Positions 1-64,000 of a stretch of 64,000 nt of DNA are shown piece by piece; within the stretch, counting starts at the first letter, position 1; each line of letters opens with the position of its first letter. Below the pieces are notes generated by a model, which saw only the letters and a program-made list of their open reading frames with translations, had not been told where the DNA came from and ran no database searches. A program made the position numbers and the translations under genes. The stretch is from positions 1 to 64,000 of the forward strand of contig NZ_JAFMZK010000010.1 of assembly GCF_029105185.1 (NCBI RefSeq). Reading direction: 5' to 3'. The stretch is from Aliiroseovarius sp. Z3. GTDB lineage: Bacteria > Pseudomonadota > Alphaproteobacteria > Rhodobacterales > Rhodobacteraceae.

Positions 1-129
1 AGCATCTCGGACGACCTGACAACCCTATCGCAATTGCCATCATGGGTCACCTGTCCTACGCACAGAAACCCTTGAAACTGTGGCCTTTAGGTCAGGCGCG
101 GCGTCAGCCATCTGTATCTTGTGTTTCGC

Positions 130-354
130 CAGAACGACTTGAAACACGTTCAGCGTGCCCACCAGGCCAGATCCGACGGTGAACGTGCCGATCGAGACGC
201 AGCCGCCGAGTCAGGCGAACAGATAGGACCACGGGTCCATGATCCGGGTTTCCTACGGCGCCAGCGATTCCTCTCCGATGGCCTTCTCTTCCAGGATTGG
301 GGGCATATGCTTTCCTGCGGTCTCGTCGACCTCATAATGTTTTGTTTCAGACAT
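130..354 (-). pseudogene. NCS1-type permease remnant (hydantoin/nucleobase transporter N-terminus)
   Basis: Reading leftwards from ATG at 354, the frame gives a plausible N-terminus (MSETKHYEVDETAG), then PWSYLFA-stop-LGGCVSIGTFTVG and LVGTLNVFQVVLA. This looks like the first membrane helices of NCS1 nucleobase or hydantoin permeases. Two in-frame stops interrupt it: TAG after ESLAP, and TGA where a Trp codon would fit. After about 75 codons the similarity ends, so only the first helices survive of a family normally near 450-500 residues. It lies just downstream of the racemase remnant on the same strand, as expected for a lost hydantoin-utilisation operon. Family assignment is from motif memory only. 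Confidence 0.45.
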
Positions 355-375
355 TATTCTCTCCGAAATCGAATT

Positions 376-807
376 CTATTTGATGTTTGGAGCGGCATAG
401 GCGCCGATCTTGCTGGTTTTCAGTCCGGCGCCGACGAGTGCCTCAACGATGCCAAGTACCGGGCCAGACGCGACCTCTCTGCAGGCGCCAATACCAGGAT
501 CGTCAAAGCAAGCGACGACAAAACCGTCCGAACCCGACGCTTCGCTCGCGCGAACATGCCTTACCAAGGACGGAACGGACATCGCCTCATCGAAATGACC
601 CTCGTTGCTGGCTGGCGACCCCTCGCCGGTAAGCGCTTCTATTGTTACCCCATCCGATCCGCCCGATCCCTGGTCCGCGGCCCTGACTTGATGGAAGCGG
701 CCCGCAAGCTGCAGTGCTCCGTCCAGATTGGCGGGCGCGATTGCTGCCCGCAAGGCCGTCTCGACTTCCATCACAGTACGGTTTGGCGGCGTTGGCGCGT
801 TTAACAT
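376..807 (-). pseudogene. Asp/Glu/hydantoin racemase family remnant with internal deletion
   Basis: The open frame of 143 residues contains SDGFVVACFDDPGIGACREV near residues 93-112, the conserved first half of Asp/Glu/hydantoin racemases including a catalytic-type Cys. It then jumps directly to EALVGAGLKTSKIGAYAAP, which resembles the extreme C-terminus of hydantoin racemases (usual length about 230-250). About 90 middle residues with the second catalytic Cys appear to have been removed in frame, so the product is unlikely to be active. It sits upstream of the NCS1 permease remnant on the same strand and divergent from an IclR remnant, a layout typical of hydantoin or allantoin gene clusters. 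Confidence 0.5.
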
Positions 808-829
808 TCTCTCTACACCGACAGAGAGA

Positions 830-1332
830 GGTTACCTCTATGAACCGCGGGCGCGTTCTGGTTACTATCCGACGCCGCGCTGGTCTCTGATGGCCATGGC
901 CTTCGCGGATGGCGAACCGATTCCCGAGTGTCTGATTCAGGTCATGGCTGACCTGGCCGAAGAAACGGGCGAGACGGTTTGCATCTCGGCGCCAAGTGGG
1001 CTTTCCGCCGTTTTCTGGACGGGCGTTGTTGTCATTGTATTCTGAACACGACCTTGAAATCGTCCTTCGCAAGATCAGTTTCAAACGGTTTGGAGAAGGA
1101 ACCCCGGTCAGCACCGAAGAGGTGCTGTCGCAACTTGAGGCAGGGCGCCGGCGCGGTCCCCGTGATTGATGGTCAGCGTGTCTTTGCAATAACAATAGCT
1201 GGCCCGCTTCTCCGAGTTTCGGACAAGTCCGATCGGCACGCGATGTTGTTGCACAAGGCGATTGCGCGCTTTTTTGGCGAAGGGTACAGCGCAAAAACAC
1301 TCAAAAACTTCGACGTCCCGGCGCTGAGCTAA
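830..1332 (+). pseudogene. IclR-family regulator remnant, frameshifted
   Basis: Pieces of an IclR effector domain occur in order but in three frames. These are VMADLAEETGETVCIS near 960-990, then VLSQLEAGRRRG near 1120-1150, then VFAITIAGPLLRV near 1185-1220, ending FFGEGYSAKTLKN. These match the family pattern of ELAEETGET, LxxVRxRG and AISISGPxxR. The N-terminal helix-turn-helix is missing or unrecognisable, and the middle part with the ATALGKA-type motif is absent. It is divergent from the racemase and permease remnants and was probably their regulator. This is decayed sequence, not a working regulator. Confidence 0.45.
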
Positions 1333-1511
1333 CAACAGAAATTCTTAAATTTTTGGACCTGATGTCAGCACGTACCGGACAGATCTAGGGGGTTGAGCAA
1401 CAGAGGATGCGGCTGACAAGTTGCGATACACGCTTACTCGCTGCTTTGCAAAGTAGCTTGCAGAATTTTACGAATCATGCAAGATAACGTGCATCACAGC
1501 GCGGAGTTTGC

Positions 1512-2348
1512 ATGTCTCTCATCGAAAAAATCTCTGATCAGGCACCGTCATTGACTCCGAGCGAGCGGCGGCTTGTCGAGACTGTCATAGAACGCCCGAC
1601 GGCTGCGGCGCTTGGGACCGCAGGCGAACTTGCAAAATCCGTCGGTGTGCATGAAGCGACGGCGTCACGTCTGGCCAAGAAGCTGGGCTATGACAGCTAT
1701 GCCGCTTTTCGTGATGCGCTGCGCGAGGAATTCATTGCCACGCGGGAAACCGCAACCCGGTTCGAGAAAACCATCGAGGAAAACACGCCGGACACGATTC
1801 TGGGCAAGCTGGCGCAGGATGAGGCGCAGGCGCTTGGGCGTATCGAGGAATTCATCAGCGCTGAACAGATCTCGGAGATTGCCGAACTGCTTATGGGGGC
1901 AGGGCGCATCTTTATCTACGGCTATGGCAATGCCGAGGTTCTGGCGCTGATGATGGTCAAGCGCTTTCGGCGTTTCGGCAAGGACGTCCAGCAGCTTGAC
2001 ACCACCCCGCGCGGCCTTGCCGAACAGATGCTCGGGCTTGGTGGGGGTGACATCGTTCTGAGCTTTGCATTTCGTCGTCCGCCACGGGGCTATGCCGCGC
2101 TTGTTGAGACGGCACGGGAAGCGGGTGCCAGAACGATCATGATCTCGGGAAATTCCGGCGCCTTTCTGTCGCCGCGGCCTGATCACCTGCTTGCCGCACC
2201 ACGCTCTGGCGATCCGGACGCTTTCCAGACCCTGACCGTGCCGATGACTGTTTGCAACGCCATCGTCATCGCCGCCGGACTGACGGCGAAAGAGGAATCA
2301 TTGAAGAAGCTCGATCGCCTTGGACAGCTGATCGAGCGCTTCGAATAA
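1512..2348 (+). CDS. MurR/RpiR family transcriptional regulator
   Basis: This 278-residue protein has the RpiR layout: an N-terminal helix-turn-helix of about residues 1-77 (SVGVHEATASRLAKKLGY is the recognition part) and a SIS sugar-phosphate-binding domain of about residues 125-260 (GRIFIYGYGNAEVLA, then a TIMISG segment). RpiR proteins normally bind phosphosugars or related phosphorylated ligands and control adjacent catabolic or transport genes. The stop is 24 bases before the substrate-binding protein gene, so it probably heads or precedes that operon. The ligand cannot be read from the sequence. Length is normal for the family. Confidence 0.85.
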   Translation: MSLIEKISDQAPSLTPSERRLVETVIERPTAAALGTAGELAKSVGVHEATASRLAKKLGYDSYAAFRDALREEFIATRETATRFEKTIEENTPDTILGKLAQDEAQALGRIEEFISAEQISEIAELLMGAGRIFIYGYGNAEVLALMMVKRFRRFGKDVQQLDTTPRGLAEQMLGLGGGDIVLSFAFRRPPRGYAALVETAREAGARTIMISGNSGAFLSPRPDHLLAAPRSGDPDAFQTLTVPMTVCNAIVIAAGLTAKEESLKKLDRLGQLIERFE

Positions 2349-2372
2349 CTGAGGACCCTAAGGGAGGATCAC

Positions 2373-3494
2373 ATGAAAGTTCTGACAGCAACGCGCCTTG
2401 GCGCGATCGGTATTCTTATGTCTTCGGCCGTCTTTGCCCAGGACGATTTGAACGCATTGACGCCAGAGGATTTGCTGCCGCTGGCGCAGGCAGAAGGAAC
2501 AGTGACTGTCTATTCCTTCACCAGCCGGATCGGTAAGGTAGAGGCCGCGTTTGAAGCGGCCTATCCAGACATCGACCTGCAAGGTTTCGACATTTCCTCG
2601 ACCGAGCAGATTGCGCGGTTGAAGGCCGAAGCCCAGGCCGGTGTCACGAATGCGGACGTGGTCTATATTTCGGATACGCCGGTTGTGCTGACCGAGTTGC
2701 TGGAAACCGGCATCATCGCGCCCTATGTGCCGCCCCGCGTTGCTGACCGGGTTCCGGCCGAGTACCAGAGCCCGCTATTGGCGCAACGGCTTTCCACCAA
2801 GGTGCTCATGTATAACGAGGAGGCCAACCCGGATGGCGCTCCGGTCTCTAATCTGTGGGAACTGACGACGGACGAATGGCGGGGCCGCGTTGTGATGGTC
2901 GATCCGCTTCAGCGGGGTGACTATCTTGATCTGATGACCGAGATCGTTTTGCGTTCGGACGAAATGGCCGGGGCCTATAATGCGCAGTTTGGCGCGACAA
3001 TTGATCTGGGCGGGGCCGCCAATGCGGGCGAGAAGTTCATCATGGACCTGTTTGCCAATGATGTGATCCTTGTTGGGTCCACCGACGATGTGAATGCCGC
3101 CGTCGGGGTTCTGGGGCAGGAAAACCCGCCGGTCGGGTTCACCAGCTATTCCGACCGTCGTGACAACGAGGACGAAGGTTGGGCGCTTCAGGTCGCCAAT
3201 GGCGTCGCGCCCGCGCCGGGGATCATCTTCCCCGCTGTGCTGGCGCTGAGCGCCGAACCAAACAACCCTGCGGCGGCGCGTCTGGTGATCGACTTCCTGA
3301 TGGGGGACGAAACCGAGACGGGCGGGCCGGGTCTCGCACCCTTCTACGTGGCGGGCGACTATGTGACACGCAGCGATATCCCGCCGCATCCCGATGCGGT
3401 TGCGCTGGACGATTTCACCGCATGGCGCATTGCCCCGGCACAGACTGCGACGATCCGTGCAGAGGTTGGCGACCTCATCCTGACGCTCCAATAG
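2373..3494 (+). CDS. ABC transporter extracellular substrate-binding protein (family 1, Fbp/phosphonate-like)
   Basis: This 373-residue periplasmic protein has a signal peptide of about 22 residues ending SSAVFA. It has the family 1 fold hallmarks: EGTVTVYSFTSR at the mature N-terminus, then ADVVYISDTPV, and a late PGIIFPAVLALSAE segment. Fold relatives bind Fe(III), 2-aminoethylphosphonate, thiamine or phosphorylated sugars. I see no paired-tyrosine (YY) motif of the kind used by FbpA to hold ferric iron. An RpiR regulator lies upstream and a histidine phosphatase downstream, so a phosphorylated organic substrate seems more likely than iron; that is inference. A GGGAGG ribosome site precedes the ATG, and the permease gene follows after 82 bases. 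Confidence 0.85.
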   Translation: MKVLTATRLGAIGILMSSAVFAQDDLNALTPEDLLPLAQAEGTVTVYSFTSRIGKVEAAFEAAYPDIDLQGFDISSTEQIARLKAEAQAGVTNADVVYISDTPVVLTELLETGIIAPYVPPRVADRVPAEYQSPLLAQRLSTKVLMYNEEANPDGAPVSNLWELTTDEWRGRVVMVDPLQRGDYLDLMTEIVLRSDEMAGAYNAQFGATIDLGGAANAGEKFIMDLFANDVILVGSTDDVNAAVGVLGQENPPVGFTSYSDRRDNEDEGWALQVANGVAPAPGIIFPAVLALSAEPNNPAAARLVIDFLMGDETETGGPGLAPFYVAGDYVTRSDIPPHPDAVALDDFTAWRIAPAQTATIRAEVGDLILTLQ

Positions 3495-3576
3495 AACATA
3501 TCTCTCGGTCGGGGCGGGCATTTCGATTTGTCTGGCCCCGCGCTATTCTCACTCACCGATGCAAGGATGACTCTCG

Positions 3577-5322
3577 ATGGCGGATGTTGCCATAAGCGGG
3601 CCGGGGCGGCGTGTATTCTTCCGGCAAGGTACGATGCTGAAAGCGGTGGTTCTGGCGATCCTGGTTGCCCTGATCGTTCTGCCCCTCATGCGGACAGTGC
3701 TTTTCACGCTTCACCCCGACACGATCAGGGCCTGGTCGGATGTTCTGGTCGGCCGGTTGTCGACCAACCTGTTCTACAAGCCGTTGGGCAACACGCTGTT
3801 GATTGGTGCGGTCGTCGCGACGGGCTGTGTGCTGCTGGGCGGTTTCCTGGCCTGGCTCGTGGTGATGACGAATGTTCCATTCCGCAAGACCATTGGTGTC
3901 ATGGCGGCGCTTCCCTTCATGATCCCGTCCTTTGCGGCGGCGCTGGCCTGGGGGACGCTGTTTCGCAATGATCGCATTGGTGGGCAGGTTGGTTGGCTTC
4001 AGGGTCTTGGGCTGGAGATACCCGATTGGCTGGCCTGGGGCATGGTTCCCACGTTGATCGTGCTGGTGCTGCACTATTTCAGCCTGGCCTTCACCATCAT
4101 TGCCGCCGCACTTGCCACAGTGAATTCTGATCTGGTCGAGGCGGCGCAGATCGCAGGGGCGAAGGGGCGGCGCATCCTTCTGGGGATCATTTTACCGGTG
4201 ACCACGCCGGCGCTGGTTGCGGCGGGGTCGCTTTGTTTTGCGGGCGCAGTGTCGAATTTCGCCACCCCGGCATTGCTGGGGCTGCCGGTCCGGATGCAGA
4301 CCCTGTCCACGCGCCTTTTCGGCATGATCGAGGTGGGGCAGGTCGGGCGTGGCTATGTCATCGGCATCCTGCTGGTACTTGTCTCGGGCATATTTCTCTG
4401 GGCGGGCAATCGCGTCGTTTCGGGCCGTCGATCCTATACGACGATCACCGGCAAGGGTGGCCGGGCCAAGCGGTTCGATCTTCGTGGCGCGCGCTGGCCG
4501 CTTTACGCGATCGCGATGGCGGTTCTTGTCAGCTCGACCGTGGTTCCGGTGATCGTGTTGACCGCGTCAAGCCTTGCGCCGTCCTCGGCCAATCTGTTTT
4601 CCGGCTGGACGCTGCACTACTGGGTCGGGCAGAGCGATCCGTCTTTCGCTCAAGGCATTCCCGGCATCGCCCATAACGACGATATTGTGCGGGCGCTGAC
4701 CATCACGCTTGGCCTTGGGATGGCGGTCGCATTCACCGGTATGTTCGTGGGGCTTCTGGCTTCTTATACAACTGCGCGCTACCGGGCAGGATGGATGTCC
4801 GCGGCGATCACCCAGATCAGCTTTCTGCCGCTGCTGGTGCCGGGCATTGCCTTTGGCGCGGCCTATATCGCCTATCTTGGCGCACCGATCGGGCCTTTTC
4901 CGGCACTCTATGGCACCTTCGCCTTGTTGGTGATCGCAGCGACCGGCTATCTGTTGCCGTTCTCGGTGCAGACCGGGCGAGCGGTGATTCAGCAGGTCGG
5001 GGGAGAGCTTGAGGAAAGCGCCCGGATCACCGGTGCGGGTTTCTTCCGCCGTCTGGTGCAAATCACCGTGCCGCTGGCGGTTCGTGGCCTGGCGGCGGGC
5101 GGCATCCTGATCTTCGTCAAGATCATCCGCGATCTGTCCCTGGTTGTGCTTCTCTTTACCCCGACCATGCCGGTGCTTTCGGTCGTGGCCTATCGCTATG
5201 CCTCGGAAGGGTTCGGGCAGTTCGCCAACGCGATCACCGTCATTATCATGTTCATCTCCATCGCGGCCACGCTGATTGCGAACCGGCTGCAATCGAAATC
5301 CCAGCCCTGGCTGCAGAACTAA
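3577..5322 (+). CDS. ABC transporter permease, fused two-domain type
   Basis: This inner-membrane protein of 581 residues contains two complete permease halves, as in FbpB-type importers. Each half ends in a cytoplasmic EAA loop, which docks the ATPase: EAAQIAGAKGRRILLG near residue 188 and EESARITGAGFFRRL near residue 480. Numerous hydrophobic helices flank both loops. It lies between the binding protein and the ATPase gene (9-base gap downstream), completing one importer. Some automatic pipelines will call it an iron permease, but the substrate is unproven here. Confidence 0.88.
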   Translation: MADVAISGPGRRVFFRQGTMLKAVVLAILVALIVLPLMRTVLFTLHPDTIRAWSDVLVGRLSTNLFYKPLGNTLLIGAVVATGCVLLGGFLAWLVVMTNVPFRKTIGVMAALPFMIPSFAAALAWGTLFRNDRIGGQVGWLQGLGLEIPDWLAWGMVPTLIVLVLHYFSLAFTIIAAALATVNSDLVEAAQIAGAKGRRILLGIILPVTTPALVAAGSLCFAGAVSNFATPALLGLPVRMQTLSTRLFGMIEVGQVGRGYVIGILLVLVSGIFLWAGNRVVSGRRSYTTITGKGGRAKRFDLRGARWPLYAIAMAVLVSSTVVPVIVLTASSLAPSSANLFSGWTLHYWVGQSDPSFAQGIPGIAHNDDIVRALTITLGLGMAVAFTGMFVGLLASYTTARYRAGWMSAAITQISFLPLLVPGIAFGAAYIAYLGAPIGPFPALYGTFALLVIAATGYLLPFSVQTGRAVIQQVGGELEESARITGAGFFRRLVQITVPLAVRGLAAGGILIFVKIIRDLSLVVLLFTPTMPVLSVVAYRYASEGFGQFANAITVIIMFISIAATLIANRLQSKSQPWLQN

Positions 5323-5331
5323 AGGTAACTC

Positions 5332-6390
5332 ATGCTGGAAATCCGCAATCTTACGAAACGCTTTGGTGATTTCGAGGCCGTCAAGGATGTCTCGATCTCG
5401 GTTCCCGATGGCGCCTTCCTTGTTCTGTTGGGGCCATCGGGCTGTGGCAAGACCACGCTTTTGCGCATGCTGGCCGGTCTGGAATTGCCGACGGCGGGGC
5501 AGATCGTCTTTGACGGGCAGACCGTATCGGATGGGGATCGTGGCTGGACCGTCGATCCCGCAAAACGCAATTCCGGTCTGGTGTTCCAGTCCTATGCTCT
5601 TTGGCCGCATATGTCGGTGCGGGGCAACGTGGAATGGCCACTGAAGGTTATGAATATGCCCAGGGCGCAGCGGGCGGAACGGGTTGCGGAAGTTCTGACC
5701 CTGCTTGATATCGCCGCGTTGGCCGACCGATACCCGAACGAGATCTCAGGCGGCCAGCAACAACGTGTGGCCATCGCCCGCACCATTGCGCCGAAACCCG
5801 GTGTTCTTCTGTTCGACGAACCACTGTCCAACCTTGATGCCAAGCTGCGCGTCGAAATGCGGACCGAGCTGATGCGGCTGCACCGCGCGACCGGGGCAAC
5901 AACCGTTTATGTGACCCACGATCAGATCGAGGCGATGACCATGGCCAGCCATGTCGCGGTGATGAACCAAGGCCGCGTGCAGCAATTCGGCACACCCGCC
6001 GATCTGGTCGATCACCCCGAAACGGCCTTTGTGGCGACGTTCGTCGGGACGCCGGCCAACAACATGGTTCCAGTTGTCAAGAATGGCTCTGGTTACAGGG
6101 TTGGCGGACGGCACATGCCACTAACGCCTCCTGCGGATGAGTGTCTGGCGATGTATCGCGCCGAGAAGATGACATTGAGCGACAATGAGGGCGAGCGCAC
6201 CTTGCCAATGGAGCTGGTCGAGACAAGTGCGATTGCCGGGCGGGTGATGATCACGGGTCTTTCCGAGGGGCTGCGCCTGACGGCCATCATGGACACTTTG
6301 CCCAACGCGCAGATTGGCGACACGGTTCAGTTTTGCCTGCCCGCCGAACCGGACGGTTGGTTTGACCCCGATGGCGAAAGGATCGGCTGA
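5332..6390 (+). CDS. ABC transporter ATP-binding protein (Fbp/Pot-like)
   Basis: This 352-residue ATPase has Walker A GPSGCGKTT (residues 34-42), the signature SGGQQQR, Walker B LLFDEP followed by LSNLDAKLR, and the switch histidine in VTHDQIEAMT. After about residue 240 comes a C-terminal regulatory extension of the TOBE type. It energises the permease encoded immediately upstream. Its stop overlaps the start of the histidine phosphatase gene by one base, which suggests translational coupling and a shared function. Confidence 0.9.
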   Translation: MLEIRNLTKRFGDFEAVKDVSISVPDGAFLVLLGPSGCGKTTLLRMLAGLELPTAGQIVFDGQTVSDGDRGWTVDPAKRNSGLVFQSYALWPHMSVRGNVEWPLKVMNMPRAQRAERVAEVLTLLDIAALADRYPNEISGGQQQRVAIARTIAPKPGVLLFDEPLSNLDAKLRVEMRTELMRLHRATGATTVYVTHDQIEAMTMASHVAVMNQGRVQQFGTPADLVDHPETAFVATFVGTPANNMVPVVKNGSGYRVGGRHMPLTPPADECLAMYRAEKMTLSDNEGERTLPMELVETSAIAGRVMITGLSEGLRLTAIMDTLPNAQIGDTVQFCLPAEPDGWFDPDGERIG

Positions 6391-6989
6391 TGCGGTTGTT
6401 GCTGGTCCGGCACGGACAATCGGAATGGAATGCGGAACGACGCTTGCAAGGGCAGGCAGATATCGGGCTTTCCGAACTGGGAAAGGCGCAGGCAAATGCG
6501 CTGCGGCCGGTGATTGAAGACATAGCGCCTTGTCGCACCATCGCGTCGGATCTGAAGCGCGTGCGCGAAACCGCCACGCGGATCGGTGCCGAGGCACCCC
6601 GGTTCACGCGCGGCTTGCGCGAGATTGATGTCGGCGACTGGAGCGGTCGGTCCATCGACGAGCTTCTTTCGGAAGATGAAGCCGCTTATCAGGGCTGGCG
6701 GGCAGGGACAATCGCGCCGCCTGGCGGAGAAGCGTGGGACGATTTCGCCGCCCGGGTTACGGGCGTGGTCGAGGCAGAACAGTTGCGGGATTGCCGTAAC
6801 CTTTTGATTGTGTGCCACGGTGGTGTCATTCGGGCGCTTCTGCAGCGCTTCATTGGTCTACAGCCCGCGCATATCATCCCCGTCGCGCCAGCAAGCCTGA
6901 CCGCTTTGCGTCTTGGAAACGGAAGGCCCGCCCGTTTGGAGTTGTTTAACTATCTGCCGGACGGGCTTGAGTTCGGAGCGCCCGACTGA
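6390..6989 (+). CDS. Histidine phosphatase family protein (phosphoglycerate mutase-like)
   Basis: The 199-residue protein starts with LLVRHGQSEWN, the catalytic RHG motif with nucleophile His8. A second conserved His lies in VCHGGVIRALL near residue 146, and an acidic segment, REIDVGDWSGR, lies between them. Branch-1 histidine phosphatases of this length usually remove phosphate from small metabolites. Start and stop codons overlap the ATPase gene and the antiporter gene, so it is cotranscribed with the importer. A natural reading is dephosphorylation of the imported compound in the cytoplasm (there is no signal peptide). The substrate is unknown. Confidence 0.85.
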   Translation: MRLLLVRHGQSEWNAERRLQGQADIGLSELGKAQANALRPVIEDIAPCRTIASDLKRVRETATRIGAEAPRFTRGLREIDVGDWSGRSIDELLSEDEAAYQGWRAGTIAPPGGEAWDDFAARVTGVVEAEQLRDCRNLLIVCHGGVIRALLQRFIGLQPAHIIPVAPASLTALRLGNGRPARLELFNYLPDGLEFGAPD

Positions 6990-7966
6990 TGCTTCTGGAT
7001 CTGGCAATGCTGACGCTTGGATGTGGGCTGTTGTTTTACGGCGGTGACTGGTTGGTCGATGGCGTGTTACGGCTGGCTGCGCGGCTCAGCGTGCCACATG
7101 TGATTGTCGCGTTCGTCGTGATGGGGTTCGGGACGTCAGCCCCCGAATTGTTCGTGTCGGTCAATGCGATGCTGGCTGCGGCCCCGGACATCGCCCTTGG
7201 CAATGTTGTCGGTAGCAATATCGCAAACCTGCTTTTGGTTATGGCGCTTGCCGGGCTGATCGCCCCGCTGGCCACTGACGCAGGCATCCTTCGCACCGAC
7301 GGCACGGCAATGCTGGCCTCGGCCTTGGGGTTGGGTGTGGCGGCGATGGATGGGGTCGTCTCGCGGCTTGATGCGACGGTGCTGATCCTTGGAATGCTGA
7401 TTTATCTGGGCCTACGCTGGCGTCGGTCGGGCGATCAAGACCCCTCGGTTGATGTCCTGCCGACCAGTTTGGGTATGGCTGTGATTGTGAGTGGTGCGGC
7501 ACTTCTTGCACTGGCGGTCGGGGCGCATGTTTTTATCGACGCTGCGATCAGCATTGCACACCGGTTGGGCCTTTCTGAAGGGCTGATCGGGCTGAGCGTC
7601 GTGGCCATCGGCACCTCTCTGCCCGAAATGGCGGCCTGCATCACGGCAGCGTTGCGCAGACAATCGGCGATGATCCTTGGCGGCGTTTTGGGCAGCAATG
7701 TCTTTAACGGGACGATTGTGCTGGGGGCAGCCGCATGGGTGATGCCCGTACCGATTGGCGCCGATTTTGCAGGGTTCTGGATACCTGCGATGATCGGGGC
7801 CACGGTCATCAGCATTCTTTTCCTCAGAACAGGGTTCACGCTGAGCCGTCGCGAATCAACGATCATGCTGATGATCTATGTGGTGATCTTCGCGATGGCC
7901 GGTCCCGCCTCGTTCGCTGCTGGCGGGCAGTTTGACGCTGTCATGTCAAAATCAGACGGCGTGTGA
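6989..7966 (+). CDS. Calcium/sodium antiporter family protein (CaCA, YrbG-like)
   Basis: This 325-residue membrane protein shows the internal duplication of the CaCA family. The first repeat has GFGTSAPELFVS and GSNIANLLLV, and the second has AIGTSLPEMAA and GSNVFNGTIVLG. The acidic residues in the two TSxPE motifs are the ion-binding positions known for this family. About ten hydrophobic helices are visible. It is translationally coupled to the phosphatase gene. Its last 15 bases overlap the 3' end of the opposite-strand Rrf2 gene, so the two transcripts converge. Why an ion exchanger closes this operon is not clear. Confidence 0.85.
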   Translation: MLLDLAMLTLGCGLLFYGGDWLVDGVLRLAARLSVPHVIVAFVVMGFGTSAPELFVSVNAMLAAAPDIALGNVVGSNIANLLLVMALAGLIAPLATDAGILRTDGTAMLASALGLGVAAMDGVVSRLDATVLILGMLIYLGLRWRRSGDQDPSVDVLPTSLGMAVIVSGAALLALAVGAHVFIDAAISIAHRLGLSEGLIGLSVVAIGTSLPEMAACITAALRRQSAMILGGVLGSNVFNGTIVLGAAAWVMPVPIGADFAGFWIPAMIGATVISILFLRTGFTLSRRESTIMLMIYVVIFAMAGPASFAAGGQFDAVMSKSDGV

Positions 7967-8413
7967 GGACCGATCACGCTTGGCCTGATGTTTCGCGACC
8001 TCTTTGCGCGGTCCTTGAAACAACTGAGCGACCGTGACATTGGCGATCCGGCTCTCAAACTCTGTCCGGGCTGCATCCAGTGCCCCGGCAACCGCTTCGT
8101 TGGCGGCGCGTTCGAGCAGACAATCGGGCGTGTCGCCAGCGGGTCCGAGCGCGAAGAGGTTGGGCGTCCCAAGCGCGGCATAGACATCGGCAAGGCTGAT
8201 CTCATCCAGGCTTTTTGTCAGATGCCAGCCCCCTCCATGACCCTTTGTCGAACTGACCATCCCCGCTTCGCGCAGCCCAGCCATGGTGCGGCGCACGAGC
8301 GAGGGGTTCATGCCCAGCATCTGGCCAAGCATGTCCGAGGTCACCGGATCTTTGATCTCATCGAGATGCAGCAGGACGTGCAGAACACGCGGAAGTCGGT
8401 TGTCGGTGGGCAT
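7952..8413 (-). CDS. Rrf2 family transcriptional regulator
   Basis: This 153-residue protein has an N-terminal winged helix. LGQMLGMNPSLVRRTMAGLREAG is the recognition region, followed by the wing STKGHGGGWHLTKS and ISLADVYAALG. This is the YwnA-like branch of Rrf2. Only one cysteine is visible (in PDCLLERAANEAV), so an Fe-S cluster of the three-Cys IscR kind is not expected. It is divergent from an MFS exporter whose promoter carries a perfect-armed palindrome, so repression of that gene and of itself is likely. The signal it senses is unknown. Confidence 0.85.
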   Translation of the reverse strand: MPTDNRLPRVLHVLLHLDEIKDPVTSDMLGQMLGMNPSLVRRTMAGLREAGMVSSTKGHGGGWHLTKSLDEISLADVYAALGTPNLFALGPAGDTPDCLLERAANEAVAGALDAARTEFESRIANVTVAQLFQGPRKEVAKHQAKRDRSSHAV

Positions 8414-8476
8414 GGCGTTCCTTTTTCGGTGACACTAACGAATTGTTCCTTACGTGACAAACAAAAGCACAAGGGA

Positions 8477-8510
8477 TTGACGTTGATTTATACGTGACTT
8501 ATAAAGTCAC
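8477..8510 (+). promoter_or_regulatory. Sigma-70-like promoter with overlapping palindromic operator for the MFS gene
   Basis: TTGACG (8477-8482) and TATAAA (8500-8505) are separated by 17 bases, a good sigma-70 promoter. The -10 box lies inside the dyad GTGACTT-ATA-AAGTCAC (8494-8510), with seven-base arms that match exactly. A half-like copy, GTGAC, recurs at about 8454 (in TTACGTGACAAAC) in the same divergent region. The Rrf2 protein encoded leftwards is the obvious candidate ligand; this assignment is inferred from position. Confidence 0.7.
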
Positions 8511-8531
8511 AAGAATCAAAAACGAGGCACC

Positions 8532-9962
8532 ATGCTTACGGAAACCCATCCCCGCACCATTGGCTCCATCCGCCAATGGCTTGCCACCGCCTGCCTGATG
8601 CTGGGCGCGTTCATGAACATACTCGACGCAACCATCGTCAATCTGGCCCTGCCCGCGATCCGCGACGACCTCGGTACAAGCGACAATGCGTTGCAATGGG
8701 TGTTGGTGGTTTATGTGCTGACGTTCGCCGCCGGGCTGCTGCCGTTCGGGCGGTTTGGCGACGTTTACGGTCGCCGCAACGTCTTCGTCCTCGGACTTGT
8801 CGGGTTCATGGCAACCTCGCTCGCTGCCGGGGCTTCGCCAGATACTACCACCTTGATTGTTGCCAGGGCGCTACAGGGCCTGACCGCCGCCGCCATGGTG
8901 CCGCAAGTGCTGGCGATCATCCACGGCTTGTTCGCCGAGGATGACCGGGGCAAGGCAATCGGCTATTTCGGCATGATATCGGCCCTTGGTGCCATCGCTG
9001 GGCCGGTGATTGGTGGGGCGGTGATCTCGGGCGATCTGTTCGGCCTCGGTTGGCGGGCAATCTTTCTGATCAACCTGCCGTTCGGGCTGGTGGCCCTTGC
9101 TGGCGTATTCTCGTTCTTGCCCGCTGCCGCCGACAGGGCTGGCGGCAGGGCGGACTGGACCGGAGCCTTGTTCTTTGCGCTTGCCATGGCGGCGCTGGTC
9201 TATCCGATGATCGAAGGGCGCAGTCTGGGCTGGCCCTTGTATCTTGCGGTCTTTCCCGTTTTCGCCGTGCTGTTGGCACTTGTGTTCTGGCAGCGTCAGA
9301 GGTCGCTTGGACGCTTGGGTCGCATCCAGACATTGCCCACCAGCCTGATTGTTGTGCCCGGCTTTGTCACAGGGGTTGCGGCGGTCATGATCCTGATCAG
9401 CGGTATGGCGGGCACCATGGTGGTGCTGGCGATCTTCCTGCAATCCGGGTTGGGTTTGACCCCGGCGCAGGCGGGTCTTGCCATTGCGCCACATCCGACA
9501 GCGGCGATGATCGCCTCGATGATAACAGGCCGGTTTGGGTCCAGATGGCTGGGATTGCGGATCACTCTCGGCATTCTGGTGCTGCTTGCCGGCATGGTCT
9601 GGCTGCGTTTGCTTGTCGGTGGGATGGACGGTGGGCGCGACATCCTGGCCCCACTTCTTTTGATCGGTTTCGGCGCGGGCACGGCCTTTGTCGGGCTGTT
9701 TCAGATTACCTTGTCCAGTGTGTCCGGCCCTGATGCAGGCGCGGGATCCGGCGCGCTACAGGCCTTTCAGCAGGTCGGTATTGCCCTTGGGATCGCCATA
9801 GTCGGACACCTGTTCTTTTCGCGGCTCGGCGGTGTCTCCGATCCCACAATTTATCGCGATGCAATCGGGATTGCTTTGCTCTATCCAATCTTCGCTTTCG
9901 CGGGGCTTTGCCTGGCTTCCTTGCGACATACCCTCTTTGGAAAGGGCCGAGATGAAACCTGA
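8532..9962 (+). CDS. MFS transporter, DHA2 (EmrB/QacA-like) family
   Basis: This 476-residue inner-membrane protein has about 14 hydrophobic helices, as in DHA2 drug:H+ antiporters. The family motif NILDATIVNLALPAI lies at helix 1, LPFGRFGDVYGRR is the helix 2-3 loop motif A, and GPVIGGAVI is the motif C-like segment in helix 5. It probably exports small toxic compounds. It is controlled from the promoter/operator just upstream and divergent from an Rrf2 regulator, a common pair for inducible efflux. The last 11 bases overlap the start of a truncated methyltransferase. Confidence 0.88.
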   Translation: MLTETHPRTIGSIRQWLATACLMLGAFMNILDATIVNLALPAIRDDLGTSDNALQWVLVVYVLTFAAGLLPFGRFGDVYGRRNVFVLGLVGFMATSLAAGASPDTTTLIVARALQGLTAAAMVPQVLAIIHGLFAEDDRGKAIGYFGMISALGAIAGPVIGGAVISGDLFGLGWRAIFLINLPFGLVALAGVFSFLPAAADRAGGRADWTGALFFALAMAALVYPMIEGRSLGWPLYLAVFPVFAVLLALVFWQRQRSLGRLGRIQTLPTSLIVVPGFVTGVAAVMILISGMAGTMVVLAIFLQSGLGLTPAQAGLAIAPHPTAAMIASMITGRFGSRWLGLRITLGILVLLAGMVWLRLLVGGMDGGRDILAPLLLIGFGAGTAFVGLFQITLSSVSGPDAGAGSGALQAFQQVGIALGIAIVGHLFFSRLGGVSDPTIYRDAIGIALLYPIFAFAGLCLASLRHTLFGKGRDET

Positions 9963-10182
9963 CATTGACGGAAAGACGCCGGAAGCGTTCTGGGAAGAGC
10001 GCTATGAAAACCGTAGCGGCAAGACCAGCGGCAAGCCAACCCACACGCTTGAGACCTTTGCAAGTGGGCGCGCGCCGGGTGAGGCGCTTGACCTAGGCTG
10101 CGCCTGTTGCGATGACGTTGTTTGGTTGGCTAAAGGGATGGCAGGCGCCGCCCTTTTCGACAGAATGATTGAAGGCCCATAA
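9952..10182 (+). pseudogene. Truncated class I SAM-dependent methyltransferase
   Basis: The 76-residue frame starts inside the MFS gene end. It contains an N-terminal EAFWEERYENRSG segment and GEALDLGCACCDDVVWLAKG, which is recognisable as motif I of a class I methyltransferase. The usual glycine of the LGCxxG loop is replaced (CACCDD), and the protein ends within 20 residues of motif I. Family members linked to efflux genes are near 190-210 residues, so over half is missing. It is probably inactive. The MFS-methyltransferase pairing suggests the original gene acted on the same compound as the exporter. Confidence 0.6.
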
Positions 10183-10277
10183 TGTTTGCCAGACGGATCA
10201 TACCGTGACCCGCGTATCGGCAGGCATCGTATTCCGGCGATCTCAGTAATCAAGTATGCAGCCAAGTTTAGCCTTCA

Positions 10278-11216
10278 TTACAAAACTAAAGATCTCGCAT
10301 TCGCATAATGGCGCTGCACAAGTTTCTTTATCAGTCTACCCCGTTCAGGTATCAAACGCACAGGTTTTGGCATGAAGTTAGGGTCCAGTATTGCGGGAAA
10401 CAATGTCTCTATTTCTTGTCGCGCTTTAGCTGATAAACTCTTGAGTGCTTCTTTGCCTACGAAGAGGCTTTCCGTCACGCTACCGTTTGCATAAATCAAC
10501 TGATGTGCATCAAACAATATGTGGAAATACTCGACCTCTTTCGCATCTTGATCGATTTCAATGCCGCTGAGAGGTAAAAGTTTGTTGGCAGGAAGTAACA
10601 CCTCTCGCTCTCCTAATATACGTAGCGCTATTGCGGACCTCGACAACACACGGTGTTGCGGTGAGACGAGCAAATCTTCGGTAGGAGAGTTTATTCCGAG
10701 CGCTCCTGCTCGAATACGGATCGGTCTCAGCTTTGGCGTTAGTTTTAAGTCAATCGCATCAAGCCTAGTTGAGCCGATCCAGCGAATTGGTTGATAACCA
10801 CAATCCAGTGTCTGGACACGATCTCCAACCCCCAATTCTTCAATTGCTATATAACCACGGTCAGTTTTGATTTTCGTACCACGTGAAAAACAAACAACAC
10901 CAACGTTAATAATATTTGAAATAACTGAGAAGTTACCTCGCGGTGCTCCTTGGTCGTCAATGATCGTTGCATTCACCACACGAACAGGCGGTGTTTCACC
11001 AGGCAGCGGGACGTCGGTGGCTGTAACAGTTACCCAACCTTCAGGCAGGACGATATTAAGCGTTTCGATCTCACCATCGATTTGGCCAGTTGCAATGTTG
11101 ATAGATCCCGTGAAGTCTTCGAGGATATTCAGAGTAATGGTGTCATCTTCACCATTACCTCCAAAATTCTCGCTGATCAGCGCACCTGCGCCCGCGTTAA
11201 TCACTATGTCTGCCAT
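10278..11216 (-). CDS. Hint domain-containing protein (Hint_2 type)
   Basis: This 312-residue protein has an N-terminal glycine- and threonine-rich stretch of about 105 residues, then VCFSRGTKIKTDRGYIAIEE starting at Cys109, the first splice block of Hedgehog/intein (Hint) domains. Further blocks are VGDRVQTLDCGYQPIRWIG and VSPQHRVL. The C-terminal 100 residues (FHILFDAHQLIYANG) are typical of Hint_2 proteins of Rhodobacterales, whose function is not known; autocleavage at the Cys is expected by homology. The reading is noticeably AT-richer than neighbouring genes, and it sits among gene fragments, so it may have been acquired separately. Confidence 0.8.
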   Translation of the reverse strand: MADIVINAGAGALISENFGGNGEDDTITLNILEDFTGSINIATGQIDGEIETLNIVLPEGWVTVTATDVPLPGETPPVRVVNATIIDDQGAPRGNFSVISNIINVGVVCFSRGTKIKTDRGYIAIEELGVGDRVQTLDCGYQPIRWIGSTRLDAIDLKLTPKLRPIRIRAGALGINSPTEDLLVSPQHRVLSRSAIALRILGEREVLLPANKLLPLSGIEIDQDAKEVEYFHILFDAHQLIYANGSVTESLFVGKEALKSLSAKARQEIETLFPAILDPNFMPKPVRLIPERGRLIKKLVQRHYANARSLVL

Positions 11217-11850
11217 TTCGGAGCGCTACTTTTAGTAATTTAGCTTCTTATCTACACTTACGATAGCAACAGCAACGATGTTAACAGCCTAGAGTATAAT
11301 ATATTCGCCTAAAACCAGACTTCTCAAGAGCTGTAGAACCCTGTGGCGATCGACCCGCGCGAACCCCGCGAAAAGTTGCATTCTTCGTTTGTCACGAAAA
11401 CGTCCTCCACCTGAAATGGGGTAAGTTACAGGCAGTGTCCCGATAGTCCGTACATATCTATACACCTCCGAGGAGGAAACCGGAGGAGATTGGGTGTTAG
11501 CCTTTCGTGGAAAGATCACACCAGCCTGCACATTTCCGTGGAACAGTTCGAGGTCGTCTCAGACGCCATCGTTCAACACGGAATGATGTGCCCGAGACAA
11601 TCACTTTGGATGAAACAATGAAGCTGCCGAGATGGCTGCTTGATGCGGCACCTCAAGACGGTTCGAAACACCCTCTTCCACAGAGGGAAGCATGGTGTCA
11701 AAGGTTGGGATGATCCAGAACGAACACTGCTTCTTATAGATCTGTGTGTCCACATTCTCGACGAGCCAGCTGGGATAGAGGCGGACTATAAGCGTTACTA
11801 TTGATCGAAGGCGTCGGGCACAGTTTTTGGTGGTCGCTGAGTTTCTCAGC
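11217..11850. other. Gap of about 630 bases with no recognisable gene
   Basis: The interval is AT-richer than average and holds only short open frames of doubtful reality. One rightward frame ends in GWDDPERTLLLIDLCVHILD near 11706-11800, but it has no credible start and I do not recognise it. Inverted GGAGG/CCTCC segments near 11468-11488 could form a small hairpin. The region may be junk left between a Hint gene island and an autotransporter fragment. Confidence 0.4.
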
Positions 11851-12318
11851 TCACCATTTCATGCTCACCCCGATGCTGTCGTCGATCGCGCGTCTGTTCC
11901 CACCATCCACATCGAACCTATAGTCGGCGGTTGCATACAGGCTGACGGTCTCCGACAGCTCGGTGACAAGGCCGCCGCCAATTTCGACCGAGGTGCCTCC
12001 GATCCTCGTGGTGATCGGCGTGCCGTCGTAGAAGATGCGTTCGTCGCTGTCCGGTTCATGCCAGATATTGACCTTGAGATATGGCAGATAGCGCCGCCCC
12101 TGTGCTTCGAAATCGCCGTGCATCCTGACACCCAGACGGGCGGTCACGGCGTCGTGGGTTTCAAAGCGCACGGTCGAATGTGCGTCCGATTGCTCATCCA
12201 TGGACAATCGCTGCCAGATGATCTGCCCCTGTGGTTCGATGGTCCACCCGGACGCCAGTTCAAACGGGAAGCCGCCTTCCAGCGAAATCGTGGTTCCGGT
12301 TCCTTCAATGTCTATGAC
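11851..12318 (-). pseudogene. Autotransporter outer-membrane beta-barrel, C-terminal fragment
   Basis: The leftward frame from about 12318 to the stop at 11851 encodes about 155 residues. It reads like the end of an autotransporter beta-barrel: alternating amphipathic strands such as GWTIEPQGQIIWQRL, RRYLPYLKVNIWHE, and VSLYATADYRFDVDG, ending in an aromatic residue (SIGVSMKW). Such barrels are about 270 residues and need a passenger and signal peptide, which are missing. Upstream the frame runs into the opposite strand of an exbD fragment, so the gene was cut at a rearrangement point near 12310. It is not expected to be expressed as a secreted protein. Confidence 0.6.
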
Positions 12319-12705
12319 GTCGCTGGTCGATGTCATCTTCCTTTTGCTGCTGTTTTTCATGCTCAGTTCGACCTTTTCGAAGTTTTCCGAGGTCGAGATT
12401 GCGGCCGCGTCGACTGGCGGCACCGACACGGGCGTTGCGCCGATCTTCCTGCAGCTTCATCCCGAGCGGATTACCGTCAACGGAGAGCCGCGCGCGCTGG
12501 ACGATCTGATGCTTGAACCGCAGCAGGGGCAGGCTTTGCTTGTGGCATTGCAACCCGATGTGACCGCGCAGGGGCTGACCGATTTGCTGGTCGTGCTGCG
12601 CGACTATCCCGATCCGGATGCCAGCCATTGGTCGCCCTGTCCCGTGCCTTGCGTGCATCCGGCGCGCAGTCGGTGGTGATCGTAACCGAGCGGGCGCTCC
12701 AATGA
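12308..12705 (+). pseudogene. exbD: ExbD/TolR biopolymer transporter fragment, frameshifted
   Basis: The frame starting SMTSLVDVIFLLLLFFMLSS is the single N-terminal membrane helix of ExbD, including the conserved Asp of the proton path. FSEVEIA and a short periplasmic part follow. The usual cytoplasmic leader of about 15 residues is missing at the junction with the autotransporter fragment. Near 12625 the frame breaks: the proper ending (LSRALRASGAQSVVIVTERA) continues one frame over and stops at 12705, apparently after a small internal deletion as well. ExbD normally energises TonB with ExbB; no exbB is present here. The stop overlaps the ATG of the tonB-like remnant (ATGA). Confidence 0.65.
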
Positions 12706-13232
12706 TCAGGTCGTCCTCATCCGTGGTGACGGCCACCGTCACCGTTTCGGTGGCCCTGCATGTTGCAGCGCTTCACGCATTTTCATCCGACACACCGGCC
12801 CAGATCGAAGGCGGGGCGGCCGCCGTGTTCGAGGCGCGACTGGATAACAACTTCGCCGATCTGGCGGTCGGTGTCATGACACCAACCGAACCGGATGTGA
12901 CGCAGTCAGAGCCGATTGAAGAGGTTCCGCCTCAGCCTGTTCAGACATTGGCGAACCTCGCGCCGCTGGTGCGTTTCGCAATCGACGGGCGCGGGGGATT
13001 GCGCTCGGTCTCGGTGGCCAGGAGTTTGGGGTCGAAGCGCGTGTTTCGGGTCATGGCCTGTCGGCAATTGACAAATCCTCATCATTCCGTCTTGATGCCG
13101 GCGATGGTTCCCGGAAGCCAAAAAGGTGGACGGGATGAAAAGGGAACACGGTGCGGTGTAGCCATCAGGCGCCAAATCCGTGACTGCCCCCGCAACTGTA
13201 TGCGGCGAGCGATCCGTCAGACCACTGGCTGA
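12702..13232 (+). pseudogene. tonB: TonB-like energy transducer remnant
   Basis: ATG at 12702 overlaps the exbD stop, as in exbBD-tonB operons. The frame begins with a short signal-anchor (TATVTVSVALHVAALHAF), then an acidic, proline-poor linker (EPIEEVPPQPVQ). It then contains FAIDGRGGLRSVSVARSLGS, which resembles the TonB C-terminal domain core. The rest of that domain (LDxAAL and following) is missing. The frame runs on without meaning through the cobalamin riboswitch to a stop at 13232. The proline-rich periplasm-spanning region is also too short for a TonB of normal 220-300 residues. I treat it as a pseudogene. Confidence 0.55.
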
Positions 13233-13286
13233 ACTGGCTGGGAAGGGACGGAAAGCTGTGACCCGCGAGTCAGGAGACCTGCCATC
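13101..13286 (+). promoter_or_regulatory. Cobalamin (adenosylcobalamin) riboswitch
   Basis: All landmark pieces of the cobalamin riboswitch are present in order: GGGATGAAAAGGGAACACGG, then the B12-box-like core ACTGCCCCCGCAACTGTA (13182-13199), GCCACTGG-like ACCACTGG, GGGAAGGG, and the terminal GACCCGCGAGTCAGGAGACC. GATGG near 13103 can close with CCATC near 13282 as P1. Just after it, CCGGG/CCCGG (about 13303-13320) can pair next to a GGAGGA ribosome site, consistent with translational control. It lies upstream of DUF1636-btuDFC, so vitamin B12 should repress their expression. Confidence 0.92.
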
Positions 13287-13331
13287 TTGTATTCACCAAA
13301 ACCCGGGCGGGGTGTCCCGGAGGAGGCCGAG

Positions 13332-13442
13332 ATGGACCACTGGCACGCGCCTGATCTACATTTCTGGTATACCCTTGATCCCCGCCTTGCGCGGAGGGTC
13401 AGATGGACCAAAAAGATCGTATCACAGATCAACCGCATGTAA
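13332..13442 (+). CDS. Possible 36-residue peptide between riboswitch and B12 operon
   Basis: ATG at 13332 follows a strong ribosome site (GGAGGA, 6 bases upstream) right behind the riboswitch expression platform. The frame encodes 36 residues beginning MDHWHAPDLHFWYTLDPRLA, rich in His and Trp, and stops at TAA 13442 inside the DUF1636 gene in another frame. AGATGGACCA occurs both here (13330) and at the DUF1636 start (13401), so it may instead be a relic of duplication. I do not recognise the peptide. It could act as a leader coupling riboswitch control to the next gene. Confidence 0.3.
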   Translation: MDHWHAPDLHFWYTLDPRLARRVRWTKKIVSQINRM

Positions 13443-13771
13443 TCTCCGTTTGCACCCGCTGTGTTGATACCACGGCGCGTCGCAGGCCCGGCGAAAGGGT
13501 GATCGCGCAGCTTTCGGATCATCTGTCCGGGGGGTTTCGCGTGGTTGGTGTCGATTGCCTTGCCGGTTGTGGCAACACCTGCGTTGTGTCCTATGCCGCG
13601 CCCGGCAAAGCGACCTGGGTTTTCGGCAACATCACGTCCAGCGATCTGCCCGACCTTGTGAGCTTCGCGCAGCAATATGCAGGGTCGCATGATGCCTGGT
13701 TTCGGGGTCGCGACTGCCCGCCCAAGCTCTGCGACAACACGTTGGCACGTGTGCCGGGGGTGGGCGCATGA
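13403..13771 (+). CDS. DUF1636 family metal-binding protein
   Basis: This 122-residue cytoplasmic protein has a cysteine pattern typical of DUF1636: CTRC near residues 17-20, CLAGCGNTC near 52-60, and late cysteines in RGRDCPPKLCDN. The arrangement resembles thioredoxin-like 2Fe-2S ferredoxins. The family is often found beside cobalamin uptake genes. A GGAGGG ribosome site lies 4-5 bases before the ATG. Its end overlaps the start of the ATPase gene by four bases (ATGA), so it belongs to the riboswitch-controlled operon. A role in handling the corrinoid or its cobalt is suggested by context only. Confidence 0.8.
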   Translation: MDQKDRITDQPHVISVCTRCVDTTARRRPGERVIAQLSDHLSGGFRVVGVDCLAGCGNTCVVSYAAPGKATWVFGNITSSDLPDLVSFAQQYAGSHDAWFRGRDCPPKLCDNTLARVPGVGA

Positions 13772-14550
13772 CCGACAGCCTTGCCGTTTCCGCGCAAAAC
13801 CTTGGATGGCGTTCGCCACAAGGGCAGGTGATCCTGCAGGATGTATCCTTTGACCTTGCGCCGGGGCGCACGCTGGGCGTGATCGGCGCGAATGGGGCTG
13901 GGAAATCCACGCTTCTGCGTTTGCTGTATCGTTTTCACCGGCCGTTCGCGGGGCAGGTGCGCCTTGGGGGTCGCGATCTTTGGGGCATGGGTGCGCGTGA
14001 TGCTGCCCGCATTGTCGCCGCCGTATTGCAGGAACAGCCCACGGATTTCGCCCTGACGGTTCGCGAGATCGTCGAACTGGGCCGTACACCGCACCGGCGC
14101 GGGTTTGCCAGTGGCGGCGCCCATGAGGCGGCGATGATCGACCGGGTGCTGGACCAGCTTGATTTGCATGGCATGGCCGGGCGGCGCTTTGGCACCCTGT
14201 CCGGGGGCGAAAAACAGCGGGTGATGGTTGCACGGGCGCTGGCCCAGGAACCCCGTGTTCTGATCCTGGATGAACCGACCAACCATCTTGATATTCGTCA
14301 CCAGTTGGATGTCCTCGCTCTGGTCCGACGCATCGGCGTCACCATTGTGACCAGCCTGCACGATCTGAACCTTGCGGCGGGTCTGTGCGATGACGTTCTG
14401 GTTCTGGAGCGCGGGCGGATGCAGGCCTTTGGCCCGCCGGACAAGGCCATGACCCCCGAGATTGTTTCGCAAGCCTTCAATGTCGCCGCCCGGCAAGAGG
14501 TGCTTCAGCCGTCGAACACGCCGCATTTCACATTTCACCTGCCAACCTAA
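13768..14550 (+). CDS. btuD: ABC transporter ATP-binding protein, cobalamin/iron-siderophore type
   Basis: This 260-residue FecE/BtuD-like ATPase has Walker A GANGAGKST near residue 37, the signature LSGGEKQRVMVARAL, and Walker B VLILDEPTNHLDIRHQLD. It pairs with the BtuF and BtuC homologues that follow. The gene lies under a cobalamin riboswitch, so vitamin B12 or a precursor is the likely cargo, although the protein family alone could equally serve siderophores. It is coupled to DUF1636 by an ATGA overlap. Confidence 0.85.
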   Translation: MTDSLAVSAQNLGWRSPQGQVILQDVSFDLAPGRTLGVIGANGAGKSTLLRLLYRFHRPFAGQVRLGGRDLWGMGARDAARIVAAVLQEQPTDFALTVREIVELGRTPHRRGFASGGAHEAAMIDRVLDQLDLHGMAGRRFGTLSGGEKQRVMVARALAQEPRVLILDEPTNHLDIRHQLDVLALVRRIGVTIVTSLHDLNLAAGLCDDVLVLERGRMQAFGPPDKAMTPEIVSQAFNVAARQEVLQPSNTPHFTFHLPT

Positions 14551-14565
14551 AAAGGGATTGACCTA

Positions 14566-15510
14566 ATGAAACCTGCTCTGCTGACCACCGGCCTTCTGGT
14601 CTTGCTTCCCGCTGTCGCCATGGCCGATCCGGTCACCGTGAAAAGCTGCGACCGCGAAGTGGTGTTTGAAGATGTGCCGAAGGCGGCCATTTCAAACGAT
14701 GTGAACCTGACCGAGATGATGCTTGTTCTGGGGCTGCGCGATCAGATGGTCGGGTATACCGGCATTTCGGGCTGGAAAACGCTGGACGAAGCGATGCGTG
14801 AAGGTGTCGAGGCGTTGCCGGAACTGTCGGCCAAGTACCCCACGCGCGAGGTTCTGGTCGGGGCCGGGGCGGATTTCTTCTTTGCTGGCTGGAACTATGG
14901 CATGAAGGTCGGCGGCGAAGTGACGCCTGAAACGCTCGATCCGTTCGGCATCCAGGTCTATGAGCTGACCGAAAGCTGCACCCATATCATGGACAAGCCC
15001 AAGGCGTCGCTGGATGACATGTATAATGACATCGCCAATCTGGGTGCGATCTTCCGTGTCGACGACCGCGCCTCGGCTCTGATTGACGGGTGGAAATCCG
15101 AAGTGGTCGAAATGACGGCCGGGATCGACAAGGAGAACCCGATCCGTGCCTTTGTTTATGACAGTGGCGAGGATACGCCGTTTACCGCTGGACGCTATGC
15201 CATGCCCACCGCCTTGATCGAGGCGGCTGGCGGCGTCAACGTCATGGACGGGTTTGAGAAAAGCTGGGCCACAGTGGGGTGGGAAGAGGTGATTGCGGCG
15301 GCCCCCGAGGTGATCGTCATCGTGAATTACGGCGAGGTGACCGCCGAACAGAAACGCGAGTTCATGATGTCGAACCCCGCCTTTGCCGATATTCCCGCGG
15401 TTGCAAACGATAACTTTGTGACCCTCGAATATGTCGAGGCCACACCGGGGCCGCGCAATATCGCGGCGATCGGCAAACTGGCCAGCGCATTTGCGGCTGC
15501 TGACCGTTGA
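14566..15510 (+). CDS. btuF: Periplasmic cobalamin-type substrate-binding protein
   Basis: The 314-residue protein has a signal peptide of about 20 residues (ending AVAMA) and the two-lobed helical-backbone fold of BtuF/FepB proteins. Landmarks are CDREVVFEDVPKAAIS at the mature start, DVNLTEMMLVLGLRDQMVG, EVLVGAGADFFF, and WEEVIAAAPEVIVIV. It delivers the ligand to BtuC in the inner membrane. It sits 15 bases after the ATPase gene with AAAGGGA as ribosome site. B12 specificity comes from the riboswitch, not from binding residues I can identify. Confidence 0.85.
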   Translation: MKPALLTTGLLVLLPAVAMADPVTVKSCDREVVFEDVPKAAISNDVNLTEMMLVLGLRDQMVGYTGISGWKTLDEAMREGVEALPELSAKYPTREVLVGAGADFFFAGWNYGMKVGGEVTPETLDPFGIQVYELTESCTHIMDKPKASLDDMYNDIANLGAIFRVDDRASALIDGWKSEVVEMTAGIDKENPIRAFVYDSGEDTPFTAGRYAMPTALIEAAGGVNVMDGFEKSWATVGWEEVIAAAPEVIVIVNYGEVTAEQKREFMMSNPAFADIPAVANDNFVTLEYVEATPGPRNIAAIGKLASAFAAADR

Positions 15511-16556
15511 GCGCGTTTTCGAATGTCAAAACCAAAGGCGCGAAAGGCGCCTTTGGTATCTTTCTGCTGCTTGGCGGGGTCGCCCTGATCCTGACGGTGT
15601 CCATGGCGGTCAGTCTGGGGGCGGTCCGGGTGCCATTTGTCACGGTTTGGGCGGTGATCGGGCATCATCTTGCCCCCGGCTTGATCGCGCAAGGGGATTG
15701 GCCCGCCGCGCATGACGCCATCGTGTGGCAGTTGCGGCTGCCCCGCACCTTGCTTGCCGCCCTTGTCGGGGCCGGTCTGGCCGTCGTCGGGGCGACGCTT
15801 CAGTCGGTGACACGCAACCCGCTGGCCGATCCGCACCTTTTGGGCATATCATCGGGCGGGGCCTTCGGGGCGATCACCGCGCTGCTGCACACCGGGTTGA
15901 TCTTTGGCCTGGTGACGGTGCCGTTGTTCGCCTTTGCCGGGGCGCTTCTTGCAACGGCTCTGGTGTTGACTGTCAGCCGGATTGCCAATGCCACGTCATC
16001 CGACCGATTGGTTCTGGCCGGTGTTGCGGTTTCTTTCATCGTGATGGCGTTGGCGAATGTGATGATCTTTTTGGGCGATCCAAGGGCCACCCATACGGTC
16101 GTGTTCTGGATGCTCGGCGGTCTAGGCCTTGCCCAGTGGCCACACCTGATCTTTCCGCTTGCGGTGCTTCTGGTAAGCTCGCTTTGGTTTCTGCATCGCG
16201 CCCGCGATTTCGACGCCATGACCATCGGGGATGAGACCGCATCGACGCTTGGGATCAGCGTGACGCGTTTTCGCCTTGCGGCGTTCGTGGTAGGGGCTTT
16301 GATCACCGGGGTCATGGTGGCGTTTTCGGGCATTATCGGCTTTGTCGGCCTGATGGTGCCGCATATCGTGCGGATGATCGTGGGTGGTGCGAACTTGCGC
16401 GTGTTGCCGGCAAGCCTGTTGCTTGGCGCCTTGTTCCTGATCTGGTGCGACATTCTTGCCCGCACGGTCATGATGCCGGAAGAAATCCCCATTGGCGTCG
16501 TCACCGGGTTGCTGGGCGGCGTGTTCTTTGTCTGGTTGCTGGGGCGGGAAAGGTGA
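15507..16556 (+). CDS. btuC: FecCD/BtuC family ABC permease
   Basis: This 349-residue inner-membrane permease has about ten helices. Family motifs include RLPRTLLAALVGAGLAVVGA, QSVTRNPLADPHLLGISSGG, and late GFVGLMVPHIVRM. These match BtuC/FecD/FhuB, whose members come near 330-350 residues. Translation appears to start at TTG 15507, overlapping the btuF stop (TTGA), a rare start codon that would keep permease synthesis low relative to the binding protein. It is the last gene of the riboswitch operon. Confidence 0.87.
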   Translation: MSAFSNVKTKGAKGAFGIFLLLGGVALILTVSMAVSLGAVRVPFVTVWAVIGHHLAPGLIAQGDWPAAHDAIVWQLRLPRTLLAALVGAGLAVVGATLQSVTRNPLADPHLLGISSGGAFGAITALLHTGLIFGLVTVPLFAFAGALLATALVLTVSRIANATSSDRLVLAGVAVSFIVMALANVMIFLGDPRATHTVVFWMLGGLGLAQWPHLIFPLAVLLVSSLWFLHRARDFDAMTIGDETASTLGISVTRFRLAAFVVGALITGVMVAFSGIIGFVGLMVPHIVRMIVGGANLRVLPASLLLGALFLIWCDILARTVMMPEEIPIGVVTGLLGGVFFVWLLGRER

Positions 16557-16579
16557 TCGGAGCGGACCGGCTTAACATT

Positions 16580-16605
16580 GAGAATGATTTGCAGTTGCAA
16601 AAAGG
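16580..16605 (+). promoter_or_regulatory. Candidate Fur/Mur-family operator upstream of sitABCD
   Basis: The region contains GAGAATGA followed by the dyad TTTGCA-GT-TGCAAA (16588-16601), whose arms match perfectly. Alphaproteobacterial manganese uptake genes (sitABCD) are known to be controlled by the Fur-like regulator Mur at AT-rich TGCAA-containing dyads, so position and sequence fit. It lies about 85 bases before the sitA start. Assignment to Mur rather than Fur is inference. Confidence 0.5.
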
Positions 16606-16688
16606 GCTGGATGCGATATTCATAATACGAGTCGCTCGCATCTAGATGTGTGCTCGGGCGTTGAACACGGAAATTCAGAGGTAGATCC

Positions 16689-17591
16689 ATGACCACAATG
16701 ATAAAACGCCTGCTGGGGGCCGTGGCCGCAACCGCGTTGACCGTCGGGGGCGCGGCGGCACAAGACAAGATGAAGGTTGTCACCACCTTCACCGTGCTGG
16801 CGGATATGGCGAGCCAAGTGGCGGGCGATGCGGCGGAGGTTGTCTCGGTCACCAAGCCCGGCGCTGAAATTCACGGTTATGAGCCGACGCCGCGCGATAT
16901 CGTGCGCGCGCAAGATGCGGACCTGATCCTGTGGAACGGTATGAATCTGGAGTTGTGGTTTGAACAGTTCCTGGCCAATCTCGGTGATATTCCCTCGGCC
17001 ACGCTGACCGAAGGTATCGACCCGATCCCGATTGCCTCTGGCGCCTATGAGGGTCTGCCAAACCCCCATGCCTGGATGGGGCTGGACAACGCATTGATCT
17101 ATATCGACAATATCGCCAAGGCCTTTGCTGAGCAGGATCCCGACAACGCGCAAACCTATGAGGCGAATGCAGCCGCCTATAAGGATGAGCTGCGTGCGAC
17201 GCTTGAACCACTGCGCCAGCAGATTGCGACCATCCCCGAAGCGCAACGCTGGCTTGTCACCTGCGAAGGGGCGTTCAGCTATCTTGCCCGTGATTTCGGG
17301 ATGAAGGAACTGTATCTCTGGCCGATGAACGCGGATCAGATGGGCACGCCGCAACAGGTGCGCGCAGTGATTGACGGGGTGCGCGACAACGACATCCCGG
17401 TGGTGTTCTGTGAAAGCACCGTGAGCACCGCCCCTGCCGAGCAGGTCGCGCGCGAGACCGGATCGCATTACGGCGGCGTGCTTTATGTGGACAGCCTGTC
17501 CGAACCGGATGGCCCGGTGCCCAGCTATTTGGACTTGCTGACCGTCACTTCGAAAACCGTTGCGGACGGTCTGACAAAGGGCATGAATTGA
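16689..17591 (+). CDS. sitA: Manganese/iron ABC transporter substrate-binding protein SitA
   Basis: This 300-residue periplasmic protein of the cluster A-I metal-binding family has a signal peptide of about 25 residues (ending GAAAQ). The four metal ligands are visible: His62 (EIHGYEP), His127 (NPHAWM), Glu193 (CEGAFSY) and Asp268 (YVDSLSE). His-His-Glu-Asp is the manganese/iron type, whereas ZnuA carries three histidines and a His-rich loop, which is absent here. Three genes for ATPase and two permeases follow. A stable hairpin separates it from sitB, which may raise SitA levels over the membrane parts. Confidence 0.92.
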   Translation: MTTMIKRLLGAVAATALTVGGAAAQDKMKVVTTFTVLADMASQVAGDAAEVVSVTKPGAEIHGYEPTPRDIVRAQDADLILWNGMNLELWFEQFLANLGDIPSATLTEGIDPIPIASGAYEGLPNPHAWMGLDNALIYIDNIAKAFAEQDPDNAQTYEANAAAYKDELRATLEPLRQQIATIPEAQRWLVTCEGAFSYLARDFGMKELYLWPMNADQMGTPQQVRAVIDGVRDNDIPVVFCESTVSTAPAEQVARETGSHYGGVLYVDSLSEPDGPVPSYLDLLTVTSKTVADGLTKGMN

Positions 17592-17633
17592 TCATTGGGT
17601 CTTTTCAAGATCGCCCACCGGACGCATCTTTGG

Positions 17634-17664
17634 TGCGAGGGCCACGTATCTTGTGGTCCTCGCA
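17634..17664 (+). terminator. Strong intercistronic hairpin between sitA and sitB
   Basis: TGCGAGGGCCAC (17634-17645) pairs over 12 positions, one of them G-U, with GTGGTCCTCGCA (17653-17664) around a 7-base loop. There is no following T run, so it looks more like an mRNA-stabilising or partial-attenuation element than a full terminator. This would favour the abundant binding protein over the ATPase and permeases. Confidence 0.65.
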
Positions 17665-17681
17665 ATCAAACGAGAACGAAT

Positions 17682-18569
17682 ATGAAAGATAACAGCCAGA
17701 TGACTGCAACCGACGTCGCCGACGACGGGATTGCCGCCAGCCAGGTGACCGTCACCTATCGGAACGGTCACACCGCCTTGCGCAATGCCAGTTTCGAAAT
17801 CCCTCGCGGTACGGTGACCGCGCTTGTGGGGGTCAACGGGTCGGGCAAATCAACGCTGTTCAAGGCGATCATGGGATTTGTGCCGGTGGCGAAGGGTGAA
17901 ATCCGACTGCTTGGCCTTGACGTGAAAGAGGCGTTGAAACGCAATCTGGTTTCATATGTGCCGCAATCGGAGGAAGTGGACTGGTCGTTCCCCGTTCTGG
18001 TGCAAGACGTGGTGATGATGGGGCGCTATGGGCATATGGGGTTTCTGCGTCGCCCGTCGAAAGCCGACCACGAAGCGGTCGAGGCGGCACTGGACCGCGT
18101 CAACATGCTTGATTTCCGGCACCGTCAGATTGGCGAATTGTCGGGCGGGCAGAAAAAGCGGGTTTTCCTGGCCCGAGCGTTGGCGCAGGACGGGCAAGTG
18201 ATCTTGCTGGACGAACCGTTTACCGGCGTCGATGTAAAGACCGAAGAGCAGATCATAACATTGTTGCGCGCGCTGCGGGACGAGGGCCGCGTGATGCTGG
18301 TTTCGACCCACAACCTTGGATCGGTGCCCGAGTTCTGCGACCGGACGGTGCTGGTCAAAGGCACCGTGTTGGCCCATGGTCCGACCGAGACGACATTCAC
18401 CCGCGAGAATCTGGAGGCCGCGTTTGGCGGCGTGTTGCGGCACTTCACCCTTGGCGGTGCCGATCTTCACGATGATGATGACGAACGTCAGGTGTCGATC
18501 TTCACCGACGACGAACGACCCCTGGTCCAGTATGGCAACAAGACCCGCAAGACGGAGCGTCAGGAATGA
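17682..18569 (+). CDS. sitB: Manganese/iron ABC transporter ATP-binding protein SitB
   Basis: The start chosen is ATG 17682 because sequence before it is the intercistronic hairpin, giving 295 residues. Walker A is GVNGSGKST, the signature is [15 protein letters not shown], and Walker B is [12 protein letters not shown]. The C-terminus carries an acidic-histidine stretch ([13 protein letters not shown]) that might touch metal. The end overlaps sitC by four bases (ATGA). The neighbours and the SitA ligands make Mn(II) the likely main cargo. Confidence 0.9.
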
Positions 18570-19426
18570 GCGTTCTGCTTGAACCTTTCTCTTACGGATA
18601 CATGACCAACGCGATGTGGGTTTCGGCACTTGTGGGCGGGGTCTGCGCCTTTCTGTCCTCTTACCTGATGCTCAAGGGCTGGTCGCTGATCGGCGATGCG
18701 CTGGCGCATTCCGTGGTGCCGGGGGTGGCGGGGGCCTATATGCTTGGGCTGCCCTTTGCGATCGGGGCGTTCTTTTCCGGCGCGCTGGCCGCCGGGGCGA
18801 TGCTGTTTCTGTCGGACCGGTCGGGGCTGAAGGTCGATGTCATCATCGGGATCATCTTTACCTCGTTCTTCGGGCTTGGCCTGTTCATGGTTTCGGTCAA
18901 CCCGATTTCGGTGTCGATCCAGACCATTACCATGGGCAATATCCTTGCCATCACGCCCGAGGACACCTTGCAACTGGCAATCATCGGTTTCGTGTCGCTG
19001 GCGATCTTGACCGCGAAATGGAAAGACCTGATGGTCACGTTCTTCGATGAAAGCCATGCGAGGTCGATCGGCCTGAAGCCGGGTCTGCTGAAAGCCGTCT
19101 TTTTCATCCTGCTGTCGGCCAGCGTCGTGGCCGCCATGCAAACGGTCGGGGCGTTTCTTGTCATCGCCATGGTGGTGACGCCGGGGGCCACAGCCTATCT
19201 GCTCTGCGACCGGTTCCCAAGGCTGATCCTGACCTCGGTCGCCATCGGGGCAGGGACGAGCTTTGCCGGCGCCTATATCAGTTATTTCCTGGATGGTGCG
19301 ACGGGCGGTGTGATCGTCGTGCTGCAAACGGTGATCTTCCTGATCACCTTCGTGCTGGCTCCGAAACACGGGCTGCTTGCCGCCCGGCGCAAGGCGGCGG
19401 CGGCCCTGAAAGAAGAGGCCGCTTGA
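18566..19426 (+). CDS. sitC: Manganese/iron ABC transporter permease SitC
   Basis: This 286-residue inner-membrane permease of the ABC-3 (ZnuB/MntB) family has about eight helices. Typical segments are [20 protein letters not shown] near the N-terminus, [16 protein letters not shown], and [17 protein letters not shown] near residue 205. It is coupled at both ends: its start overlaps sitB and its stop overlaps sitD. With SitD it forms the heterodimeric membrane channel. Confidence 0.9.
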
Positions 19427-20259
19427 TGTTCGACACCCTTCTCATACCGTTTCAATTCGGCTTCATGCAGAACGCCTTCTGGATCGCGCTTATCGTTTCG
19501 GTCCCCACGGCGCTTTTGTCATGCTTCCTTGTGCTCAAAGGCTGGGCGCTTATGGGTGACGCGGTCAGCCATGCGGTGCTGCCGGGGATCGTTCTGGCCT
19601 ATATCATGGGCATCCCGCTGATCGTGGGGGCGTTCGGGGCAGGGATGCTGACCGCGGTGGCCACCGGCTATCTTTCGGAAAACAGCCGGATCAAACAGGA
19701 CACGGTGATGGGTGTGGTCTTTTCGGGCATGTTCGGGCTGGGCATCGTGATGTTTGTTGGGCTCAAGACCAATGTGCATCTCGATCATATCCTGTTTGGC
19801 AACATGTTGGGGGTCGGCGCGGACGATCTGTGGTCTGCCGGGCTGATCTCGGTCGCTGTGACTGTTGTGCTGGTGGTGAAGTGGAAGGACTTCATGCTGC
19901 ACGCCTTCGATCCGGTGCAGGCGAAAGTCTCGGGCCTGCCGGTGGGGTGGCTGCACTACGGATTGCTGGCGATCCTGTCCCTGACCATCGTCTCGACCCT
20001 GTCGGCCACCGGCCTGATCCTGGCGGTCGGGCTGCTGATTGCGCCGGGGGCCATTGCTTTCCTGCTGGTGCGCAGCCTTAAGCGGATGTTGCCGGTTGCC
20101 GTGCTGGTCTGCGTGGCGTCGATGATTGCGGGTGTCTATCTGAGCTTCTTCCTTGATAGCGCCCCGGCACCGACGATCATTCTGATCCTGACGGCGGTGT
20201 TCGTGGTCGCCTTCATCCGCCGGTCCATTCAGGTCCGCCGGGCATCGGCTTTGACGTAA
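19423..20259 (+). CDS. sitD: Manganese/iron ABC transporter permease SitD
   Basis: This second ABC-3 family permease of 278 residues is a paralogue of SitC with the same landmarks: LKGWALMGDAVSHAVLPG, GVVFSGMFGLGIVMF, and GLLIAPGAIAFLLVRS. It lacks SitC's longer basic tail. It closes the four-gene manganese operon. No clear terminator follows; the next 265 bases lead into leftward remnants of a heme uptake locus. Confidence 0.9.
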   Translation: MMFDTLLIPFQFGFMQNAFWIALIVSVPTALLSCFLVLKGWALMGDAVSHAVLPGIVLAYIMGIPLIVGAFGAGMLTAVATGYLSENSRIKQDTVMGVVFSGMFGLGIVMFVGLKTNVHLDHILFGNMLGVGADDLWSAGLISVAVTVVLVVKWKDFMLHAFDPVQAKVSGLPVGWLHYGLLAILSLTIVSTLSATGLILAVGLLIAPGAIAFLLVRSLKRMLPVAVLVCVASMIAGVYLSFFLDSAPAPTIILILTAVFVVAFIRRSIQVRRASALT

Positions 20260-20289
20260 GCAAGGCTGCCCGTCCCGGCCACACAGAAC

Positions 20290-20472
20290 TCAGACGGCTT
20301 TTCCCAGACCTTGCCTGTCGACGTAGGCCACCTCATCAAGCAGGTGCGCCAAGTGCTGGGCGGCGCGCAGCATCGGCGCTGTATCGTTGCCTTCGCAAAG
20401 CAACAGGGCGTGGGTCTGTGCCAGCGCCCTGTTGCCGTGACGCGGGCGTTGCCGTTTAACTGACAGTTTTAA
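20290..20472 (-). other. Short open fragment, unrecognised C-terminus
   Basis: Reading leftwards, a frame open over about 60 codons ends with AAQHLAHLLDEVAYVDRQG and LGKAV before TGA at 20290. It has good coding character but no start codon in a sensible place, so it may be the tail of a gene that once followed the heme receptor. I cannot assign it to a family. Confidence 0.25.
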
Positions 20473-20524
20473 TCAGGTATTACAACCCTGATTTTCAGTT
20501 TGTTCAGGGGCTAAATTCAGGGGT

Positions 20525-20725
20525 TTATTGCAAGAAAGGGCGACGCCTGGCGCGCCGCCCTTTCGAATCCTTGGCCTTGGTGCCCAAAGGGCGAATGCCC
20601 TGGAAGGTGGCGGTCAGGAACAGGCTGACATTCCGGCCCGGTGCTTCGAATTGGCCGATCGACTGATACTGCTTGTCCAGAATGTAATAGGCCCCCAGAT
20701 TGACCGAGATATTGTCCGTCAGATC
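20525..20725 (-). pseudogene. hmuR: TonB-dependent heme receptor C-terminal fragment
   Basis: The last 65 or so codons of a leftward frame read LTDNISVNLGAYYILDKQY and GRNVSLFLTATF. These are the final beta strands of a TonB-dependent outer-membrane receptor, which normally ends at that aromatic residue; here the frame continues into a basic tail (GRRARRRPFLQ). The front joins in frame to an ATPase fragment at about 20725, so over 600 residues of receptor are lost. The neighbours (hmuV, hmuS) make a heme receptor the likely source. Confidence 0.6.
20534..20564 (-). terminator. Hairpin at the end of the heme receptor remnant
   Basis: GAAAGGGCG (20534-20542) and CGCCCTTTC (20556-20564) are perfect nine-base arms around a GC-rich loop. 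On the minus strand it falls at the 3' end of the receptor fragment, where a transcription terminator would be expected. The receptor's own stop has been lost, so the present frame runs through the hairpin. Confidence 0.6.
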
Positions 20726-21046
20726 GAGTTGGGCGCGTTGCTGTTCGCCGCCTGACAACTCCTGGAAGAACCGACCTTCGTATCCCGTCAGCCCGACTTT
20801 CGCCAGCGCCTGACGGGGCAGGGTGTCATCCTGTGATGAATGGCCCGCAAGCAGGCCAAGGCGCACGACCTCGATCACCGTGAATGGAAAGGCGAGTGTT
20901 GTTGCCTGCGGCAGCACCCCGCGCAGCGATGCCAGCTTCCAGGATGGAAACCCGGTGATGTCCTGCCCATTCAGATGCAGCGACCCGCCATGATCCACAT
21001 CCCCGGTCAAGGCACGCAGGAACGTGGTCTTGCCCGATCCGTTCGA
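20726..21046 (-). pseudogene. hmuV: Heme ABC transporter ATP-binding protein fragment (HmuV-like)
   Basis: NGSGKTTFLRALTGD is Walker A, followed by PQATTLAFPFTVIEVVRLG, the Q-loop region typical of HmuV, and ELSGGEQQRAQL, the ABC signature. Then the sequence switches directly to receptor strands. The N-terminal 35 or so residues before Walker A and everything after the signature (Walker B, His switch) are gone. It cannot hydrolyse ATP as it stands. It is fused in reading frame to the receptor tail and joined upstream to an hmuS fragment. Confidence 0.65.
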
Positions 21047-21049
21047 ACG

Positions 21050-21716
21050 CGCGCTCGACCGATCCGGCGGCCAGCCGGCGCACATAAGGTGCACCGACAA
21101 TGCGATAGGCCCCAAGGCGGTTCATCTTCAGCTTGACCAGAACCTTCTGGAACTGGTGCGTGTCGGTCATCTTCGACCAGAGCGCGCGCAGCTCGTCCTG
21201 CCGGTCGGGGTCGGCTTTGGGGGCGTCCGGGGCACCTTTCTGCCGCAGGTCCAGCGTGTTGCGCTGCTCATCCGCGCGCAGCGCCTGAACCACTTCGCCC
21301 CATGCATCGTGGTTCGATCCATCCCGAAGATGGATCTTGTGCACCGCGTCACCGACCCCGTTGAAAATCTGGATCAAGTGTTTGACACCATCCTTGCCCG
21401 GACGCTCGACCGCGAAGGCATGTTACCAGAATTTCGGGAAAATCCGCAGGTCGATCTCCGGGTCCAGCACCATCGCCGCATGACGGCCCGGATGATAATT
21501 CTGATAGGTGCCGACCCGCTCGATCATGCAGGACGGGTTGCGCGTCAGCGCCATGACCTCGGCCAGCTTTTCGATTTGGGGAATGATGGCGTCCGGGTCG
21601 GGGGTCAGGGCGACGATTTTCTGCCCTTCATCCGCGCCCACTTAGGCGGCGACAAGCTCGGCTTCGGTGATGCCGATACTGTCGGCCCCTTTTTTGTTGG
21701 TCCGACTTATTCAGTC
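21050..21716 (-). pseudogene. hmuS: Hemin-degrading factor fragment (HmuS) with two nonsense codons
   Basis: Leftward translation gives IGITEAELVAA-stop-VGADEGQKIVAL, then EVMALTRNPSCMIERVG, YQNYHPGRHAAMVLD, DLRIFPKFW-stop-HAFAVERPG, DAVHKIHLRDGSNHDAW and LGAYRIVGAPYVRRLA. This is the first half of HmuS/ChuS-type hemin proteins, normally about 350 residues. Two TAA codons (near 21640 and 21420) interrupt one continuous frame. After RRLAAGSVE the sequence changes frame into HmuV Walker A. HmuT and HmuU are absent. The heme uptake operon is therefore dead but still easily recognised. Confidence 0.7.
21704..21716. promoter_or_regulatory. Candidate iron-responsive operator at the hmuS remnant
   Basis: GACT-TATTC-AGTC is a perfect four-base-arm dyad of the ACT-N5-AGT kind. 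It lies at the 5' end of the leftward hmuS remnant. A related site with the same spacing occurs 170 bases away. The form is like the iron-responsive box described for Rhodobacterales (Iron-Rhodo-box, bound by an IscR-type regulator); assignment from memory of that motif. Confidence 0.4.
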
Positions 21717-21872
21717 AAGTAAGTGGGCGCGCGGATGAGAGAACGAAAACCGTGGTTCCGAACGCCTTGGTTGTCGGTGAAAGCCGTATCTGCACGGGCA
21801 GGGTCGTCATGCGTTGCAAGAAGTTCAAAACGCTCATGGGAACGCAGAAGACTGCTCTTGTACCCATATTTA

Positions 21873-21890
21873 CCTGACTGATTAAGTAGG
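21873..21890. promoter_or_regulatory. Candidate iron-responsive operator upstream of the bfd-bfr operon
   Basis: CCTGACTGATTAAGTAGG contains ACT-GATTA-AGT flanked by CC/GG, an imperfect dyad like the one at 21704. It lies in the roughly 350-base gap between the hmuS remnant and the hypothetical-bfd-bfr operon, about 190 bases before the first start codon. I see no gene in this gap. It could serve either direction. Confidence 0.4.
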
Positions 21891-22077
21891 AATTGATAAT
21901 TCCGACATTATCTGTAAGTTATTCACAGCCGAGGCGCATCTTGCCCATTTCGAACGCTGTCGCGATGGCTAATGCACCAGAAGAAAAGGAAATTTCCCTG
22001 CTGATGGGGCGAATCGATTGGCTGGATATGAGCAGTTGGTGGCGCTTGGAAACAGCGTCGATACGGAACCTGACAAA

Positions 22078-22581
22078 ATGAATTCACTTGCATCATCCCA
22101 GTTCTCTCCGCCGAACACCCGGTTTTCGGAACTTGGAGCGGTTAGCGCCAAGGCGCTTCGGCTTGTTCGGCTATGGTTCTGGGGGCAGACGCACCAATCG
22201 AATCTTCGCATTGCTCTGTCTGTGCAACAAGGAGCCAAGCAGGCGGGCTGCATTGCAGCAGCGTTTGGGAATTTGGAACGCACATTCGGCCGGAACGCAC
22301 CGTTCGAATTTCAGGTGCTGTCGCAAGTTACAGATCGCGTTTCCGCTGATGAATTGTCGCTGTTGGCAATGCTTGATGCCAGCCTGCCCGCAGATGTCGA
22401 CGGTGTCGGCGACATGCCGCTTTTGCGCCACGGGAACGCGGTTCACCAATCCGTCGGCGCATTGCGCGTCTTGGGGCAGATGCTTCGGGAACGTGCTGGC
22501 AAAACCGTATCTGGCTGCCCAATGGCCTGCCCGTCACGATCATCCTGTCCTGATCGTGCAAAACTGAAAGTCGTCAAATGA
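22078..22581 (+). CDS. Hypothetical protein translationally coupled to bfd
   Basis: ATG 22078 gives 167 residues; earlier starts are TTG without a ribosome site. The protein is soluble, with no signal peptide, and contains ALRLVRLWFWGQTHQSN, EFQVLSQVTDRVSADELSLL and HQSVGALRVLGQML. It reminds me of small uncharacterised Rhodobacteraceae proteins found beside heme or iron genes (pattern LRLWxxG... DE..L..ML), but I cannot name the family. Its stop overlaps the bfd start (ATGA), so it is likely a partner in iron storage or release. A late CPMACPSRSSCPD stretch might bind metal. Confidence 0.6.
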   Translation: MNSLASSQFSPPNTRFSELGAVSAKALRLVRLWFWGQTHQSNLRIALSVQQGAKQAGCIAAAFGNLERTFGRNAPFEFQVLSQVTDRVSADELSLLAMLDASLPADVDGVGDMPLLRHGNAVHQSVGALRVLGQMLRERAGKTVSGCPMACPSRSSCPDRAKLKVVK

Positions 22582-22844
22582 TCGTTTGTAGCTGTCAGCA
22601 TATTGCCTGCAAGGATATCCACGCGGCCATCGACTGGATGCGGGCCTCGGATCCGGACACGTTGATCACGCCGGGCAAGATCTATCATGCGCTCGGCAAG
22701 CAGGCCGATTGCGGGGGCTGCATGCCTTTGTTCTTGGAAACAATGAGAAAAAATCCTAGCCTGAAAATTCCCAGCAACCAGCAAGTTTTCAAATTGCCAG
22801 ACGAGGAAGGACACTCCAATGAAAGGCGATCCCAAGGTTATTGA
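22578..22844 (+). CDS. bfd: Bacterioferritin-associated ferredoxin-like (2Fe-2S) protein
   Basis: This 88-residue protein has the BFD-type cluster ligands Cys4 and Cys6 (MIVCSC) and Cys45 and Cys48 (ADCGGC). In known systems Bfd passes electrons to bacterioferritin heme so that stored iron is released as Fe(II). The gene overlaps the bacterioferritin gene by 26 bases, which fits that role. Bfd is typically about 64-80 residues; the extra tail here comes from the overlap region. Confidence 0.88.
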
Positions 22845-23304
22845 CGTTCTCAATGACGCGCTGCGACACGAGTTGACGGCAGTTAGCCAGTATTGGCTGC
22901 ACTACCGGCTTCAGGAAGACTGGGGTCTTGGCAAGATGGCCAAGAAAAGCCGCGAAGAAAGCATCGAAGAGATGGAGCACGCGGACAAGCTGATCACGCG
23001 GATCATCACATTGGGTGGCCATCCGAACCTGCAAAAGCTTGATCCCTTGCGGATCGGCCAGAATGTGCAAGAGACTTTGGAAGCTGACCTTGCCGGCGAA
23101 GAAAGCGCGCGTGCGCTGTACAAAAAGGCCCGCGATATCTGCAATGACGCGGGTGACTATGTCTCGATGAAATTGTTTGAAGAGTTGATGGCGGACGAAG
23201 AAGGCCACATTGACTTCCTTGAAACCCAGATCGAGCTTTACAACAAGCTGGGCGAAGCCAGTTATATGCAGCTGAACGCGTCGACCTACGACGAAGCTGA
23301 ATAA
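22819..23304 (+). CDS. bfr: Bacterioferritin
   Basis: This 161-residue iron-storage protein is collinear with E. coli Bfr. The ferroxidase ligands Glu18 ([11 protein letters not shown]), Glu51 and His54 ([10 protein letters not shown]) are present, with heme-ligating Met52 between them. A later Glu94-type residue lies in [12 protein letters not shown], and a Glu/His pair lies in [15 protein letters not shown]. The cage oxidises Fe(II) and stores it. It is the third gene of a coupled operon. An intact iron store next to dead iron importers is notable. Confidence 0.93.
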
Positions 23305-23342
23305 ACACGCGCGCGCGGGGGCGGCCCCTGACCGCGTCGATC

Positions 23343-23909
23343 ATGGGGTTTGACGCGCTTTATGTGCTGATCCTGACCACCGCCGTTTACTTTTTTGGGG
23401 GACAGGGTTTTCTAAGCCTGCCCCCCTCGCGGTGTTTGCCGTCAACATCGCGCTTCTGATCCTTGCGGCCCTTGCCCTGTTCGGCACGCTTCTGGGCAAG
23501 AGCCGGGGGGGATCTGATGAAACTTCTGCTGACAGGTGTCATCTGCGCGACCCTGTTTCGGGCGCAGATCGCGATGACCTATGCGCAGGACACAGGTTTC
23601 GTGTTGCTGGACGAGCCGTTGAACAATCTGGACATTGCCGCCTCGCGCGGGCTGATGCAGCTCTTGCGCAAACTGGCGCACGAGCATCACCACCGAAAAC
23701 AACGCAACGATGGCATCGGAATTCCGCTTGACCAGGCTGACACCGCGTTTCGCCGGTTTTCCCAGTTGCGAAACGGGACAGGAAGTGGGCTTGGGCTTGC
23801 AATTGTTGAGCAGGTTCTTACCAGGCATCAGGGATCTGTTGCCTTGACACCCGCTGAGAATGGAACATGCGTTCGCATGAGCTTGCCGCTTGAACATCCG
23901 CCCTCATGA
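23343..23909 (+). pseudogene. Chimera of siderophore ABC permease, ABC ATPase and sensor kinase fragments
   Basis: Three sources follow in order. First, FecCD-like siderophore permease pieces: GFDALYVLILTTAVYFFGGQ, FAVNIALLILAALALFGTLL, then DLMKLLLTGVICATLFR. Second, an ATPase piece: IAMTYAQDTGFVLLDEPLN, with LDIAASRGLMQLLRKLA. Third, a histidine kinase tail: NGTGSGLGLAIVEQVLTRH, the G2 box. The permease part is broken by two homopolymer indels, a C run at 23421-23426 that needs one more C and a G run at 23505-23511 that needs one fewer; together they restore the frame. The junctions are internal deletions or rearrangements. None of the three products can be functional. Confidence 0.6.
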
Positions 23910-24079
23910 CAGATCCTAAACGCTCGGACGATTGATCAATCGACCCAGGAGCTCGTTCAGGTGGTTTGATCGTGTGGGCTGGTTTCCTGAGGCAGCGTGT
24001 CGCCTGTGAGTATGTTGTAACTAAGGGTGCAGACGTGCCGCAAAATCCGTGGAATCTGATTGATTAGGGTACAGCGACA

Positions 24080-24175
24080 TCAAAGAAACACGCTGAACCG
24101 AACCGCAAATATTGATACCAGGGCCAAGATGAGGAAAGCGCAGCTTGGGTAGTTTTTGCTTAGGAAGTTCGACAT
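24080..24175 (-). CDS. Possible 31-residue single-pass membrane peptide
   Basis: Leftward ATG at 24175 follows an excellent ribosome site (AGAAGGAGA, 24181-24189). The frame encodes 31 residues: a polar start MSNFLSKNYPS, then a hydrophobic helix CAFLILALVSIFAVRFSVFL to the stop. It lies alone in the 620-base gap between the kinase fragment (ending 23909) and nagB, which otherwise holds only the nagA-like stub. A CCTAATC-N10-GATTTGG-like inverted repeat near 24218-24245 could be its promoter-side element. Function unknown. Confidence 0.4.
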   Translation of the reverse strand: MSNFLSKNYPSCAFLILALVSIFAVRFSVFL

Positions 24176-24451
24176 TTTGTTCTCCTTCTAGACTTGCGAC
24201 TCAAATAGGAGCTTTTTGGCCTAATCAAAAGTTCGATTTGGTTAGGCCGGTCATGCGTTCGCTGCATGGCTTTCTTCATTTGGTTTGAAGTCGAAGTTGC
24301 AGGACCAATCGAAAGACGTGCTGTTCTGGCAGGTGCTGAGTTCAATCATCCATTGCGCACATGCGTTCAAACCCGACCGCATTGGCCGGGTTCTTCATCG
24401 CTTTGCTGATGATTGCGCCGTTGGACAAATCTGCAAGACGGCTCTTGTTTC

Positions 24452-24538
24452 CTATTGCTTCGTCCGCAACCGGGTGATGGAGGATGCACCGTCAAAGAGC
24501 ACATCCGGGTGGATGCGCCGACGCGCCTCGTCAGACAT
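24452..24538 (-). pseudogene. nagA: Possible nagA N-terminal stub
   Basis: ATG at 24538 overlaps the nagB stop by eight bases, as in coupled nagBA genes. The frame runs 28 residues (RRRIHPDVLFDGASSITRL) before TAG at 24452. The LFDG element is reminiscent of the N-terminus of N-acetylglucosamine-6-phosphate deacetylase. Downstream leftward frames down to about 24350 contain coding-like pieces such as SNGAIISKAMKNPANAVGF that I cannot place. If correct, the deacetylase step of sialic acid catabolism was lost here. Confidence 0.3.
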
Positions 24539-25319
24539 CCGAAATCTCGACCTCTTGGCCAGCAGGATGAACGTGCTGGTAATAGTCCATGAGTTCGAGA
24601 TCTTGCGCGGCCTGCTCGTCGATCACGACCGTCACATTCCGGTGCATTTGCAAAGCGCTGGCAGGGCACACCGCGGAAACCGGTCCTTCGATCATGGACT
24701 TGACCGCCGCGGCCTTCTCTGGGCCCGTCCCCACGATCAGACATTCATTTGAACTGAGGATGGTGCCAATACCGACGGTCAATGCGTATTTCGGGACATC
24801 TTCCAGACGATCGAAATACCGCCGATTGGCACGACGCGTATCATCGGTAAGGGTTTTGATCCTGGTGGTTGACGACAGGCTGGATGTCGGTTCGTTGAAG
24901 CCGATATGTCCATTTTTACCGATGCCGAGCAGTTGCAGGTCGATGCCCCCGACCGCTGAAATGGCATCTTCATAAGCCTGCGCCGCATCGCGCGGATCGC
25001 GCCCGTTGGATGCAGGCACGTGGGTGGAGCTTCGCGTAATGTCAACATGATCGAAAAGATGCGCATTCATGTAGGTGCGGTAAGATGCTGGGCTGTCGGA
25101 CGGGATCCCCCAATACTCATCAAGATTGAACGTCGTCACGCCAGACCAAGATACGGACTGGTGCAAAGTCATCTGGATAAGATGCGCATAGACCGCTTCC
25201 ATTGTTCCGCCGGTCGCAAGGCCCAGAACGCTTGTAGGCGAAAGCTGGATTTGCCTTAGAAGACGGCCCGCCGCGTCCCGTTTTGCGTCCTCTTCCGTTT
25301 CAAAGATCAGAACTTTCAT
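24531..25319 (-). CDS. nagB: Glucosamine-6-phosphate deaminase
   Basis: The 262-residue protein converts glucosamine-6-phosphate to fructose-6-phosphate and ammonia. Family motifs are LGLATGGTMEAVYAHL (phosphate binding), FNLDEYWG with the catalytic Asp, and LLGIGKNGHIGFNEP with the active-site His. Length matches E. coli NagB (266). Its start overlaps the end of nanK by four bases. It finishes the sialic acid route, feeding glycolysis. Confidence 0.93.
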   Translation of the reverse strand: MKVLIFETEEDAKRDAAGRLLRQIQLSPTSVLGLATGGTMEAVYAHLIQMTLHQSVSWSGVTTFNLDEYWGIPSDSPASYRTYMNAHLFDHVDITRSSTHVPASNGRDPRDAAQAYEDAISAVGGIDLQLLGIGKNGHIGFNEPTSSLSSTTRIKTLTDDTRRANRRYFDRLEDVPKYALTVGIGTILSSNECLIVGTGPEKAAAVKSMIEGPVSAVCPASALQMHRNVTVVIDEQAAQDLELMDYYQHVHPAGQEVEISDV

Positions 25320-26230
25320 GGATTTGCCTTCCTGTCGATCGCCACTGACAGAGCACCAAAAAGCGCGCTGTGTTTTCCGAGGCCTGAGTGGACAATTTCG
25401 GGGCGGAACAATGCGGGTTCATCAAGCAGGTGGGTCTTGACGAGCTCAAGATAGCCCGGGGCAAGTCCGACACCTCCGCCAAGAACAACACGTTCTATTC
25501 CCATGCTTGCCGCAAGATTGGCGCAAAGCTCGGCGATGGCCGCGCTGGATTCTTCGATCAGCTGTTGGGCCCATTCTTCTCTCGAAGCGGCGCATTCGAA
25601 AATGCGCTCAGACGTTATGCTTCCAAAGCCAAGTTCTGTTGCCTTTGCCTCGATCGCACGGCCTGAGGCGATGCTTTCAAATGTGCCCGTGCGCCCAGAG
25701 CCGCAGCGGCGGGTTCCATGCCTGCTTGTCATAAAGCCAACATGGCCGAGCAACCCATTTGGAGATTGAAGTGGAACACCGTTCAGAACGACACCCGCAG
25801 AAATACCCGTTGAAACCGTCAGATACGCGGCTGCACCCGTGCATTTCGCTGCCCCATATCGGTATTCTCCGATAGCGGCGGCCTGCGTGTCATTAAGAGC
25901 GACAACTCCGGAACCCAGATGTTGACCAAGTTTTTCCGCTAAGGGCTGTTCATCCAGATCAGTGAGAATACTCTTGTTGACGGCCGACCATAGGCCCTTT
26001 GCATCCAGTCTGCCGGCAACTGCGACACCGATCGGGTCTCCATCTTTAAAACCGATCTGTCTTGAAATGTCCGCAAGCTCAGAAACCAGTTTCAAGGGCC
26101 CGGCATTTCCATCCGTGCGACGGACAAGGACGTCCGTGACTGTGCCATTTTCAATCGCCGCAGCCGCGATTTTTGTACCGCCGAGATCAACGGCAAATCC
26201 GGTCAGTTCATCTATGGAATGTGTCGACAT
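25316..26230 (-). CDS. nanK: ROK family kinase, probable N-acetylmannosamine kinase
   Basis: This 304-residue cytoplasmic sugar kinase has the ATP-binding DLGGTK (residues 15-20), the catalytic base Asp114 in ALNDTQAAAIGE, and NGLLGHVGF around His163. The ROK zinc motif CGCGxxGCxE is degenerate here: RCGSGRTGTFE keeps only the first Cys (176), so a structural zinc is unlikely. It lies between nanE and nagB, so ManNAc is the probable substrate, giving ManNAc-6-phosphate. Glucokinase or GlcNAc kinase activity cannot be excluded. Confidence 0.85.
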   Translation of the reverse strand: MSTHSIDELTGFAVDLGGTKIAAAAIENGTVTDVLVRRTDGNAGPLKLVSELADISRQIGFKDGDPIGVAVAGRLDAKGLWSAVNKSILTDLDEQPLAEKLGQHLGSGVVALNDTQAAAIGEYRYGAAKCTGAAAYLTVSTGISAGVVLNGVPLQSPNGLLGHVGFMTSRHGTRRCGSGRTGTFESIASGRAIEAKATELGFGSITSERIFECAASREEWAQQLIEESSAAIAELCANLAASMGIERVVLGGGVGLAPGYLELVKTHLLDEPALFRPEIVHSGLGKHSALFGALSVAIDRKANP

Positions 26231-26234
26231 GTTC

Positions 26235-26903
26235 TTAGGTCACTTGTGAGATGGCAGCCCGAAAGAGAGCAGTGTTCACTTCCAATCGGGTCAGTGGCGT
26301 GCCGACGGTCACACAATCAGCACCTGCTTTGATTGCAGTTTTCGCAAGGTCCGGGTTTGCATACCTTCCCTCGGCCATCACGAACGCATCGAGGCGTGCA
26401 AGCTCCTCGACAAATTCAAGGTCCGGCTCTGGTCCGGAATCTGCTGTTTCATCTGTATATCCGGAAAGCGTCGAACCAACGATCTGCGCGCCATCGCGTA
26501 CAGCGCCTTTCGCGTCATCCATATTTGAGCAGTCCGCCATAGCAAGGCATCCATGCTTCGCAATCTCTTCGACAATCGCGGCGCAAGAGACGGGCCGTGC
26601 GCGTGAAGTGGCATCGTAAGCGATGATGTCGGCACCAGCTTGGGCCAATGCTGCCACGTCATCCAAAAAAGGCGTGATCCGAACCGGGCTGTCCGGAAGG
26701 TCGCGCTTTACGATACCGATGATCGGAGCGGTTATGGACTTACGGGCGTGCCGAAGGTTGGCGACTCCCTGAATGCGGACACCATCTGCGCCTCCTGCAA
26801 TCGCAGCTCGCGCCATCGCGGAGATTATTTCGGGATCGTCCATCGGACCACCGTCCACCGGCTGGCAAGAGACCACCAAGCCATTGCGTAACAAATCAAG
26901 CAT
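26235..26903 (-). CDS. nanE: N-acetylmannosamine-6-phosphate 2-epimerase
   Basis: The start at 26903 is preceded by a GAGGAAAG ribosome site, giving 222 residues with the NanE TIM barrel. NGLVVSCQPVDGGPMDDPE is the N-terminal motif, IIGIVKRDL carries the catalytic Lys, ADIIAYDAT follows, and VMAEGRYANPDLAKTAI is near the end. It converts ManNAc-6-P to GlcNAc-6-P. It sits 14 bases after the TRAP large permease and 4 bases before nanK, in one leftward operon. Confidence 0.93.
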   Translation of the reverse strand: MLDLLRNGLVVSCQPVDGGPMDDPEIISAMARAAIAGGADGVRIQGVANLRHARKSITAPIIGIVKRDLPDSPVRITPFLDDVAALAQAGADIIAYDATSRARPVSCAAIVEEIAKHGCLAMADCSNMDDAKGAVRDGAQIVGSTLSGYTDETADSGPEPDLEFVEELARLDAFVMAEGRYANPDLAKTAIKAGADCVTVGTPLTRLEVNTALFRAAISQVT

Positions 26904-26917
26904 ACAGGTGCTTTCCT

Positions 26918-28192
26918 CTATCTCATCAGGCTGGGCAGGCCGGTGGCCAGGATCGGGAAGGTGCAAACCAGCACCAGGACAACAAGCGGTGGCACCAGCC
27001 AAGGAATGATGGCTTTTGCCAGGCGCTGGAAGGGAATATCACCAACTTGCGCAACCACGAACAAAGCCATGCCCATTGGGGGCGTAAGGATCGAGATCAT
27101 CAGGTTCAGAACCACGATAATTCCAAAATGAACCGGATCGACGCCAAACCCCAACGCGACCGGGACCAGGATGGGCACAACAACCAGCAGGATGACGAGA
27201 GATTCGATAAAGGCCCCAAGCACAAAGATCATCAGATTGACGGCGATCAAGAATGTCAGCTTGTCGTCAGCAATGGTGAGAAAGAGGTTGGCAATCTGTT
27301 GGGGTGCCTGCTCTCGCGCCAAGACCCAGCCAAGAAGGCCGACGCCGGCGATGATCGTGGCGATTGCAGACGATGTAACGACGGTTTCATAGATCGCATC
27401 CCAAAGGCGTCGGAACGTGAGCTCGCGATAGAAAACCAGGTCGATAATGATGGCATAAAGAACCGTGACGGCAGCCGCTTCCGTGGGTGAGAAATACCCC
27501 GAAAAAATGCCGCCGACGATAACCACGGGTGTCAGCAAAGCAGGGAGTGACTTTACAAACAGTCCCGCGATTTCGCCGGCGGACGTCAGTTCATCTTTCG
27601 GATACTCTCGTTTTCGCGCGATGAAATAGACCATGCACATAAGTGCGACCGCGCAGAGAACGCCCGGAATAATTCCCCCAAGAAACAGCTGTCCAATCGA
27701 CGTGTTCGAAATGACGCCATAAAGCACCATGGTGATTGATGGCGGAACCAAGGGGCCGATCATCGACGACGCAGCCGTAACGGAACCGGCGAATTCGTCA
27801 TCATAGCCAGCCTCGCGCATGGCTTCGATCTCCATCTTGCCAAGACCGCCAGCGTCAGCCATGGCCGAGCCTGACATTCCTGAGAAGAACAGCGATGCCA
27901 GCACGTTAACGTGACCAAGGCCGCCGGTGATATGACCGACCAAAGCGCGGGCAAATCCAAAAAGATGGTGCGTGATACCGGCTGAATTCAGGATTGCGGC
28001 GGCAAGAATGAACAGGGGAACCGCCAACATGGGAAAGCTGTTAAGCCCATCTACCATGCGCTGGGTTGCGAAAGACAATCCCAAACCCGAATAGTAAAAA
28101 TATCCCATCGATACCATGATCATGCCGATACCAATGGGGACGTTCATGAGGACAAGAAGGAGCCACCCGAAGACAACAAAAAGGAGTTCCAT
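26918..28192 (-). CDS. siaM: TRAP transporter large permease (DctM/SiaM)
   Basis: This 424-residue inner-membrane protein has about 12 helices and the DctM hallmarks: MLAVPLFILAAAILNSAG, FFSGMSGSAMADAGGLGKM, GSVTAASSMIGPLVPPSITM, and a late ILTPPMGMALFVVAQVGD. It is the sodium-driven transport subunit, working with SiaQ and SiaP. The genes for sialic acid breakdown on both sides make N-acetylneuraminate the likely substrate. It starts 2 bases after siaQ ends. Confidence 0.92.
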   Translation of the reverse strand: MELLFVVFGWLLLVLMNVPIGIGMIMVSMGYFYYSGLGLSFATQRMVDGLNSFPMLAVPLFILAAAILNSAGITHHLFGFARALVGHITGGLGHVNVLASLFFSGMSGSAMADAGGLGKMEIEAMREAGYDDEFAGSVTAASSMIGPLVPPSITMVLYGVISNTSIGQLFLGGIIPGVLCAVALMCMVYFIARKREYPKDELTSAGEIAGLFVKSLPALLTPVVIVGGIFSGYFSPTEAAAVTVLYAIIIDLVFYRELTFRRLWDAIYETVVTSSAIATIIAGVGLLGWVLAREQAPQQIANLFLTIADDKLTFLIAVNLMIFVLGAFIESLVILLVVVPILVPVALGFGVDPVHFGIIVVLNLMISILTPPMGMALFVVAQVGDIPFQRLAKAIIPWLVPPLVVLVLVCTFPILATGLPSLMR

Positions 28193-28194
28193 GA

Positions 28195-28662
28195 TTACGC
28201 CCTCGTTTTGGTAAGATTAGAGATGTTTTCGACAAGACGTCTTGCAATGCGGTGGATGATCAGGATCATCGCCACAAAGGCTGATGCGTATAGAAGAGCG
28301 TCGGTCGTCGGGAGCGTTACCGTCTCGTTGTTCCAGGTTCTCAGGATCGATTTGTAGGCAATGAATACCAGATGACCGGCAATGCCGATGTAGACCAGAT
28401 CAACGATTACGGCCCAGATCTTCTGAACACCTTTGGGCAGGTATTCAACAAGAAACCCCATGCTCAGATGCGTTTTGTCGCGCTCGACCGTGCCGATGCC
28501 GATAAGCGCCATCCAGACCCAGATCCAGCGTGCAAGCTCTTCTGTCCAGACGGGGCCTGCGATCAATGGGGTTCGCCCAAAAATCTGCAAAACCATCACG
28601 AAGAAAAGAATGATAAACAGAACCGAGGCAATCGAGGCTTCAAACCCGTATTTCCTGTTCAT
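28195..28662 (-). CDS. siaQ: TRAP transporter small permease (DctQ/SiaQ)
   Basis: The start at 28662 was chosen because GGGAGGG lies just before it; upstream codons fall in the hairpin. The 155-residue product has four hydrophobic helices and the DctQ motif WTEELARWIWVWMALIGIG. It bridges the binding protein and the large permease in the inner membrane. It is separated from the binding-protein gene by a strong hairpin, and tightly linked to siaM downstream. Confidence 0.88.
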   Translation of the reverse strand: MNRKYGFEASIASVLFIILFFVMVLQIFGRTPLIAGPVWTEELARWIWVWMALIGIGTVERDKTHLSMGFLVEYLPKGVQKIWAVIVDLVYIGIAGHLVFIAYKSILRTWNNETVTLPTTDALLYASAFVAMILIIHRIARRLVENISNLTKTRA

Positions 28663-28688
28663 TACAAATCCCTCCCTAGACGCAGCGT

Positions 28689-28713
28689 TTGGAGGGGCAC
28701 GAGGCCCCTCCAA
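28689..28713 (-). terminator. Strong hairpin between siaP and siaQ
   Basis: TTGGAGGGGC (28689-28698) and GCCCCTCCAA (28704-28713) are perfect ten-base arms around a 5-base loop. On the minus strand no T run follows, so partial termination or mRNA protection of the upstream siaP message is likely. It parallels the hairpins after sitA and after the polyamine-type binding protein. Confidence 0.75.
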
Positions 28714-28722
28714 GCAATCCTT

Positions 28723-29685
28723 TTAACGACCGCGGACCTTGGCGATCGCGCCTTCGCCAAACTCTGCTTCGAGTTCGTCGTAATACGGCTTCATGGCCTC
28801 ACGGAACGGGGCGGTGTCCGGCTCGGTGATGGTCAGTCCGCGTTCCTTGAAGGTATCGACCAATGCTGCCTCGGCATCAAAGGTCAGACCATCCGAAACA
28901 TCACCGCCATGGGCGATGGCTTCTTGAATCCAGCCTTTTTCTTCATCAGACAGCGAGTCCCAGGTCGATGTGCCAATTTGCATCGCCCCAGAGGCGATAA
29001 AGTGGTTGGTCATCGCGATATGGCTTTGAACCTCGTAGAACTTCATGGCTTCGATCGTCGGAAGCGGGTTCTCTTCGGCGTCAACCTGATTGGTTTGCAG
29101 GGCCAGATAGACCTCCGCAAAAGCCACCGGGGCAGGGGTCGCCCCCGTGTTTTCAGCGAAGGCAATCAGGAACGGAACGTTCGGGGTGCGCAGGCGAAGC
29201 CCGGCCATGTCATCCAGCGAATTGATGGCGCGGTTCGACGTGGTTTGGCGGGTGCCGTAATACCAGACGTCAAGCAGATGAATGTTCTGCTCGTTCATCT
29301 TGGCGGCCATTTCCTGCCCCCACGGGCCTGCGACGATTTCTTCCAGATGTGCGAAATCGTCCACAACATAGGGCGCACCGACCAGCTTCAGTTCGGGGAT
29401 GATATAGGACATGTCCGGATAGCCGGTCATGACCATGTCAAGTTCGCCCGCCTGGACTTGTGCCACCATGGCCTTGAAGTCGCCCAGCGAGGACGAGGGG
29501 AAAAGCTCCACTGACAGCTCTCCGCCGGAAATCTCGTTCAGTTTTTCGGCGAATGCTTGTGCACCCTTGTAGATATTGGAGACTTCGTTGTCCTGCATGC
29601 CAAACGTAAGTGTTCTTTCAGCGTAGGCCGCACTGGACAACATCAGGGAAACGACAGTCCCGGTAACAAGTTTCTTCAGCATCAA
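28723..29685 (-). CDS. siaP: TRAP transporter substrate-binding protein (DctP/SiaP)
   Basis: The 320-residue periplasmic protein has a 22-residue signal peptide ending SSAAYA. TRAP features are SGGELSVELFPSSSLGDFKA near residue 55, MAGLRLRTPNVPFLIAF with the conserved ligand-carboxylate Arg, and GATPAPVAFAEVYLALQTNQ following. Ligands are organic acids; the surrounding nan genes point to sialic acid. It is the first gene of the leftward operon after the GntR gene, with an AGGAAAA ribosome site. Confidence 0.88.
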   Translation of the reverse strand: MMLKKLVTGTVVSLMLSSAAYAERTLTFGMQDNEVSNIYKGAQAFAEKLNEISGGELSVELFPSSSLGDFKAMVAQVQAGELDMVMTGYPDMSYIIPELKLVGAPYVVDDFAHLEEIVAGPWGQEMAAKMNEQNIHLLDVWYYGTRQTTSNRAINSLDDMAGLRLRTPNVPFLIAFAENTGATPAPVAFAEVYLALQTNQVDAEENPLPTIEAMKFYEVQSHIAMTNHFIASGAMQIGTSTWDSLSDEEKGWIQEAIAHGGDVSDGLTFDAEAALVDTFKERGLTITEPDTAPFREAMKPYYDELEAEFGEGAIAKVRGR

Positions 29686-29729
29686 TTTTCCTCCGTGCTG
29701 TAATTGTGCGGTCCCAAATCCGCTTTGTG

Positions 29730-30479
29730 TCAGGTTTCCCCGACAGGGAGTGAGCTCGCGTTGAGCGACTTAGGCGCCGCAAGTCGAGATCGGTATGACC
29801 GCTCAAGATGGCTGTCGATCAGGCTTGTCGCTGGAACAACGTCTCCGCTTAGAACCGCCTCGTAGATGGCTCTATGCTCTTCGTAGACCAGCTCGTCGTG
29901 GGGCCTTCGGTCGCTGACGTTGGGCCGTTGAGCAAGCATTGTGCTCACAAACATGTCGTGAAGCTTAAGAATGATCGGGTTGCCAACCACCGCTACAATC
30001 GAACGATGGAAGGCGATGTCCGTTACAGGGAAATCCTCGGTGCCGATGGCAGCCAGATTTGCTTCAAGCGCCGTTTGCATCTTCGCGACTTGAATGTTGC
30101 TTGAATGCTCGGCCGCAACACGAACTGCGCCAGCCTCGATGAACTGCCGCATCTGCTCTAGGTGCGCGGCGCTTTCCGCATTTCCAAGAATTTCGCGAAT
30201 GTGGTCTGCCGCAGACAGAAGAACATTCTCGATGGACGGAGCTGTCACTCGTGGGCGCTTTCCTCCGCCTGTTGTGACATACCCACGCAGTTGGAGTTGA
30301 GAGAGCGCCTCGCGCACCGTTGGCCGCGATGTTGAAAACTGTTCGCAGAGCTCACGTTCGGTCGGCATGGCATCGCCGGCGTTCAAAGCTCCGCTTTTGA
30401 TTTGGCCAACCAAAGCATCCGCAATCTTGTCAGAGACGCGCTTAGGCTCTTCGTTGGTCGTTACATTTTCGGGCGTCAT
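29730..30479 (-). CDS. nanR: GntR/FadR family regulator, likely sialic acid repressor
   Basis: The 249-residue protein has a winged helix (residues 12-80, with CEQFSTSRPTVREALSQLQL as the recognition part) and a helical FCD domain with metal-ligand-type histidines (DIAFHRSIV, and ATSLIDSHLERS). FadR-group members sense organic acids; E. coli NanR is of the same family. It lies between siaP and divergent nanA, next to a dyad containing GGTATA, the half-site known for E. coli NanR. Regulation of both transcripts is inferred. Confidence 0.82.
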   Translation of the reverse strand: MTPENVTTNEEPKRVSDKIADALVGQIKSGALNAGDAMPTERELCEQFSTSRPTVREALSQLQLRGYVTTGGGKRPRVTAPSIENVLLSAADHIREILGNAESAAHLEQMRQFIEAGAVRVAAEHSSNIQVAKMQTALEANLAAIGTEDFPVTDIAFHRSIVAVVGNPIILKLHDMFVSTMLAQRPNVSDRRPHDELVYEEHRAIYEAVLSGDVVPATSLIDSHLERSYRSRLAAPKSLNASSLPVGET

Positions 30480-30515
30480 GTGTGCCCTCCTCCCGCCGAT
30501 GATCTTCTGAAAACC

Positions 30516-30611
30516 TTACCAAACGGCGTTGAGAGGTCCAGATGATCTATCATCTCCTCATGTTTGGTATATCCAAATTAAAAAGTTGTCAAACCATACT
30601 TTACCAAATTG
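30516..30611. promoter_or_regulatory. Probable NanR operator region between nanR-siaPQM and nanA
   Basis: TTTGG-TATAT-CCAAA (30563-30577) is a dyad containing GGTATA. Related pieces flank it: TTACCAAAC near 30516, and ACCATACTTTACCAAAT at 30592-30608. E. coli NanR binds GGTATA repeats, so clustering in this 220-base divergent region supports a NanR operator. I did not resolve the -10 and -35 boxes. Confidence 0.5.
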
Positions 30612-30698
30612 AAGATTTGACTTAGCATTACCAAGACTGGCTGACGTGCACACATACCCGTGACATCACGCCAACCCCCGAAAGAACATGAGGAATCA

Positions 30699-31601
30699 AT
30701 GGCAAAATCACTTTCAGGAATGTACGCCGCGTTGTTGACCGGATTCTCAGACGACGGAGCGTTTGATGCGAATCGCCAGATTGCGATCACAGAATATGTT
30801 CTGCGCCAGGGACTGGACGGCATCTATATCGGAGGGAGCAGTGGCGAATCCGGTTTGATGTCAACCGACGAGCTGCTTGAACAGCAGCGCGTCATCGCAG
30901 GGCTGTCATCTGCCCGGCAATCCCGCGTTATTGCTCATGTTGGTCAACCAAACCTGCGCGACTCGATTGCTTTGGCAAAGCAGGCCGAATCCCTGGGCTT
31001 CGTGGCGCTTTCCGCACTGCCGCCTCATTCCTACCCATTCTCGGATGAGGAGATCTATCAATACTACGTGGGATTGGCCGCCGCGACGGATCTGCCGCTC
31101 ATCGTCTACGAGGTTCCCATTCGGACGGGACGCCCCCTGCCTGTTGATCTGCTTGTGCGCATTCTCGATATCCCGAACGTGGCTGGGATTAAGTTTACGT
31201 CTACCGACCTGTTCAAACTGTCGATGCTGCAAAGAAGCCGTCCCGACAAACTCTTCTATTTCGGGTTTGATGAGATATTCATGGGCGCAGCTGCACTGGG
31301 ATGCGATGGCGGCATTGGCACGACTTACAACGTAATGGGGCGGCTTTATACGCAATTGAACAAAAGCATTCAGGCTTCTGATCTGGACACGGCGCGGCAA
31401 CTCCAACAGACATCTCAGAAGTTCGTCGAACTCCTGCTGGAAACCGGGGTTATGCCGGGTGTGAAAGCTGCGCTTAGATCTCTGGGCGTAGATGCGGGAT
31501 ATGTCAGGGCCCCACTGGTTGAGAAAGTGAGCGACGCTGAAGAACGGCTCAGCGCTTTCTTGTCTGGGTCTGAGGCGCGCGCCTGGCTTGTCACTAACTA
31601 G
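30699..31601 (+). CDS. nanA: N-acetylneuraminate lyase (DHDPS/NAL family)
   Basis: Starting at ATG 30699 (GAGGAATCA before it), the 300-residue protein has the class I aldolase residues at the same numbers as E. coli NanA: Tyr137 (VYEVP) and Schiff-base Lys165 (VAGIKFTSTD). The carboxylate-binding GGSSGE is at residues 45-50. It cleaves N-acetylneuraminate to ManNAc and pyruvate. It is divergent from the uptake and catabolic genes that take ManNAc further. Other DHDPS-family activities are possible, but context is strong. Confidence 0.92.
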   Translation: MAKSLSGMYAALLTGFSDDGAFDANRQIAITEYVLRQGLDGIYIGGSSGESGLMSTDELLEQQRVIAGLSSARQSRVIAHVGQPNLRDSIALAKQAESLGFVALSALPPHSYPFSDEEIYQYYVGLAAATDLPLIVYEVPIRTGRPLPVDLLVRILDIPNVAGIKFTSTDLFKLSMLQRSRPDKLFYFGFDEIFMGAAALGCDGGIGTTYNVMGRLYTQLNKSIQASDLDTARQLQQTSQKFVELLLETGVMPGVKAALRSLGVDAGYVRAPLVEKVSDAEERLSAFLSGSEARAWLVTN

Positions 31602-31813
31602 GTTGCCCAGGGTGGGTAGCGATACCCAGAACCAAGTCTATCACCGGCAGCCGGAACGAGTCGTCCAACCAATGCGGCACGGTCCGGCGATTAGCCGTCA
31701 TTTCCAGACCCAGCAGCTTTGGAGGCGGTGGCGCTAGGCTTCTGACAAACTTGATCAAATCACATGACTCTGTGCATAAGATTGCAGGTGGTTGTCCCCT
31801 GTGAGTATGGCAA

Positions 31814-32704
31814 GTGGATCTTAATCAAGTCAGATACTTTCTAAACCTCGCCGAGTCGCTGAATTTTACCGAGGCGGCTCGGGTGAGCGGTGTGTCGCAG
31901 CCAAGCCTGACAAAAGCGATCCAGAGATTAGAGGACGAGTTGGGCGGGCCCGTCCTTTTTCGGGATGGAAAAGACACTCGGCTCACGGCGCTGGGGCGCG
32001 ATCTTATCGTGGAGTTCATGCGCATTCAGTCCGCGCTTACGAACATCCATGAGCTCGCTGAAAACTCGATCGCGGGGCGCAGCCGTAAGATCAATATCGG
32101 TGTGGCAAGCACAATCGCTCCACGGACATTCTCGGCATTCTGGGCACACATTCTCAGGGAGTTGCCCGAAGTCGAGCTACACCTTCACCCGCTGGAACCC
32201 GGAGAGACCGAGACAGAGGTTCTGTCGGGAAAATACGACATCTGCCTGCTCACCAACCCGCCGGAGCCGAATTTCAAACTCGCAATCCAGCCGCTTTTTG
32301 AAGAACAATTGCGCCTGGCCTTGGCCAATGATCACCCGCTGTCTGATCTGGACGAGGTTTCGCAAGAACAGATGATGGAACAACCCTATATTGATCGGAT
32401 TCATTGTGAATTCCGCACGCAGCTTATCAAGCATTTCATGGACCGTGATATCGTCATGCGGCCACGTTTCCAATCCGAACGCGAAGACTGGGTGCAGCAG
32501 ATGGTCGCTCAGGGCGCGGGAGTTTGCACCGTGCCGGAACGGTCTTTGATTTCGAAGGGACTCGTACTGCGCCCCGTCAAAGACCTGACCTTGTCGCGGC
32601 ACGTCAGCATGGTCGCGATCTCGGGCTCCGGCAACCCCCGCGAAGTCCGTGTAATTCTTGGAAAAGCCAGAGAGTTCGATTGGTCATTGCCGTCGGATAG
32701 CTGA
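31814..32704 (+). CDS. LysR family transcriptional regulator
   Basis: The 296-residue protein begins at GTG 31814; a nearby ATG is out of frame. The winged helix is MDLNQVRYFLNLAESLNFTE with ARVSGVSQPSLTKAIQRLED, followed by a periplasmic-binding-like effector domain from about residue 90. The target is unclear: the 212 bases upstream carry no divergent gene start and the methionine sulfoxide reductase genes follow after 370 bases. It might sense oxidants and control them, but nothing in the sequence proves that. Confidence 0.85.
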   Translation: MDLNQVRYFLNLAESLNFTEAARVSGVSQPSLTKAIQRLEDELGGPVLFRDGKDTRLTALGRDLIVEFMRIQSALTNIHELAENSIAGRSRKINIGVASTIAPRTFSAFWAHILRELPEVELHLHPLEPGETETEVLSGKYDICLLTNPPEPNFKLAIQPLFEEQLRLALANDHPLSDLDEVSQEQMMEQPYIDRIHCEFRTQLIKHFMDRDIVMRPRFQSEREDWVQQMVAQGAGVCTVPERSLISKGLVLRPVKDLTLSRHVSMVAISGSGNPREVRVILGKAREFDWSLPSDS

Positions 32705-33077
32705 ACCGATCGGGTTACGGGACAGATCATGTCGCAAACCATTCAATTCCTGTATGGTTATGAAAATTGCCCCACGAGGCTATTGACCAAGCGCAGGCCA
32801 CTTCGCCGATCCCGGCACGGTACATATATCCTTTGAAACACGAGAACGCGAAACGTACTCGTTCGCCCCTTGACCAAGGTCATCCGGGCAAAGTGTTCTT
32901 TCCGGTCGCGATCGCTGAATCCCCGTGCCGAGCCATTTGTCCGAATAGCAATGACACATGAACGAAGGCTGGCGCACCGTTGCAGGCCCTTTTGCATAAA
33001 AACTATAGCCATCAGCTATTTCACAAACAGAGATCCCATATCTATCTTTGAGCCAACGGAAGAGAAAGGAGACTGGC
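32705..33077. other. Gap of about 370 bases, no gene seen
   Basis: Only short, non-homologous open frames occur on either strand. The only recognisable element is AGAAAGGA at 33062-33069, the ribosome site of the following msrB gene. The region presumably holds the promoter of the methionine repair operon, but I could not single out convincing boxes. Confidence 0.4.
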
Positions 33078-33518
33078 GTGGACTACAAGAAATCGAAAGA
33101 CGCTCTCGCGCGGCTGACGTCGGAACAATACCGCGTCACGCAGGAAAACGGGACTGAACGTGCCTTTACCGGCGAGTATGACAAGCACTTCGAGCCGGGC
33201 ATCTATGTCGACGTTGTTTCGGGCGAACCGCTCTTTGCATCGTCCGCCAAATTCAACTCCGGTTGCGGCTGGCCTGCGTTCTCGAAGCCTATCGACAATG
33301 TCACGGAACATCACGACGTATCGTTCGGGATGGTCCGGACCGAGGTTCGGTCAAAGCATGGCGACAGCCATCTGGGGCATGTTTTCCCCGATGGGCCTGC
33401 TGAAATGGGCGGGATGCGTTACTGCATCAACTCGGCCAGCCTTAGGTTTGTGCCGAAAGATCAGATGGAAGCCGAGGGGTATGGTGAATACCTCGATCAA
33501 GTGGAGGACAGCAAATGA
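33078..33518 (+). CDS. msrB: Peptide-methionine (R)-S-oxide reductase
   Basis: GTG 33078 is taken as the start because AAAGGA lies 8-9 bases before it, giving 146 residues. Catalytic Cys116 is in [14 protein letters not shown] and the resolving-type Cys63 is in [10 protein letters not shown]. The two CxxC pairs that hold zinc in many MsrB proteins are missing, so this is the zinc-free form. It repairs R-methionine sulfoxide in proteins. It overlaps msrA by four bases. Confidence 0.93.
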
Positions 33519-34021
33519 CTGAACGTGCCGTTCTGGCCGGTGGTTGCTTTTGGGGAATGCAAGACCTGATCCGCAAGCTGCCCGGCGTTGAATCGACCCG
33601 CGTGGGGTATACGGGCGGGGACGTGAAATTCGCGACCTATCGCAATCATGGGTCTCATGCCGAAGGGATCGAGATCATCTTTGACCCCGACAAAATCAGC
33701 TATCGGGAACTGCTGGAGTTCTTCTTCCAGATCCATGATCCGACCACGCTGAACCGGCAAGGGAATGATATGGGCACCAGCTACCGCTCGGGGATCTACT
33801 ATGTCACCGACGCGCAAAAGCAGGTGGCGCTTGATACCATTGCCGATGTCGATGCATCGGGGCTTTGGCCCGGAAAGGTCAAGACCGAGGTGAAGGAAGT
33901 GGGAGACTTCTGGGAAGCCGAACCTGAGCACCAGGATTATCTGGAGCGGTTCCCCAACGGGTACACCTGCCATTTCCCGCGGTCGGGCTGGGTTTTGCCA
34001 AAGCGTCAAGTGGCGGAGTAA
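33515..34021 (+). CDS. msrA: Peptide-methionine (S)-S-oxide reductase
   Basis: The 168-residue enzyme carries the catalytic GGCFWGMQD (Cys11) and the family motifs [34 protein letters not shown] and [10 protein letters not shown]. It reduces the S epimer of methionine sulfoxide and complements the adjacent MsrB. Coupling (ATGA) indicates one transcript. It has no signal peptide, so it acts in the cytoplasm. Confidence 0.93.
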
Positions 34022-34024
34022 ACG

Positions 34025-34253
34025 ATGCCCGCGCCCCATCATCTTGTCATCTTGGGTGATGGGGCCAGCGCCGCCGCGCTGGCGGAAACCGCTTCTCTTG
34101 GCCAGGGCGATCGACTGACGATCATTGGGTCGAATGCATGGCAGTTGGGCAGAGGGCTCACATACAGAGACAGGCGGAGAGCCGTTGGCTTTGCCACTAT
34201 ACGACGGTCTTGTCCTTAAAAGGCTGGCGTCGGAGGCGAACGCCTCTGCCTGA
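34025..34253 (+). pseudogene. FAD/NAD(P)-binding protein remnant
   Basis: Four bases after msrA, a frame opens with HHLVILGDGASAAALAETA, a GxGxxA dinucleotide-binding motif, and reaches LGRGLTYRD. It then degenerates to a stop at 34219. One frame over, PLYDGLVLKRLASEANASA ends at 34253 and looks like a genuine C-terminus. The simplest reading is an FAD-NAD(P)-binding protein of several hundred residues reduced to its two ends by an internal deletion. It is not expected to fold. Confidence 0.45.
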
Positions 34254-34296
34254 AATCGTTTGGCATTGCGCCGGACAAACATCGAAAGGAGCAGAT

Positions 34297-34842
34297 ATGC
34301 AATTCGGAGGACTGCACAACAAAGCACAGGAGTTGCGAGTCAATCAATGGATCGACGCCGATGGCAACCCGATGGAGAACCCGGTGCGCCTGAGCGATCT
34401 GGGTGATGGTTACAAGATCATCTATTGCTTCCAGCACTGGTGCCCTGGCTGTCACTCGCGCGGGTTCCCGACGCTGAAATACCTGCACGATAACCTTGCC
34501 GACAAAGGTTTTGAGTTTGCTGTAATCCAGACAGTCTTTGAGGGCGCGGAAAGCAATACCTATGATAAACTGCGGGTCAATCAGGAGCAATATGGCCTGA
34601 AGATCCCGTTCGGGCATGACACGCCGCCCGAAGGCGAACGCTATCCGACATTCATGGAGGACTATCGGTCCGGCGGCACGCCGTGGTTCACGGTTATCGA
34701 CCCGGAAGGGAACGTGGTTTACGCTGACTTCCGTCTTGACCCGCAGCGTTTCCTGAGAGCGCTTGGCGCGGATGATGCCGGGCCCTACGCTGAACCCGCA
34801 CCCGAAAGCTTCGGGAAGTATAAGACCTTTTGTGGAACGTGA
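34297..34842 (+). CDS. Thioredoxin-fold (AhpC/TlpA-like) redoxin
   Basis: ATG 34297 with AAAGGAG before it gives 181 residues. FQHWCPGCHSRGFPTL holds a CPGC pair (Cys49, Cys52) in the position of a thioredoxin active site, and GGTPWFTVIDPEGNVVY is the cis-Pro region followed by a typical strand. There is no signal peptide, so it is cytoplasmic. Lying in a methionine sulfoxide reductase operon, it may supply electrons or detoxify peroxide. The exact subfamily is unclear. Confidence 0.8.
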   Translation: MQFGGLHNKAQELRVNQWIDADGNPMENPVRLSDLGDGYKIIYCFQHWCPGCHSRGFPTLKYLHDNLADKGFEFAVIQTVFEGAESNTYDKLRVNQEQYGLKIPFGHDTPPEGERYPTFMEDYRSGGTPWFTVIDPEGNVVYADFRLDPQRFLRALGADDAGPYAEPAPESFGKYKTFCGT

Positions 34843-34860
34843 ACCAAGGTCCTGGAGCGA

Positions 34861-35436
34861 TCAGCGGTAACGCTGCACTTTCCAGGGATCACCATAGTTG
34901 TGGTATCCTAGTTTTTCCCAATAACCTTTGTAGTCGGACTGAGAAAAATGCAGCCCTCTAAGCCATTTGGCGCTTTTCCAAAAATAAAGTCGCGGCGCAA
35001 CCAAACGCACCGGACCGCCATGGGCAGGCTCAAGCGGCTTGCCGTCGAATTGAGTGGCAACAATCGCCTGACCACCGGTCAGATCCCCAAGATGCAAGTT
35101 GGCCGTGTAGTCACCATCTGCTTTGGCCAGGACAAACCGTGCTTCGGGCGAAGGTTGAACAAGGTCAACCAACACGTCGATGTCAACGCCTCGCCAGACG
35201 GTGTCGAGCTTGGACCACTTGGTTACGCAATGAATGTCAGTTTTGAAGTCACGGAAGGGCAGATCATTGAGCGTTGTCCAATCCAGCACCACAGGGTTCA
35301 ACACTTCGCCGTCCAAGGTCAAAGACCATTCTTCTTTCGAAGCAGTCCTTGGGGTGCCCGCCGTCATCACCGGAAATTTTTGCGTGACAATCTGGCCCGG
35401 AGGAACCCGCGGAGCCATGCTTGGGTCATTGCTCAT
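34861..35436 (-). CDS. Sulfite oxidase-like molybdopterin oxidoreductase
   Basis: The 191-residue protein matches the compact sulfite-oxidase catalytic domain. It has WSLTLDGEV, then TDIHCVTKWSKLDTVWRGV with Cys70 as the molybdenum ligand, and GGPVRLVAPRLYFWKSAKW. It lacks a signal peptide and the dimerisation domain, so it is a small cytoplasmic member whose substrate is unknown. A link to YedY/MsrP-like methionine sulfoxide chemistry is suggested by its location but not shown. It converges with the redoxin gene (18-base gap). Confidence 0.82.
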   Translation of the reverse strand: MSNDPSMAPRVPPGQIVTQKFPVMTAGTPRTASKEEWSLTLDGEVLNPVVLDWTTLNDLPFRDFKTDIHCVTKWSKLDTVWRGVDIDVLVDLVQPSPEARFVLAKADGDYTANLHLGDLTGGQAIVATQFDGKPLEPAHGGPVRLVAPRLYFWKSAKWLRGLHFSQSDYKGYWEKLGYHNYGDPWKVQRYR

Positions 35437-35493
35437 ACTGACGCCCTTTCGAAAACCAACAGAAATTCATGATGTGAAGCGAGGATAGCACTT

Positions 35494-35610
35494 ATGAGCC
35501 TGTTCGCCGATACCACCGTTGATGCTGTTACGGCAGCCGATCCGATTGTGACCGAACTTCTGCCGACAATCTTGGCGGAACTTGGGTCGCAGGAGCCGAC
35601 AGATGCATGA
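35494..35610 (+). CDS. Small hypothetical protein (38 residues)
   Basis: ATG 35494 opens a frame of 38 acidic, alanine-rich residues (MSLFADTTVDAVTAADPIV, then LLPTILAELGSQEPTDA). Its stop overlaps the ATG of the glutaredoxin-GNAT gene by eight bases (ATGCATGA). It may be a short leader that couples translation, or the beginning of a gene otherwise deleted. I recognise no family. Confidence 0.35.
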   Translation: MSLFADTTVDAVTAADPIVTELLPTILAELGSQEPTDA

Positions 35611-36130
35611 CGTAACTCTGTTTGGCGAGGTTCGCTGCCCCAAGACACGCTTTTATCAGGCCGCACTTGACGAGCGCGGTGTGGCCTATGAAATGGCCGA
35701 AGTTGACAAGGACGCAGACGCAGCGACGCGCCTTACCGAATTGACCGGCAGTCCGACGAAGTTCCCGACCTTCGAAATAAAAGGTCGCAAAGTAAGGAAT
35801 CCGAAATTGTCAGATCTCGATAAGGAACTCGCGCGTGCGGATCTCTATGATCCTGGCCTCGTGCATGATGGGAAATCCCAACGTTTTGTTCGGCATATGT
35901 CACCTTCGGACGCTTTCGTAAGTTATTCCTGGCAGGGCGACCGAATGGTTCTGGGACATATTGAGGTTGATCCCTCATTGCGCGGATCCGGTATTGGCGC
36001 GCGTTTGGCCGGGGAGGTCTTTGACGAAGTGCTTGGCCGAGCGCACGAAATTCGAGTGACCTGCCCTTTCATGCGTCGCGTCGCGGTATTGCGACCAGAG
36101 TGGCGCAGAAGATTTAATCTGGGAGACTGA
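35603..36130 (+). CDS. Glutaredoxin-GNAT acetyltransferase fusion protein
   Basis: The start 35603 has AGGAG about 9 bases upstream. The first 75 residues form a glutaredoxin-like domain (HDVTLFGEVRCPKTRFYQAA with a single Cys12 in CPKT, then a cis-Pro-type KFPTFEI). Residues about 85-175 form a small GNAT domain of the YidJ type, with VLGHIEVDPSLRGSGIGARL as the acetyl-CoA loop and VTCPFMRRV near the end. Such small GNATs are usually separate proteins of about 90-100 residues. One continuous frame with no stop between supports a true fusion. Substrates are unknown; location suggests a redox-linked role. Confidence 0.75.
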   Translation: MHDVTLFGEVRCPKTRFYQAALDERGVAYEMAEVDKDADAATRLTELTGSPTKFPTFEIKGRKVRNPKLSDLDKELARADLYDPGLVHDGKSQRFVRHMSPSDAFVSYSWQGDRMVLGHIEVDPSLRGSGIGARLAGEVFDEVLGRAHEIRVTCPFMRRVAVLRPEWRRRFNLGD

Positions 36131-36131
36131 C

Positions 36132-36468
36132 ATGACCGTTGCATTCGAGAACATGCGATTTGATCCTGACTTGATCGAGTTCCACAGCATAGCAAAGCAG
36201 ATGGCGGCTTCAGTTGGCTATACTGCGGACTTGAGCGCATCTGGCCAGCTGGCGCGAAAGCACCATGTTCAGTGACGCGGAACGTGATGCCTTGAATTAT
36301 TGCGAGGCGCTGACAGCGTATAACCTGGCGGGTTTTTCCAACTGCCACGAGCGTTTGAAAGTGCATTTTGATGATAAAGCCATCGCAGAGATTGCAGCGA
36401 TTGTAATCAACATGAACCTTTGGGTGCGCCTTAAGCTTGCACAGGGTCAGGTGCCTGTTGATGTCTGA
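36132..36468 (+). pseudogene. Carboxymuconolactone decarboxylase/AhpD-like gene with internal deletion
   Basis: Directly after the fusion gene, ATG 36132 opens MTVAFENMRFDPDLIEFHS and continues to a stop at 36275. A second frame then carries HLASWRESTMFSDAERDALN, EALTAY and NMNLWVRLKLAQGQVPVDV, the back half of a YciW/AhpD-like protein. The segment between, which should include NGCxFC with the redox CxxC, is missing, and the two halves are out of frame. An intact homologue would be about 145-150 residues. The stop overlaps the next gene. Confidence 0.6.
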
Positions 36469-36976
36469 AAACGCAATATCTTTGGGTTTCGGAGGAGGAT
36501 GCCATTGGTGCACTGAAGCGGTGTTTCAGAGCCTTCGCGGTGTCAGCGACGTTAAACAGGGGTTCATTTTGTCGGACCCACCGGACGACAGTTGGTCCGA
36601 AGCGGTCGAGGTCACATTTGATCCGCAAGAGATACCGCTTGAAGCCTTGGTTTCCATCCACCTGGCAACACATGCCAGTCAGGCTGACCACAAGATGCGA
36701 GGCAAGTATCGCAGCGCGATCTACAGTTCCGATGCGGAACAGAGGCGTGATATTGAAAGCAAAATCTACGACCTCTCGCGGCGAACCGGGGGTGCATTCG
36801 TGACACGTGCACTGATGCTTCGTGGTTTCAAACGCTCGGATGAACGGTTTCATGATTACTATCGGACGAACCCGGATAGACCATTTTGTCAGACTTACAT
36901 TGACCCTAAGCTGGCAAAGCTTCGTGCGGGTTTTGCGCAATATTTAGAAACATCGGACACCAGAACAGATGCCTGA
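36461..36976 (+). CDS. Divergent MsrA-like protein
   Basis: The 171-residue protein begins at ATG 36461 and has GGGCHWCTEAVFQSLRGV, the MsrA catalytic region with Cys14 and an extra Cys17. The later signature is altered: SQADHKMRGKYRSAIY replaces the usual NRQGADxGTQYRS, and no GYAGG element is visible. It is a second, distant MsrA paralogue about 2.9 kb from the canonical pair. It could have a different sulfoxide substrate. The stop overlaps the antiporter start by eight bases. Confidence 0.78.
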   Translation: MSENAISLGFGGGCHWCTEAVFQSLRGVSDVKQGFILSDPPDDSWSEAVEVTFDPQEIPLEALVSIHLATHASQADHKMRGKYRSAIYSSDAEQRRDIESKIYDLSRRTGGAFVTRALMLRGFKRSDERFHDYYRTNPDRPFCQTYIDPKLAKLRAGFAQYLETSDTRTDA

Positions 36977-38165
36977 ACTCATTCTACTGATCCTCTTGGC
37001 TTTCGTGAGTTATTCACTGCTGAGCAAGGGGATATCACGAACGATTCTGACTTTGCCGCTTTTGTTTGCAGCCTTTGGCTTAGCGTTGTCGGGCCAGATC
37101 AAATCCTCGCTGCCGCCGGAGGTGATGCACGAAGGCAAAAAGCTTCTGGCCGAAGTCACCCTGGTTTTGATCCTCTTTTCCGACGCCAGCCACGTTCGGT
37201 TTCGGCGGCTGGCAGCATCTTGGAGCATCCCGGCGCGTATGCTCCTGATCGGCATGCCACTGTCTATCGGACTTGGCGTTATCGTTGCTTACCTCATCTT
37301 TCCTGCAGCCGGGCTTGCCATGGCGCTGCTGACTGCGGCGGTTCTGACACCTACCGATGCCGCCCTGGGTCAATCGGTTGTCTCAAACCCCGAGGTGCCC
37401 GAGCGCCTGTCCCAAACCATCAACGTTGAAAGTGGGTTAAATGACGGTTTGGCGCTTCCATTTGTTCTGCTCGGTGCCATTCTCGCGTCAGCGGGTTTCG
37501 GTGAAGCCCAGACCGACGGATTGGCATTCGAGGCTATAACCGAGGTGATCCTCGGCCCCATTGCAGGCATAATTATTGGCTGGGGCCTTGCTTATGCAAT
37601 GGATCGGGCCCAGAACCGCGATCTTATGAACGAAGCGGCGGGTGGCGTGGTGTTTCTTGTTGCCGCGTTTTCATCCTTCTTCCTGGCCGAACTGATCCAC
37701 GGAAACGGTTTCATCGCGGCCTTTGTGGGCGGCATGGTTTTTGGCAATACTTATCGCCATGACATCCATTTCATCAGCGAATTCATGGAAGGCGCGGGGC
37801 AGATTCTGACCATGTGCGCATTCCTGGTTTTTGGAGCGATCCTGCTGCCGGACGGTCTGGCACATGCAACTGCGGGCACGGTGTTGCTTGCGCTTTGCTT
37901 TCTTACATTTGTGCGCATGGTCCCGATCTTCGTCTCGTTGACTGGCTCTGGGCTTCCTGCGCGGGAAAAGTTGTTTCTGGGCTGGTTCGGACCGCGCGGT
38001 TTGGCGTCGATCCTGTTTACGCTTTTGATGATGGATGCCTATGATTTTCCAACCGAAAACGAGCTGCTGGCCGCTGTTTCGCTGACCGTTGGCCTTTCAA
38101 TCTTGCTGCACGGCATCTCGGCAACGCCTTTGGCAAACCGTATCGGGCGCATGGTGTCGAAATAG
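36969..38165 (+). CDS. Cation:proton antiporter (CPA1/NhaP-like)
   Basis: This 398-residue inner-membrane protein has 11-13 helices. Family motifs are LFSDASHVRF, AVLTPTDAALGQSVV, INVESGLNDGLALPFVLLG with the paired-acid Asp of the ion site, and FGPRGLASILFTLLMM. It lacks the long C-terminal cytoplasmic domain of some CPA1 members. It exchanges Na+ or K+ for protons. Overlap with the MsrA-like gene places it in the redox operon, which may link pH or ion balance to oxidative stress. Confidence 0.87.
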   Translation: MPELILLILLAFVSYSLLSKGISRTILTLPLLFAAFGLALSGQIKSSLPPEVMHEGKKLLAEVTLVLILFSDASHVRFRRLAASWSIPARMLLIGMPLSIGLGVIVAYLIFPAAGLAMALLTAAVLTPTDAALGQSVVSNPEVPERLSQTINVESGLNDGLALPFVLLGAILASAGFGEAQTDGLAFEAITEVILGPIAGIIIGWGLAYAMDRAQNRDLMNEAAGGVVFLVAAFSSFFLAELIHGNGFIAAFVGGMVFGNTYRHDIHFISEFMEGAGQILTMCAFLVFGAILLPDGLAHATAGTVLLALCFLTFVRMVPIFVSLTGSGLPAREKLFLGWFGPRGLASILFTLLMMDAYDFPTENELLAAVSLTVGLSILLHGISATPLANRIGRMVSK

Positions 38166-38202
38166 AACGCAGCAATCACGGGAACCAGAAGGGAGAGCAC
38201 GC

Positions 38203-38367
38203 GTGAGTGATCCGTTCGAAATCGCCAAGGAGATCACTGTCGCAGCCACCTACGGCTCCGCGCGCCGAGCTCTCGTTCCCGCGGGGCGCAAAGCTTTCAC
38301 GGACGGTGTGATGCGCAATCGGCCTAAATGCAGCACCATTACCGATACTTCTGCGCGTTGCGGTTAA
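38203..38367 (+). CDS. Small hypothetical or truncated protein (54 residues)
   Basis: GTG 38203 follows a reasonable ribosome site (AAGGGAG). The frame encodes 54 residues starting MSDPFEIAKEITVAATYGSA and ends in a cysteine-containing tail (KCSTITDTSARCG). The first 40 residues look genuine and helical, while the end looks random, as if a larger gene had been cut. I do not recognise it. It lies in the 250-base space between the antiporter and a convergent AraC gene. Confidence 0.35.
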   Translation: MSDPFEIAKEITVAATYGSARRALVPAGRKAFTDGVMRNRPKCSTITDTSARCG

Positions 38368-38417
38368 GCTTTGCCTGATGGCTCGGGCTGAGCTGCCGGC
38401 TCAAAGGACCTTTGCTT

Positions 38418-39383
38418 CTACCCGTTTTGTAGAGCGGACGGATCGCGCTGGAACTCGGACGGCGTGACGCCGAATCTTGCCTTGAACAAGCGCGAAAACT
38501 GCGCTTGGTCAGCAAAGCAAAAACGGTAGGCGACCTCAGAGATCGGAAGGTCTCCTGCGGCTTGAAGGCGATCACGCGCAGCGATCAGCCTTTGATCACG
38601 AATCTGCTGACTGACTGTACCATTCACGTCTTTGAACAGGTCATGCAGATACCGCTTCGAAATTCCGCAGTTTTCAGCGATCAGATCGGGGGACAGCCCC
38701 GGGTTCTTCAGGTTGGATCTGATGAACTTTTCGACGCGGGACAGATGCGCGGCACGCACCGAAGAAAAGCTGCTTTCTTTGGCATTGGAAGTTTCGTTCA
38801 GGGCCAAGCCGAGAAGCTCTAACAAGTGACGCCCGACGGTGTCGCCGCTCGCTCCGGTAAGCATTTCGATCTGGCCCTGTGTGCTGTTCACCAAAGACGC
38901 AAAAAGGCTGGCGGTCCCTTGTGTTGCGTCGATTACTCGGGCGCAGAAACGATCGGGCTGTCTTACCCTTTCAGATAGGGCCGCCCGGCTGACTTTTAGA
39001 ACGAACAGGTCGTTCGGCCGGTTGTAGTGAAAGCGATAAGGTTCATCGCCACGCTCGATTATGAAACCGCCAGGATCGCACCTTACTTCTCGACCCATTT
39101 GGCGAAACTCTACTGGCGTCACGCGTGGGAGAGTTACCAGGTACGCTTCCTGTTGCGCATCTTTGATGTGGGACTTCCGGCGCTCGTAGCAGACTGGATC
39201 TGATGCCAGCCTTGAAAGGCTTACATGGCCCAGCTGTGAACGGGTTAGTGTCCCGTCGAAATGGATCGGATCCTGAAATTGCAGCTCGAGTGGGAAGTAC
39301 GACTCGGCAACCACCTCATTCCATTTACTGGATCGATGCTGCGGTTCAATATTCGATGTTGAGAAGCAAAGTCCCAAGCTCAA
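38418..39383 (-). CDS. AraC family transcriptional regulator
   Basis: The 321-residue protein has an N-terminal AraC-binding-like cupin region of about residues 30-190. Its C-terminal double helix-turn-helix spans about residues 215-315: LIAENCGISKRYLHDLFKDV and ISEVAYRFCFADQAQFSRLF followed by FGVTPSEFQRD. It is divergent from the hydantoinase-Liv operon, and 38-base tandem repeats typical of AraC sites lie between them. It is therefore likely the activator of that operon, responding to the imported substrate. Confidence 0.87.
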   Translation of the reverse strand: MSLGLCFSTSNIEPQHRSSKWNEVVAESYFPLELQFQDPIHFDGTLTRSQLGHVSLSRLASDPVCYERRKSHIKDAQQEAYLVTLPRVTPVEFRQMGREVRCDPGGFIIERGDEPYRFHYNRPNDLFVLKVSRAALSERVRQPDRFCARVIDATQGTASLFASLVNSTQGQIEMLTGASGDTVGRHLLELLGLALNETSNAKESSFSSVRAAHLSRVEKFIRSNLKNPGLSPDLIAENCGISKRYLHDLFKDVNGTVSQQIRDQRLIAARDRLQAAGDLPISEVAYRFCFADQAQFSRLFKARFGVTPSEFQRDPSALQNG

Positions 39384-39445
39384 TCGGTCCTCCCACGCTC
39401 ACTATTATTACGAAACGCGTAAGAAAACAAAGCAAATTCACCTGC

Positions 39446-39483
39446 TGCACTCTGCGTCAAGCCGTATTGCGCTCTGCGTCAAG
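39446..39483 (+). promoter_or_regulatory. Tandem 16-base direct repeats, probable AraC-type operator for hyuBA-liv
   Basis: TGCACTCTGCGTCAAG (39446-39461) is repeated as TGCGCTCTGCGTCAAG (39468-39483). Fifteen of 16 bases are identical and the period is 22 bases, two helical turns. Direct repeats at this spacing are characteristic of AraC/XylS activators, which place two monomers on one DNA face. It lies about 125 bases before the hydantoinase B start and about 60 bases from the divergent AraC gene start. Confidence 0.7.
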
Positions 39484-39607
39484 ACCCGGGGTCGACTGTC
39501 TGGAATCCTGTTCTGTGAGATCGACGTGCAGGAGGAGCGCGCCGAGTCGGGAGGAAATACATCGCCCACTGGCGGCCCCTCTGCGCCCAAGCAGAGGATC
39601 GAAACTC

Positions 39608-41359
39608 ATGACTAAAAAACAAGTGGACCCGATCACGCTTTCGGTGGTGAGAGGCGTATTGGAAACGACACAGCGCGAAATGACTCTTGCGTTGGAAAAA
39701 ACCGCACGGAGTTCGGTGTTCAACCTGGCGCACGATTACTCCACCGCGCTTTTCAACCACACGCCAGAAATGATCCTGCAAGGTCAGGATATACCGATCC
39801 ATCTTGGCAGCCTTATTCCGGCGATGAAGTCGGTCGCCAATTTCTTCGAGGGCGATATCCACGAAGGCGATCTGATCCTGCACAATGATCCCGCCTATGG
39901 TGGCAGCCACATCATCGACACCTGCATGTATTACCCGGTGTTTTATGAAGGCGAGCTGGTGTTCTGGACCGTCTGCAAGGGGCATCTGACCGATATCGGT
40001 GGGCCGGTGCCTGCGGGTTACAATCCTGAAGCGAAAGAGATCTTTGCCGAAGGTCTTCGCATTCCGCCGATCAAGCTGTGGGACAAGGGTGTTCCGCGCA
40101 ATGACATCATGAACATGCTGCTGACCAACATGCGGGCGCGGCGCGATCAGGAAGGCGACTTCAATGCGCTGATCGGGGCCTGCCAAGTGGGTGCCCGCAA
40201 TCTGACTGCGCTGATGGACAAATACGGGAAGGACGTGGTGCAGGACTGCATTGCCGAGCTTCTGGACATGGCCAACGCGCATATGAATGGCCTGATCGAA
40301 CAGGTGCCAGACGGCACCTATTCGGGCACGGCCATTCTGGAAGACGCGGGCCACGGGTTTGGTGATTTCGACATCACCGCGACCGTGACGATCACCGGCG
40401 ACAGCTGCCATATCGAGATCGAAAGCCCGCCGCAGGTGCCTTATTTCATCAACTCTTACGAGGGGAACTCGTATTCCGGGGTTTATCTGGGCCTGATGAT
40501 GTTCGCACAATTGCCGCCGCCTTATAACGAAGGGCTGTATCGCAATGTGACGGTCGATATGGGCAAGAAGGGCACATTGTGCAACGCGCAGTCACCCGCG
40601 CCACATATGAACTGCACCACCACGCCGATGGAAACGTTGACCGATGCGGTGCGTCTGGCCTTTGAACAGGCGGCGCCCGAAAAGGTTTCGGCCAGTTGGG
40701 GCCATGCCAATGGCTGCAACATTGCCGGTTGGGACACCCGTCACGACGAAGAATATGTGACGATGGTTCTTGCCTCGATCATCTCGGGTGCCGGGGCAAC
40801 CGCCAGCCAGGACGGTTGGCACGCCTGTGGTCCGGAGTGCTGCTTTGGTGCACTGACATCCGGCGATATCGAGATGCTGGAGCATTCCTATCCCATCATC
40901 ATTCACGAGTATGGGCTGATGACGGATTCAGGAGGTGCCGGAAAGTTCCGGGGCGGATCGGGCACCCGTTGGGAGGTCGAACCGCTGGATCAGGACATGA
41001 CCCTTGTCACGTTTGGCGAAGGCCGTCGCATTCCTGCCATGGGCGCAGCAGGGGCAAAATCGACGATGGTCGAGAAGAAAGTCGGTCGCCTTGAAGTTAC
41101 CAGGGGCGGCGAAACCCAGGTCATCACAGACAACGTGATTGAAACCATTAAGCCCGGGGAGCGCGCCGCGAACATCAATCCCGGTGGCGGCGGCTATGGC
41201 AACCCGTTTGAGCGCGAGGTTCAGAAGGTGGTCGCCGATATTCGCAACGGTCTGGTGTCAATCGAGGGGGCGCGTCTGGACTACGGCGTTGTCATCTCCG
41301 ATCCCGATTTGCTCACCGTTGACGAAGACGCCACGGCAGCAGCGCGCGCGGCTGCCTAA
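39608..41359 (+). CDS. hyuB: Hydantoinase B/oxoprolinase family protein
   Basis: ATG 39608 gives 583 residues, the usual HyuB length. Motifs include DPITLSVVRGVLETTQREM at the start, ILHNDPAYGGSHIIDTC, LTDIGGPVPAGYNPEA, and the end NINPGGGGYGNPFEREV. With HyuA it forms ATP-dependent hydrolases or carboxylases of the N-methylhydantoinase, 5-oxoprolinase and acetophenone carboxylase group. The substrate is unknown here, but the linked amino acid-type importer suggests a small amide or cyclic ureide. Confidence 0.9.
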   Translation: MTKKQVDPITLSVVRGVLETTQREMTLALEKTARSSVFNLAHDYSTALFNHTPEMILQGQDIPIHLGSLIPAMKSVANFFEGDIHEGDLILHNDPAYGGSHIIDTCMYYPVFYEGELVFWTVCKGHLTDIGGPVPAGYNPEAKEIFAEGLRIPPIKLWDKGVPRNDIMNMLLTNMRARRDQEGDFNALIGACQVGARNLTALMDKYGKDVVQDCIAELLDMANAHMNGLIEQVPDGTYSGTAILEDAGHGFGDFDITATVTITGDSCHIEIESPPQVPYFINSYEGNSYSGVYLGLMMFAQLPPPYNEGLYRNVTVDMGKKGTLCNAQSPAPHMNCTTTPMETLTDAVRLAFEQAAPEKVSASWGHANGCNIAGWDTRHDEEYVTMVLASIISGAGATASQDGWHACGPECCFGALTSGDIEMLEHSYPIIIHEYGLMTDSGGAGKFRGGSGTRWEVEPLDQDMTLVTFGEGRRIPAMGAAGAKSTMVEKKVGRLEVTRGGETQVITDNVIETIKPGERAANINPGGGGYGNPFEREVQKVVADIRNGLVSIEGARLDYGVVISDPDLLTVDEDATAAARAAA

Positions 41360-41386
41360 AGCCCCAAACAGAAAAGGAAAACTCAC

Positions 41387-43507
41387 ATGCGTAGTCAATA
41401 TCGTTTGGGCATTGATGCCGGCGGCACATTCACCGATTTCATCCTGGCGGACAAAACCGGCGGCACTCAGATCTTCAAGGTGCTTTCCACGCCGACCGAG
41501 CCAACAAAGGCCATCCGCAATGGGCTGGCGTTGATCGCAGAAGAAACCGGGTTGAGCGCCGAAGATATCGTTTCCAACTCCGACCTGTGCATCAATGGCA
41601 CAACTGTTGGACTTAATGCTCTGATCACACACACCGGCGCGAAGACTGCTTTGATCGCGACCAAGGGCCATCAGGACTCGATCGAGATCCGGCTTGGCCA
41701 CAAGGAAGATGGTTACAGATACGATCCGGATTATCCGCCCGCAACGATGCTGGTGCCGCGTCACCTGCGCAGAGGTGTCAGCGAGCGGGTGATTTCCGAT
41801 GGATCCGTCAAGACACCGCTGAACGAGGAAGAGGTTCGCGACGCTTGCCGCTATTTCCTTTCGGAAGGCGTTGAGTCTGTGGCCATCAGCTTCGTCTGGT
41901 CGGTTCTGCATCCGGAACACGAAAACCGGGCGGCCGAGATTGTCCGAGAGATGATGCCTGATGTGCGTTTGACCATCGGGTCGCAGCTTTACCCACAAGT
42001 GCGGGAGTATACGCGCACGTCCACGTCGATCGTGAATGCCTATCTGGCACCGATCCTGCAGCGTTATGTCGAGGCGATTGACGCCTATTTCCGCGAGTTG
42101 GGGTCAAAGCATCCCGTGCGCTACTTCCAGTCCAACGGTGGATTGGCGCTTGGCAAGGTGGTCAGCGATCAATCGGTCTATGCCATCAATTCAGGCCCCG
42201 CGTCCGCGCCGCAAGCCGCCCTTGAAGTTGCGAAACCCTGGGGTGACAAGAACATCATCACCTGTGACATGGGCGGCACTTCGTTTGATATTACCTTGAC
42301 CAAGAACGGCAAGGCCAACGTCAACAAAAACATCGACTTTCTGCGGTATCGCATCGGCATTCCAATGATCCAGGTCGAGACATTGGGGGCCGGGGGCGGT
42401 TCGATTGGCTGGATCGATGAAATGGGCCTGATGCAGATGGGTCCGCAGTCGGCTGGATCCGAGCCAGGCCCCGCATGCTATGGGCAAGGGGGCGAGAGGC
42501 CAACGACAACAGATGCCAATCTGGTTCTGGGATACCTCAACGCTGATGGATTGGTCGGTGGTCGGTTGCCGCTTGACGTCGACAAGGCGCGTTCTGCCAT
42601 CCGCACCCACCTGGCCGACCCGCTTGGTATCAGTGTCGAAAAGGCCGCTTACGGCATGTTCACCATCGTGAACAACAACATGGTGAATGCGATCCGGCGC
42701 GTGTCGGTCGAACGGGGGTATGACCCACGCGACTTCGTGCTTATGGGCGCAGGTGGCGCGACGGGGGCCCATATCACGGCTCTGGCCCGAGAGATGGGTA
42801 TTTCCAAAGTTTTGATTAACAAACTGGCTTCGGGTCTTTGTGCCTATGGCCAGATCATCTCGGATGTAAAATACAACTACATGGCACCAGCTCCGATCCG
42901 TTTGCAGGGGGCCGAGGCCGCCAAAACACTTGACGGGCTGTTCAATGGGCTTGAAGGGCGTGGCCGTTCAGATCTTGCGGGTGACGGATTTGGTGACGAC
43001 GACATTTCGATAAGCCGCACGCTCGATATGCGTTACGTCGGGCAGGTGCACGAATGTACCGTCGAGATCGGTCCGTTCGAGGTTACGGAAGAAACGCTTG
43101 GGGACATCAAGGCAGCGTTCCACGCGCGCCACAAGGAGCTTTACACCTACGATGAACCTCATAACTCGGTCGAAGTCGTAAACGTCGAAAGCGCCATCAC
43201 CGGGCATGTGGCCAAGCCTGATCGGATGCACATTGCAGCAGGCAATGGTGCCGAGTCCGCGCGGAAAGGGCACCGGGACATGGTGTTCAACGCAGACGGG
43301 GTTCCCCAACAAACACCGGTGTACGATGGGTCCGCACTCGGGGCGGGTGACACGCTGCAAGGTCCGGCGGTCATCGAGGAAGTGACCACCACAATCGTGG
43401 TCGAACCCGGCTGGACCGTCAATCTGCACGAAACCGGCACCTATGTGCTCACGGCGGATGCCAAGGCGTCAGAGTCGGTCGCGGCCAAGAAGCTGGTTGA
43501 GGCCTGA
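41387..43507 (+). CDS. hyuA: Hydantoinase/oxoprolinase A subunit
   Basis: The 706-residue protein has the ATP-binding actin-like motifs LGIDAGGTFTDFILAD at the N-terminus, CDMGGTSFDITLT near residue 290, and FVLMGAGGATGAHITALARE near 450, with GGGSIGWID between. These are typical of HyuA, the ATPase half that phosphorylates the substrate for ring opening or carboxylation. It follows hyuB after 27 bases with AAAAGGAAA as ribosome site. Three bases later the ABC transporter genes begin, so uptake and breakdown are cotranscribed. Confidence 0.9.
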   Translation: MRSQYRLGIDAGGTFTDFILADKTGGTQIFKVLSTPTEPTKAIRNGLALIAEETGLSAEDIVSNSDLCINGTTVGLNALITHTGAKTALIATKGHQDSIEIRLGHKEDGYRYDPDYPPATMLVPRHLRRGVSERVISDGSVKTPLNEEEVRDACRYFLSEGVESVAISFVWSVLHPEHENRAAEIVREMMPDVRLTIGSQLYPQVREYTRTSTSIVNAYLAPILQRYVEAIDAYFRELGSKHPVRYFQSNGGLALGKVVSDQSVYAINSGPASAPQAALEVAKPWGDKNIITCDMGGTSFDITLTKNGKANVNKNIDFLRYRIGIPMIQVETLGAGGGSIGWIDEMGLMQMGPQSAGSEPGPACYGQGGERPTTTDANLVLGYLNADGLVGGRLPLDVDKARSAIRTHLADPLGISVEKAAYGMFTIVNNNMVNAIRRVSVERGYDPRDFVLMGAGGATGAHITALAREMGISKVLINKLASGLCAYGQIISDVKYNYMAPAPIRLQGAEAAKTLDGLFNGLEGRGRSDLAGDGFGDDDISISRTLDMRYVGQVHECTVEIGPFEVTEETLGDIKAAFHARHKELYTYDEPHNSVEVVNVESAITGHVAKPDRMHIAAGNGAESARKGHRDMVFNADGVPQQTPVYDGSALGAGDTLQGPAVIEEVTTTIVVEPGWTVNLHETGTYVLTADAKASESVAAKKLVEA

Positions 43508-43510
43508 GCC

Positions 43511-44260
43511 GTGACCGGGTTGATCCAACAAGCTACCTCCCTGATGGCGTCTGGGGTGACGGTACAATTCGGCGGGTTCAAAGCCCTAACCGATATCTCC
43601 CTCACCATCACTTCAGGCGCCGTCCATGGGCTGATCGGGCCGAATGGCGCCGGTAAAACGACAATGGTTAACGTGCTGACCGGTTTTCAGGCGTCCACGT
43701 CGGGCCGGGTCACTTTGGGCGGGCGTGACGTCGGCGGTTTGCCGGCGCACGAGCTCAGGCGACAGGGAATTGCCCGAACCTTTCAGGCCGGGCGTCTTTT
43801 TGCCGGGCTAGACGTTCTGGACAATCTTGCGGTGACTGGGGTTGGGCTTGGGCATTCTCGAAGGGCCTCTGAGATCGAGGCGTTTCGCGTTCTGGAAAGC
43901 ATGGGCGTTGCACATCTTGCCGAAAGGCAGGCCGCAGGGTTGCCGTATACAGACGAACGTCGGATCGGCATTGCGCGGGCTTTGATGTTCTCGCCTGCCT
44001 TTCTGTTACTGGACGAACCAGCAGCAGGCATGTCGGAGGCTGAAGCCGAGGATTTGGCCCAACTCATCAAGCGTATCGCAGAAGACTTCGGCACCGGCGT
44101 TCTGTTGATCGAGCACAATGTCGGGTTGGTATTGTCCGTCACCAGCCATGTCTATGTGCTTGATGCAGGACAGATGATCGAAGAAGGCGATCGCTCTGTC
44201 ATCACCAGCAGCCAGAAAGTCCGCGACGCCTATTTCGGGGCAGATCAGGAGGCTGCGTGA
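43511..44260 (+). CDS. livG: Branched-chain amino acid-type ABC transporter ATP-binding protein
   Basis: The protein starts at GTG 43511 with 249 residues. Walker A is GPNGAGKTTM near residue 40, GIARTFQAGRLFAGL is the LivG-type Q-loop region, and Walker B is LLLDEPAAGMSEAEA. The signature loop is altered: in the LSGGQ position I read ERQAAGLPYTDERRIGIARA. It lacks the standard Ser-Gly-Gly, so signature function relies on LPYTDERR, a variant seen in some LivG-like proteins. It pairs with LivF below. Confidence 0.85.
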   Translation: MTGLIQQATSLMASGVTVQFGGFKALTDISLTITSGAVHGLIGPNGAGKTTMVNVLTGFQASTSGRVTLGGRDVGGLPAHELRRQGIARTFQAGRLFAGLDVLDNLAVTGVGLGHSRRASEIEAFRVLESMGVAHLAERQAAGLPYTDERRIGIARALMFSPAFLLLDEPAAGMSEAEAEDLAQLIKRIAEDFGTGVLLIEHNVGLVLSVTSHVYVLDAGQMIEEGDRSVITSSQKVRDAYFGADQEAA

Positions 44261-44997
44261 TGTCGAAACTCGGTATCTTCGATCTGTCCGTAAGATATGG
44301 AAAGGTGCCTGCAATCAACGACCTGTCCTTGCAGGTCGAAGAAGGGGAACGTGTCTTCATTTCCGGGCCGAACGGGGCGGGAAAATCGTCGCTTTTGAAT
44401 GCGATCAGCGGGGCCGTCCCAACATCTCACGGACGGATCGAGTTGGACGGCGATATGCTGACCGGCCGGGCTCCGGAAGCCATTGCGCGCCTTGGGCTGA
44501 GCATGGTTCCCGAAGGCCGCGAAATCTTTGGCAGCTTGACGGTTGAAGAAAACCTTAGGGTTGGCACCGGATTGCGCCGCGACGCGGAAGCCGTTGACTC
44601 TGATATGGAGGACGTCTTCGAGGCTTTTCCAATCCTCCGAGAGCGCCGCAGTGCTGCTGCCGGGGCGCTTTCCGGCGGTCAGCAGCAGATGCTGGCAATT
44701 GGCCGCGCTTTGATGACCAATCCAAAGTTGATGATGGTTGATGAACCATCGCTTGGGCTTGCGCCAAAAATAGTCGATCAGGTCTATGAAACGCTTTGCC
44801 AGCTTCAGGAAGAACGCAGCCTGACATTAATCATCGTCGAGCAAAGCTCGCTTCGCGCCGCACGAGTCGGTGGCCGCATGATTTTGATGCGTGGCGGCAG
44901 TGTTGTCGGCGAAGGCAATGCCGCCGACATGGTCGACCGTGACGCGTTGGCCCAAGCCTATTTCGGAAACCCTAAATGCAAGGAGGTCAACTCATGA
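44260..44997 (+). CDS. livF: Branched-chain amino acid-type ABC transporter ATP-binding protein
   Basis: The 245-residue second ATPase has Walker A GPNGAGKSSLLNAI, MVPEGREIFGSLTVEENL typical of LivF, the intact signature LSGGQQQMLAIGRAL, and Walker B LMMVDEPSLGLAPKIVD. The ATG at 44260 shares a base with the livG stop. A strong AAGGAGG site for livH lies inside its end. The consensus signature here compensates for the variant one in the partner. Confidence 0.88.
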   Translation: MSKLGIFDLSVRYGKVPAINDLSLQVEEGERVFISGPNGAGKSSLLNAISGAVPTSHGRIELDGDMLTGRAPEAIARLGLSMVPEGREIFGSLTVEENLRVGTGLRRDAEAVDSDMEDVFEAFPILRERRSAAAGALSGGQQQMLAIGRALMTNPKLMMVDEPSLGLAPKIVDQVYETLCQLQEERSLTLIIVEQSSLRAARVGGRMILMRGGSVVGEGNAADMVDRDALAQAYFGNPKCKEVNS

Positions 44998-45908
44998 CCA
45001 ACTTTGCGCAGCTTTTCTTTGATGCCGCGTCCCTTGGTGGACTTTACGCCATGGCGGCTCTTGGCATCGCGCTGATCTTTGGCGTCATGAACCTGGTGAA
45101 CTTTGCCCATGGCGAATACATCGCGTTCTGCGTTTTTGCACTGATCGTCCCATCAACGGATGCCGTGGCGGTGATGTTTCTGGGGCGTGCACCGGCGGTT
45201 CTTCTGGTTCCGTTGATTTTGGTCATTGGCGGCATGATTGCTGTCGCGTCAGAATATGCCGTCTTCCGGCATCTTCGAAACGCTGATCCGGTGGCCATGA
45301 TGATTTCGTCGTTCGCGCTCGGTTTTGTCATTCGCAATGTTCTTCTGGCAACCTATGGCGGGCGCCCGAAGGCGATCAGCCTGTGGCCCGAACTGAACAC
45401 ACCCGTTCAGATTGCTGGCGCCAGCGTGCCGCTTCTTCAGGTGATCGTGATCCTGACCACGCTTCTTGTAGTTGCCGCACTGGCGTTCCTTTTGAAGAAG
45501 ACAAGGCTCGGCCTTGAGATGCGCGCGGCGGCTGAGAACTTCACGATGGCGCGGCTTCTGGGTGTCAGGGCTAACGTCGTTATCACGGGCGCGTTCGCCC
45601 TTTCCGGTGCTTTGGCGGCGGCAGTGGCTTTGATTATGGCGACCCAAACCGGGGTTGCCGATGTCCGGATGGGTGGGCAGATCATGCTCGTCGCTTTCAT
45701 TGCCACTGTGATTGGCGGGCTGGGAAGCCTGCCCGGAGCCGTTGCAGCGGGTTTCCTGATAGGGGGCGTGTCCGTTCTTTTGCAGGCGTTCCTGCCCCTT
45801 GAGGCGCGGCCCTTCCGCGACGCCTTCCTGTACACGCTGGTCATTGCTTGCCTGCTTTTGCGTCCGCAGGGGCTGTTTGTTCCTGCCTCAGCCAAACCGA
45901 GGGTCTGA
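44994..45908 (+). CDS. livH: Branched-chain amino acid-type ABC permease (LivH-like)
   Basis: ATG 44994 follows AAGGAGG by 7 bases and overlaps the livF stop (ATGA). The 304-residue inner-membrane protein has eight or more helices with LivH landmarks GGLYAMAALGIALIFGVMNL, FAHGEYIAFCV, and late TVIGGLGSLPGAVAAGFLIG. It forms the channel with LivM. Related systems import branched amino acids, amides or urea. Confidence 0.9.
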   Translation: MTNFAQLFFDAASLGGLYAMAALGIALIFGVMNLVNFAHGEYIAFCVFALIVPSTDAVAVMFLGRAPAVLLVPLILVIGGMIAVASEYAVFRHLRNADPVAMMISSFALGFVIRNVLLATYGGRPKAISLWPELNTPVQIAGASVPLLQVIVILTTLLVVAALAFLLKKTRLGLEMRAAAENFTMARLLGVRANVVITGAFALSGALAAAVALIMATQTGVADVRMGGQIMLVAFIATVIGGLGSLPGAVAAGFLIGGVSVLLQAFLPLEARPFRDAFLYTLVIACLLLRPQGLFVPASAKPRV

Positions 45909-45909
45909 G

Positions 45910-46989
45910 ATGGCTTCCAAACACCAAGAAAACCGCTTCGCGGCCTATTCCACGCCAATTATTCTGGCGGCAATCCTCCTTGCCTTGGTTCTTCTTGTCG
46001 TTGCTTTCGGCGACAAGGCGCTTGCTCGGACAGCCGCGGAAACACTGATCCGCGTCACACTGGTGGTGGGCCTTTGGATCTTCGTCGGCAATTCCGGGGT
46101 CATCAGCTTCGGTCACGCGGGATACATGGCAGTCGGGGCTTATTGCTCTGCCTGGTTTACGCTGCGACCGCAGATGAAATCACTGTTTCTGCCCGATCTT
46201 CCGGGTTGGCTTCTTGAAGCGCAGTGGCCCGTCTTGCCCGCTGCCATTGCCGCCGGGCTGCTCGCTGCTGCCGTTGCCCTGCTGTCAGGGGCTGCAATCT
46301 TGCGACTCTCTGGGATTGCCGCGTCAATCGCGACATTCGCATTTCTGGCGATCATCAATACGGTCTACTCAAACTGGGAGGGGGTCACCGGGGCCACGTC
46401 CTCGGTTGTGGGTCTGCCGCGATATGTCGACCACTGGGTCGCACTTGCCTGGGCAGTTACAGCGATCCTTGCTGCCAATATCTACGCGAACTCCGCCTCT
46501 GGTCTGGCTCTGCGTGCCACGCGCGAAGACGAGGTTGCAGCCCGGGCGTCGGGCATCAACATGTATCGTCACCGGCTGCTGTCGCTGGTCATCTCGGGCT
46601 TCTTCACGGGCGTTTCGGGGGCACTTCTGGGCCATTCCATAGGGGTTCTCAATCCGGATAGTTTTTACCTTGGGATCACATTTATCTCACTGGCGATGCT
46701 TGTCGTGGGAGGGATCGGGAGCCTTTCTGGCGCGGTCATCGGCGTGATCGTGCTGTCGACGGTCATCGAACTTCTGGTTCGGGCCGAACAGGGTTTTGCA
46801 ATTGGCTCGGCCGAATTTGCCCTGCCTTCCGGCAGCCAGGAAATCCTGATCGGCCTGATCATGGTTCTTGTCCTGATTTTGCGCCCCTCGGGCCTGTCGG
46901 CAGGCCGTGAATTCAAACTGAGGCTTAAGCTGCCTCACAAAACGCTCGCAAATGAGCAAATCCCTTCCAACAGAGGAGAAATCAAATGA
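45910..46989 (+). CDS. livM: Branched-chain amino acid-type ABC permease (LivM-like)
   Basis: The start at ATG 45910, just after livH, gives 359 residues. LivM landmarks are GNSGVISFGHAGYMAVGAYC near residue 57, SGIAASIATFAFLAIINTVY, and LVVGGIGSLSGAVIGVIVLS. It ends in a basic cytoplasmic tail. It overlaps the binding-protein gene by four bases, so all five transporter genes are coupled or nearly so. Confidence 0.9.
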   Translation: MASKHQENRFAAYSTPIILAAILLALVLLVVAFGDKALARTAAETLIRVTLVVGLWIFVGNSGVISFGHAGYMAVGAYCSAWFTLRPQMKSLFLPDLPGWLLEAQWPVLPAAIAAGLLAAAVALLSGAAILRLSGIAASIATFAFLAIINTVYSNWEGVTGATSSVVGLPRYVDHWVALAWAVTAILAANIYANSASGLALRATREDEVAARASGINMYRHRLLSLVISGFFTGVSGALLGHSIGVLNPDSFYLGITFISLAMLVVGGIGSLSGAVIGVIVLSTVIELLVRAEQGFAIGSAEFALPSGSQEILIGLIMVLVLILRPSGLSAGREFKLRLKLPHKTLANEQIPSNRGEIK

Positions 46990-48158
46990 AGAAATTAGCT
47001 TATGCGGCAGTGCTTGCCGCGCTTGCTCTACCCGCCTGGGCAGAGGACGACATCACCGTTGGCTTCGCGATCGCACAATCTGGCTGGATGGAAGCCTATG
47101 ACACGCCAGCGGTTACCGCGGCGAGGATTCGCATTGAAGAAATCAATGCGAGCGGTGGCCTTCTGGGCCGTCAGATTGCCTGGGTAGAAGCAGACACCAA
47201 AACGGACCGCGATCAGTCTGCCAGGGCAGGCCTTCAAGTTATTGATGAGGGTGCCGACATGATGGTGGTGAGTTGCGATTACGACTTCGGCGCCCCGGCC
47301 GCGCTGTCGGCGGAAGCGCAAGGTATGGTTTCGTTCTTCCTGTGCGCCGAGGATGTCAAAGCTGGCATCCAGGGGGTGGGGCCCAACGCCTTCTCGGGAT
47401 CGGTGTTGGCGGCGGTTCAAGGCGCAACGATGGCAGAATGGAGCCACGCCACGCGCGAGGCCCGCACCGGTTACGTGCTTCTCGACACAACAATCGAATA
47501 CAACAAAGGCATCTGCACCGGGTTTGACTGGATGTTCCCGACACTCGACGGAACTGAAATAGTTGGTCGGGACACGTTCAAGAATGGCGATGCTTCGATC
47601 GCCAGCCAGATTACCCGGATCAAGGCATTGGAGCAGGAGCCGGATGTTATCATGCTGTGCTCCTATATCCCCGGCGCTGCCTCGGCGGTGCGTCAAATTC
47701 GAGCAGCCGGTATCAACTCACTTATCCTCAATGGATCAGCGGTTGACGGTTCTTACTGGCTGGATGCCGCACCTAACCTTTCAGGGTTTGCTGTCCCTGT
47801 TCAGGGGTCAATCTACGGCGATGATCCGCGGCCGGAGGTCGAGGCCTTCAACGCAGCATATGAAGCCGCAACCGGCGCACGCCCAGCCAGCCAATATGCT
47901 TATCCGGGCTACGTTCTTATCGACCTTTGGGCCAAGGCTGTTGAACGTGCGGGAACGCTTGACGGCGCGGCTGTAACTGCCGAACTCGAACAGATGCAAA
48001 ACGAGCCGACAGCATTCGGACCGCGCACCTTCACCAGTGAGTTGCACCACCAAAACTCGGCGGAAATGCAAATTGTCGAGATTACCGATGGTTCGCCTGC
48101 TGTGGTGGGAAGCTGGACGATAAGTCAGCCTGTTCCGCTCGATGTGCTGTTGCGGTAA
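46986..48158 (+). CDS. ABC transporter substrate-binding protein (type 1 fold, LivK/amide-like)
   Basis: The 390-residue periplasmic protein has a 19-residue signal peptide ending LPAWA. The Leu/Ile/Val-binding protein fold is visible in ITVGFAIAQSGWMEAYDTPA, RIEEINASGGLLGRQIAWVE, GADMMVVSCDYDFGAPAALS, and DGTEIVGRDTFKNGDASIAS. A binding-protein gene last in the operon is unusual, since it is normally the most expressed. The ligand is unknown, but the upstream hydantoinase genes point to a cyclic amide or ureide. Confidence 0.87.
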   Translation: MKKLAYAAVLAALALPAWAEDDITVGFAIAQSGWMEAYDTPAVTAARIRIEEINASGGLLGRQIAWVEADTKTDRDQSARAGLQVIDEGADMMVVSCDYDFGAPAALSAEAQGMVSFFLCAEDVKAGIQGVGPNAFSGSVLAAVQGATMAEWSHATREARTGYVLLDTTIEYNKGICTGFDWMFPTLDGTEIVGRDTFKNGDASIASQITRIKALEQEPDVIMLCSYIPGAASAVRQIRAAGINSLILNGSAVDGSYWLDAAPNLSGFAVPVQGSIYGDDPRPEVEAFNAAYEAATGARPASQYAYPGYVLIDLWAKAVERAGTLDGAAVTAELEQMQNEPTAFGPRTFTSELHHQNSAEMQIVEITDGSPAVVGSWTISQPVPLDVLLR

Positions 48159-48173
48159 CCAATGAATCTCTGG

Positions 48174-48197
48174 CGGCGATTGAATTTTTGATCGCCG
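48174..48197 (+). terminator. Weak hairpin after the hyu-liv operon
   Basis: CGGCGAT (48174-48180) and ATCGCCG (48191-48197) are perfect seven-base arms around a 10-base T-rich loop, 15 bases after the last stop. There is no T run downstream, so Rho-independent termination is uncertain. Confidence 0.4.
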
Positions 48198-48397
48198 TCA
48201 CACCAGATTTTCACAGACTTGATTGAAGAATTTATTGAGTGCAGCCCGGGTTGATTTTCCGAAGCACTCTAAAGGCCACGACGCGCCGTCATCCATCATC
48301 GTGTCAGGCAGGGCCGCAGTAAGTGAACGTATGCGCGGATTGCGCGATAAAAAATTTCGCTGGAAGGCCGTTCGATCCGGGCTTACCTTCCAGCATC

Positions 48398-48955
48398 ATG
48401 GATAAGCCAGACTCGATCCTTTCCCTTCTTCCGGCCCGCCTGAAACAAGCGCGGCAGGCGCAGGGGTTGTCGCTGGATGCGGTGGCCAAGCTGTCAGGCG
48501 TGTCGCGCAGCATGGTCAGCCAGATCGAGCGGGGCGAATCTTCGCCAACCGTATCGACCTTGTGGAACCTGACCCGCGCCCTGCAGGTGGATTTCGCTGG
48601 GCTTTTGGAAGAACAGGCGGGCAGTCGGATCGAAGTGTTGCGCGTCGATGAGGTGCCGACGATCGAAAATCATGGGGACGGTTGCACGATCCGCATTCTG
48701 TCGCCACCGGAAGACGCGGGGCGTCACGAGGTCTATGAATTGCGGTTTGCCGATGGGGGCATGCTGGAGTCAGAGCCGCATGCCTGTGGCACGAAAGAGA
48801 ACCTGACAGTGATCGAGGGCGTATTGACCGTGACCAGCGGCGATGCGTCGAACCGTTTGAACACTGGCGAGACAGCCCGCTACGCGGCGGATGTGCCGCA
48901 CCGGTTGCAGGCCGTCGGGCAGGCGCGGGCGTTTCTTGTCGTCAAAGGTGTTTGA
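48398..48955 (+). CDS. XRE family regulator with C-terminal cupin domain
   Basis: ATG 48398 gives 185 residues. A Cro/C1 helix-turn-helix occupies about residues 12-67 (LSGVSRSMVSQIERGESSPT) and a cupin small-molecule pocket about residues 110-183 (ESEPHACGTKENLTVIEGVL, then GETARYAADVPHRLQ). Such proteins control adjacent catabolic genes. It reads towards kbl-tdh with 94 bases between. A dyad TAACGGA-N6-TCCGTTA-like site lies in that gap and again before the opine-dehydrogenase gene, so both may be targets; this is inference. Confidence 0.85.
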   Translation: MDKPDSILSLLPARLKQARQAQGLSLDAVAKLSGVSRSMVSQIERGESSPTVSTLWNLTRALQVDFAGLLEEQAGSRIEVLRVDEVPTIENHGDGCTIRILSPPEDAGRHEVYELRFADGGMLESEPHACGTKENLTVIEGVLTVTSGDASNRLNTGETARYAADVPHRLQAVGQARAFLVVKGV

Positions 48956-48996
48956 CTGGCCCTGAACCGGTTGCCCGGCTTGAGTTATCCCGTATT

Positions 48997-49016
48997 GCGG
49001 AATGTTATCCGTTATA
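48997..49016. promoter_or_regulatory. Candidate dyad operator upstream of kbl-tdh (copy 1)
   Basis: GCGGAATGTTATCCGTTATA contains the dyad CGGA-N6-TCCG. Its reverse complement TATAACGGATAACATTCCG matches TATAACGGATGACATTCCG at 55941-55959 in 18 of 19 bases. It lies 34-53 bases before the kbl start, a position suited to promoter control. Confidence 0.6.
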
Positions 49017-49049
49017 GTAGCAAGATCGCGAAAATCAGAGGAGCACCCC

Positions 49050-50237
49050 ATGTCTGACCGTTTTCTCACCGATCTGAAATCCACGCTCGCAGGGATCGAG
49101 GCCGACGGCCTGATGAAGCGCGAACGTCTGATCACGTCACCGCAGGGGGCCGAAATCTCGGTGGGGGGGCAAGAGGTTATCAACTTGTGCGCCAACAATT
49201 ATCTGGGGCTGGCCGATCATCCCGACTTGATCCGTGCCGCGCGTGACGTGATGGACGACAAGGGGTTCGGCATGGCCTCGGTCCGGTTCATCTGCGGCAC
49301 GCAGGATTTGCACCGGGAGCTGGAGCAGAAGCTGGCGGCGTTTCTGGGCAAGGACGATTCGATCCTGTTTGCGGCGTGTTTCGATGCGAATGGCGGGTTG
49401 TTTGAACCGCTGTTGGGACCAGAGGATGCGATTGTCTCGGACGCGCTGAACCATGCCTCGATCATCGACGGGATACGGCTGTGCAAGGCGCGGCGTTTTC
49501 GGTACGCGAACAACGACATGGGTGATCTTGAGGCGAAGCTGAAAGAGGCGCGCGAGGGCGCGGCGCGGCATGTGATGATCGCGACCGATGGCGTCTTTTC
49601 GATGGATGGGTATCTGGCCAACCTGCCGGAAATCACGCGATTGGCGCGGGAATATGATGCTGTGGTGATGGTGGATGATTGCCACGCGACCGGATTCATG
49701 GGGCCGCGCGGGGCGGGGACGCCGGACCATTTTGGCGTCGATGTGGACATTCTGACCGGCACCTTGGGCAAGGCTTTGGGTGGCGCGCTTGGCGGCTATA
49801 TCGCCGGGCCGCAACCGGTGATCGACCTGCTTCGCCAGCGGGCGCGGCCTTACCTGTTTTCGAACGCGCTGCCTCCGTCGATTGTCGCAGCGGGGCTTGA
49901 GGCGATCCGGCTGGTTGAAGAGGGCATCGAACTGCGCACCCGTCTGTTCGAAAACGCGCGCTATTGGCGCGACGGGTTAAGCAAGCTGGGTTTCGATCTG
50001 CTGGACGGTGAGCATCCGATCATCCCGGTGATGCTGGGCGAGGCGCCTTTGGCGCAGAAGATGGCGGCCGGTTTGTTTGACGAAGGCGTCTATGTGTCGG
50101 GCTTCTTCTATCCGGTGGTGCCGCATGGAAAGGCGCGCATTCGCACCCAGATGAGCGCCGCGCTGACCACCGGCCAGCTTGACCGCGCGCTGACCGCCTT
50201 CGCCAAGGTCGGTCGCGATTTGGGAGTGATCAAATGA
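49050..50237 (+). CDS. kbl: Glycine C-acetyltransferase (2-amino-3-ketobutyrate CoA ligase)
   Basis: ATG 49050 follows AGAGGAGCA and gives 395 residues, near the E. coli length (398). It has the alpha-oxoamine synthase fold with PLP-binding Lys241 ([16 protein letters not shown]), [17 protein letters not shown] with the cofactor-contact Asp, and [17 protein letters not shown]. It splits 2-amino-3-ketobutyrate with CoA into glycine and acetyl-CoA. Coupled with tdh by an ATGA overlap, it completes the threonine degradation pathway. Confidence 0.95.
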
Positions 50238-51280
50238 GCCTGCCAAACACGATGAAAGCCCTGGAAAAATCCAAGCCCGAGGAAGGGCTTTGGATGGTGC
50301 AAGCGCCGGTGCCGGAAATCGGCCCGGATGACGTTCTGATCCGCATCAACGCCACCGGCATTTGCGGCACGGATATCCACATCTGGAATTGGGACGAATG
50401 GGCCGAAGCCACGGTCCCGGTGCCGATGATCACGGGGCACGAGTTTGCGGGCGAGATCGTCGAGCTTGGCCGCAATGTGACCGGGCTTGAGATCGGGCAG
50501 CGGTGTTCGGGCGAAGGCCATGTGGTCGGCACGGAAAGCCGCCAAAGCCGGTCAGGCAAGTTCCATCTTGATCCCGGCACGCGGGGGATCGGCGTGAATG
50601 TGCAGGGGGCGTTTGCCGAATACCTGCGGCTGCCTGCGTTCAACGTGGTGCCTCTGCCCGATGATATTCCGGACGAGATCGGCGCGATCCTCGACCCGCT
50701 GGGCAATGCTGTTCACACGGCGCTGAGCTTCGATCTGCTGGGCGAGGATGTGTTGATCACCGGCGCGGGGCCAATTGGCATCATGGCCGCTGCGGTGGCC
50801 CGTCATGCGGGCGCGCGGCATGTGGTGATCACCGACATCAACCCCGACCGGCTGAAGCTGGCGGAACATGTCTGCCCCAATATCCGCACCGTGGATGTCA
50901 CCCGCGAAGACTTGCGGGACGTGATCCACGAGCTGGGCATGAAACAGGGCTTCGATGTCGGGTTGGAAATGTCGGGCAGCCAGCAGGCGCTGGACCAGAT
51001 GGTTGAAAGCCTGATCATGGGCGGCAAGATCGCACTTCTGGGTATTCCGCCGGGCAAGTCCCCGGTCGACTGGTCGCGTATCGTGTTCAAGGCGATCACC
51101 ATCAAGGGCGTCTATGGCCGCGAGATGTTTGAAACCTGGTACAAGATGATCGCGATGCTGCAAAACGGGCTGGACGTAAGCCGGGTGATCACCCATCGCA
51201 TGGGCGTGGACGAATTCAAGGACGGCTTTGCCGCAATGAAATCCGGCCTGTCGGGCAAAGTGGTGCTGAACTGGCGGTGA
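50234..51280 (+). CDS. tdh: L-threonine 3-dehydrogenase
   Basis: The 348-residue medium-chain dehydrogenase has catalytic-zinc ligands in [17 protein letters not shown] and [18 protein letters not shown]-binding [20 protein letters not shown], and [14 protein letters not shown]. The lobe that normally holds a structural zinc through four cysteines (CGHCRNC...C in E. coli) is replaced by [20 protein letters not shown] with no cysteine. The rest is full length. It oxidises threonine to 2-amino-3-ketobutyrate for Kbl. Confidence 0.93.
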
Positions 51281-51293
51281 AGTCCAGAAGGGG

Positions 51294-51758
51294 TTATCGC
51301 AGCGGGATCGGGCGCTGTTCCTCGATCGCCTCCATCGCGAAATAGGATGTGACGGTCTCAAGCTCGATATTCCCGATCAGGCGCTTATAGACATCGTCGT
51401 AACCGGCCATGTTGCTGACCACGATTTTCAGCAGGTAGTCGTATTCACCGCCGATGCGGAAAAAGTCGATTACTTCCGGGATGGCAGAGACATGGTTGCG
51501 GAACTGGCGCAGCCAATCGGATGAATGATGCCGCGTCTTGATCAGTGAAAAGACAACGAAGCCACCGCCCAGTTTCTCGCGGTCAATCACCACGGTGCGG
51601 TTTCGAATCGCACCCTTGGCCTCCAACGCCTTGAGCCGCCGCCAACAGGCGTTTTGCGACAGACCGACCTTGTCGGCCAACGCCCGCTGGGATTGTGCGG
51701 CGTCGCGTTGAAGCTCTTCCAGGATGCGATAGTCAAATTGATCGAATTTAGGGGCCAT
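51294..51758 (-). CDS. Lrp/AsnC family transcriptional regulator
   Basis: The 154-residue protein has an N-terminal helix-turn-helix (LADKVGLSQNACWRRLKALE) and a RAM/AsnC ligand-binding domain with VIDFFRIGGEYDYLLKIVV. Members sense amino acids. It converges with tdh (14-base gap) and is divergent from the class V aminotransferase gene 101 bases away, which is the likely target along with itself. Confidence 0.88.
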   Translation of the reverse strand: MAPKFDQFDYRILEELQRDAAQSQRALADKVGLSQNACWRRLKALEAKGAIRNRTVVIDREKLGGGFVVFSLIKTRHHSSDWLRQFRNHVSAIPEVIDFFRIGGEYDYLLKIVVSNMAGYDDVYKRLIGNIELETVTSYFAMEAIEEQRPIPLR

Positions 51759-51859
51759 AAAACGATTATATGACCCAAAATACTAATTTCAATGGTAAAG
51801 AACTGTGAAGATTTTTGAAAATTTTGCGTCATGATGGTTGGAAGCAATCAGAGGATAAC

Positions 51860-53320
51860 ATGACGGCTCTCGATGATTTTAAGGTGGCGCTGAAAAGTGC
51901 CGATATTCACGAACAGATCCGCAAGGGGCTGATCGGTGAAGACGCAAAGATTGATGGGCCGTTTGGGTCAAAGCCGTTGATTTATGCTGACTACGTCGCG
52001 TCTGGGCGGGCGCTGTCGCAGGTCGAAGATTTCATCCGTGACCGTGTATTGCCCTATTATGCGAACACCCACACGCAAGCGTCGTTCTGCGGTGAGTACA
52101 TGACCAAACTGCGCGAAGCCGCACGGGCCGAGATTGCCCGCCTGACCGGCGCAGGACCGGGCATGAGCGTGGTTTTCACGGGGGCGGGGTCGACCGCCGG
52201 GATCAACCGGATCGTTGGCCTGCTGGACCTGGCCGCGATGGTGGCAGAGGGGCAACGGGTGGTGGTTCTGACCGGCCCGTATGAACATCATTCCAATATC
52301 CTGCCGTGGCGCGAGACCGGCGCCGAAGTCATCGAGATTGCCGAGGCGCAAGCTGGCGGTGTCGACATGAACGATCTGGCGCGGGCACTTTGGGCGGCCA
52401 AGGGTGCGGCGCAGATTGTCGGCACCTTTTCGGCGGCGTCCAACGTCACCGGTATTCTGACCGATGTAGATGCGGTGACGCGGATGCTGCGCAGCCATGG
52501 CGCACTGGCGATATGGGATTACGGCTGCGCCGGTCCCTATTGCGAGATGGACATGAAGCACGGCAGCGATGCCCAGAAAGATGCCATCGTATTTTCGGTT
52601 CACAAATTTCCCGGCGGTCCCGGATCCAGCGGCGTCGCGGTGATCCGAGACGAGATCGCCCGCCGTGCCACGCCGACTCTCCCCGGCGGCGGCACGGTCA
52701 GTTTCGTGTCGCCCTGGGGGCATGTCTACTCCGACAGCCTTGCAGCGCGCGAGGAGGGTGGCACGCCGAACGTGATCGGCGATATTCGCGCCGCATTGGC
52801 AATGCTGGTGAAAGAGGCGCTGGGGCAGGACTGGCTGGACCAGCGGCAAGCCGCACTTCGGGCGCGGGCGTTGAAGGTCTGGTCGGCGAATGACCGCATT
52901 CAGGTGTTGGGCAAACCCGAAGCAGACGCGCTGCCGATTTTTTCCTTTCGCGTGCGGGACGGGCAGGGCGCGCAGATACATCACCAGTTCTTTACCCGGC
53001 TGCTGAGCGACCTGACCGGTGTGCAGGCGCGGGGGGGCTGTGCCTGTGCCGGGCCTTACGGTCACCGGCTTTTGGGTCTGGGCAAGGCCGATTCCGATGC
53101 CACTATGGCGGCTTTGGAACTGGGCGAAGAAACCGCCAAGCCCGGTTGGATACGATTGAACCTTTCCGCCTTGATGACGGACGAAAAGGCAGATTTGGTC
53201 GTTCAGGCGGTGGACGATCTGGCCCGGATCGCTCAAGATTATGCGGCACAGTACAACGTCGATACCAGTACCGCCCGTTTCAAAGCCCAAGCCTTACCCG
53301 AGGACACGCTTGCTTCATAA
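51860..53320 (+). CDS. Class V aminotransferase-fold PLP enzyme (cysteine desulfurase-like)
   Basis: The start at ATG 51860 (AGAGGATA upstream) gives 486 residues. FSVHKFPGGPGSSGVAVI contains the PLP Lys, VLTGPYEHHSNILPWRETGA the class V His, and IWDYGCAGPYCEMDMKHG the cofactor Asp region. A late GGCACAGPYGHRLLG holds cysteines where desulfurases of the NifS/SufS type have theirs. At about 80 residues longer than SufS, it is a distinct subgroup. Reaction unknown: desulfuration, lyase or transaminase chemistry are all possible. It is the first gene before the monooxygenase-opine cluster. Confidence 0.82.
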   Translation: MTALDDFKVALKSADIHEQIRKGLIGEDAKIDGPFGSKPLIYADYVASGRALSQVEDFIRDRVLPYYANTHTQASFCGEYMTKLREAARAEIARLTGAGPGMSVVFTGAGSTAGINRIVGLLDLAAMVAEGQRVVVLTGPYEHHSNILPWRETGAEVIEIAEAQAGGVDMNDLARALWAAKGAAQIVGTFSAASNVTGILTDVDAVTRMLRSHGALAIWDYGCAGPYCEMDMKHGSDAQKDAIVFSVHKFPGGPGSSGVAVIRDEIARRATPTLPGGGTVSFVSPWGHVYSDSLAAREEGGTPNVIGDIRAALAMLVKEALGQDWLDQRQAALRARALKVWSANDRIQVLGKPEADALPIFSFRVRDGQGAQIHHQFFTRLLSDLTGVQARGGCACAGPYGHRLLGLGKADSDATMAALELGEETAKPGWIRLNLSALMTDEKADLVVQAVDDLARIAQDYAAQYNVDTSTARFKAQALPEDTLAS

Positions 53321-53395
53321 CAAAACACTGCACTGACCGCATCAGCGCGGATCGATCAGGACGTGACGGACCACGACACTTGAAGGACAACCAAT

Positions 53396-54862
53396 ATGAC
53401 ACATGACACAGAGTCCCCGATAGACGGCCAAGGGCTACCGGTATTGGAGGCGCGGCTGCGCGAGGATCTGAAGTTCCTGTGCTGGCCGGGCAAGGACTGG
53501 GTGCCAGCCCGCGACGGGGTCAGCGATGTGGTGATCATCGGCGGTGGCATGTGCGGTATGGTGGCGTGGTTGGCGCTGAAGACCGGGGGCATTCACAACA
53601 TGCGGGTGCTGGATCGCAGCCCCGAGGGGCTGGAAGGCCCGTGGCTGACCTATGCGCGGATGGAAACGCTGCGCTCGCCCAAGGAGCTGACAGGCCCGGC
53701 CTTTGGTCACGGCGCGTTGAGTTTTCAGGCGTGGTATCGTGCGCAGTTCGGCACCGAAAAATGGGACACGCTGGACAAGATTCCGCGCCCGATGTGGATG
53801 GAATACCTGCAGTGGTATCGGAAGGTGTTGAGCATTCCGACCGAGAACGGCGTGTCGGTCGATCTGGTTGAACCCGAGGGGGATTTGCTCCGCCTACATC
53901 TTTCGGGGGCCAAGGAAAAGTCGATCCTGTGCCGCAAGCTGGTTTTCGCAACGGGCCGGGATGGCACCGGGCAGCCGAATATTCCCGGATTTGTGCAGGA
54001 TCTGGACCGCAAATACTGGGCACATAGTGCAGACGAGATCGACTTCACCGCGCTGAAAGGCAAGCGTGTGGCCGTGGTTGGCGTGGGCGCGTCTGCCGTG
54101 GACAACGCTGCCGAGGCGCTGGAACATGGTGCCGCCGAGGTGCGCCATCTGATCCGCCGCAAGGAAATGCCGACGATCAACAAGATGATGGGGATCGGCT
54201 CGTTCGGGTTCACCGCCGGTTATGCCAGCCTGCCGGATGAATGGCGCTGGCGTTTCATGCAGTATTCCTTTGCGACCCAAACGCCACCGCCGCATGGTTC
54301 AACCAACCGGGTCAGCCGCCATCCCAACGCCCATTTCCACTTTGGCAAGGCAGTGCAAACGACGGTCGAGACGAACGGAGCGGTTACGGTCGGGTTTGCC
54401 GATGGCACGTCCTATGACGCTGATTTCGTCATCCTTGGGACCGGTTTCACCATCGACCCCCTGTCGCGGACCGAGTTTGGCGATGCGGCGACCAATATCC
54501 TGCTGTGGCAAGATGTTTACACTCCGCCCGCGGACGAACCTTCGCGCGATTTGGGGCGGTTCCCGTATCTCAACGACGATTTCACCTTCCGCGAAAAGGT
54601 GCCGGGCACAGCGCCGTGGCTCTCGAACGTCTATTGCTTCAACTACGGTGCATCGGCCAGCCTGGGCAAGGTGTCGGGCGACATTCCGGGGATTTCGGAA
54701 GGGGCAAACTGGATGGCGCGCGAGATTGCGGCGAAGCTGTATGTCGAGGATGTCTCTGAACATTGGCAAGCGATGCTGGACTACGACACGCCGGAGCTGG
54801 ATGGCAGCGAATGGATGCCGACCGACCTGATCACGGAAAGTGAGAAGGGGGAGGTTGCCTGA
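53396..54862 (+). CDS. FAD/NAD(P)-dependent monooxygenase-like oxidoreductase
   Basis: The 488-residue cytoplasmic protein has an FAD motif VVIIGGGMCGMVAWLALKTG near residues 43-62 and a second dinucleotide motif VAVVGVGASAVDNAAEALEH near residue 224. GTGFTIDP near the end matches the flavin-containing monooxygenase ATG/GTG signature. Such enzymes hydroxylate or Baeyer-Villiger-oxidise N- or S-containing or ketone substrates. It is 75 bases after the PLP enzyme, and its last base overlaps the next gene, so the following CMD genes are coupled to it. Confidence 0.85.
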   Translation: MTHDTESPIDGQGLPVLEARLREDLKFLCWPGKDWVPARDGVSDVVIIGGGMCGMVAWLALKTGGIHNMRVLDRSPEGLEGPWLTYARMETLRSPKELTGPAFGHGALSFQAWYRAQFGTEKWDTLDKIPRPMWMEYLQWYRKVLSIPTENGVSVDLVEPEGDLLRLHLSGAKEKSILCRKLVFATGRDGTGQPNIPGFVQDLDRKYWAHSADEIDFTALKGKRVAVVGVGASAVDNAAEALEHGAAEVRHLIRRKEMPTINKMMGIGSFGFTAGYASLPDEWRWRFMQYSFATQTPPPHGSTNRVSRHPNAHFHFGKAVQTTVETNGAVTVGFADGTSYDADFVILGTGFTIDPLSRTEFGDAATNILLWQDVYTPPADEPSRDLGRFPYLNDDFTFREKVPGTAPWLSNVYCFNYGASASLGKVSGDIPGISEGANWMAREIAAKLYVEDVSEHWQAMLDYDTPELDGSEWMPTDLITESEKGEVA

Positions 54863-55341
54863 TGGCTTTGGACACAACCGCGCTGCGACAGGCAGGTGTT
54901 GCAACCGATGGCACCTTGGCGGCTGCCATCGACGGGCGCGCCACCATCTTCGAAATGACGCAGGCCGCCGAAGAGGCCGTTCTGCGCCCACAGGACGCAG
55001 GCCCATGGTCGCATGAGTTGCGCGCGGCATTGGCGGCGCGGATTGCGGTGCTGAACGGTGAAACAGACCTGGCCACGCGATACGGCCAAGGGGCAGGTGC
55101 GTTCGCTGATCTGGCTGATCCGGCCGATGACGGGGCTGCACAGGGTTTGACCGAGGTTGTCGGCTTCATGGACAAGGTGGCGGCAGACACGCGCAATGTC
55201 GCGGCGGTTGATATCTTGGGCCTGCAAGCGGCAGGGGTGGCGGATGCCGACATCGTGCGGCTGGCAGAGTTGAATGCGTTCCTGGCCTATCAGCTCCGGG
55301 TGATTGCCGGGTTGCGGTTGATGAAAGGGGCGTTTGCATGA
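54862..55341 (+). CDS. CMD-associated helical protein (carboxymuconolactone decarboxylase-like, lacks CxxC)
   Basis: This 159-residue all-helical protein has KVAADTRNVAAVDILGLQAA and ADADIVRLAELNAFLAYQLR, which resemble the second half of CMD/AhpD proteins, but no cysteine redox pair is present. It is coupled at both ends: to the monooxygenase by one base and to the true CMD protein by ATGA. In other bacteria paired CMD proteins of this sort are encoded together, so it probably forms a complex with the next gene product. Its exact function is unknown. Confidence 0.7.
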   Translation: MALDTTALRQAGVATDGTLAAAIDGRATIFEMTQAAEEAVLRPQDAGPWSHELRAALAARIAVLNGETDLATRYGQGAGAFADLADPADDGAAQGLTEVVGFMDKVAADTRNVAAVDILGLQAAGVADADIVRLAELNAFLAYQLRVIAGLRLMKGAFA

Positions 55342-55928
55342 CCAAGGTGATCACCAAATTCACCCGCAATGTCCCGCATTGGCAACCACGCGTGACTCCG
55401 GTGGACCTGAAAGAAGCGAGCGATGAGCAGTTGGATGCGCTGAAGGTCACGCCGTCAAACACCAAAGTGTCGGAATACGTTTTGACGCTGGCGCATGATG
55501 TGGAAAGCCTGAAGGTGCGTTCGCCGCTGTTTAATGCCATTATGTATGACAAGGGCGGGATGAGCCGCGCCGAGCGGGAGTTGGGTGCGCTTGGGGCCTC
55601 GATGGTCAATCATTGCATCTATTGCGCCGCCGTTCACGCCGCACGCCATGCGCAGCTTGAGAAATCGACTGACGTGACGGACAAGCTGTTCCGCGACGGT
55701 GCCAAGGCGGATTTGAGCACGCGGGACCGGGCGATTTTCGACTTTGCGGTGGCCTTATCCGAAGCTCCGTCACGGGCCGCGCCAGAGCATATGGACGCGC
55801 TGAAAGCCGCCGGGCTGGACGAGGCCGAGGTGCTGGACCTGATCCTGTCAGCGGCGCTTTTTGGCTGGGCAAACAGGCTGATGCATGTGCTGGGGGATCC
55901 GGTGCGCGTTGGCGAAACTAGAAACTGA
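55338..55928 (+). CDS. Alkylhydroperoxidase/CMD family peroxidase-related protein
   Basis: The 196-residue protein has the redox motif MVNHCIYCAAVHAARHAQLE, with the CxxC pair and a downstream His that together form the AhpD-type active site. ADLSTRDRAIFDFAVALSEA and DEAEVLDLILSAALFGWANR are the rest of the fold. It may remove peroxide formed by the flavin monooxygenase two genes upstream, or act directly on the pathway intermediate. It is followed by a dyad operator and the opine dehydrogenase gene. Confidence 0.87.
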   Translation: MTKVITKFTRNVPHWQPRVTPVDLKEASDEQLDALKVTPSNTKVSEYVLTLAHDVESLKVRSPLFNAIMYDKGGMSRAERELGALGASMVNHCIYCAAVHAARHAQLEKSTDVTDKLFRDGAKADLSTRDRAIFDFAVALSEAPSRAAPEHMDALKAAGLDEAEVLDLILSAALFGWANRLMHVLGDPVRVGETRN

Positions 55929-55940
55929 CCTATTTTCCTA

Positions 55941-55963
55941 TATAACGGATGACATTCCGTTAA
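55941..55963. promoter_or_regulatory. Candidate dyad operator upstream of the opine-dehydrogenase operon (copy 2)
   Basis: TAACGGA-TGACAT-TCCGTTA (55943-55962) has perfect seven-base arms. The first 19 bases, TATAACGGATGACATTCCG, match the reverse complement of the site before kbl with one difference. It lies 47-69 bases before the start, so it probably drives a second promoter inside the long gene set. Confidence 0.65.
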
Positions 55964-56009
55964 GATGGTGTAAGCTGGGGTTATAAGGACACGTTGTGAA
56001 AGGGTGGAT

Positions 56010-57107
56010 GTGAGCAAGACGGTAGGACTGGCGGGCGCAGGCTCGATCGCGTTTGGAACGGCGGCGTTGTTGCACAAGGCAGGCCATGATCCGATGCTGT
56101 GGTCGCCCTCGGGCAAGGGCACGGCAGAGCTTGCTGATGGGGCTGTCCTTACTGCCGTTGGTGCTGTCGAGACATCGTTGACACCCCGCATCGCCGATAG
56201 TGCCGCGACGCTGGCGCGCGATAACGACGTCTTGATGATCGCGCTTCCCGGATACGGTCATAAGGCTGTGCTGGACGCTCTGGTCCCGCATATTGAACCG
56301 CGCCATCATGTGATCATCTCGTCCCACGCATCGCTTGGCGCTGTCTATCTGATGCAGAAGTTGGCTGCGCGAGGCGTGACCGTTCCGATTACCGCGTGGG
56401 GCACCACCGTCTGCACCGGCAGACGCCAATCGGGAACCGAGGTAAAGGTGAACACGGTGCGTAGCCGCGTCGACCTTTGCACCGTGCCGGAAGATCGGTC
56501 TGACGAGGCGTTGCGCCTGTGCCAAACGCTGTTTGGCGACCGGTTCCAACCCCGCGACGGGCTTTTGGCCATTTCGTTGTCGAACCTGAACCCGCAGAAC
56601 CATATGGGGATCGCCTTGGGCAACATCACCCGGATGGAGCAGGGCGAGACATGGTCGCAAGGTCAGAACGTGACCCCCAAGGTGGGCCGATTGCTGGAAG
56701 AACTGGACCGCGAACGGCTGGAGATCGCGCAGGCGCTGGGGCTGGAGGTCAAAACGATCTTTGAGCATTTTCACCTGTCGTTTCATGTGCCTGTCGCCTC
56801 GATTTCCAAGATGAACCAGCAGATGCATGAACAGGGCAATGGCGGCGTTGGTCCGGCCACTGCCGACAGCCGTTATGTGACCGAAGACGTGCCCTATGGG
56901 CTGGTGCTGACCGCAGCACTTGGGCGGTTGACCGGCCACCCGGCAAAGCTGCACGAGGCCGGTATACAGATTTTCTCGGCCATGTATGGCAGGGATTTCG
57001 AAGCCGAGAATGAAATTCTGAAGGCGCTGGACCTTGACCGCTTCGACCTTGATGATCTGAAGCAGGCAGCCCGAACCGGCATGCTGTGCCAACCCGCCAG
57101 CGCCTGA
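56010..57107 (+). CDS. NAD/NADP octopine/nopaline dehydrogenase family protein
   Basis: I take GTG 56010 as the start because AAAGGG lies five bases before it; an in-frame GTG at 56004 is possible. The 365-residue protein has the Rossmann motif VGLAGAGSIAFGTAALLHKA, VLMIALPGYGHKAVLDALV, and AISLSNLNPQNHMGIALGNI. The last contains the NPxxH active-site sequence of opine dehydrogenases. These interconvert opines (amino acid-keto acid secondary amines) with their parts using NAD(P)H. It is linked to a polyamine-type importer, so the compound is probably taken up and oxidised. Confidence 0.87.
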   Translation: MSKTVGLAGAGSIAFGTAALLHKAGHDPMLWSPSGKGTAELADGAVLTAVGAVETSLTPRIADSAATLARDNDVLMIALPGYGHKAVLDALVPHIEPRHHVIISSHASLGAVYLMQKLAARGVTVPITAWGTTVCTGRRQSGTEVKVNTVRSRVDLCTVPEDRSDEALRLCQTLFGDRFQPRDGLLAISLSNLNPQNHMGIALGNITRMEQGETWSQGQNVTPKVGRLLEELDRERLEIAQALGLEVKTIFEHFHLSFHVPVASISKMNQQMHEQGNGGVGPATADSRYVTEDVPYGLVLTAALGRLTGHPAKLHEAGIQIFSAMYGRDFEAENEILKALDLDRFDLDDLKQAARTGMLCQPASA

Positions 57108-57165
57108 GTACAACAAGATAAAAACCAAGAAGAAACCAACCACAAACCCAACAAGGAGACACCAA

Positions 57166-58275
57166 ATGTCAAAACTGATTTATAATCGTCGCCGCTTCCT
57201 GGGCACAGCCGCCGCCACTGGCGCGGCGCTGGCGTCGCCCTTTTATCTGCGTCGCGCTGCGGCCCAGTCGGGTGGCGAGGTGAATATCTGGACCTACAAT
57301 GATTTCGTACCCGCTGCGTTCAAAGAGCAGTTCGAGGCCGAGACCGGCATCAAGGTCAACGTGCGTCTGGTTGACGACCAGGGCAAACAGTTCAATCTGC
57401 TGGCCGCCGAGCAGCCGAACCCGACCGTTGATATCATGACGGTTGCCGGTCACCGCTTCCTGCAGTTCATCGACAGCGACCTTCTGGCGCCCTTGGATAC
57501 GGATCGGCTGACCAATTGGGGCAACATCAACCCGACCTTCTCGGAAAGCGATTGGTCGACGATCAACGGCAACAAATGGGGTGCGCCAATCCTGTCTGGA
57601 ATGGAGGTTCTGTCCTACAACACGGAACTGGTCAGCGAAGAAGAGGCGTTGACCTGGGACACGCTGTTTTCCGAGAAATACAGCGGTCAGACCGCCTATA
57701 TCATTCAGGATATGATGTCGATCGTGATGCTGAAGATGGGGTATGACGGCAACATGGTTGCCTATCTGGATGACCCGGACAAGGCCGCCCAGATCGTCGA
57801 GGAAGCCAAGCAGTTCCTGATCGAGAAAAAGCCGCTGGTGCGCAAGTACTATGATGGTGGGGCAGAGTTCCAGCAAATGATGGTGAACCAGGACATCGCG
57901 TTGGGCCATTCCTGGAACGGTCCGGCTGCGGCGCTGATCAATGACGGCTTCCCGCTGGCAATGACAATCCCGCGCGAGGGTTCGTATGGCTTTGTTTACA
58001 CCTACAACATCGCCAACAACGCACCGAATGCCGACAACGCCTATACCTTCCTTGATGCGATCCTTTCTTCGCCTGAGATTGGCGCGGCAATGACCAAAGC
58101 GTCAGGCTTCATCTCGACCTACAAGGACGCGTCGCAGCATCTGAACGACCTTGAGAAGAAGTCGACCTCGTTCCCGGAAGAGCAGCTGGCAAACCTGCAG
58201 TTCTTCCGCGCCGAGGCAAACGAGATGAAATACGGCCTTCTCGACCCTGCGGTCGAGGCGATCAAAGCCGCCTGA
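57166..58275 (+). CDS. ABC transporter substrate-binding protein, spermidine/putrescine-type
   Basis: The 369-residue periplasmic protein has a twin-arginine signal (NRRRFLGTAAATGAALASPF). The mature start GGEVNIWTYNDFVPAAFKEQ is typical of PotD/PotF-like proteins, and ALGHSWNGPAAALINDG and YTFLDAILSSPEIG follow. Tat export suggests it folds before export. The canonical polyamine-binding acidic residues cannot be confirmed by eye, and the neighbouring opine-type enzyme argues for an amino-acid conjugate. A strong AAGGAG ribosome site lies before the ATG. Confidence 0.87.
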   Translation: MSKLIYNRRRFLGTAAATGAALASPFYLRRAAAQSGGEVNIWTYNDFVPAAFKEQFEAETGIKVNVRLVDDQGKQFNLLAAEQPNPTVDIMTVAGHRFLQFIDSDLLAPLDTDRLTNWGNINPTFSESDWSTINGNKWGAPILSGMEVLSYNTELVSEEEALTWDTLFSEKYSGQTAYIIQDMMSIVMLKMGYDGNMVAYLDDPDKAAQIVEEAKQFLIEKKPLVRKYYDGGAEFQQMMVNQDIALGHSWNGPAAALINDGFPLAMTIPREGSYGFVYTYNIANNAPNADNAYTFLDAILSSPEIGAAMTKASGFISTYKDASQHLNDLEKKSTSFPEEQLANLQFFRAEANEMKYGLLDPAVEAIKAA

Positions 58276-58300
58276 TATCCTTTAGGAAACCTGTTCCTGT

Positions 58301-58320
58301 CCCGCCCAGTGCGGGGCGGG
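58301..58320 (+). terminator. GC-rich hairpin between binding-protein and permease genes
   Basis: CCCGCCC (58301-58307) and GGGCGGG (58314-58320) pair perfectly around a 6-base loop, 26 bases after the binding-protein stop. There is no T run. It is the third such element found directly after a binding-protein gene in this window. Confidence 0.65.
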
Positions 58321-58347
58321 GGCCCTGACCTTCCGAAAGACCATCGA

Positions 58348-59334
58348 ATGACCTATGACGCATCCTCGCAACGGGGCAAGCGCGCTGAGACGCTTGAGAC
58401 CTCTGGCCGGACCTTTTGGGGCCGATTGGTGGAATGGGGGCCGTATCATACGCTGATGCGGCTGGCGACAGCCTCGCCCCGCCGCCAGTTCCTGATCCTC
58501 GCCGCCTTTCCGATCCTCTGGGTGCTGACCCAGCATCTTGGCCCAATGTTGCAGATGTTGCGGGTGTCGCTGACCGATGCCTATCCGGTGGCACCGGGGG
58601 TCGAACAGCACTTCACGCTGGACAACTACGCCCGTTTCTTTGGCGACAGCATCTTCTGGATGCCGTTCTTTCGAACGCTGGCCTTTGCCGGGGTGTTCAC
58701 CTTCTGCACGCTGATCATCACCTATCCGGTGGCCTACTTTCTGGCCCGCCACGTCAGCCGCAAGAACCAGATGCTGTTTCTGCTGCTTCTGCTGATCCCG
58801 TTTTGGGTGGGCGAGATCGTGCGCACCTATGCGATCATGATCCTGCTGGGCAACACGGGCGCGGTAAACATGGTTCTGAAATGGGTGGGTCTGATCGACC
58901 GGCCGATCCCCTTTATGTACACCAGCTTCTCTATGGGCGTGGGCATTGTCTATCTGACCGCGCTCTACATGCTGCTGCCCTTGTACTCCGCGCTGGAAAA
59001 ATTGCCGCAGAGCATGAATGAAGCCGCCGCCGATTTGGGCGCCGGGGCGTGGACGCGGTTCCGCCGCGTGTCGCTTCCCTTGACCATCGAAGGGATCTCG
59101 TCTGGCTGTACGCTGGTGTTCCTGATTTCGACCGGGTTCTATGCGACGCCGGTTCTGTTGGGCGGACCGTCCACCACGGTGTTTGCCGAAACCATCGCGG
59201 GCTTCTTCCATGTGGCCGGAGATGAATGGCCCACGGGTGCCGCTTTTGCCACGATCATGTTTGCGGCGGCATTGGTGATCACGGCGACGTTCCAGAGAGT
59301 GATGAATTCCTTGCGGAAGGGAGAACGGAAATGA
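58348..59334 (+). CDS. ABC permease, PotB-like
   Basis: ATG 58348 is preferred to an upstream start inside the hairpin; the product is 328 residues. It has about six helices after a longer-than-usual cytoplasmic N-terminus of some 45 residues. The EAA loop is MNEAAADLGAGAWTRFRRVS, and FLLLLLIPFWVGEIVRTYA is typical of the PotB/PotH family. The stop overlaps the next permease start. Confidence 0.88.
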   Translation: MTYDASSQRGKRAETLETSGRTFWGRLVEWGPYHTLMRLATASPRRQFLILAAFPILWVLTQHLGPMLQMLRVSLTDAYPVAPGVEQHFTLDNYARFFGDSIFWMPFFRTLAFAGVFTFCTLIITYPVAYFLARHVSRKNQMLFLLLLLIPFWVGEIVRTYAIMILLGNTGAVNMVLKWVGLIDRPIPFMYTSFSMGVGIVYLTALYMLLPLYSALEKLPQSMNEAAADLGAGAWTRFRRVSLPLTIEGISSGCTLVFLISTGFYATPVLLGGPSTTVFAETIAGFFHVAGDEWPTGAAFATIMFAAALVITATFQRVMNSLRKGERK

Positions 59335-60134
59335 ATGATCGTCCAGAACTGTTTCGCGGCAACCGGATCTTCCTGAGCTGCACCTATTGGGCCTTTGTCC
59401 TTTATGTCTTCGTGCCGCTGTTCCTGATGATCCTGATGGGGTTCAAGGACTCGAAATTCATCGGCTTCCCTATCAAATCCTGGACATTGGATTGGTACAC
59501 GGGCGTATTCGCCGATGCCGAGGTTCTGTCGACCTTTGGCTATTCGGTTGCTATCGCGGTTCTATCAACGCTGATTTCGGTGATTGTCGGCACATGGATC
59601 GCGGTGCTGCTTGAGGGGCGCAAATTCCTTGGCCGAACTGCGATCTTCGGAATGACCGTGCTGCCTGCGCTGGTGCCGGGGATCATCTCGGCCATCGCCT
59701 TCCGTATCTATGCCCGCTATCTGGGGATCGAGCCGGGTATGGGCGCGATTGTCTGGGCGCATGCCGTCCACAACGTGCCCTTCGTGGTGCTGGTGGTGAT
59801 GGCGCGCCTGTCGACCCTGCCGAAAAGCCAGATTGAAGCCGCGCGTGACCTTGGCGCCGACCCGCTGGTGTCATTCATCCGGATCACCTTGCCTTATCTG
59901 GTACCGGCCATTCTGGGCGCGTCGATCTTCTGCCTGCTTCTATCGTTTGACGATTTCGTCCGCTCGTTCTTCCTGGGTGGATACGAACCGACATTGCCGG
60001 TTTTGATCTTTGCAAAACTTCGTTCGGGTATGAGCCCCGAGATTAACGCCATCGCTACTGTTGCGCTGATCCTGACTGCCGCCATCGGCATCTGGGCCGA
60101 GCGTTTCACCCGCCGCATGAATAAGGAAAGCTAA
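59331..60134 (+). CDS. ABC permease, PotC-like
   Basis: Starting at ATG 59331 (GGGAGAACGG before it, ATGA overlap), the 267-residue protein has six helices and the EAA loop IEAARDLGADPLVSFIRITL. VLPALVPGIISAIAFRIYAR and FDDFVRSFFLGG are PotC/PotI features. It forms the channel with the preceding permease. Confidence 0.9.
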   Translation: MNDRPELFRGNRIFLSCTYWAFVLYVFVPLFLMILMGFKDSKFIGFPIKSWTLDWYTGVFADAEVLSTFGYSVAIAVLSTLISVIVGTWIAVLLEGRKFLGRTAIFGMTVLPALVPGIISAIAFRIYARYLGIEPGMGAIVWAHAVHNVPFVVLVVMARLSTLPKSQIEAARDLGADPLVSFIRITLPYLVPAILGASIFCLLLSFDDFVRSFFLGGYEPTLPVLIFAKLRSGMSPEINAIATVALILTAAIGIWAERFTRRMNKES

Positions 60135-60137
60135 GCC

Positions 60138-61223
60138 ATGACCGATCAGACACCACTTGTCCGCATGGAAGGATTGTCGAAGCATTTCGGCCCGACCGTC
60201 GCACTGGACAACCTGACCCTGGACATCGCGCAAGGTGAGTTCGTGACCTTCCTTGGCCCGTCGGGCTGCGGCAAGTCCACAACGCTGCGCATCCTTGGGG
60301 GCTTCGAACGCCCGACCACGGGTCGCGTGATCCTTGATGGAGAGGATGTGACCAACCAGCCCCCCGAAAAGCGCCACGTGAACATGGTGTTTCAGGACTA
60401 TGCGCTGTTTCCACATATGACCGTGGCGCAGAACATTTCCTTTGGCTTGGAGCTGAAGGGCATGGGCAAGGCCGACATCAAGCGCCGATCGGACGAGATC
60501 ATGTCGTTCCTTGAACTTGACGCCTTTGGTGACCGCTATCCGGTGCAACTGTCCGGTGGGCAACGCCAACGTGTGGCGCTGGCTCGTGCGCTGGCGCCCG
60601 ATCCGGCCCTGTTGCTGTTGGACGAACCTTTGGGCGCGCTGGACGCAAAGCTGCGCGGTCAGGTTCAGCAGGAACTGAAGTCGATCCAGCGTCGCACCCA
60701 CAAGACGTTTTTCTTCGTGACCCATGATCAGGAAGAGGCACTGACCATGTCCGACCGGATCGTGGTGATGAACAAGGGTCGGGTCGAACAGGACGGCACG
60801 CCGGAAGAGCTGTATTTCCGCCCCGCCAGCCGCTTCGTGGCCGAGTTTATCGGCGAGACCAACCTGCTGTCGGGCCAGATGCGCGGCACCGAAGGCGACA
60901 AGGTGGTGATGGACTGGCACGGGGCGACCCTGATGGGCAAAGCCCCGGACACCCTGCCGGGCGAGGGGCAGCCGATCACCGCCTCGGTACGGTTGGAAAA
61001 GCTGGGCTTCCATGCCGAACGCCCACAGACTGGAAACGCGGTGCAGGGCCGTGTGGTGGGCAAGACCTTCCTTGGGTCGCGCATGGCGATGGAGATCGCA
61101 GTGGGCGATGGGGGCGATGCGCTGCTCAAGGCCTATGTGGATGCCGAAACCGGCCAGTCCGTTGGCAACGACCCGGTCTGGATCGGCTGGGAGGCGGATA
61201 ACATGGCGGTGCTGAACGACTGA
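60138..61223 (+). CDS. ABC transporter ATP-binding protein, PotA-like
   Basis: The 361-residue ATPase has Walker A GPSGCGKSTTLRILGG near residue 40, the signature QLSGGQRQRVALARAL, Walker B LLLLDEPLGALDAKLR, and FVTHDQEEALTMSDR. A TOBE domain follows from about residue 270. It lies three bases after the permease and completes the importer. Convergent glpR follows after 13 bases. Confidence 0.9.
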   Translation: MTDQTPLVRMEGLSKHFGPTVALDNLTLDIAQGEFVTFLGPSGCGKSTTLRILGGFERPTTGRVILDGEDVTNQPPEKRHVNMVFQDYALFPHMTVAQNISFGLELKGMGKADIKRRSDEIMSFLELDAFGDRYPVQLSGGQRQRVALARALAPDPALLLLDEPLGALDAKLRGQVQQELKSIQRRTHKTFFFVTHDQEEALTMSDRIVVMNKGRVEQDGTPEELYFRPASRFVAEFIGETNLLSGQMRGTEGDKVVMDWHGATLMGKAPDTLPGEGQPITASVRLEKLGFHAERPQTGNAVQGRVVGKTFLGSRMAMEIAVGDGGDALLKAYVDAETGQSVGNDPVWIGWEADNMAVLND

Positions 61224-61236
61224 CGAGGTGCGACAG

Positions 61237-62001
61237 TTACGGACCAGCCACAACGACGTTGACGCCCCAGTCCTGGCATTTTTCGGCAAGGCTGGGGGGC
61301 AGCGGTTGGTCCGTGAAAAACGCGTCCAGTTCGGACAGGGATGCGATTTTCGCTGGCGCCTTTCGGGTCAGCTTGGAGACATCGGCAACCAGAAACGCCT
61401 TGCGTGATTGCCGGATGATGGATTGGCTGACGCCGACCTCCTGTAGGTCGAAATCCAGCAGGTCGCCGTCGATATCCATGGCGGAGCATCCGATCACGGC
61501 GATGTCGAACTTGAACCGGCTGATGGCAGCCGTGGTCAGGCTGCCGACTAGTCCACCATCAGACCGGCGCAGGGTGCCGCCGACCACCACGATCTCGCAA
61601 TCCGGATTGGCCACAAGGATGTTGGCCACGTTCATGTTATTGGTCACCACCATCAGGTTCTTATGGCCCAACAGCTCTGTCGCGACCGCTTCTGTGCTGG
61701 TGCCGATGTTCAGAAACACCGACGCATCATCAGGGATCTGCGCGGCACAGGCCACGGCGATGTTGCGTTTGACCTCGGCATTCAGGGCCCGGCGTTCTTC
61801 ATAGCCGATATTGGTGGTGCCTGACGGCAGCACCGCGCCGCCATGCACACGCTCCAACCGGCCTTCGTCGGCAAGGTCAGTCAAATCGCGTCGGATGGTT
61901 TGCAGGGTTACGCCAAACTGTTCCGCAAGGCCTTCGACCGTCACTTTGCCTTCGCGGCGCGCGATGGTCAGGATTTCTGAGTGGCGGAAAACTTGAGACA
62001 T
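61237..62001 (-). CDS. glpR: DeoR family repressor of glycerol metabolism
   Basis: Starting at ATG 62001, the 254-residue protein has a DeoR helix-turn-helix (LAEQFGVTLQTIRRDLTDLA followed by RLERVHGGA) and a phosphosugar-sensing domain with ASVFLNIGTSTEAVA. It is divergent from glpD across a region with AACGAA repeats. E. coli GlpR binds glycerol-3-phosphate as inducer and similar sites, so repression of glpD and the transporter is likely. Confidence 0.88.
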   Translation of the reverse strand: MSQVFRHSEILTIARREGKVTVEGLAEQFGVTLQTIRRDLTDLADEGRLERVHGGAVLPSGTTNIGYEERRALNAEVKRNIAVACAAQIPDDASVFLNIGTSTEAVATELLGHKNLMVVTNNMNVANILVANPDCEIVVVGGTLRRSDGGLVGSLTTAAISRFKFDIAVIGCSAMDIDGDLLDFDLQEVGVSQSIIRQSRKAFLVADVSKLTRKAPAKIASLSELDAFFTDQPLPPSLAEKCQDWGVNVVVAGP

Positions 62002-62225
62002 ATGGTCGAGCGCAGATGCTTCCTGTTGTTTCCGAACGAAATTACAAGAAAACGAACGAAGCCGCAATTGTCTTACGCGCTTTTGCCGCGAATCGAAAGA
62101 ATGATGCGCTGATTCGGGCAGATTCTTGGGATCTGCACCCGAGAATCGAATATCCCAAGCGCTGATCCACCCAACTTAGCTGAAGAATGTGAGGTTAAAG
62201 CTCATATTTTTCAAATATCTACAAA

Positions 62226-62245
62226 TAACGAACATAAACGAAAAT
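62226..62245 (+). promoter_or_regulatory. Candidate GlpR operator between glpR and glpD
   Basis: TAACGAACATAAACGAAAAT contains AACGAACATA, one half of the E. coli-type GlpR operator, plus a second AACGAAA. Further AACGAACGAA (62051-62060) and CGAACGAA (62033-62040) copies lie near the glpR start. The 308-base divergent gap therefore holds sites at both ends. I see no gene in it. Confidence 0.5.
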
Positions 62246-62309
62246 ATGTAACTTTCTTTTTTCGGGTAAGCTGCTAGAAATGACTCCTACGCTGCACCTG
62301 GGGGGAACC

Positions 62310-63911
62310 ATGCCGGCTGATGCCACCGATAATGCCTATGATCTTTTTATCATTGGTGGTGGAATCAATGGCTGTGGCATTGCGCGGGATGCGGCCGGAC
62401 GCGGGATGTCAGTCGCCCTTGCCGAAATGGACGACCTTGCATCGGCGACCTCATCTGCATCAACAAAACTGTTCCACGGCGGTCTGCGGTATCTGGAGTA
62501 TTTCGAGTTTCGTTTGGTGCGTGAAGCGCTGATGGAACGCGAGACCTTGTTGGAAGCAATGCCGCATATCAGCTGGCCGATGCGGTTTGTGCTGCCGTAT
62601 CACAAGGACATGCGGTTCGAGGCTGAAACGCCAACCTCGAAACTTTTGAACGTCTTCATGCCCTGGCTTCGCGGGCGCCGCCCGGCATGGCTGATCCGGC
62701 TGGGCCTGTTCATGTATGATCACCTTGGGGGGCGAAAAATCCTGCCGGGCACCACGACGGTCGACCTGCGTGCAGGGCCGGAGGGCGCGCCGTTGGACAG
62801 CCGCTTTGTCAAAGCCTACGAATATTCGGATTGCTGGGTAGATGACGCCCGCCTTGTCGCCCTGAACGCCCGGGATGCCGCCAATCGCGGCGCCCGGATC
62901 ATGGTTGGCACCAAGGTTGTTGCGGCAACGCGCGAAGGGGATCGCTGGCGGATCGAGACATCGGATCGCGCCACGGGCGAGGGGTCTGTGTTCTATGCGC
63001 GGATGCTGATCAACGCGGGCGGCCCTTGGGTGGGCAATATCATTAGAAACGCCGTGCGCAGCAATGCACAGGATGGTGTCAGGCTGGTGCGCGGCAGCCA
63101 TATCGTGACCCCGCGGCTTTATGATCACGACAAATGCTATTTCTTCCAGGGTACCGATGGGCGGATCATCTTTGCCATCCCGTATGAACAGGATTTCACG
63201 CTGATTGGCACCACCGATCAGGATCATGACGACCCGTCGATCAAGCCGGTCTGCACCGAAACCGAACAGGACTATCTGATCGCGTTCGCCAATCAGTATT
63301 TCAAGCGGGACATAAGCCGCGATGATATCGTCTGGACCTATTCCGGTGTGCGCCCGCTTTATGATGACGGGGCCAGTTCTGCCACCGCGGCAACCCGCGA
63401 TTACACGTTGAAAGTGGATACAGACGGTGGGGCGCCGCTGCTGAACGTGTTTGGTGGTAAGATCACCACCTATCGCCGGCTTGCGGAATCGGCGATGGAC
63501 AAGGTTCGTGACGTCTTCCCGGATCTGCCGGGAAAATGGACGGCGGGCGTGGCGCTTGCTGGTGGTGATTTCAGGGTGAGCGAGAAGCCGGAGCTGGTGG
63601 CGCGGCTGCGGCGGGACTACGGCTTTCTTGACGCTTTTTGGGCCGAGCGCATGATCCGTGCCTATGGCACCGATGCTTGGAAAATATTGGGCAAGGCACA
63701 ATCGGTCGCCGATCTGGGACAAGATTTTGGCGCGACGCTGACAGAAGCCGAACTGCGCTGGATGATGGTGCACGAATTCGCCAGACGGGCCGAGGATGCC
63801 GTTTGGCGGCGCAGCAAACTGGGTCTGCGCATGACAGATCAGCAAATTCAGGCCGTGGAAGACTGGATGGTCGGGGCCGACACGAATGGGGAGACGCGGG
63901 CCACCGGATAA
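62310..63911 (+). CDS. glpD: Glycerol-3-phosphate dehydrogenase, aerobic type
   Basis: ATG 62310 is preferred over an ATG 30 bases earlier because GGGGGGA lies five bases before it, giving 533 residues. The FAD-binding start is YDLFIIGGGINGCGIARDAA, then LASATSSASTKLFHGGLRYL, and IKPVCTETEQDYLIAFANQYF is typical of GlpD. It is a membrane-associated flavoprotein passing electrons from glycerol-3-phosphate to quinone. It is divergent from GlpR and followed by glycerol transporter genes. Confidence 0.95.
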   Translation: MPADATDNAYDLFIIGGGINGCGIARDAAGRGMSVALAEMDDLASATSSASTKLFHGGLRYLEYFEFRLVREALMERETLLEAMPHISWPMRFVLPYHKDMRFEAETPTSKLLNVFMPWLRGRRPAWLIRLGLFMYDHLGGRKILPGTTTVDLRAGPEGAPLDSRFVKAYEYSDCWVDDARLVALNARDAANRGARIMVGTKVVAATREGDRWRIETSDRATGEGSVFYARMLINAGGPWVGNIIRNAVRSNAQDGVRLVRGSHIVTPRLYDHDKCYFFQGTDGRIIFAIPYEQDFTLIGTTDQDHDDPSIKPVCTETEQDYLIAFANQYFKRDISRDDIVWTYSGVRPLYDDGASSATAATRDYTLKVDTDGGAPLLNVFGGKITTYRRLAESAMDKVRDVFPDLPGKWTAGVALAGGDFRVSEKPELVARLRRDYGFLDAFWAERMIRAYGTDAWKILGKAQSVADLGQDFGATLTEAELRWMMVHEFARRAEDAVWRRSKLGLRMTDQQIQAVEDWMVGADTNGETRATG

Positions 63912-63938
63912 GGGGCCATGCGTTAGCGGAGGACAAAC

Positions 63939-64000
63939 ATGACTTTGAAGCTGGAAGGCGTCACCAAACGAATGGATGGGCAGACGCACATCTATCCGAC
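63939..64000 (+). CDS. glpS: Glycerol ABC transporter ATP-binding protein (partial, runs off the window)
   Basis: A GGAGGA ribosome site precedes ATG 63939, and the first 20 residues MTLKLEGVTKRMDGQTHIYP resemble the start of the GlpS ATPase of the GlpSTPQV glycerol importer found downstream of glpD in rhizobia and Rhodobacterales. Walker motifs lie beyond the window, so the identity rests on the first residues and on context. Confidence 0.6.
   Translation, partial: MTLKLEGVTKRMDGQTHIYP

Follow-up and report, generated by a model that had tools for sequence, protein, structure and literature searches.

Genes and features at the locus

The window, the 64,000-nucleotide stretch of Aliiroseovarius sp. 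Z3 DNA analyzed here, carries the gene of an XRE-cupin regulator followed by kbl and tdh, an Lrp/AsnC-family gene on the opposite strand, and a cluster encoding a PLP enzyme, an opine dehydrogenase-family protein (ODH), and an ABC transporter (Table 1). Among solved structures, the PLP enzyme matches cysteine desulfurases, selenocysteine lyase, cysteine sulfinate desulfinase, and one aminotransferase entry, while the sole solved relative found for ODH is N-(1-D-carboxylethyl)-L-norvaline dehydrogenase (1bg6, 1.9e-30). The best NCBIfam matches of the substrate-binding protein, YdcS and PotD, each fall under their cut-offs, and the second permease has no NCBIfam match at 1e-50. No Rfam match lies within positions 44000 to 64000, and an RNA element was rejected.

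Table 1. Features of the two operons and their putative operators (window coordinates)
Feature	Position	Strand	Evidence
XRE-cupin regulator gene, 185 aa	48398..48955	+	Pfam HTH_3 + Cupin_2
kbl operator (putative), dyad TTGCGGA-N6-TCCGTTA, 12/14	48995..49014	.	sequence scan, relatives' promoters
kbl, glycine C-acetyltransferase	49050..50237	+	NF005394 631 bits, cut-off 460
tdh, L-threonine 3-dehydrogenase	50234..51280	+	NF003808 537 bits, cut-off 380
Lrp/AsnC-family regulator	51294..51758	-	Pfam AsnC_trans_reg 8.2e-18
Class V aminotransferase / SufS-like PLP enzyme, first ODH-cluster gene	51860..53320	+	Pfam Aminotran_5 3.8e-40
FAD/NAD(P)-dependent oxidoreductase	53396..54862	+	Pfam Pyr_redox_3 3e-17
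CMD-domain protein (CMD1), Avi_7170-like, below model cut-off	54862..55341	+	TIGR04029 60.5 bits, cut-off 100.75
Peroxidase-related / AhpD-like protein (CMD2)	55338..55928	+	TIGR01926 193 bits, cut-off 81.8
ODH operator (putative), perfect dyad TAACGGATGACATTCCGTTA	55943..55962	.	sequence scan, CMD2-ODH gap conservation
Opine/octopine dehydrogenase-family gene (ODH), GTG start, approximate	56004..57107	+	Pfam Octopine_DH 2.6e-36
ABC substrate-binding protein, polyamine/opine type	57166..58275	+	Pfam SBP_bac_8 2.5e-28
ABC permease, PotB-like, under PotB cut-off	58309..59334	+	profile match
Second ABC permease, start approximate	59325..60134	+	ORF; beside first permease in relatives
ABC ATPase	60138..61223	+	potA subfamily TIGR01187 361 bits, cut-off 355.6

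Both domains of the regulator are confirmed: an N-terminal XRE-type helix-turn-helix (HTH_3, 3.5e-17; 62.6 bits, cut-off 23) and a C-terminal cupin (Cupin_2, 1.5e-06; 28.2 bits, cut-off 27.2), with a longer GTG ORF from 48323 as an alternative start in the ORF list. Foldseek matched its structure model to 1y9q (E 2.4e-18) and to the XRE-cupin domain 6b8w (TMt 0.86); the model has a mean pLDDT of 79 (88 to 94 in the block of residues 111 to 180) and a pTM of 0.53, such that the domains are confirmed and their arrangement is unreliable. Among 67 orthologues from the family, each residue of the recognition region SRSMVSQIER (36 to 45) is kept in 64 to 67, save V40 (58/67), and the cupin residues E111, H128, E134, and H168 are invariant (67/67), the latter being compatible with DNA binding altered by a ligand. 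The protein falls short of the NCBIfam PuuR equivalog (42.6 bits versus a cut-off of 211).

A rare dyad before kbl and ODH

An earlier note on this DNA had matched the 19 bases at 55941-55959 to the reverse complement of 48998-49016, which is correct and includes one mismatch. The dyad TAACGGA-N6-TCCGTTA that it placed at both sites is perfect at ODH (14/14), but just 12/14 at kbl, where the left arm reads TTGCGGA. Both dyads do precede start codons, with 35 bases to the kbl ATG at 49050 and 41 to the ODH GTG at 56004; upstream of the PLP enzyme gene (51860) there is none (best 8/14).

The argument that such a 19-mer pair would be very unlikely by chance was overstated: the window holds nine overlapping pairs with at most one mismatch, amounting to five separate places (0 to 2 pairs in eight first-order Markov controls), and two dyad matches at up to three mismatches were reached in 24/100 shuffles. 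Nor is the 12-base core AACGGA-N6-TCCGTT enriched in the genome at up to two mismatches (103 places versus 144 for the backwards control). When TAACGGA-N6-TCCG was scanned across 198 genomes, matches occurred in 58, most genomes having fewer than the backwards control; therefore, the pattern alone does not mark a site. The pair is significant instead because the genome, in its 3,519,893 bases, contains the full 14-base dyad at up to two mismatches nowhere but at these two positions and because the dyad is kept at orthologous promoters. The backwards control yields 17 places, an imperfect comparison in that stop trinucleotides are present in the dyad's arms but not in the control.

The dyad tracks the XRE-cupin gene at kbl promoters

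In a family sample of 198 genomes, 67 of which carry the XRE-cupin, we compared 112 kbl genes: 58 lie beside the regulator gene (within 2.5 kb downstream on the same strand), 10 lie elsewhere in XRE-carrying genomes, and 44 come from genomes without it. A dyad of at least 11/14 precedes kbl in 44/58, 6/10, and 0/44 of these, respectively, so that the dyad tracks the regulator at kbl orthologues (50/68 with the XRE-cupin in the genome versus 0/44 without), as the earlier note's choice of this protein as the best candidate would predict. The 18 XRE-associated promoters scoring below 11 score 10 in 12 cases, 9 in three (G187, G067, and G155), 8 in two (G004 and the second kbl of G186), and 7 in one (the second kbl of G188). 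Dyads also occur at kbl genes distant from the regulator gene (G137, G031, G038, and G073) and are therefore no mere by-product of adjacency.

The kbl dyads of relatives are located at -50 to -60. Exact CGGA-N-TCCG matches at XRE-adjacent kbl genes peak at spacers of 6 (30/58) and 5 (12/58), with 0/44 for both spacers in XRE-less genomes. The logo of the kbl sites is an inverted repeat with conserved arms and a spacer that is conserved in length (6 or 5) and free in sequence (no more than 0.4 bits among core-seeded sites), as for a palindromic operator fitting a dimer, which we infer to be the XRE-cupin. Of 18 non-overlapping pairs on the kbl tree, 10 have the dyad following the XRE-cupin, none has it opposing, and eight are ties (by dyad score, 16 up, one down, and one equal); these pairs were picked shortest first over all branches of the best tree, a weaker test than one on well-supported branches, which alone provide three pairs, too few. 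The dyad, its conservation, and its tracking of the XRE-cupin are what the comparison shows.

Around the XRE genes of the 67 genomes (1.25 Mb), no further dyads of at least 12/14 were found. Autoregulation was rejected: a dyad of at least 11/14 lies within 200 bp upstream of the regulator's own gene in 1/67 cases.

At ODH, the dyad is nearly confined to one clade

Relatives keep the ODH dyad in the gap between CMD2 and ODH, and within one clade, which includes the window's organism, it again tracks the regulator (11/12 XRE-carrying versus 1/6 XRE-less members). Three Mameliella genomes have the ODH dyad with kbl and the XRE gene located elsewhere, not as neighbors of ODH. Outside the clade, the dyad is missing with one exception in 62 loci and, within the family sample, is found at 0/9 ODH orthologues, four of which are in XRE-carrying genomes; as compared here, it is nearly restricted to kbl and ODH promoters. 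The XRE-cupin is present and the ODH dyad absent in L214 (the closest named relative), L230, and L235. The regulon proposed in the earlier note, which united threonine catabolism with the ODH pathway, thus stands as a prediction, limited to one clade.

In other Alphaproteobacteria, the genes of an XRE-cupin, ODH, and kbl-tdh form one cluster, and in clusters of the Rhizobiales type alignment found the dyad at neither ODH nor kbl. One of the latter (L275) has, alone among them, an 11/14 match upstream of ODH, within the end of its XRE gene. G135, a family genome outside the clade, combines kbl-tdh, the complete ODH cluster, and the XRE gene within a single stretch, and its ODH lacks the dyad.

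Proposed regulon and competing explanations

Our preferred reading, to which we give a probability of about 0.8 on comparative sequence evidence, is that the XRE-cupin encoded beside kbl binds TNNCGGA-N5/6-TCCGYYA as its operator at kbl-tdh and at the ODH of one clade, most likely as a repressor. A dimer would bind the kbl-tdh promoter and, in that clade, an additional promoter inside the neighboring cluster, before ODH and the ABC transporter. Repression would most likely come about by blocking RNA polymerase, because the dyad at kbl enters the -10 and that at ODH covers the -35 region; the protein would most likely be released once its cupin pocket takes up a small molecule, either from threonine/glycine metabolism or from the ODH pathway. 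Binding, repression, and ligand are what we infer for the protein.

By eye, the right arm of the window's kbl dyad overlaps a -10-like TATAGT (49013-49018), and the ODH spacer contains a -35-like ATGACA (55949-55954) followed after 16 bases by a -10-like TAAGCT (55971-55976). A consensus promoter scan of both sites returned nothing (no sigma-70 consensus and no good -35/-10 pair), and the assignments therefore rest on reading by eye and on class patterns among the 68 promoters of XRE-carrying genomes. In class I (31/68; 33 matched, with G121 and G178 dropped for matches falling on the start codon), the right arm enters a -10-like ATGNYA. In class II (11 clear cases; 16 matched, with G193, G187, G010, and G037 dropped as not behind the dyad and G027 as lacking the gap), a TTGAC box follows the dyad after about 2 bases. 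Neither pattern fits 22/68, including the window's own kbl promoter, which reads TCCGTTATAGTAG, one base from the class I pattern.

Class II is where an activating or dual role for the XRE-cupin, with a distal dyad recruiting polymerase, finds its footing, together with the poor -35/-10 pairs in the window and the second, upstream dyad of many promoters (26/52 within-promoter pairs are spaced 35.0 to 36.0 bp and nine 15.5 to 20.0 bp, the others being scattered). We nonetheless consider activation unlikely: the class I arms and the ODH dyad lie over putative promoter elements, and two of the six XRE-less clade members (L226 and L254) retain the ODH spacer TGACAT between decayed arms, as expected of a promoter freed from a repressor, although the other four do not have this pattern. 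Moreover, those P. aeruginosa XRE-cupins whose regulons have been determined act as inhibitors (PMC7901475).

As the comparative data are associations, a different regulator co-inherited with the XRE-cupin could recognize the dyad. This is very improbable given that 58 kbl genes have the XRE-cupin gene immediately upstream and that the dyad follows it also where kbl is located elsewhere.

Still less credible is the binding of both dyads by the Lrp-family protein (51294-51758) as the link between the operons, a protein that the earlier note named as an alternative. Its gene sits between the two operons and is often retained with the ODH cluster, and Lrp controls kbl-tdh in Escherichia coli. However, Vannielia litorea (L218), Phycocomes zhengii (L223), and Aliiroseovarius zhejiangensis (L227) have no XRE-cupin in their genomes and show absent or decayed dyads at kbl and ODH, yet they retain Lrp orthologues of 86 to 94% identity; L228 has an 86% Lrp and no XRE gene beside kbl (locus only). 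The divergent intergenic region of the Lrp gene likewise has no dyad (best 8/14). An Lrp regulon, with the dyad wherever Lrp occurs, is disfavored by the three named genomes.

Chance or recent copying of one stretch, for which the five 19-mer places in the window and the unenriched core might speak, is rejected almost outright because orthologous promoters in relatives retain both sites with differing spacer sequences.

Implications and comparison with known systems

For threonine degradation in Rhodobacteraceae, the analysis predicts a specific regulator with its operator and a regulon of two sites, which would tie an uncharacterized uptake and breakdown cluster to threonine metabolism and make its function testable: the substrate may be sought among compounds leading to threonine, glycine, or 2-amino-3-ketobutyrate, with the regulator as a sensor. 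Operator gain and decay alongside the regulator make this a clean case of a pathway joining a local regulon. Tentatively, and with more doubt than confidence, we suggest that the ODH cluster, with its flavoenzyme, two AhpD-like proteins, and ABC importer, is an undescribed catabolic route whose product (threonine, glycine, or a close relation of these) enters the Tdh-Kbl step, that the XRE-cupin senses a shared intermediate, and that the pairing has been built in more than one way: by operators working in trans in one Rhodobacteraceae clade and as a single cluster, with changed recognition residues in the regulator, in other Alphaproteobacteria.

Outside subscription journals and RegPrecise, our literature search found no published description of an XRE-cupin/kbl/ODH regulon. 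PuuR, the putrescine regulator of E. coli, is the NCBIfam model that best fits the XRE-cupin along most of its length, at a score far under the model's cut-off, and has targets other than kbl-tdh and ODH. E. coli Lrp also regulates threonine degradation but belongs to another family, and the dyad here does not follow Lrp. Term searches of PMC4344238 and PMC5343134 turned up nothing about the regulator described here. MgxR of Burkholderia (Bxe_B3018) is similar in that its gene is near kbl and tdh, and it was rejected as a counterpart as a TetR family protein whose operator, given in PMC4349456 as C(T/G)AGAA(T/C)GATC(G/A)TTCT(C/A)C, is unlike the dyad.

The closest likeness is to the XRE-cupins of P. 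aeruginosa (PsdR, ErfA, PA0535, PA1359, PauR, and others), described in PMC7901475 as local repressors with palindromic operators bound in the core promoter. Unlike those, the regulator here has kbl-tdh and ODH/ABC as predicted targets, no site before its own gene, and often two operators about 35 to 36 bp apart; the likeness is drawn from descriptions of the operators. Shared are the XRE helix-turn-helix with a cupin domain, a palindromic operator in the core promoter, and, as for most of the P. aeruginosa proteins (PMC7901475), a small set of one or two targets next to the gene of the regulator; here, 58/112 kbl genes lie downstream of the XRE-cupin on the same strand. What is new is the predicted regulon; the kind of regulator is already known.

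Sites in the window

Features of the window around the two dyads
Feature	Position	Strand	Remark
XRE-cupin regulator gene	48398-48955	+	
Dyad before kbl	48995-49014		35 bases from dyad end to kbl start
kbl	49050-50237	+	above NCBIfam cut-off for glycine C-acetyltransferase
tdh	50234-51280	+	above NCBIfam cut-off for L-threonine 3-dehydrogenase
Lrp gene	51294-51758	divergent	
Lrp/class V PLP enzyme intergenic region	51759-51859		divergent; no dyad, best score 8/14
Dyad before ODH	55943-55962		41 bases from dyad end to ODH start
ODH, opine-dehydrogenase-family enzyme	56004-57107	+	

The dyad TAACGGA-N6-TCCGTTA (scored out of its 14 arm bases) precedes kbl and ODH, the latter belonging to a plus-strand cluster that also encodes a class V PLP enzyme, an FAD oxidoreductase, two CMD/AhpD-like proteins (CMD1 and CMD2), and a polyamine/opine-type ABC transporter. 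An earlier note had judged a chance origin of the 19-base match between the two sites very unlikely. Taken by itself the match is less remarkable, as the window has five separate places with 19-mer pairs that differ by no more than one base, and the organism's genome shows no enrichment of the 12-base core; what stands is the full dyad, which with at most two mismatches occurs at exactly two places in 3.52 Mb, the kbl and ODH sites (its backwards control gives 17, although this control, having no stop trinucleotides, is not barred from coding DNA in the way the dyad is).

The dyad at kbl promoters

Among 198 family genomes, each of a different genus, 67 carry the XRE-cupin (search at E 1e-30) and 110 carry kbl (112 genes; E 1e-130). 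Scored by the best dyad within 150 bases, at least 11/14 is reached before 44 of 58 kbl genes located behind an XRE-cupin gene and 6 of 10 located elsewhere in XRE-carrying genomes, versus 0 of 44 in XRE-less genomes (Fisher 6e-17, ignoring kinship among genomes), such that the dyad tracks the XRE-cupin gene at kbl orthologues, as expected of the operator proposed in the earlier note. Two of the ten nonadjacent genes are second kbl copies, both without a dyad, and 12 of the 18 promoters of XRE-carrying genomes that fall below 11 score 10. The best kbl tree, built on up to 180 aa and with weakly supported branches, yields 18 nonoverlapping pairs differing in XRE-cupin presence: 10 agree, none oppose, and 8 are ties (by dyad score: 16 up, 1 down, 1 equal); well-supported branches alone leave only 3 pairs.

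Since the exact core CGGA-N-TCCG has a sharp spacer optimum at 6 (30/58) and 5 (12/58), and since the logo of 48 sites (exact-core seeds, free flanks) retains the outer T and A at 1.4 to 1.6 bits while every spacer position stays at or below 0.4 bits, the kbl sites bear the sequence signature of a dimer-binding operator. One kbl promoter (L211, in genome G137) contains a stretch with a half-conserved dyad that is repeated several times in tandem, the copies being nearly identical.

The dyad at ODH promoters

ODH is present in 14 of the 198 family genomes; its dyad occurs in all five that are arranged like the window (XRE, kbl, tdh, Lrp, cluster) and in none of the other nine, four of which carry the XRE-cupin. 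A nearby XRE-cupin gene is thus not enough for the site: G135 (locus L132) has kbl-tdh, Lrp, and the entire ODH cluster in one stretch with an XRE-cupin gene (62%; at the far end, on the opposite strand), and the ODH dyad is absent there.

From the 115 ODH relatives found by scanning named genomes, the best 80 were retained; 18 of these and the window form a clade with at least 83% identity. Within the clade, CMD2 and ODH are 33 to 97 bases apart; outside it, they overlap or lie at most 14 bases apart in 20 of the 39 loci that could be measured. The XRE-cupin was looked for across the whole genome in 16 genomes; for L216, L219, L229, and the window, its presence was read from the locus. The ODH dyad scores at least 11 in 11 of 12 XRE-carrying clade members (the exception, L214, is an Aliiroseovarius) versus one of six XRE-less members (L254, with both core arms damaged) (Fisher 0.004, ignoring kinship and with L228 left out of the count). 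Outside the clade (62 loci), a score of 11 is reached by L275 alone, within the end of its XRE gene, and two XRE-carrying genomes with 79% ODH identity (L230 and L235) lack the ODH dyad and count against the link. Support for the shared operator proposed earlier is, at ODH, limited to the clade.

XRE-less Marivita (L226) reads AAGGGGATGACATTCCACCA where Mameliella (L224) reads TAGCGGATGACATTCCGTTA, visibly a putative operator relic in which the arms have decayed around a preserved inner TGACAT, taken to be a −35 element. Three Mameliella genomes have no kbl at the ODH locus within flanks of up to 10 kb, and their XRE-cupin and kbl genes are found together at another place; both promoters nonetheless carry dyads, so the predicted kbl-ODH regulatory link would act in trans. 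Locus L229 (JAFKDC010000009.1) is titled Enemella evansiae, an actinobacterium, but is Rhodobacteraceae-like (kbl 91% and ODH 89% to the window); the record is apparently mislabelled, with a counterpart contig in G002 of the window's family.

Promoter architecture and regulon size

Promoters frequently hold two dyads: of 52 pairs (each dyad at least 10/14), 26 are spaced by 35.0 to 36.0 bp and 9 by 15.5 to 20.0 bp. In a first class (31/68, after removal of two matches on start codons), a right arm merges with a −10-like ATGNYA; in a second (11 clear cases), TTGAC follows the right arm; 22 of 68 fit neither. The window's kbl site, TCCGTTATAGTAG, belongs by eye to the first class, yet is one base off the pattern and is counted among the 22. 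Both patterns are absent from all 44 XRE-less promoters. Because the dyad precedes only 1 of 67 XRE genes and no further dyad of at least 12 occurs in the 1.25 Mb that surround XRE genes in the 67 genomes, the predicted regulon is small and local.

Single clusters in other Alphaproteobacteria

In 18 of the best 80 of 115 ODH relatives (L256, L261, L262, L268, L270, L272, L274, L275, L277, L278, L282-L284, L288, L289, and L291-L293), an XRE-cupin gene (41 to 48% identity) lies between CMD2 and ODH. Their titles name Aminobacter, Pseudochrobactrum, Shinella, and other genera, most of them in the Rhizobiales. Directly behind ODH, kbl-tdh follows in seven, three more loci end there, and eight have no kbl there. 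Two further loci, L276 (Paracoccus siganidrum) and L285 (titled Rhizobium albus), hold all parts in one cluster (XRE-cupin 57%). Alignment of the 18 loci revealed no window-type dyad before either ODH or kbl, and most Rhizobiales-type XRE-cupins have an altered recognition region (Q42 to E, E47 to N, S48 to A, S49 to N, in 10 to 11 of 14 proteins); XRE-cupin, ODH, and kbl-tdh are therefore grouped repeatedly, with an apparently different operator. A look-alike scoring 10-11/14 is shared by L270, L274, L275, L277, and L284, where it falls within the final codons of the XRE gene.

Proposed mechanism and known systems

The dyads, their positions, conservation, and dependence on the XRE-cupin gene are established at the sequence level, and the XRE-cupin is the likely binder (probability about 0.9). 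Recognition residues S36, S38, M39, S41, E44, and R45 are kept in 67/67 family orthologues, Q42 and I43 in 66, R37 in 64, and V40 in 58. Lrp, the alternative binder in the earlier note, may instead control the front half of the ODH cluster.

The XRE-cupin would bind the dyads directly, probably repress, and be released by a metabolite. Cupin residues E111, H128, E134, and H168, kept in 67/67 orthologues, fit a ligand or metal pocket; threonine, glycine, 2-amino-3-ketobutyrate, and an ODH-pathway compound are candidate ligands, with no strong preference among them.

No description of an XRE-cupin/kbl/ODH regulon was found in the literature searched, a search that excluded RegPrecise itself and subscription journals. 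The AlphaFold model of the XRE-cupin (pLDDT 79) has structural matches in 1y9q and in 6b8w, an XRE-cupin domain. The nearest functional relatives of the regulator in the literature are the P. aeruginosa XRE-cupins, which PMC7901475 describes as local repressors whose palindromic operators lie in core promoters.
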